Assembly (NCBI GenBank): GCA_003695505.1
Contig: RFIY01000354.1
Location: forward strand, 1-14,001
Length of the DNA: 14,001 nt
Reading direction: 5' to 3'
Source: J088 sp003695505 [NCBI: Candidatus Dadabacteria bacterium]
GTDB taxonomy: Bacteria; J088
Below the pieces are notes generated by a model. The model searched no databases. It saw only the letters and a program-made list of their open reading frames with translations, and was not told the origin of the DNA. A program made the translations under genes and the position numbers. This document shows positions 1 to 14,001 of this stretch, piece after piece (the first letter of the stretch is position 1; every line of letters starts with the position of its first letter).

Positions 1-162
1 CGCTTCCTGTAGCCGCAGCGTTTCCCGTTCAGTCACGGTCGTCGCGGCCGCGCGCGCGGCTCGCAGCCGCTCCAGTTCGGCAAAGCCATCGGCAGCGCGA
101 ACCGGTGCCGGTAACAGCCAGGCGAGAGCAAGCGCCAGAGGCGCGCTACGCCGTCTCGGCAT
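1..162 (-). CDS. Exported coiled-coil-like protein of unknown function (5' part only)
   Basis: The first 54 codons of a gene that continues past the left edge. The start ATG (162-160) lies inside the end of lapA, a 17-nt overlap, so translation is probably coupled. The N-terminus reads as a Sec signal peptide: Arg-rich start (MPRRRS), a Leu/Ala core with LALALAWLLP, and a plausible cleavage site after VRA near residue 23. The mature part that follows (FAELERLRAARAAATTVTER) is rich in Glu, Arg, Leu and Ala and looks helical or coiled coil. It does not resemble LapB (YciM), which usually follows lapA and begins with a membrane anchor and TPRs. Too little is present to name a family. The reading frame and signal peptide are clear; the function is unknown. 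Confidence 0.6.
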   Translation of the reverse strand, partial: MPRRRSAPLALALAWLLPAPVRAADGFAELERLRAARAAATTVTERETLRLQEA

Positions 163-523
163 CGCCATCTGTTGGCGCCTCCGCCTTTTTTGGCGTCATG
201 GACGTTCCTGTCGCCGTAGACGCGGGTACGGGCGCAGACGGCGCCGGTTGTTGTGCTTCGAGATCGCGCACCTGCTTGCGCAGCCGTCGGATCTCCAGCG
301 CGCTGCGAAAGCGTCGCCATGCACCGAGCGACCATGCCAGCACGAATCCGGCGACGAACGCCAGTCCCAGCAGCAGGTCGATGCGCGGCCCTGGTGGAAA
401 GGGGACGAGTTCGACGAACGGCAACCGCAGGCGAATCGCCACGGGCTGCGCCAGTGTCGCAAGGTTGTCGACCCAGAACCAGACACCCAGCAATACGAGC
501 AACGCCGACAGTACAAACCGCAT
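146..523 (-). CDS. lapA: LapA-domain inner-membrane protein
   Basis: A 125-residue small membrane protein of the LapA (DUF1049) family. In E. coli LapA works with LapB in setting LPS levels through LpxC turnover. Two hydrophobic segments are visible, about residues 3-22 (VLSALLVLLGVWFW region) and about 50-68 (DLLLGLAFVAGFVLAW). Next comes a basic, heptad-like stretch (RRFRSALEIRRLRKQVRDLEAQ, about 70-92), the usual LapA coiled coil. The tail is Pro/Ala/Thr-rich, about 30 residues longer than in E. coli LapA (102 aa), and probably disordered. I start at ATG 523 because it is preceded by AAGGAAGG; an upstream in-frame extension would run into the HIT gene. It begins 4 nt after the HIT stop codon. 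lapB is not the next gene. Assignment rests on topology and family pattern. Confidence 0.8.
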   Translation of the reverse strand: MRFVLSALLVLLGVWFWVDNLATLAQPVAIRLRLPFVELVPFPPGPRIDLLLGLAFVAGFVLAWSLGAWRRFRSALEIRRLRKQVRDLEAQQPAPSAPVPASTATGTSMTPKKAEAPTDGDAETA

Positions 524-527
524 GGAG

Positions 528-1022
528 TCAGCCTTCCTTTTCGATGGCTTCGCGCAGCCGGGCCGCTGTATCCTCGAGCAGCTCGGGCAGGACGCGTGTT
601 TCGCCAATGACTGGCATAAAATTGTTATCGCCCGACCAGCGCGGCACGATGTGCAGATGCAGGTGTTCTGGAACCCCGGCCCCGGCCGCGCTACCGAGAT
701 TCATCCCGACATTGAACCCCTGCGGATTCATCGTCTCACGCAAGGCGCGCAGACAGATTTGCAAACCGACATTGAGTTCGAGCGCCTCATCCGCGGAAAA
801 GTTCTCGAAATCGGCACGATGCGCTTTCGGTGCGATCAGCAGGTGGCCGGGATTATACGGGAAGCGATTCAGCATGGCGAAGGTGGAATCGCCTTCCCAG
901 ATCACGAGTGAATCGTGCCCTGGCGCGGCACACAGAAAGCAGTGGCCCTCCTGATGCTCGGGCTTGCCGTGTTTGATGTATGCCATGCGCCACGGCGCCC
1001 ACAGCGGCTGCCCCCCCGTCAC
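528..1022 (-). CDS. HIT-family nucleotide hydrolase/phosphorylase (Ap4A phosphorylase-like)
   Basis: A 164-residue histidine-triad protein. The triad is HLHLHIVPRW, with His at 120, 122 and 124, the middle one being the expected nucleotidyl acceptor. The start LWAPWRMAYI (residues 7-16) is typical of the HIT subgroup that includes the mycobacterial Ap4A phosphorylase. GHLLIAPKAH (59-68) is the usual second block. C28-x-x-C31 together with H68 and H120 has the spacing of the zinc site seen in some bacterial HIT proteins. Likely substrates are diadenosine polyphosphates or other nucleotide adducts; the exact substrate cannot be read from sequence. The start is GTG at 1022, because the conserved LWAPWR block lies upstream of the first internal ATG. 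Its GTG overlaps the sppA stop by one base (TAGTG), so the two are probably translationally coupled. Confidence 0.87.
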   Translation of the reverse strand: MTGGQPLWAPWRMAYIKHGKPEHQEGHCFLCAAPGHDSLVIWEGDSTFAMLNRFPYNPGHLLIAPKAHRADFENFSADEALELNVGLQICLRALRETMNPQGFNVGMNLGSAAGAGVPEHLHLHIVPRWSGDNNFMPVIGETRVLPELLEDTAARLREAIEKEG

Positions 1023-1942
1023 TACGGCACCCAGACCGCCCAGAGCGGGACCAGGCGGGCAGCCGCCTCGCGAGCGGGCGCCGCGAGACCGTCTTCGAGT
1101 ACGCGCTCGTACCAGGGCGGTCCAAGGCGAGGCTTCCAGACATCCGGCTCGCCCTCGATCCCCCCCAGTTCTCCGGCAAGACTGACCGCGGCGGCGTATC
1201 CACCGATGCGGTCGGCCAACCCGTATTCGACCGCACGGGCGCCCGTAAAGACTCGACCATCCGCCAGCTCACGAACACGTTGTTCGGTCACATGTTCACT
1301 CCGCGCGGTTGCAACGTCACGCACGAACTGGTCGAGCACCTCGTCGATCAGATCCTGGAGGTAGCCGCGTTCGACATCGGTCATTGGACGATACCCCGAA
1401 CCGGTATCCTTGAACTGTCCGGTCTTGACAACTTCCATGCGCACCTTTGCCCAGTCAAGAAGCTCACTGACATCGGCGAAGGCCATGATGACGCCAATAC
1501 TCCCGGTCAACGTACCGGCGTTGGCGAGAATCTCCGTCGCGGCACTGGCGATATAGAAGCCGCCACTCGCGGCGACTGATCCCATCGAGACGACAACCGG
1601 CTTTTTGTCCCGCAGATCCAGTAGCGCATGATAGATTTCCTGGCTCGGACCGACCGCCCCGCCCGGGCTATCGATCCGGACAACGACCGCCTTAGTTCGC
1701 TTGTCCTGCTCGAGTTTCTTGAGTCCGTCGATCACGGGGCGGCTTTCCGTAATCGGGCCAATGATTTCGATCAGGCCAACGCGCGGATCGTCACTCAGAC
1801 CGAAGTCCGGGCCCGGCCGATGATCTGATACCGGCTCGGACAGTAGCGCAGCGGTAAACAACGCAAATAGAAACACCACACCCGCGAGCAGCAGGTATGG
1901 TGTCCAGTTCTGACGTGCAGATTCATTCACGATGCATATCAT
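1022..1942 (-). CDS. sppA: SppA-type signal peptide peptidase (S49 family), membrane anchored
   Basis: A short-form S49 serine protease, 306 residues from ATG 1942, expected to cut signal peptides left in the inner membrane. Residues about 15-34 form one membrane anchor (YLLLAGVVFLFALFTAALL), with the catalytic part outside. RIDSPGG (89-95) is the family block. The nucleophile is Ser126 in GSVAASGGFY and the general base is Lys178 in TGQFKDTGS. Their 52-residue spacing equals that of B. subtilis SppA (Ser147/Lys199), and the length fits this short class rather than the duplicated 67-kDa E. coli type. The start is uncertain: GTG 1963 lies in the loop of a strong hairpin, ATG 1942 directly follows that hairpin, and GTG 1930 is also possible. 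None has a good Shine-Dalgarno sequence. The gene sits where ihfB is usually found after rpsA. Confidence 0.85.
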   Translation of the reverse strand: MICIVNESARQNWTPYLLLAGVVFLFALFTAALLSEPVSDHRPGPDFGLSDDPRVGLIEIIGPITESRPVIDGLKKLEQDKRTKAVVVRIDSPGGAVGPSQEIYHALLDLRDKKPVVVSMGSVAASGGFYIASAATEILANAGTLTGSIGVIMAFADVSELLDWAKVRMEVVKTGQFKDTGSGYRPMTDVERGYLQDLIDEVLDQFVRDVATARSEHVTEQRVRELADGRVFTGARAVEYGLADRIGGYAAAVSLAGELGGIEGEPDVWKPRLGPPWYERVLEDGLAAPAREAAARLVPLWAVWVP

Positions 1943-1981
1943 GCCACAGATCGGCGCGAGCACTCCGCGCCGATCCGTGGC
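1943..1981 (-). promoter_or_regulatory. Strong 16-bp hairpin between rpsA and sppA
   Basis: Read on the minus strand, the arms GCCACGGATCGGCGCG and CGCGCCGATCTGTGGC pair over 16 bp (15 Watson-Crick plus one G-U) around a 7-nt loop, GAGTGCT. It begins 7 nt after the rpsA stop and ends at the base before sppA ATG 1942. There is no U-tract after it, so it is not a standard intrinsic terminator. It more likely protects the rpsA 3' end, marks an RNase site, or hides the sppA start unless a ribosome finishing rpsA opens it. Confidence 0.75.
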
Positions 1982-1988
1982 GATCGGA

Positions 1989-3674
1989 TCACAGATCCTG
2001 ATTCAGGACCTTCTCCTTGAGCTGACGCTCGAGTTCGGACTGAACCGTAACGCCGGCGCGTTCGATTTCATCGGCCGACAGATTGCGCATCGTCAGGCTG
2101 ATTTTCTGATCCTGTGGGCTGACGCGCAGCATCCGGACCGTAACTTCATCGCCTTCATTGAACGCGTCGAGATCTTCGCCGGGGATTTCACTGCGATGCA
2201 ACAGACCTTCGATGCCGGGGCGCACTTCGATGAACAGACCGAACTCCGTCTTGCTGACGATCTTGCCGGTGAATTCCGCGCCCGGGGGAAGCTCTTCGGC
2301 GATTTTTTCCCACGGGTTCTCTTCGAGGCTCTTGATCGACAGCGAAAACCGCTCGTTGTCGACATCGACCTGGGTCACGACGGCACGCACCGTATCGCCG
2401 ACATTGAACTTTTCGGAAGGATGGTTGAAGTCCTTGACCCAGGCAATATCGCTGATGTGGATCAGCCCGTCGATGCCTTCGGTCACGCCGACAAAAATAC
2501 CGAAATCGGTAACGCTGCGAACCTCGCCTTCGAGCACGGTGCCCGGAGGGAAGTTCTCGGCGGCTTCGACCCAGGGATTCGGCATCGTCTCGCGGATCGA
2601 CAGACCGATCCGGCGATTTTCCATATCGACCGACTGGACCCGGACCTTGACCGTATCCCCAACCTTGGTGATGTCGCTGGGATGAATATTGCGCTCGGTC
2701 CAGCTCATCTCGCTGACATGAACCAGCCCTTCGACGCCCTCTTCCAGCTCGACGAACGCACCGTAGTCGGCGATGCTGACCACCTTGCCCTCGACGATCG
2801 AGCCTTCGGGGTATTTTTCCTCGACCTGCGTCCACGGATCCGGGGTCTTCTGCTTGATGCCGAGGCTGACGCGCTCGCGCTCGCGATCGAAGCTGAGGAT
2901 CATGACCTCGACTTCGTCGCCGATTTCAAGCATGTCGCTCGGATGATTCAGGCGGCCCCAGGACATGTCGGTGATGTGCAACAGACCGTCGATGCCACCC
3001 AGGTCGATAAACGCACCGTAATCGGTGATGTTCTTGACGATACCTTTGACGACATCGCCGACATTGATCCGTTCGAGCAGCTCTTCACGCAGCTTCGCAC
3101 GTTCTTCCTCGAGCAGCGCGCGGCGACTGAGGACGATGTTGTTGCGGAAGCGGTTGAGTTTGATGATCTTGAATTCGTATTCTTCGCCGATGTAGTCCTC
3201 GAGCGCACGGGTCGGCCGAATCTCGACCTGAGAGCCCGGCAGGAACGCACGCACGCCGATGTCGACGCTGAGGCCGCCCTTGACCTTGGCGGCAACCGTT
3301 CCGCGAATCACGCCACTTTCGCGCGCGACGGCCTCGATTTCATCCCACTTGCGCAGGCGATCGGCCTTTTCCTTGCTCAGCAGGACGATGCCGAATTCAT
3401 CGGCGATCCGGTCGACGTAGACTTCAAGCGTGTCGCCCTCATGGACGTTGATATTGCCTTCTTTGTCAGGCGTAAATTCGGTCACGGGCAAGACGCCTTC
3501 GGCCTTGTAGCCGACGTCGACGATCACGCGGCGCGGCTGCACCTCGATCACCGTTCCGTTGACGATTTCACCTTCCTGTACCGGCTGAATGCCTGCATCT
3601 TCCTGCGCCTTGAGCGCAGCTTCGAACTGCTCGAGGTTCTTCTGGTAGACCTCGGGGGTAGCCATTGTCGTCAT
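1989..3674 (-). CDS. rpsA: 30S ribosomal protein S1
   Basis: A 561-residue S1 protein (E. coli 557), which binds the 30S subunit and unfolds mRNA at initiation. Six S1 (OB-fold) repeats can be followed: about residues 33-100, 117-183, 203-272, 289-359, 376-446 and 463-531. The last four carry the clear pattern G-x-V-x-x-I/V-x-D-Y/F-G-x-F followed by GL(L/V/I)H. The first two are divergent and form the ribosome-binding half, as in E. coli. I chose ATG 3674 (MTTMATPEVYQ) because GGAGG at 3690-3686 lies 11 nt upstream. ATG 3683 is only 2 nt from it, and ATG 3665 is 20 nt away. A longer in-frame extension to 3815 has no coding character and overlaps the structured leader. The gene ends the aromatic supraoperon and is followed by sppA rather than ihfB. 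Confidence 0.97.
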   Translation of the reverse strand: MTTMATPEVYQKNLEQFEAALKAQEDAGIQPVQEGEIVNGTVIEVQPRRVIVDVGYKAEGVLPVTEFTPDKEGNINVHEGDTLEVYVDRIADEFGIVLLSKEKADRLRKWDEIEAVARESGVIRGTVAAKVKGGLSVDIGVRAFLPGSQVEIRPTRALEDYIGEEYEFKIIKLNRFRNNIVLSRRALLEEERAKLREELLERINVGDVVKGIVKNITDYGAFIDLGGIDGLLHITDMSWGRLNHPSDMLEIGDEVEVMILSFDRERERVSLGIKQKTPDPWTQVEEKYPEGSIVEGKVVSIADYGAFVELEEGVEGLVHVSEMSWTERNIHPSDITKVGDTVKVRVQSVDMENRRIGLSIRETMPNPWVEAAENFPPGTVLEGEVRSVTDFGIFVGVTEGIDGLIHISDIAWVKDFNHPSEKFNVGDTVRAVVTQVDVDNERFSLSIKSLEENPWEKIAEELPPGAEFTGKIVSKTEFGLFIEVRPGIEGLLHRSEIPGEDLDAFNEGDEVTVRMLRVSPQDQKISLTMRNLSADEIERAGVTVQSELERQLKEKVLNQDL

Positions 3675-3799
3675 GTTTGTCATTTCCTCCGGGCCGCCGG
3701 CATTGCGGCCATCGATCTGCTCCGGTTCACTGAACTGGTTGGGAGATGAACCGGGAAAGGGTTGAACATGGCTCCGAGCCGCCGTTGCGGCGATCTCGG
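3675..3799 (-). promoter_or_regulatory. Structured rpsA leader with three hairpins
   Basis: Three inverted repeats lie in a row upstream of the rpsA start. Arms 3773-3778/3795-3800 (TCCGAG/CTCGGA) enclose an inner 3780-3784/3788-3792 stem. Arms 3722-3729/3747-3754 give an 8-bp stem (CCGGTTCA/TGAACCGG). Arms 3692-3697/3705-3710 give a 6-bp stem (GGCCGC/GCGGCC), just before GGAGG. The E. coli rpsA translation-initiation region also folds into three hairpins and is the target of S1 autorepression, so the same control is a reasonable inference. The base pairing is seen; the regulation is not. Confidence 0.6.
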
Positions 3800-3840
3800 A
3801 AAAAAAATCGCCCAAACCCGCCCCACTGGCGGTTTCAGGC
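3800..3840 (-). terminator. Intrinsic terminator-like hairpin between cmk and rpsA
   Basis: On the minus strand an imperfect stem, GCC-TG-AAACC-GCC paired with GGC-G-GGTTT-G-GGC around loop AGTGG, is followed by GA and eight Ts (3807-3800). This is a convincing Rho-independent terminator or attenuator. It starts about 30 nt after the cmk stop. It would end transcripts from the pheA-cmk operon, or attenuate any transcript starting at the TATAAT box at 3860-3865. Confidence 0.7.
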
Positions 3841-3859
3841 GGACTTCAGCTTGAGCATG

Positions 3860-3889
3860 ATTATAAACGATCAGACGATGCCGCGCGAA
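3860..3889 (-). promoter_or_regulatory. Candidate rpsA promoter overlapping the cmk 3' end
   Basis: A perfect TATAAT (3865-3860, minus strand) lies 5 nt after the cmk stop codon. A poor -35 match, TTCGCG (3889-3884), is 18 nt upstream, inside the last codons of cmk. Transcription would start near 3853 and pass at once through the terminator-like hairpin at 3840-3800. E. coli rpsA likewise has promoters in and after cmk. The weak -35 makes this a candidate only. Confidence 0.45.
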
Positions 3890-4545
3890 TGGGCCATCTC
3901 GACGATACGCTCAACGACTTCATCAGGTGTCATGGCGGTGCTGTCGATTTGCACGGCGTCGGCGGCGGGGCGCAGTGGTGCAATGTCACGCCCGGTATCA
4001 CGTTCGTCGCGTCGCAACAGATCGTGAAGGACGTCCGGATCGTCCGGATCCAGCCCAAGCTGCGCGGCCCGACGACGCGCGCGCTCGGCAGGTGACGCCG
4101 TCAGAAAGACTTTCAGGGTGGCCTCCGGAAACACGACCGTGCCCATGTCTCGACCCTCCACGACCGCGCCCTGCCGGGCCGCGGCTTCGCGCTGCAATTC
4201 GAGCAGACGCTCGCGTACCACAGGCAATGCGGCCAGGCGACTCGCAGCATCCCCGACCGATTCATCCTGCAACGCCTCCAGCGAAACAGGTTCGCCGTTC
4301 AGAACAACCGAGAAACCGGAGGAACCATCGGGCAGAACGTCCAGCGACACCTGCGGCAACCACCGGGCAATACCGCCAGCGTCCGCATCGGCCACCTCGT
4401 CGCGAATGGCCGCCAGCGCAATGGCCCGGTAGAGCAGGCCTGTACTCAAGAACGGCAGACCTGTCCGTTGCGCCACCTGCCGGGCAACGGAACTCTTTCC
4501 ACTACCCGCCGGTCCGTCGATGGCGATGACCGGGCCGCTGTTCAT
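3871..4545 (-). CDS. cmk: Cytidylate (CMP/dCMP) kinase
   Basis: A 224-residue CMP kinase (E. coli 227), which phosphorylates CMP and dCMP with ATP in pyrimidine salvage. It shows the P-loop GPAGSGKSS at residues 11-19, the CMP-binding GRDMGTVVFP block (about 139-148) and the lid region with RRDERDTGRDIAPL. The start is ATG 4545, four bases inside the aroA stop (ATGA). An in-frame extension back to 4869 is just aroA read in another frame. No separate promoter is visible, so it should be made by coupling to aroA. It is followed by a terminator-like hairpin before rpsA. The identity is firm. Confidence 0.96.
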   Translation of the reverse strand: MNSGPVIAIDGPAGSGKSSVARQVAQRTGLPFLSTGLLYRAIALAAIRDEVADADAGGIARWLPQVSLDVLPDGSSGFSVVLNGEPVSLEALQDESVGDAASRLAALPVVRERLLELQREAAARQGAVVEGRDMGTVVFPEATLKVFLTASPAERARRRAAQLGLDPDDPDVLHDLLRRDERDTGRDIAPLRPAADAVQIDSTAMTPDEVVERIVEMAHSRGIV

Positions 4546-5912
4546 CCGGCACGCACGTCGGCCAGGCCGGAATCGACCAGTTGCTGCCAGAACTGCGGAT
4601 AGCTGATGTCGGCGACACCTCCACCTTTGACGCGCAGCGGGCGACGCGCGATCAGGGCAGCGATCGCGCCTCCGATGGCGATACGGTGATCGTGCAGGGC
4701 ATCGATTTCTACCGGCCCGGCAGAACGCACATCGCGATGGCCGCTGACCCGAAGCCAGTCCGCGCCCGTCTCCACCTCCCCGCCAAACGCCCGCACCACC
4801 TGCGCCACAGCCTCGATACGATCCGTTTCCTTGACGCGTAGTTCGCCCGCGTCTCGAATCTCCACGCATTCGCCGGCGGGCAGAAACATGCCCAAAAGCG
4901 CCAGGAGCGGCAGTTCGTCGATTGCAGCGACGACCTCATTGCCGGCGACCGTCACGCCATGCGCAAGGCCGCCCGAAACGATCAGATCGGCCACCGGTTC
5001 GGGCGTCTCCGCAACCGGGGATCGCTCGATGCGCGCGCCCATACGCACGAGCGCGTCAAAGAATCCGGTTCGCGTCGGATTGACGCAGACACCGGGGATC
5101 CGCACCGGATGCTCGACACCGGCCGCCAGCGCAGCCCAGAACGCAGCGCTGGAAGGGTCTCCAGGCAGAAGCAACTCGGGGGCATTGTCGTGACGGACAC
5201 CGTCGGCATGCAGGCGCAGGCGGGTTTCGCCGTCGTCGCCGGTTTCCATCTGAAGGGGGTAACCGCAGTGGCGCAGGAATCGTTCGGTATGGTCGCGGCT
5301 CAGCACGGGCTCTACGATCTCGACCTCGGTCCGGCCCGTCAGCGCGGCCAGCAGCAGTGCACTCTTGACCTGCGCGCTGCGCCGATGATTGATCATCCGG
5401 TAGGGCCGCAATGGACCGCCCAGCAGTGTCAATGGGAGGAAGCCAGGCGCCTCGCTTTTCGGCGTTGCGCGTACGTCCGCGCCCATGGCAACGAGATGGT
5501 CGATGACGCGCGCCATCGGGCGGCGGCGCAAGGACGCATCACCGTCAAAGGTCCAGGCGCCATCGAATCCAGCACAAAACCCCATCGATAATCGCGCCGT
5601 CGTCCCGCTGTTGCCGCAGAACAGCATCGCCTGAGTGACGCCCGGCTGCCCGGCAATCCCGGAAATCGCAATGGACTGTTTGCCCGCATCGCGATCCGAC
5701 TGCGTAATATCGGCCCCCAGCGCAGCCATGACGTCCAGCGTTCTCTGATTGTCGTCGCCGAGCGGATAATTCGGGATTTGCTGCACCCCCCGCCCCAGCC
5801 CAGCAAACATGGCCGCGCGGTGCGAAATACTCTTGTCGGCCGGCACGGATGCCTCGAGATGGTCAGACGGGAACCCCGTGGGCGTGATTTCGATGTCGAC
5901 AAATTCGCTCAT
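4542..5912 (-). CDS. aroA: 3-phosphoshikimate 1-carboxyvinyltransferase (EPSP synthase), class II-like
   Basis: A 456-residue EPSP synthase, which joins PEP and shikimate-3-phosphate in the sixth step of the shikimate pathway, making the precursor of chorismate used by pheA and tyrA next door. Visible motifs are DKSISHR (26-32), GNSGTTARL (100-108), SAQVK (179-183), RDHTE (206-210), GDPSSAAF (251-258), NPTR (278-281), IDELP (331-335), ELRVKETDR (357-365) and HDHRIA (407-412). The R-x-H-T-E, SAQ-x-K and N-x-TR motifs are those used to define class II enzymes, and the position of Pro101 of the E. coli enzyme is Leu here. It starts at ATG 5912, overlapping the tyrA stop by 4 nt (ATGA). In Pseudomonas the tyrA and aroA counterparts are fused; here they are separate overlapping genes. 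Confidence 0.96.
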   Translation of the reverse strand: MSEFVDIEITPTGFPSDHLEASVPADKSISHRAAMFAGLGRGVQQIPNYPLGDDNQRTLDVMAALGADITQSDRDAGKQSIAISGIAGQPGVTQAMLFCGNSGTTARLSMGFCAGFDGAWTFDGDASLRRRPMARVIDHLVAMGADVRATPKSEAPGFLPLTLLGGPLRPYRMINHRRSAQVKSALLLAALTGRTEVEIVEPVLSRDHTERFLRHCGYPLQMETGDDGETRLRLHADGVRHDNAPELLLPGDPSSAAFWAALAAGVEHPVRIPGVCVNPTRTGFFDALVRMGARIERSPVAETPEPVADLIVSGGLAHGVTVAGNEVVAAIDELPLLALLGMFLPAGECVEIRDAGELRVKETDRIEAVAQVVRAFGGEVETGADWLRVSGHRDVRSAGPVEIDALHDHRIAIGGAIAALIARRPLRVKGGGVADISYPQFWQQLVDSGLADVRAG

Positions 5913-6748
5913 GTCGTTTCACGGGCGGCACGGACAAGTGCACGAACCTGCTCCAGCGTTGCGGCCACAGCCTCTGAATCGCTGCTGATCTGCTCGATCA
6001 GGCCGCGCAGGATCCGATCGAATACAGACGCCGCGTCCATCAGTGCCGGCTGGTTTGCTTCGAAAATATCGCGCCACATCACGGGGTCGCTGGCGGCGAT
6101 ACGCATGAAGTCGCGTAGGCCCCCGCCACCGTAGGACAGCAGGCCGGGGTCCATCTGCCGTAGTGCCTCACCGAGCGCGAACGCGAGCAGATGCGGCAGG
6201 TGACTTACCCAGGCGAATATTTCGTCGTGCCGCGCAGCGCTCATCCGTTCGAGCTGGGCTCCGGTGGCGCCGACCATCCCGGCCACCAGGTCTATGGCGT
6301 CCGCATCGCTACCCTCGGGTGTAATGATCCAGCGGGCATCCTCGAACAGGTCGGCGTCCGCCGCGGCCGCGCCGCTGTCCTCGGTGCCGGCGATCGGGTG
6401 ACCACCAACGAAGCGCCTCGGAAAAGGCAGTCGCGCGGCTTGCGCGACAACGGACTGCTTGACGCTGCCGACGTCGGTCACGACCGTATGCTCGGTCACT
6501 TCAGGCGCAATCGCCTCGAAAATCGCGCCGACCGTACGCACCGGCGTCGCAACGACGACCAGATCGGCGCCGGTGACCGCCGATAACGGTTGATGCGTGT
6601 AGCGGTCGACGCATCCGAGTTGCAGGGCGGTCTCCAGATTGGCGCTGCTGCGACCGCAGCCAACGACTTCGGACGCAAAACCGCTCTGTCGCAGCCGCAG
6701 TCCGAGCGAACCGCCAATCAGGCCGACACCAATGATTGCTACCTGCAC
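5909..6748 (-). CDS. tyrA: Prephenate (or arogenate) dehydrogenase
   Basis: A 279-residue TyrA without a chorismate mutase or ACT domain. It oxidises and decarboxylates prephenate, or arogenate, on the way to tyrosine. The Rossmann motif GVGLIGGSLG is at residues 7-16. GGHPIAGTEDSG (116-127) carries the expected catalytic His118, and HLPHLLAFAL (184-193) belongs to the helical C-terminal dimer domain. After strand 2 the protein reads VVGCGRS where NAD-specific enzymes have an Asp, so NADP use is possible. The start is GTG 6748, because the Rossmann strand begins immediately (QVAIIG); no strong Shine-Dalgarno is present. It lies 12 nt after hisC and overlaps aroA by 4 nt. Choice between prephenate and arogenate cannot be made from sequence. 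Confidence 0.93.
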   Translation of the reverse strand: MQVAIIGVGLIGGSLGLRLRQSGFASEVVGCGRSSANLETALQLGCVDRYTHQPLSAVTGADLVVVATPVRTVGAIFEAIAPEVTEHTVVTDVGSVKQSVVAQAARLPFPRRFVGGHPIAGTEDSGAAAADADLFEDARWIITPEGSDADAIDLVAGMVGATGAQLERMSAARHDEIFAWVSHLPHLLAFALGEALRQMDPGLLSYGGGGLRDFMRIAASDPVMWRDIFEANQPALMDAASVFDRILRGLIEQISSDSEAVAATLEQVRALVRAARETT

Positions 6749-6760
6749 GGCGCGGACCGA

Positions 6761-7867
6761 TCAGCGTCCAAGCACGCGACGCAACGCCGCCACAAAAAAG
6801 GCGTTCTCGTCGTCTGTGCCGGTATTGACCCGCAAATGGTGGGGCAAGCCAAAACCCCGCATCGAGCGCACGATGACCCCTTCGTGCAACAGCGCCTCGA
6901 ACAATTCATCGGCGGGGCGCGGAACGTCGAAGAGCACGAAATTGGCCTGCGACGGGTGCACGCGCAACCCGATCTGTCCGAGTTCTGCGGTCAGCCATTC
7001 GATGGAGCGACGATTCTGCTCGACGACACGATCGAGAAATTCGGTGTCGTCCAGCGCGGCAACCGCGGCGCCCTGCCCCATGCGGTTGACATTGAACGGC
7101 TGCCGGACGCGCTGCATCATGTCGATCGCAGATGGATGCCCAACGCCCCAGCCGATGCGCAGCCCGGCAAGTCCATACGCCTTCGAAAAGGTTCGGGTCA
7201 CGAACACATTCGGGAATTCACTCAGCAGATCGAGCCCATCCGAAACCTGATCCGGATCGGCATATTCGGCATAGGCCGCATCGTAGACAACGATGCGGTT
7301 GGGCGAAATCCGCCCGAGAAACGAACGCATCTGCGCGCGTGAACACGCCGTACCGGTTGGATTGTTCGGATTGGCCACAAAGATCAGGCGGGCATCGTGC
7401 GCTTCGGCGAGGTCTGCCAGCGCATCCAGATCGTACGCCAGCCCATCCATCGGCGCAGTGATGTATCGCGCCCCCAACGCCTGCGACAACAGACCGTAGA
7501 CTGCGAAAGTGATGGCCGCCGAAACAACCGTCTCGCCTGGCCGGACAAACGTGCGCAGCGCCAGTTCGAGCAGCTCGTTCGAACCGTTGCCGGTGATGAT
7601 CTGCTCGACCGGCACGGCAATCTTCGTTGACAGCGCCTCGCGCAGCTCACGCGCCGCGCCGTCCGGATAACGGTGCATTTCGGACGCCATCTGCTGCATC
7701 CGCGTGATCGCTGCCGGCGATGGTCCGAACGGATTTTCGTTCGAAGCCAGCTTGACGATTCGTTCGAGTCCAAGCTCGCGCTGCAGATCTTCGACCGGTT
7801 TGCCGGGTTCATACGGATGCAGCTCAGCAATGCCGGAATGCACGAGTCTGGTCGCGTCAAACGTCAT
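6761..7867 (-). CDS. hisC: HisC-family aminotransferase, probably aromatic (HisC2/HisHb type)
   Basis: A 368-residue fold-type I PLP aminotransferase of the histidinol-phosphate family. Motifs are KLASNENPFGPSP (39-51), GNGSNELL (93-100), NPNNPTGT (166-173), D196 in VYDAAYAEY, and the PLP lysine K229 in TFSKAYGLAGLRIGW. Sitting between pheA and tyrA, with no other histidine genes near, it most likely transaminates phenylpyruvate, hydroxyphenylpyruvate or prephenate, as its counterpart (HisHb) in the mixed-function supraoperon is thought to do, perhaps with histidinol-phosphate activity as well. The usual DEAY block reads DAAY. The start ATG 7867 has GGAG 7 nt upstream and overlaps the end of pheA by 11 nt. 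A 40-residue extension to 7987 lies inside pheA and is not expected. Confidence 0.92.
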   Translation of the reverse strand: MTFDATRLVHSGIAELHPYEPGKPVEDLQRELGLERIVKLASNENPFGPSPAAITRMQQMASEMHRYPDGAARELREALSTKIAVPVEQIITGNGSNELLELALRTFVRPGETVVSAAITFAVYGLLSQALGARYITAPMDGLAYDLDALADLAEAHDARLIFVANPNNPTGTACSRAQMRSFLGRISPNRIVVYDAAYAEYADPDQVSDGLDLLSEFPNVFVTRTFSKAYGLAGLRIGWGVGHPSAIDMMQRVRQPFNVNRMGQGAAVAALDDTEFLDRVVEQNRRSIEWLTAELGQIGLRVHPSQANFVLFDVPRPADELFEALLHEGVIVRSMRGFGLPHHLRVNTGTDDENAFFVAALRRVLGR

Positions 7868-8951
7868 CGCCAACTCCTGCCGCCGCCGAAAAGACGCCGA
7901 GGATGCGCGCGTGTACGCCTGACTGTTGCAGCGCCTGCAGCGCGGCGCTTTCGCGCTCACCCTGCGCGTTCCCCTGCATCTCAACAAAGAATCGGTACTC
8001 CCAGGGTCGGGAGCGCGCCGGACGACTGTCGATCTGCGTCAGATTCAGTTCGTATTCGGCAAACACCTGCAAGGCACGCGCCAGGCTGCCCGGCTCGTGC
8101 GGCAACACCAGCATCAGCGCAGTCTTGTCGCCTTGACCGGCCGGCTCTCGCCCGACGACCCAGAATCGCGTGCGATTATCGGCGCGATCCTCGACCGGTC
8201 CGGCGAGCACAGGCAGACGAGCCGCGGCAACGACCAGCGGCCCGGCTATCGCCGCCGCGCCCTGCTCGGACGCCGCGCGCTCGGCCGCGGCAGCGGTACT
8301 TTCAACCGTAACGAGCGGTACCCCGTTCAGATGCGCGCGAAGCCACTGGCGCGCCTGCCGAAGCGGCTGTGCGTGAGAATAGACGACCCGCACATCCTCG
8401 AGATTTTCCACATTCGACAACAGATACAGTTCAACCGGCACAATGACTTCACCGACAACCTGCAGCTCGTGTTCGACGACCAGATCGAACGTCGTGCCAA
8501 TGAAACCTTCGAGCGCGTTTTCGACCGGCAACACTCCGGCCTCGACTTCACCCCGCGCCACCGCCTCGGCGACATCGGCGAACTCCGCCTGCGGTGCCAG
8601 TTCCACTTCTGGCCCGAAATAGTCGAGTACCGCCTGGTGCGAAAACGTATTACAGGGGCCAAGAAAGGCGATACGCGGCGGCTGCTCAAGATTCCGACAG
8701 GCACGAATGACCTGCTGGAAAATCAGCCGCACGGCCTGATCCGACAGGGGGCCGTCGTTCAGTGCCGCCAGCGCGTCGAGTACCGACCGCTCGCGTTCTG
8801 GATCGTAAATCGGCAACCCGTGCGCCTGCTTGATGTGGCCAATCTCGAGTGCAACACGAGCGCGTTCGGCCAGCAGACGCAACAACTCGCGGTCACAGCG
8901 GTCGATGCGCTCTCGCAGAGATTGCAACTCGGAGCGGGGATCATCAGTCAT
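7857..8951 (-). CDS. pheA: Bifunctional chorismate mutase / prephenate dehydratase (P-protein)
   Basis: A 364-residue P-protein that turns chorismate into phenylpyruvate. The AroQ chorismate mutase helix bundle spans about 5-85 (LRERIDRCDRELLRLLAERA, with IGHIKQ). The dehydratase spans about 92-268, with VPVEN-type LPVENALEG (141-149), VESTAAAAE (216-224) and the essential TRF at 261-263. An ACT domain at about 277-355 has PGSLARAL (287-294) and IDSRPARSRPWEYRFF (307-322), counterparts of the GALV and ESRP motifs that bind phenylalanine for feedback inhibition. The normally near-invariant FLGPxGTFS block reads FLGPCNTFS here. The start ATG 8951 has only a weak GAAG upstream. It is the first gene of the aromatic operon in this window, with a promoter candidate just upstream; serC, usually next to it, is missing. 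Confidence 0.96.
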   Translation of the reverse strand: MTDDPRSELQSLRERIDRCDRELLRLLAERARVALEIGHIKQAHGLPIYDPERERSVLDALAALNDGPLSDQAVRLIFQQVIRACRNLEQPPRIAFLGPCNTFSHQAVLDYFGPEVELAPQAEFADVAEAVARGEVEAGVLPVENALEGFIGTTFDLVVEHELQVVGEVIVPVELYLLSNVENLEDVRVVYSHAQPLRQARQWLRAHLNGVPLVTVESTAAAAERAASEQGAAAIAGPLVVAAARLPVLAGPVEDRADNRTRFWVVGREPAGQGDKTALMLVLPHEPGSLARALQVFAEYELNLTQIDSRPARSRPWEYRFFVEMQGNAQGERESAALQALQQSGVHARILGVFSAAAGVGDDV

Positions 8952-9019
8952 CAGATGTCACAATTCTTCATGCAGGGTTCGCACGACCCACCGAACCGGT
9001 CCTGCCCGGAGGCGGGTCT
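8952..9019 (-). promoter_or_regulatory. pheA leader with a hairpin and a six-codon ORF
   Basis: The presumed 5' untranslated region of pheA. It holds a 6-bp hairpin, GGTTCG/CGAACC (8976-8981/8992-8997), without a U-tract. It also holds a tiny ORF (ATG 8971, MKNCDI, TGA 8953-8951) whose stop overlaps the pheA ATG as TGATG. The peptide has no Phe codon, so classical phenylalanine attenuation is not supported, and no Shine-Dalgarno precedes it. Confidence 0.3.
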
Positions 9020-9025
9020 CTGGCT

Positions 9026-9052
9026 ATTATACCCGCGCGCGCCGCCAGCCAA
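9026..9052 (-). promoter_or_regulatory. Candidate pheA operon promoter
   Basis: A perfect TATAAT (9031-9026, minus strand) overlaps the TAA stop of the upstream peptidase gene. TTGGCT (9052-9047), four of six matches to a -35 box, lies 15 nt upstream, a short spacer. The predicted start near 9019 gives a leader of about 68 nt to pheA. It separates the aromatic operon from the peptidase gene, which has no terminator of its own. Confidence 0.5.
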
Positions 9053-10178
9053 GCAGAACCAGCAACGCAGCCGCCCACCAGACTGCACCATCTGGCGCAG
9101 CGGTCCCCGCGGCACAACCGCCTGACGGCGGTTGTTGCACCAGATCGGGCGGCCTCCAGCGTAACGTCATCGTGACCCGTGGCTGATCCGGTATAAAACG
9201 CCACTCGACGGTCAGTGCCCCACCCTCGACCGTTAGCGGCACCTCGCCGAGCCGCGCTTCATCCGGCCCAATCAGCACCTCGTACAACCGTTCGAACGTC
9301 CCGTCACGTCCGTACCAGTCGATTTCAAACATCCAGCCCTCGTCGTCCACCACCCCGGGCAGTGGTTGCAACCCGAACCAGACGCCGCCACTCGCAAATG
9401 GGACGCGAAGCACGTCTTCCGGGTAGATCGTCCGGCGCTCGGGCCGCGACTCGGTCGGCTGCACATCACGGACTTCGGCCCAGCCCCGCCGGACACGCAG
9501 CACAGGATCCAGCGGCGCGACCGGGTCGGCGATCCAGCCCATCAATGTCAGGGCGCGCTCGTTCCGGTCACTGTGCGGGTCATACCAGTCCGGGAAACCA
9601 AGAAAATGGCCGATTTCATGGAGCGCCGCCTGTGGCCCCGTCGCGACAAGCAGATCATAGCCCAGCGCACCCGTTTCGGCGATCAGCCAGCGACCCGGCA
9701 AGTAAAAGCCTGCGCCGGACACCGCACCCGGCGCGGCAATCAGCAGATATGCATCGGGCGGATCGGTGCTGCGCCGATAACGCACGTCGAGCTGGACGAT
9801 CCACGGGCGCAGTGCCGCCGGGTCAAATGGATCAAGACGGCAATCCGCACAACGCCGCCACTCGACCGGCTCAGCGGTGCGAAAGCGCAGATCGCTGCGC
9901 CCGCCCGAGGTGCGATCCCAGAAACGCTGCGCGTAGTCGGCAAATCCCCAGGCCCACGAAGGCGCGGGCTCAACGTCTCCATCAACGATCGCCGTGACCG
10001 GTACGACCTCTACGACGCGGCCGCGCGTCAGGCCGGGCCCGAATGCAGCCTGCTGCGCCGCGCTCAACGACGGCAGCACAACCGCAAGCAGCCCGCATGC
10101 AACCGCCTGCAGTAAAAGAGGTTTTACCGCACCCGCGGCGCACCCTGCCCGAAATGGCTGTTTTGACAGAATCCCCAT
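9027..10178 (-). CDS. Secreted M6-like metallopeptidase with a C-terminal sorting-like tail
   Basis: A 383-residue protein from ATG 10178. It has a signal peptide (core LLLQAVACGLLAVVLPSL, cut after LSA near residue 40). The zinc motif HEIGHFLGFPD (187-197) has the form HExxHxxGxxD, with Asp as third ligand. A Met-turn-like TLMGW (211-215) and then PVLRVRRGWAEV (225-236) follow in the order seen in M6 (immune inhibitor A-like) peptidases. CADC (110-113) may form a disulfide. The C-terminus reads PSGGCAAG, a hydrophobic helix (about 364-378) and a basic end WRRARV, a three-part tail like GlyGly-CTERM or similar Cys-containing sorting signals. The product is probably a surface or exported protease of unknown substrate. 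An alternative TTG start at 10199 adds seven residues. No Shine-Dalgarno is seen. It stands where serC would be in related operons. Confidence 0.75.
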   Translation of the reverse strand: MGILSKQPFRAGCAAGAVKPLLLQAVACGLLAVVLPSLSAAQQAAFGPGLTRGRVVEVVPVTAIVDGDVEPAPSWAWGFADYAQRFWDRTSGGRSDLRFRTAEPVEWRRCADCRLDPFDPAALRPWIVQLDVRYRRSTDPPDAYLLIAAPGAVSGAGFYLPGRWLIAETGALGYDLLVATGPQAALHEIGHFLGFPDWYDPHSDRNERALTLMGWIADPVAPLDPVLRVRRGWAEVRDVQPTESRPERRTIYPEDVLRVPFASGGVWFGLQPLPGVVDDEGWMFEIDWYGRDGTFERLYEVLIGPDEARLGEVPLTVEGGALTVEWRFIPDQPRVTMTLRWRPPDLVQQPPSGGCAAGTAAPDGAVWWAAALLVLLGWRRARV

Positions 10179-10192
10179 GGATTCATTATCAT
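10163..10192 (+). promoter_or_regulatory. Strong promoter candidate for the plus-strand operon
   Basis: A perfect -35 TTGACA (10163-10168) is followed after 18 nt by TATCAT (10187-10192), five of six matches to the -10 box. Transcription would start near 10199, about 44 nt before the ATG at 10243. The -35 lies within the opening codons of the opposite-strand peptidase gene, so the two transcripts overlap or compete. Confidence 0.65.
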
Positions 10193-10193
10193 A
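10185..10193 (-). promoter_or_regulatory. Possible -10 element for the M6-like peptidase gene
   Basis: The minus strand reads TTATGATAATG here, giving TATGAT (10193-10188) or GATAAT (10190-10185). Either would place the transcription start within a few bases of ATG 10178, so the mRNA could be leaderless or nearly so; that would explain the missing Shine-Dalgarno. It shares bases with the plus-strand -10. No clear -35 was found. Confidence 0.3.
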
Positions 10194-10242
10194 AGGCAAC
10201 GATCCCCCCTACGGCGAGCGTGAACATGAAGGAGCTTCGATC

Positions 10243-10866
10243 ATGGCCGCAAGCAATTCTCTGTTGGACCGGCTGATGGCGCTGGGCGAAGATCGCCTCG
10301 AAGACGCCCTCGAAGAACTCGCGAACAACCCGCTTGTCGGCAGTCTTGCTGAACAAATGATTGACCGCGCACGCCAGGCGCGCGAGCGCGCCGAGGATCG
10401 GATGCAGGAGCTGTTTCGTTCGCTGCAACTTCCTCCCCGTGAAGAGCTCGACAAGGTTGCAGACCGCGTGGAAGCGGCTGAACAGCGCATCGCAGGCCTT
10501 CTGGAGCGTGCAGACGCACTTCTGAAAGCCGCGCAGGAGAAAGCCGAAGCCGCGAAGGCCGCTGCAGCAAAACCGAAAACACCGGCAAAGAAATCGACCG
10601 CAAAGAAGGCTCCTGCGAAAAAGACCGCCGCGAAGAAGGCCACGGCAAAGAAAGCAGCGAGTGCGGGCAAGAAGTCGGCGACAAAGCAGGCGGCCAGCAA
10701 ATCCGGCGCAAAAAAGGCCGCGACGGGCGCCAAAAAGAAGGCGTCGGGCACTGCTGCAAAGAATGCCACGGCGAAGAAATCCACCGCCAAAAAAACAACA
10801 ACGGCAAAAAAATCGACCGCCCGCAAGACGACCAGCAGCAGCGCTGCAAAAAAGAAAAGCTCCTGA
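10243..10866 (+). CDS. PhaF/AlgP-like protein: helical N-terminus with histone-H1-like Lys/Ala tail
   Basis: A 207-residue protein in two parts. Residues 1-105 are charged, leucine-rich and heptad-like (RLEDALEELANN, DRARQARERAEDRM, KVADRVEAAEQRIAGLLERADALL), predicted to be coiled coil. Residues about 106-207 are almost only Ala, Lys, Thr and Ser in repeats such as AKKSTAKKAPAKKTAAKK, like the C-termini of histone H1, AlgP and the phasin PhaF. Such tails bind DNA without sequence specificity; in PhaF this links polyester granules to the nucleoid. The N-terminus only loosely resembles phasins, so a granule role is inference. AAGGAG (10229-10234) lies 8 nt before the ATG. It is the first gene of a four-gene run, after a strong promoter. 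Two A7 tracts (10789-10795, 10806-10812) in the tail are slippage-prone. Confidence 0.75.
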   Translation: MAASNSLLDRLMALGEDRLEDALEELANNPLVGSLAEQMIDRARQARERAEDRMQELFRSLQLPPREELDKVADRVEAAEQRIAGLLERADALLKAAQEKAEAAKAAAAKPKTPAKKSTAKKAPAKKTAAKKATAKKAASAGKKSATKQAASKSGAKKAATGAKKKASGTAAKNATAKKSTAKKTTTAKKSTARKTTSSSAAKKKSS

Positions 10867-10889
10867 GCTCCTGAGGCGCCCGAACGCCA

Positions 10890-11867
10890 ATGGCACGCAA
10901 GAACGAAAGCATCGCCGTCACCGGACTCAATACATTCGTTGGACGCGAAGTCGTCAAGCGGCTGACGCGCGATGGCCGGCGGGTGGTTGGAATCGACCTC
11001 GATCGTCCACGCGACCTGCCGCAGTCGGTACAGTTTTACAAGGTGGATCTGACCCTGCCGACTTCCGATGCGATTCTCGCCGACATCTTCCGGCGCGAAA
11101 AGGTCGGCCGCCTGATTCATCTGTCGTTTCTGAGTCGCCCCAGCCGCAACGTGTCCTGGCAGCATGAGCTGCAGGTGATCGGCACGTTGCACCTGCTGCA
11201 CGCCTGCGCGGCGGAAAATGTCAAACAAATCGTCGTCAAGTCGCGCACGATGGTCTACGGCGCGCACCCGCTCAACCCGAATTATCTGACCGAGGACGCA
11301 CCGCTACGTGGCGTTGACGGCTACCGCTGGGTCGGAGATCTGGTCGAAGTCGAACAGATTCTGCAGCGCTACCGCAGTCGGCACCTCGATGCGAACGTCA
11401 TTTCACTGCGATTCGCGCCAATCCTGGGTCCGACGGTGCGCAACGTCTTTACGCTTCTGTTCGGCCAGCCGGCGGTCATGACGCTGTTCGGATACGATCC
11501 ACTCTGGCAGCTTGTCCATGAAGAAGACGCGATCGCGGCGGTACTGCGCGCGGCCGACGCTGACGCGAACGGCGCGTTCAATATCGTTGGACGGCACGTC
11601 CTGCCGCTATCCAGCCTGATTTACCTGGCTGGACGCGTCAATCTGCCGGTACCGCACCCGCTTGCATATGGTCTGGTGCGCACCGCCTGGCTCGCTGGTG
11701 CATCACCCGTGCCGGCCGAGCACCTGGACTATGCACGCTTTCTCTGGGTCGCCGACGGCGCACGCGCTGAAGCGGCGCTTGGCTTTGTCCCAACCTATTC
11801 GACACGCGAAACCATGGAGCAGTTTGCTGGCGTTCAGCGGCTGCGCGACGCCCATCTCGCCGCCTGA
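10890..11867 (+). CDS. Extended-SDR (NAD-dependent epimerase/dehydratase-like) protein with degenerate active site
   Basis: A 325-residue protein of the GalE-like extended SDR fold. The N-terminal strand and glycine loop read AVTGLNTFVG (9-18), with Thr where the middle Gly of TGxxGxxG is expected. VVGIDLDRP (32-40) is the second strand, whose Asp suggests NAD(H). VKSRTMVYG (116-124) matches the SSxxVYG block, but the catalytic Ser/Thr position appears to be Arg119. The YxxxK motif reads Y145-R-W-V-G149, without the lysine. LRFAPILGP (173-181) and the C-terminal part are normal. It may therefore bind a dinucleotide without the usual catalysis, or act by another route. Mycobacterial Rv0501 (annotated galE2), next to acyltransferase Rv0502, is a similar pairing as I recall it. 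It starts 23 nt after the H1-like gene and has only a weak, distant GAGG. Confidence 0.8.
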   Translation: MARKNESIAVTGLNTFVGREVVKRLTRDGRRVVGIDLDRPRDLPQSVQFYKVDLTLPTSDAILADIFRREKVGRLIHLSFLSRPSRNVSWQHELQVIGTLHLLHACAAENVKQIVVKSRTMVYGAHPLNPNYLTEDAPLRGVDGYRWVGDLVEVEQILQRYRSRHLDANVISLRFAPILGPTVRNVFTLLFGQPAVMTLFGYDPLWQLVHEEDAIAAVLRAADADANGAFNIVGRHVLPLSSLIYLAGRVNLPVPHPLAYGLVRTAWLAGASPVPAEHLDYARFLWVADGARAEAALGFVPTYSTRETMEQFAGVQRLRDAHLAA

Positions 11868-11917
11868 CGGCTGGAGCCGCTCACGGGCGAAGGGCACGAT
11901 ACGAGAGGGATCCGAGG

Positions 11918-12685
11918 GTGGTACGTACTGCATTCATCAATGAAAAAGGCGGCACCGGCAAGACCACGCTGGCCGTCCACACCGCAGCCTGGATTGCCGA
12001 GAATCTGGGCAAGAAGGTGCTGCTGGTCGACATGGATCCACAGGGTCAGGTCGGCAAGACGCTTGGTTTTCCCGCACGCGACGAGCGGCATCCGGCTTCG
12101 ACACTGTTGCAGGACAAGGAAGCTCGCCCCGGAGATCTCGCCGAGCCGACCGCCATCGACAACCTCGATGTCATCCGCTCCGACAAAACGCTCGCATCCG
12201 TCGCCGAAAAAATCGCTCGCCGCAAGGATGCGCACCGCATTCTCGACGAGAAGTTTCAGCGTTACCGCAAGCACGATGTGGTCATTTTCGACAGCCCACC
12301 GAGCCTGGGCATCCTGACGCAGAACATCCTCTGGGCCAGCCAGAATGTCGTATTGCCGGTCGCCTGTACCTATCTGGCGCTGGATGGATGCGCCGAGCTG
12401 ATCCAGACCATCGACCAGGTTCAGGAAGAATCCGGACGCAAGACTCCGGCGGTTTGCGCGATCGTGCCAACGTTCCGGCGGCGTACCCGCCTTGCCAATG
12501 AAATTCTGGAGCGTCTGGACGAGTATTTTCCCGACTGGCTGACCGATTCGATCGGTTTCTATGTCGCCGTCGACGAAGCGCAAAGTCACGGCAAGACGAT
12601 CTGGCAATACCGCAAACGATCAACGGCCGCTCAGGTCTTCAATGACGTCTGCGCTCAGATCGCGGCGCGAATGGGGGTCAAATGA
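11918..12685 (+). CDS. ParA-family ATPase without ParB
   Basis: A 255-residue ParA/Soj-type ATPase. The deviant Walker A is KGGTGKTT (10-17), with signature Lys10 and Lys15. Walker A' is LLVDMDPQGQ (35-44), and Walker B is VVIFDSPPSLGILTQN (121-136). LPVACTYLALDG (146-157) and the basic stretch TFRRRTRLANE (185-195) are also as in ParA proteins that bind DNA non-specifically. It lacks the N-terminal helix-turn-helix of plasmid P1-type ParA. No parB follows: the next gene is an acyltransferase overlapping by 4 nt (ATGA). Orphan ParA proteins usually position a cargo other than DNA, such as chemoreceptors, carboxysomes or granules. The start is GTG 11918, with GAGAGGGA about 8 nt upstream. The family is sure; the cargo is unknown. 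Confidence 0.9.
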   Translation: MVRTAFINEKGGTGKTTLAVHTAAWIAENLGKKVLLVDMDPQGQVGKTLGFPARDERHPASTLLQDKEARPGDLAEPTAIDNLDVIRSDKTLASVAEKIARRKDAHRILDEKFQRYRKHDVVIFDSPPSLGILTQNILWASQNVVLPVACTYLALDGCAELIQTIDQVQEESGRKTPAVCAIVPTFRRRTRLANEILERLDEYFPDWLTDSIGFYVAVDEAQSHGKTIWQYRKRSTAAQVFNDVCAQIAARMGVK

Positions 12686-13749
12686 ACAAAGCGGTCGACA
12701 CCCTCGACCGCCTGGCGGCCCTCGAACAGGAACTGTTCCGCACCTATGCCCGCCTCGGCATCCGGCGCACCCCGCTGCCGCCTGTAGATAAAACCGATCC
12801 GGAAAGCGTCGCCCTGCACGTCGAGTGGATCGAGAAAGAACTGGCAGCACTGGAGCGCCTGCTGGAACGACGTGTGCGCCAGAACCGGCCACGCTCTCTC
12901 GGCGAGCGTTTGCGCAGTCTGAATCCATCGCGGCTGACCGGACGCGCCGCACTGCTTGGTCTGACCGAACCGGCCGCGAGCGTCGATCCATTCGGTCGTG
13001 ACGATCGCATCTATGAACAGCTCCGACCGTGGATCCAGCAGTTGTTCGAAGAATACTGGCGTGTCGAGGTCGAAGGTCTGCCGAACCTGCCCTCGGACGG
13101 TGCCGCACTGATGGTCGCCAACCATGGCGGCCTGTTGCCGTTCGACGCGCTGATGATCCGCTACGCGGTGCAGGAGCTGCATCCAGCCGGCCGGATCCCA
13201 CGCTTTCTGCTCGAAGACTGGTTCATGCGCATGCCGGCGCTGAACATCCTGTTGCAACGCCTCGGCGCCGTGCGCGGGTCCCGGGACAACGCGCGCAAGC
13301 TGCTCGAGAAGGGGGACGTCGTCGGGCTGTTTCCCGAAGGCGCCAAGGGCGTCACCAAACCGTGGCGCGATCGCTATCGCGTGCAGCGCTTCGGTCGTGG
13401 CGGTGCGATCCGGCTTGCGCTCGAAGCGGGCGTACCGATCATCCCGGTTGCCGTGGTCGGCAACGAAGAGACCTACCCGCTGCTCGGCAAGGCTCCGCTG
13501 CCGCGTAACAGCGACTTCAACTTTTTCCCGATCACGCCGCTGTTCCCGTGGCTCGGCCCCGCGGGTCTGATGCCGCTGCCGTCAAAGTGGATGATCCGCT
13601 TCGGCGAGCCGATCGAGATGGGCGACTTTCCAGAGTCGGCAGCCGACGACGACATCCTCGTCAACACCCTCAACGAAGAACTGCGTGGCCGGATCCAGGA
13701 AATGGTCAATCAGCTCCTGCAACGCCGCCGCAGCCCCTGGCTGGGGTAG
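12682..13749 (+). CDS. LPLAT-superfamily acyltransferase with N-terminal helical extension
   Basis: A 355-residue protein. Residues 1-70 are charged and leucine-rich, probably coiled coil (RLAALEQELFR, WIEKELAALERLLERRV). An acyltransferase domain spans about 110-345. Motif I is ANHGGLLPFDALM, with His148 and Asp155 six residues apart (HX6D) instead of the usual HX4D. Motif III is GLFPEGAKG (215-223), and VPIIPVAVVG (251-260) is the motif IV region. This fits the branch with mycobacterial Rv0502 and DGAT-like proteins rather than PlsC itself. The likely reaction is acyl transfer to a glycerol-3-phosphate, lysolipid or other alcohol; the substrate is unknown. No clear transmembrane helix is seen, so it is probably peripheral to the membrane. 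It overlaps the ParA gene by ATGA, so the two are made together. Confidence 0.88.
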   Translation: MNKAVDTLDRLAALEQELFRTYARLGIRRTPLPPVDKTDPESVALHVEWIEKELAALERLLERRVRQNRPRSLGERLRSLNPSRLTGRAALLGLTEPAASVDPFGRDDRIYEQLRPWIQQLFEEYWRVEVEGLPNLPSDGAALMVANHGGLLPFDALMIRYAVQELHPAGRIPRFLLEDWFMRMPALNILLQRLGAVRGSRDNARKLLEKGDVVGLFPEGAKGVTKPWRDRYRVQRFGRGGAIRLALEAGVPIIPVAVVGNEETYPLLGKAPLPRNSDFNFFPITPLFPWLGPAGLMPLPSKWMIRFGEPIEMGDFPESAADDDILVNTLNEELRGRIQEMVNQLLQRRRSPWLG

Positions 13750-13887
13750 CCCTGGTTCCGCCGCCGTTCCGGCGAATCCGAACCGCGCCTGCCTGCGCAA
13801 CTCATAAAATATATGCCTGACGCGCATCTTCTCGGCGTTGCCATCCTGCGACGTCGCCAGGCTGCGCCCCGTATGGAGGCTCCAACG
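13750..13887 (+). other. Intergenic region with weak hairpin and AT-rich patch
   Basis: It has a GC-rich inverted repeat with arms GGTTCCGCCG (13754-13763) and CGGCG...GAACC (13770-13784) interrupted by a 5-nt bulge. No T-tract follows, so it is a poor terminator. An AT-rich patch at 13804-13814 includes TAAAAT (13805-13810), a possible -10 for the next gene, with no recognisable -35. Confidence 0.3.
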
Positions 13888-14001
13888 ATGCAGATCAACG
13901 ACAAAACCTTCGTCGTCACCGGCGGCGGCAATGGCATCGGCCGCGAGATCGTCCTGCAACTGCTACGTCGCGGGGGCAAGGTTGCCGCCGTAGACATCGA
14001 C
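13888..14001 (+). CDS. Classical short-chain dehydrogenase/reductase (5' part only)
   Basis: The first 38 codons of an SDR gene that runs off the right edge. The protein starts MQINDKTFVVTGGGNGIGRE; TGGGNGIG (11-18) is the TGxxxGxG cofactor loop of classical SDRs. AAVDID (33-38) ends strand 2 with Asp, which favours NAD(H). GGAGG (13875-13879) lies 8 nt before ATG 13888, which makes this the start rather than the in-frame ATG at 13873 that overlaps the same GGAGG. The substrate cannot be guessed. A 138-nt gap and a possible -10 suggest it is separate from the acyltransferase operon. Confidence 0.8.
   Translation, partial: MQINDKTFVVTGGGNGIGREIVLQLLRRGGKVAAVDID

What the first reader, a model, noticed from the sequence alone, without database searches (positions are those of the whole stretch)
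10243..13749. Four-gene operon: H1-tailed coiled-coil protein, degenerate SDR, orphan ParA and acyltransferase
Seen: four same-strand genes with gaps of 23 and 50 nt and one ATGA overlap, after a near-consensus promoter. Known: PhaF-type tails tie polyester granules to the nucleoid; ParA ATPases without ParB position non-DNA cargo; an SDR/acyltransferase pair (Rv0501/Rv0502) exists in mycobacteria. Inference: the operon could build and position a lipid or polyester inclusion, or a membrane domain, with the ParA surfing the nucleoid and the coiled-coil/H1-like protein as adaptor. I know no characterised system with this exact set.
Basis: partly seen in the sequence, partly recalled or inferred. 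Interest (0 to 1): 0.75.

Follow-up and report, generated by a model that had tools for sequence, protein, structure and literature searches.

The report
ParA operon for placing lipid granules
Four neighbouring genes in an uncultured bacterium, found again together in distant lineages, look like a system that uses a DNA-riding motor to place fat- or plastic-storing granules, or the enzyme that makes their lipid, inside the cell; the cargo is inferred, not yet shown.

Summary
In detail: four same-strand genes (gaps 23 and 50 nt, one ATGA overlap) encode a Lys-rich-tailed coiled-coil protein, an SDR-fold protein without its YxxxK pair, a ParA-type ATPase and a PlsC-fold acyltransferase. Four of 86 loci with this ParA hold all four genes. 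In 59 of 86 a homologue of the coiled-coil protein precedes ParA; 21 of 23 aligned members match phasin models (reversed control 0 of 10; the window member does not match). A PhaR-type gene lies near in 55 of 86. SDR and acyltransferase also pair without ParA. New: an N-terminal peptide LGx[DN]P[FL] on acyltransferase paralogues (one elsewhere in this genome, one in M. xanthus) and on CheW proteins beside sister ParAs; I read it as a ParA docking tag. The window's own acyltransferase lacks it.

Best reading: a ParA ratchet that positions storage inclusions, or their lipid-making enzymes, through a phasin-like nucleoid-binding adaptor. This genome has two WS/DGAT genes and no clear PhaC. Cargo, DNA binding and docking are inferred. 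In the passages I saw, a 2025 review leaves the energy source of such granule spacing unknown. New variant of a known kind.

The parts
10163..10192 (+). sigma-70-like promoter TTGACA-18-TATCAT
   Evidence: 11 of 12 matches, 0.7 expected by chance in the region
10243..10866 (+). gene 1: phasin-like coiled-coil (cc) protein with Lys/Ala-rich H1-like tail (residues 7-109 predicted helical, rest mostly low confidence)
   Evidence: (iterated family HMM 59 bits); residues 96-207 K+R 31%, A+P+S+T 61%
10890..11867 (+). gene 2: extended-SDR fold protein, catalytic YxxxK lost (WVGDL)
11918..12685 (+). gene 3: ParA-type ATPase of a distinct clade (KGGTGKTT Walker A)
12682..13749 (+). gene 4: PlsC-fold acyltransferase with about 100-residue N-terminal extension; lacks the LGxDPF peptide
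12682..12685 (+). ATGA start/stop overlap between ParA and acyltransferase genes

Best explanation
The operon is a ParA-type intracellular positioning system whose cargo is a lipid or polyester storage inclusion, or the patch of lipid-synthesising enzymes that makes it. Shown here: the ParA belongs to one clade apart from the Soj-type ParAs compared, and is encoded with a phasin-like coiled-coil protein, with a PhaR-type gene nearby in many genomes, and/or with an SDR-acyltransferase pair. Inferred: ATP-bound ParA dimers coat the nucleoid; the phasin-like protein sits on the inclusion with its helical part and on DNA with its Lys-rich tail; contact with partner proteins triggers ATP hydrolysis and a diffusion ratchet that spaces and segregates the inclusions. 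In many relatives, and perhaps through a paralogue in this genome, the acyltransferase itself is the partner, docking by an N-terminal LGx[DN]P[FL] peptide as ParB docks by its N-terminal motif. In this genome the cargo is more likely a TAG/wax-ester body than PHA (two WS/DGAT genes, no clear PhaC in an 84.5% complete assembly).
For: Four-gene set in 4 of 86 loci with this ParA, in distant lineages (a lower bound, since L098 is cut before the place of gene 1). cc gene directly before ParA (gap -1 to 84 nt) in 55 more. 21 of 23 cc proteins match PF05597 and 21 of 23 TIGR01837 at E<=0.05; reversed control 0 of 10. PhaR N-terminal motif gene in 55 of 86 loci; the M. xanthus one scores 94.8 bits with PF07879. 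ParA clade support 100/99. Strict LGxDPF in 1.2 Mb of loci (overlaps included): 14 distinct places, 13 at acyltransferase N-termini, the 14th (L120) in a cut-off frame right after ParA. Similar peptide on CheW proteins (PF01584) whose genes overlap sister ParA genes in L108 and L121. Motif on a long-type acyltransferase in 19 of 20 ParA-bearing genomes, 0 of 3 ParA-less (Fisher 0.0023, no phylogenetic correction). Two WS/DGAT in G000.
Against: The window protein 1 itself does not match a phasin model at E<=0.05. The window, L039, L098 and L106 acyltransferases lack the LGxDPF peptide; none was found in G035, though 4 of its 8 pattern matches were not read. Of 21 ParA-bearing genomes searched, PhaC_N passes its cut-off in 6 and WS/DGAT in 9 (G028 and G053 look like one genome), so no single inclusion chemistry tracks the ParA. 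No PhaC was found in the 80 loci (two tblastn queries). Two ParAs of the clade sit with CheW proteins, so the clade is not only about inclusions. The Lys-rich tail is not seen on the Myxococcota members. 4 of 86 loci show none of these partners. Many loci are close relatives, so counts are not independent.
Confidence: 0.55

Rival explanations
1. The ParA positions a phospholipid-remodelling enzyme complex (acyltransferase plus SDR-fold subunit) at a membrane or nucleoid-near domain; storage inclusions are not involved and the phasin-like protein is a general membrane-surface or scaffold coiled coil (compare BMFP/UbiK; UbiK recalled).
For: The acyltransferase has a PlsC/GPAT fold (VIA Z 18.1 to T. 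maritima PlsC, rmsd 3.4, 204 aligned). The SDR-acyltransferase pair occurs in G014, G020, G024, which have no clade ParA. Weak BMFP match of protein 1 (E 0.098); 2 of 23 cc members match BMFP.
Against: Phasin models are the commonest matches of the cc family and a PhaR-type gene is a frequent neighbour.
Confidence: 0.22
2. The proteins form a nucleoid-linked regulatory circuit: H1-like and PhaR-type proteins are DNA binders, and the ParA modulates their DNA binding and the expression of lipid genes rather than moving cargo (compare MLDS/MLDSR of Rhodococcus).
For: PhaR-motif gene in 55 of 86 loci; H1-like tail; MLDS precedent (abstract of PMC5504291).
Against: The docking-like peptide on acyltransferases and CheW fits a cargo role; a regulatory role would not need it.
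Confidence: 0.12
3. The ParA clade serves chemotaxis or other cargos and its place beside lipid genes reflects housekeeping gene order, with no joint function.
For: CheW-linked members L108 and L121.
Against: Recurrent four-gene order across distant lineages, ATGA overlap, 80 of 86 loci with phasin-like, PhaR-type or acyltransferase neighbours.
Confidence: 0.06

Closest known systems
McdA/McdB carboxysome positioning
   Same: ParA-type ATPase paired with an adaptor for a non-DNA organelle (review passages PMC13052382)
   Different: Cargo here is inferred to be lipid/polyester; the adaptor is phasin-like; McdA chains are far weaker matches (1.1e-8) than Soj (4.1e-30)
PhaF (P. putida) / PhaM (C. 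necator) granule tethering
   Same: N-terminal granule-binding part plus histone-like C-terminal DNA-binding part (review passages)
   Different: The review passages name no ParA with them; the window protein matches phasin models only through its family
AlgP of P. aeruginosa
   Same: H1-like tail protein that spaces polyphosphate granules (review passages)
   Different: No ParA partner named in those passages; N-terminal part not compared here
Rv0501/Rv0502-type SDR-acyltransferase pair of mycobacteria
   Same: SDR next to PlsC-like acyltransferase (recalled; the SDR's best NCBIfam match is PRK05865 sugar epimerase family, 43.1 bits, far below cut-off)
   Different: No ParA or phasin recalled there; not compared with those sequences; papers on it seen only as a listing and passages of PMC10593935
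ParC/PpfA chemotaxis ParAs with N-terminally docking partners
   Same: ParA with a partner said to dock by its N-terminus (PMC10241942 passages); sister ParAs L108/L121 are next to CheW
   Different: Here the candidate partner is an acyltransferase or a phasin-like protein
MLDS/MLDSR of Rhodococcus jostii
   Same: Lipid droplets tied to genomic DNA by a droplet protein (abstract)
   Different: No ParA in the abstract; sequences not compared

Membership tests
ParA/MinD Walker ATPase | deviant Walker A KGGxxKT[ST] and ParA family match | tested here: met
   EKGGTGKTT; PF13614 8e-40; Thermus Soj 1wcv 4.1e-30
ParABS chromosome/plasmid partition | ParB gene beside ParA | tested here: not met
   none among the window's neighbours; in 82 of 86 loci the neighbours counted are cc, PhaR-type, acyltransferase or CheW genes; ParB itself was not searched for by model in those loci
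ParABS chromosome/plasmid partition | parS site | not tested
   -
Phasin (PF05597/TIGR01837) | match to family model over its curated cut-off | tested here: not met
   window protein: no match at E<=0.05; of five cc proteins scanned singly only L057 passes the PF05597 cut-off (54.2 against 28.8 bits)
Phasin-like family (looser) | family members match phasin models above chance | tested here: met
   21 of 23 at E<=0.05, reversed 0 of 10
PhaF-type nucleoid-tethering phasin | binds granule and DNA | not testable with these tools
   only the Lys-rich, low-confidence tail is seen
PlsC/LPLAT acyltransferase | PF01553, FPEG motif, PlsC fold | tested here: met
   FPEG invariant in the 12 rows of A2; PlsC Z 18.1. 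His-Asp spacing is H-x6-D in A2, not the recalled HX4D
Catalytic SDR oxidoreductase | YxxxK catalytic pair | tested here: not met
   WVGDL in the window; 3 of 12 aligned rows keep both residues
ParB-like ParA-docking peptide | N-terminal peptide that binds and stimulates ParA | not testable with these tools
   position and co-occurrence only; ParB motif from PMC12462528 passages

The most novel reading that the evidence does not exclude
A widespread, undescribed ParA family positions storage inclusions and other cargos through a portable N-terminal docking tag, LGx[DN]P[FL], that evolution has placed on acyltransferases and on CheW proteins; with a phasin-like nucleoid tether it gives bacteria ATP-driven inheritance of lipid or polyester granules.
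Probability: 0.45. Interest if true: 0.85.

Novelty: new variant of a known kind. Interest (0 to 1): 0.72.

Why it matters
How bacteria space and pass on PHA or lipid granules is open: a 2025 review (PMC13052382, passages only) lists PhaM, PhaF, PhaH and AlgP as tethers with ATP dependence unknown, and suggests that a system analogous to carboxysome positioning might be involved. A ParA encoded beside phasin-like, PhaR-type and acyltransferase genes, also in the tractable M. xanthus, makes that directly testable. The LGx[DN]P[FL] peptide would be a simple sequence tag for finding cargos of otherwise orphan ParAs.

Tried and rejected
Plasmid or phage origin of the ParA: the 5000 plasmid records kept (a limit that was reached) are all under 60% identity, and the 7 viral hits are ParAs at 27-32%; the 5 of them put in the tree fall outside the clade. 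Rejected.

PHA as the fixed cargo: PhaC_N passes its cut-off in 7 of 24 genomes (6 of 21 ParA-bearing, G014 being the seventh), each match covering only the end of the model. The own-genome candidate (C114) is below that cut-off (20.9 bits) and scores 219.9 against 365.3 for TIGR01836, with GWSMGG (Ser) where the M. xanthus protein has GYCMGG (Cys); the M. xanthus one also stays below, 325.4. No PhaC found in the 80 loci. WS/DGAT as the fixed cargo maker: 9 of 24, all 9 ParA-bearing (9 of 21); G028 and G053 show the same contigs, so 8 of 20 distinct. Neither is general.

The cc profile was iterated three times and then also matched the C-terminal part of the PhaR-type proteins; those were removed by the PhaR N-terminal motif before the 59 of 86 count. 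So part of the cc signal is coiled-coil character; the tight place before ParA (55 of 59 within 84 nt) does not depend on that. For the 23-row alignment the script picked 24 of 59; I dropped L061, L080 and L122 (doubtful starts) and added L075 and L105. The reversed control used 10 of the 23, cut to 110 residues.

The wider pattern [LMI]Gx[DN]P[FL] is not rare by itself: 72 matches in 2.2 million residues of frames not scored as acyltransferase, the two CheW proteins and repeat or cut copies of acyltransferase frames among them. The strict form and its N-terminal place are what tell. DNA pattern scans of whole genomes found mostly other places, and only the matches with a locus (30) were read. 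The 19-of-20 count takes genomes with an acyltransferase of about 290 bits or more; it includes two LGxDPL cases (G067, G071) and one with an unsure start (G049). For G000 and G057 the motif is on a second acyltransferase, which I looked up on purpose in G057. Left out: G058 (contig cut before the N-terminus), G069 (MGNDPF, frame with one stop), genomes with only lower-scoring acyltransferases and no motif seen (G041, G042, G043, G045, G046, G055, G061, G062); G059 and G060 had no acyltransferase at 1e-40 and are the CheW cases. G044 was without a clade ParA.

Literature searches for ParA with PHA, lipid bodies or acyltransferase: 20 of 279 papers listed; 20 of 21; 20 of 89; 20 of 257; 4 of 4; 5 of 5; 0 found. 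I saw listings and abstract starts and noticed no such system; most papers were not listed. Searches are listings on side questions. Papers seen as passages: PMC13052382, PMC10241942, PMC10593935, PMC12462528; as abstract and outline: PMC5504291. No bioRxiv and few subscription papers are held.

AlphaFold of protein 1 has mean pLDDT 68 and was not used for a fold search.
Full report
WHAT IS THERE. The window is one whole contig (C58, 14001 nt) of an assembly of 395 contigs, 84.5% complete, without relatives below domain level in the genome collection. Protein families: gene 2 PF01370, gene 3 PF13614, gene 4 PF01553; gene 1 has no match over a cut-off. AlphaFold gives gene 1 helices within residues 7-109 and a low-confidence Lys-rich tail, and gene 4 a PlsC fold (VIA Z 18.1, rmsd 3.4, 204 aligned). 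The SDR has lost its YxxxK pair (WVGDL); of 12 aligned rows, 3 (L037, L039, L057) keep both residues.

IS IT MORE THAN CHANCE. In 41 genomes (own plus 40 spread over the domain) the best acyltransferase relatives outside the own genome (G014, G020, G024, G028, G035) have the SDR in the same short locus, 5 of 5. So SDR-acyltransferase is an old pair. The clade ParA is in 8 of 47 genomes, with a gap between 276 and 190 bits; six of those 47 had been added as class-mates of G035, so of the 41 it is in 3 (G000, G028, G035). It is absent from G014, G020 and G024. G035 has all four genes in the window's order, followed by glnD by my reading.

THE ParA NEIGHBOURHOOD. A scan of genome contigs kept the best 80 of 259 relatives, mostly Myxococcota and Deltaproteobacteria, M. 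xanthus among them. With six more loci, the window included (86 in all), I counted: phasin-like cc gene on the same strand 59 (55 of them -1 to 84 nt before ParA, 4 with the SDR between: window, L039, L106, L057); PhaR-motif gene without cc 8; acyltransferase after ParA without cc or PhaR 13 (L120 counted on a cut-off frame; L098 is cut before the place of gene 1); CheW after ParA 2; none of these 4 (L052, cut after ParA, L094, L109, L123). A PhaR-motif gene is in 55, with cc in 47. Get3/ArsA-type ATPase genes are within 57 of the 80 loci. These loci were selected by ParA and many are close relatives, so the counts are not independent events.

WHAT GENE 1 IS. 23 cc proteins were aligned, chosen from 59. 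21 of 23 match PF05597 Phasin and 21 of 23 TIGR01837 PHA_granule_1 at E<=0.05. The next Pfam family matches 10. Ten reversed sequences gave 0 phasin matches. Two other small proteins, from L051 and L057, gave none either. Of five cc proteins scanned singly only L057's passes the PF05597 cut-off. The window protein itself does not match; it joins through the family (59 bits in the iterated model; 32% identity to L039). The Lys-rich tail is seen in the window, L039 and L106, three of the four four-gene loci.

THE DOCKING PEPTIDE. Strict LGxDPF in the 1.2 Mb of loci then held (overlaps included) sits at 14 distinct places: 13 acyltransferase N-termini and one frame cut off by the contig end just after ParA. 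Examples: MPRKVLGKDPF (L057), MPKRVLGSDPF (L051); a later search added MAKGVLGNDPF of M. xanthus (L176). In L108 and L121 the gene that overlaps the end of the clade ParA gene encodes instead a CheW protein (PF01584) starting MSQQDILGRDPL and MVDDALGKNPL. One kind of peptide on two unrelated proteins next to the same kind of ParA is the strongest hint that it docks to ParA. ParB docks by an N-terminal motif of aliphatic and basic residues (PMC12462528 passages), and partner proteins in general are said to do so by a charged N-terminus (PMC10241942 passages). The likeness to the ParB motif is my reading. Over genomes: 19 of 20 ParA-bearing genomes with a long-type acyltransferase have the motif on one, against 0 of 3 ParA-less. 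In this genome the bearer is a paralogue on C226, and in G057 it is a second acyltransferase too. The window's acyltransferase lacks it, so in this operon the cc protein is the better candidate partner, or the C226 paralogue.

CARGO. The own genome has two WS/DGAT genes over the cut-off and only a PhaC-like protein with Ser in place of Cys. TAG/wax bodies are therefore more likely than PHA here. M. xanthus has a PhaC-like protein with Cys and a WS/DGAT. Of 21 ParA-bearing genomes searched, PhaC_N passes in 6 and WS/DGAT in 9, so neither marker is general.

MECHANISM. ParA coats the nucleoid; the phasin-like adaptor and/or a tagged acyltransferase marks the inclusion, stimulates ATP hydrolysis and lets the inclusion follow the ParA gradient. 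Steps shown: gene order, families, clade (100/99 in a tree of 56 rows thinned from 94, with 3 Soj-type and 5 viral outgroup rows), peptide. Steps inferred: inclusion binding, DNA binding, docking, movement.

KNOWN OR NEW. The review PMC13052382 (passages) names PhaM, PhaF, PhaH and AlgP as tethers and leaves ATP dependence of granule spacing unknown. My paper searches (listings, three of them capped at 20 of many) showed no ParA-granule system. It works like McdAB and PhaF combined; gene 3 is a ParA-family member, and the operon is not a ParABS system by its neighbours.

Noticed in passing
L075:2705-4776 and 57 of 80 ParA loci: Get3/ArsA-type ATPase genes lie near the cc-ParA or SDR-ParA-AT genes (PF02374); a possible link to membrane or droplet protein insertion.
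   Followed up: partly
L108:5992-7586; L121:6001-7456: Clade ParA gene overlapping a CheW-domain gene whose product has an N-terminal LGx[DN]PL peptide; in L121 among chemotaxis-like genes by my reading.
   Followed up: partly
L041 (G000:C226): Second long-type acyltransferase of this genome carries GRLGNDPF near its N-terminus; the contig starts just before it, so its upstream gene is unknown.
   Followed up: partly
window 9027-10199 (-): Divergent gene for a protein with weak M6-metalloprotease and MYXO-CTERM matches, both below cut-off.
   Followed up: no
window 146-8951 (-): By my reading a housekeeping run: LapA-like, HIT protein, SppA-like protease, rpsA, cmk, aroA, tyrA-like, hisC, pheA.
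   Followed up: no
L175:1503-2597 (G000:C114) and L179:2367-3464 (G035): PhaC class III-like proteins with GWSMGG, Ser instead of the Cys seen in M. xanthus (GYCMGG).
   Followed up: partly
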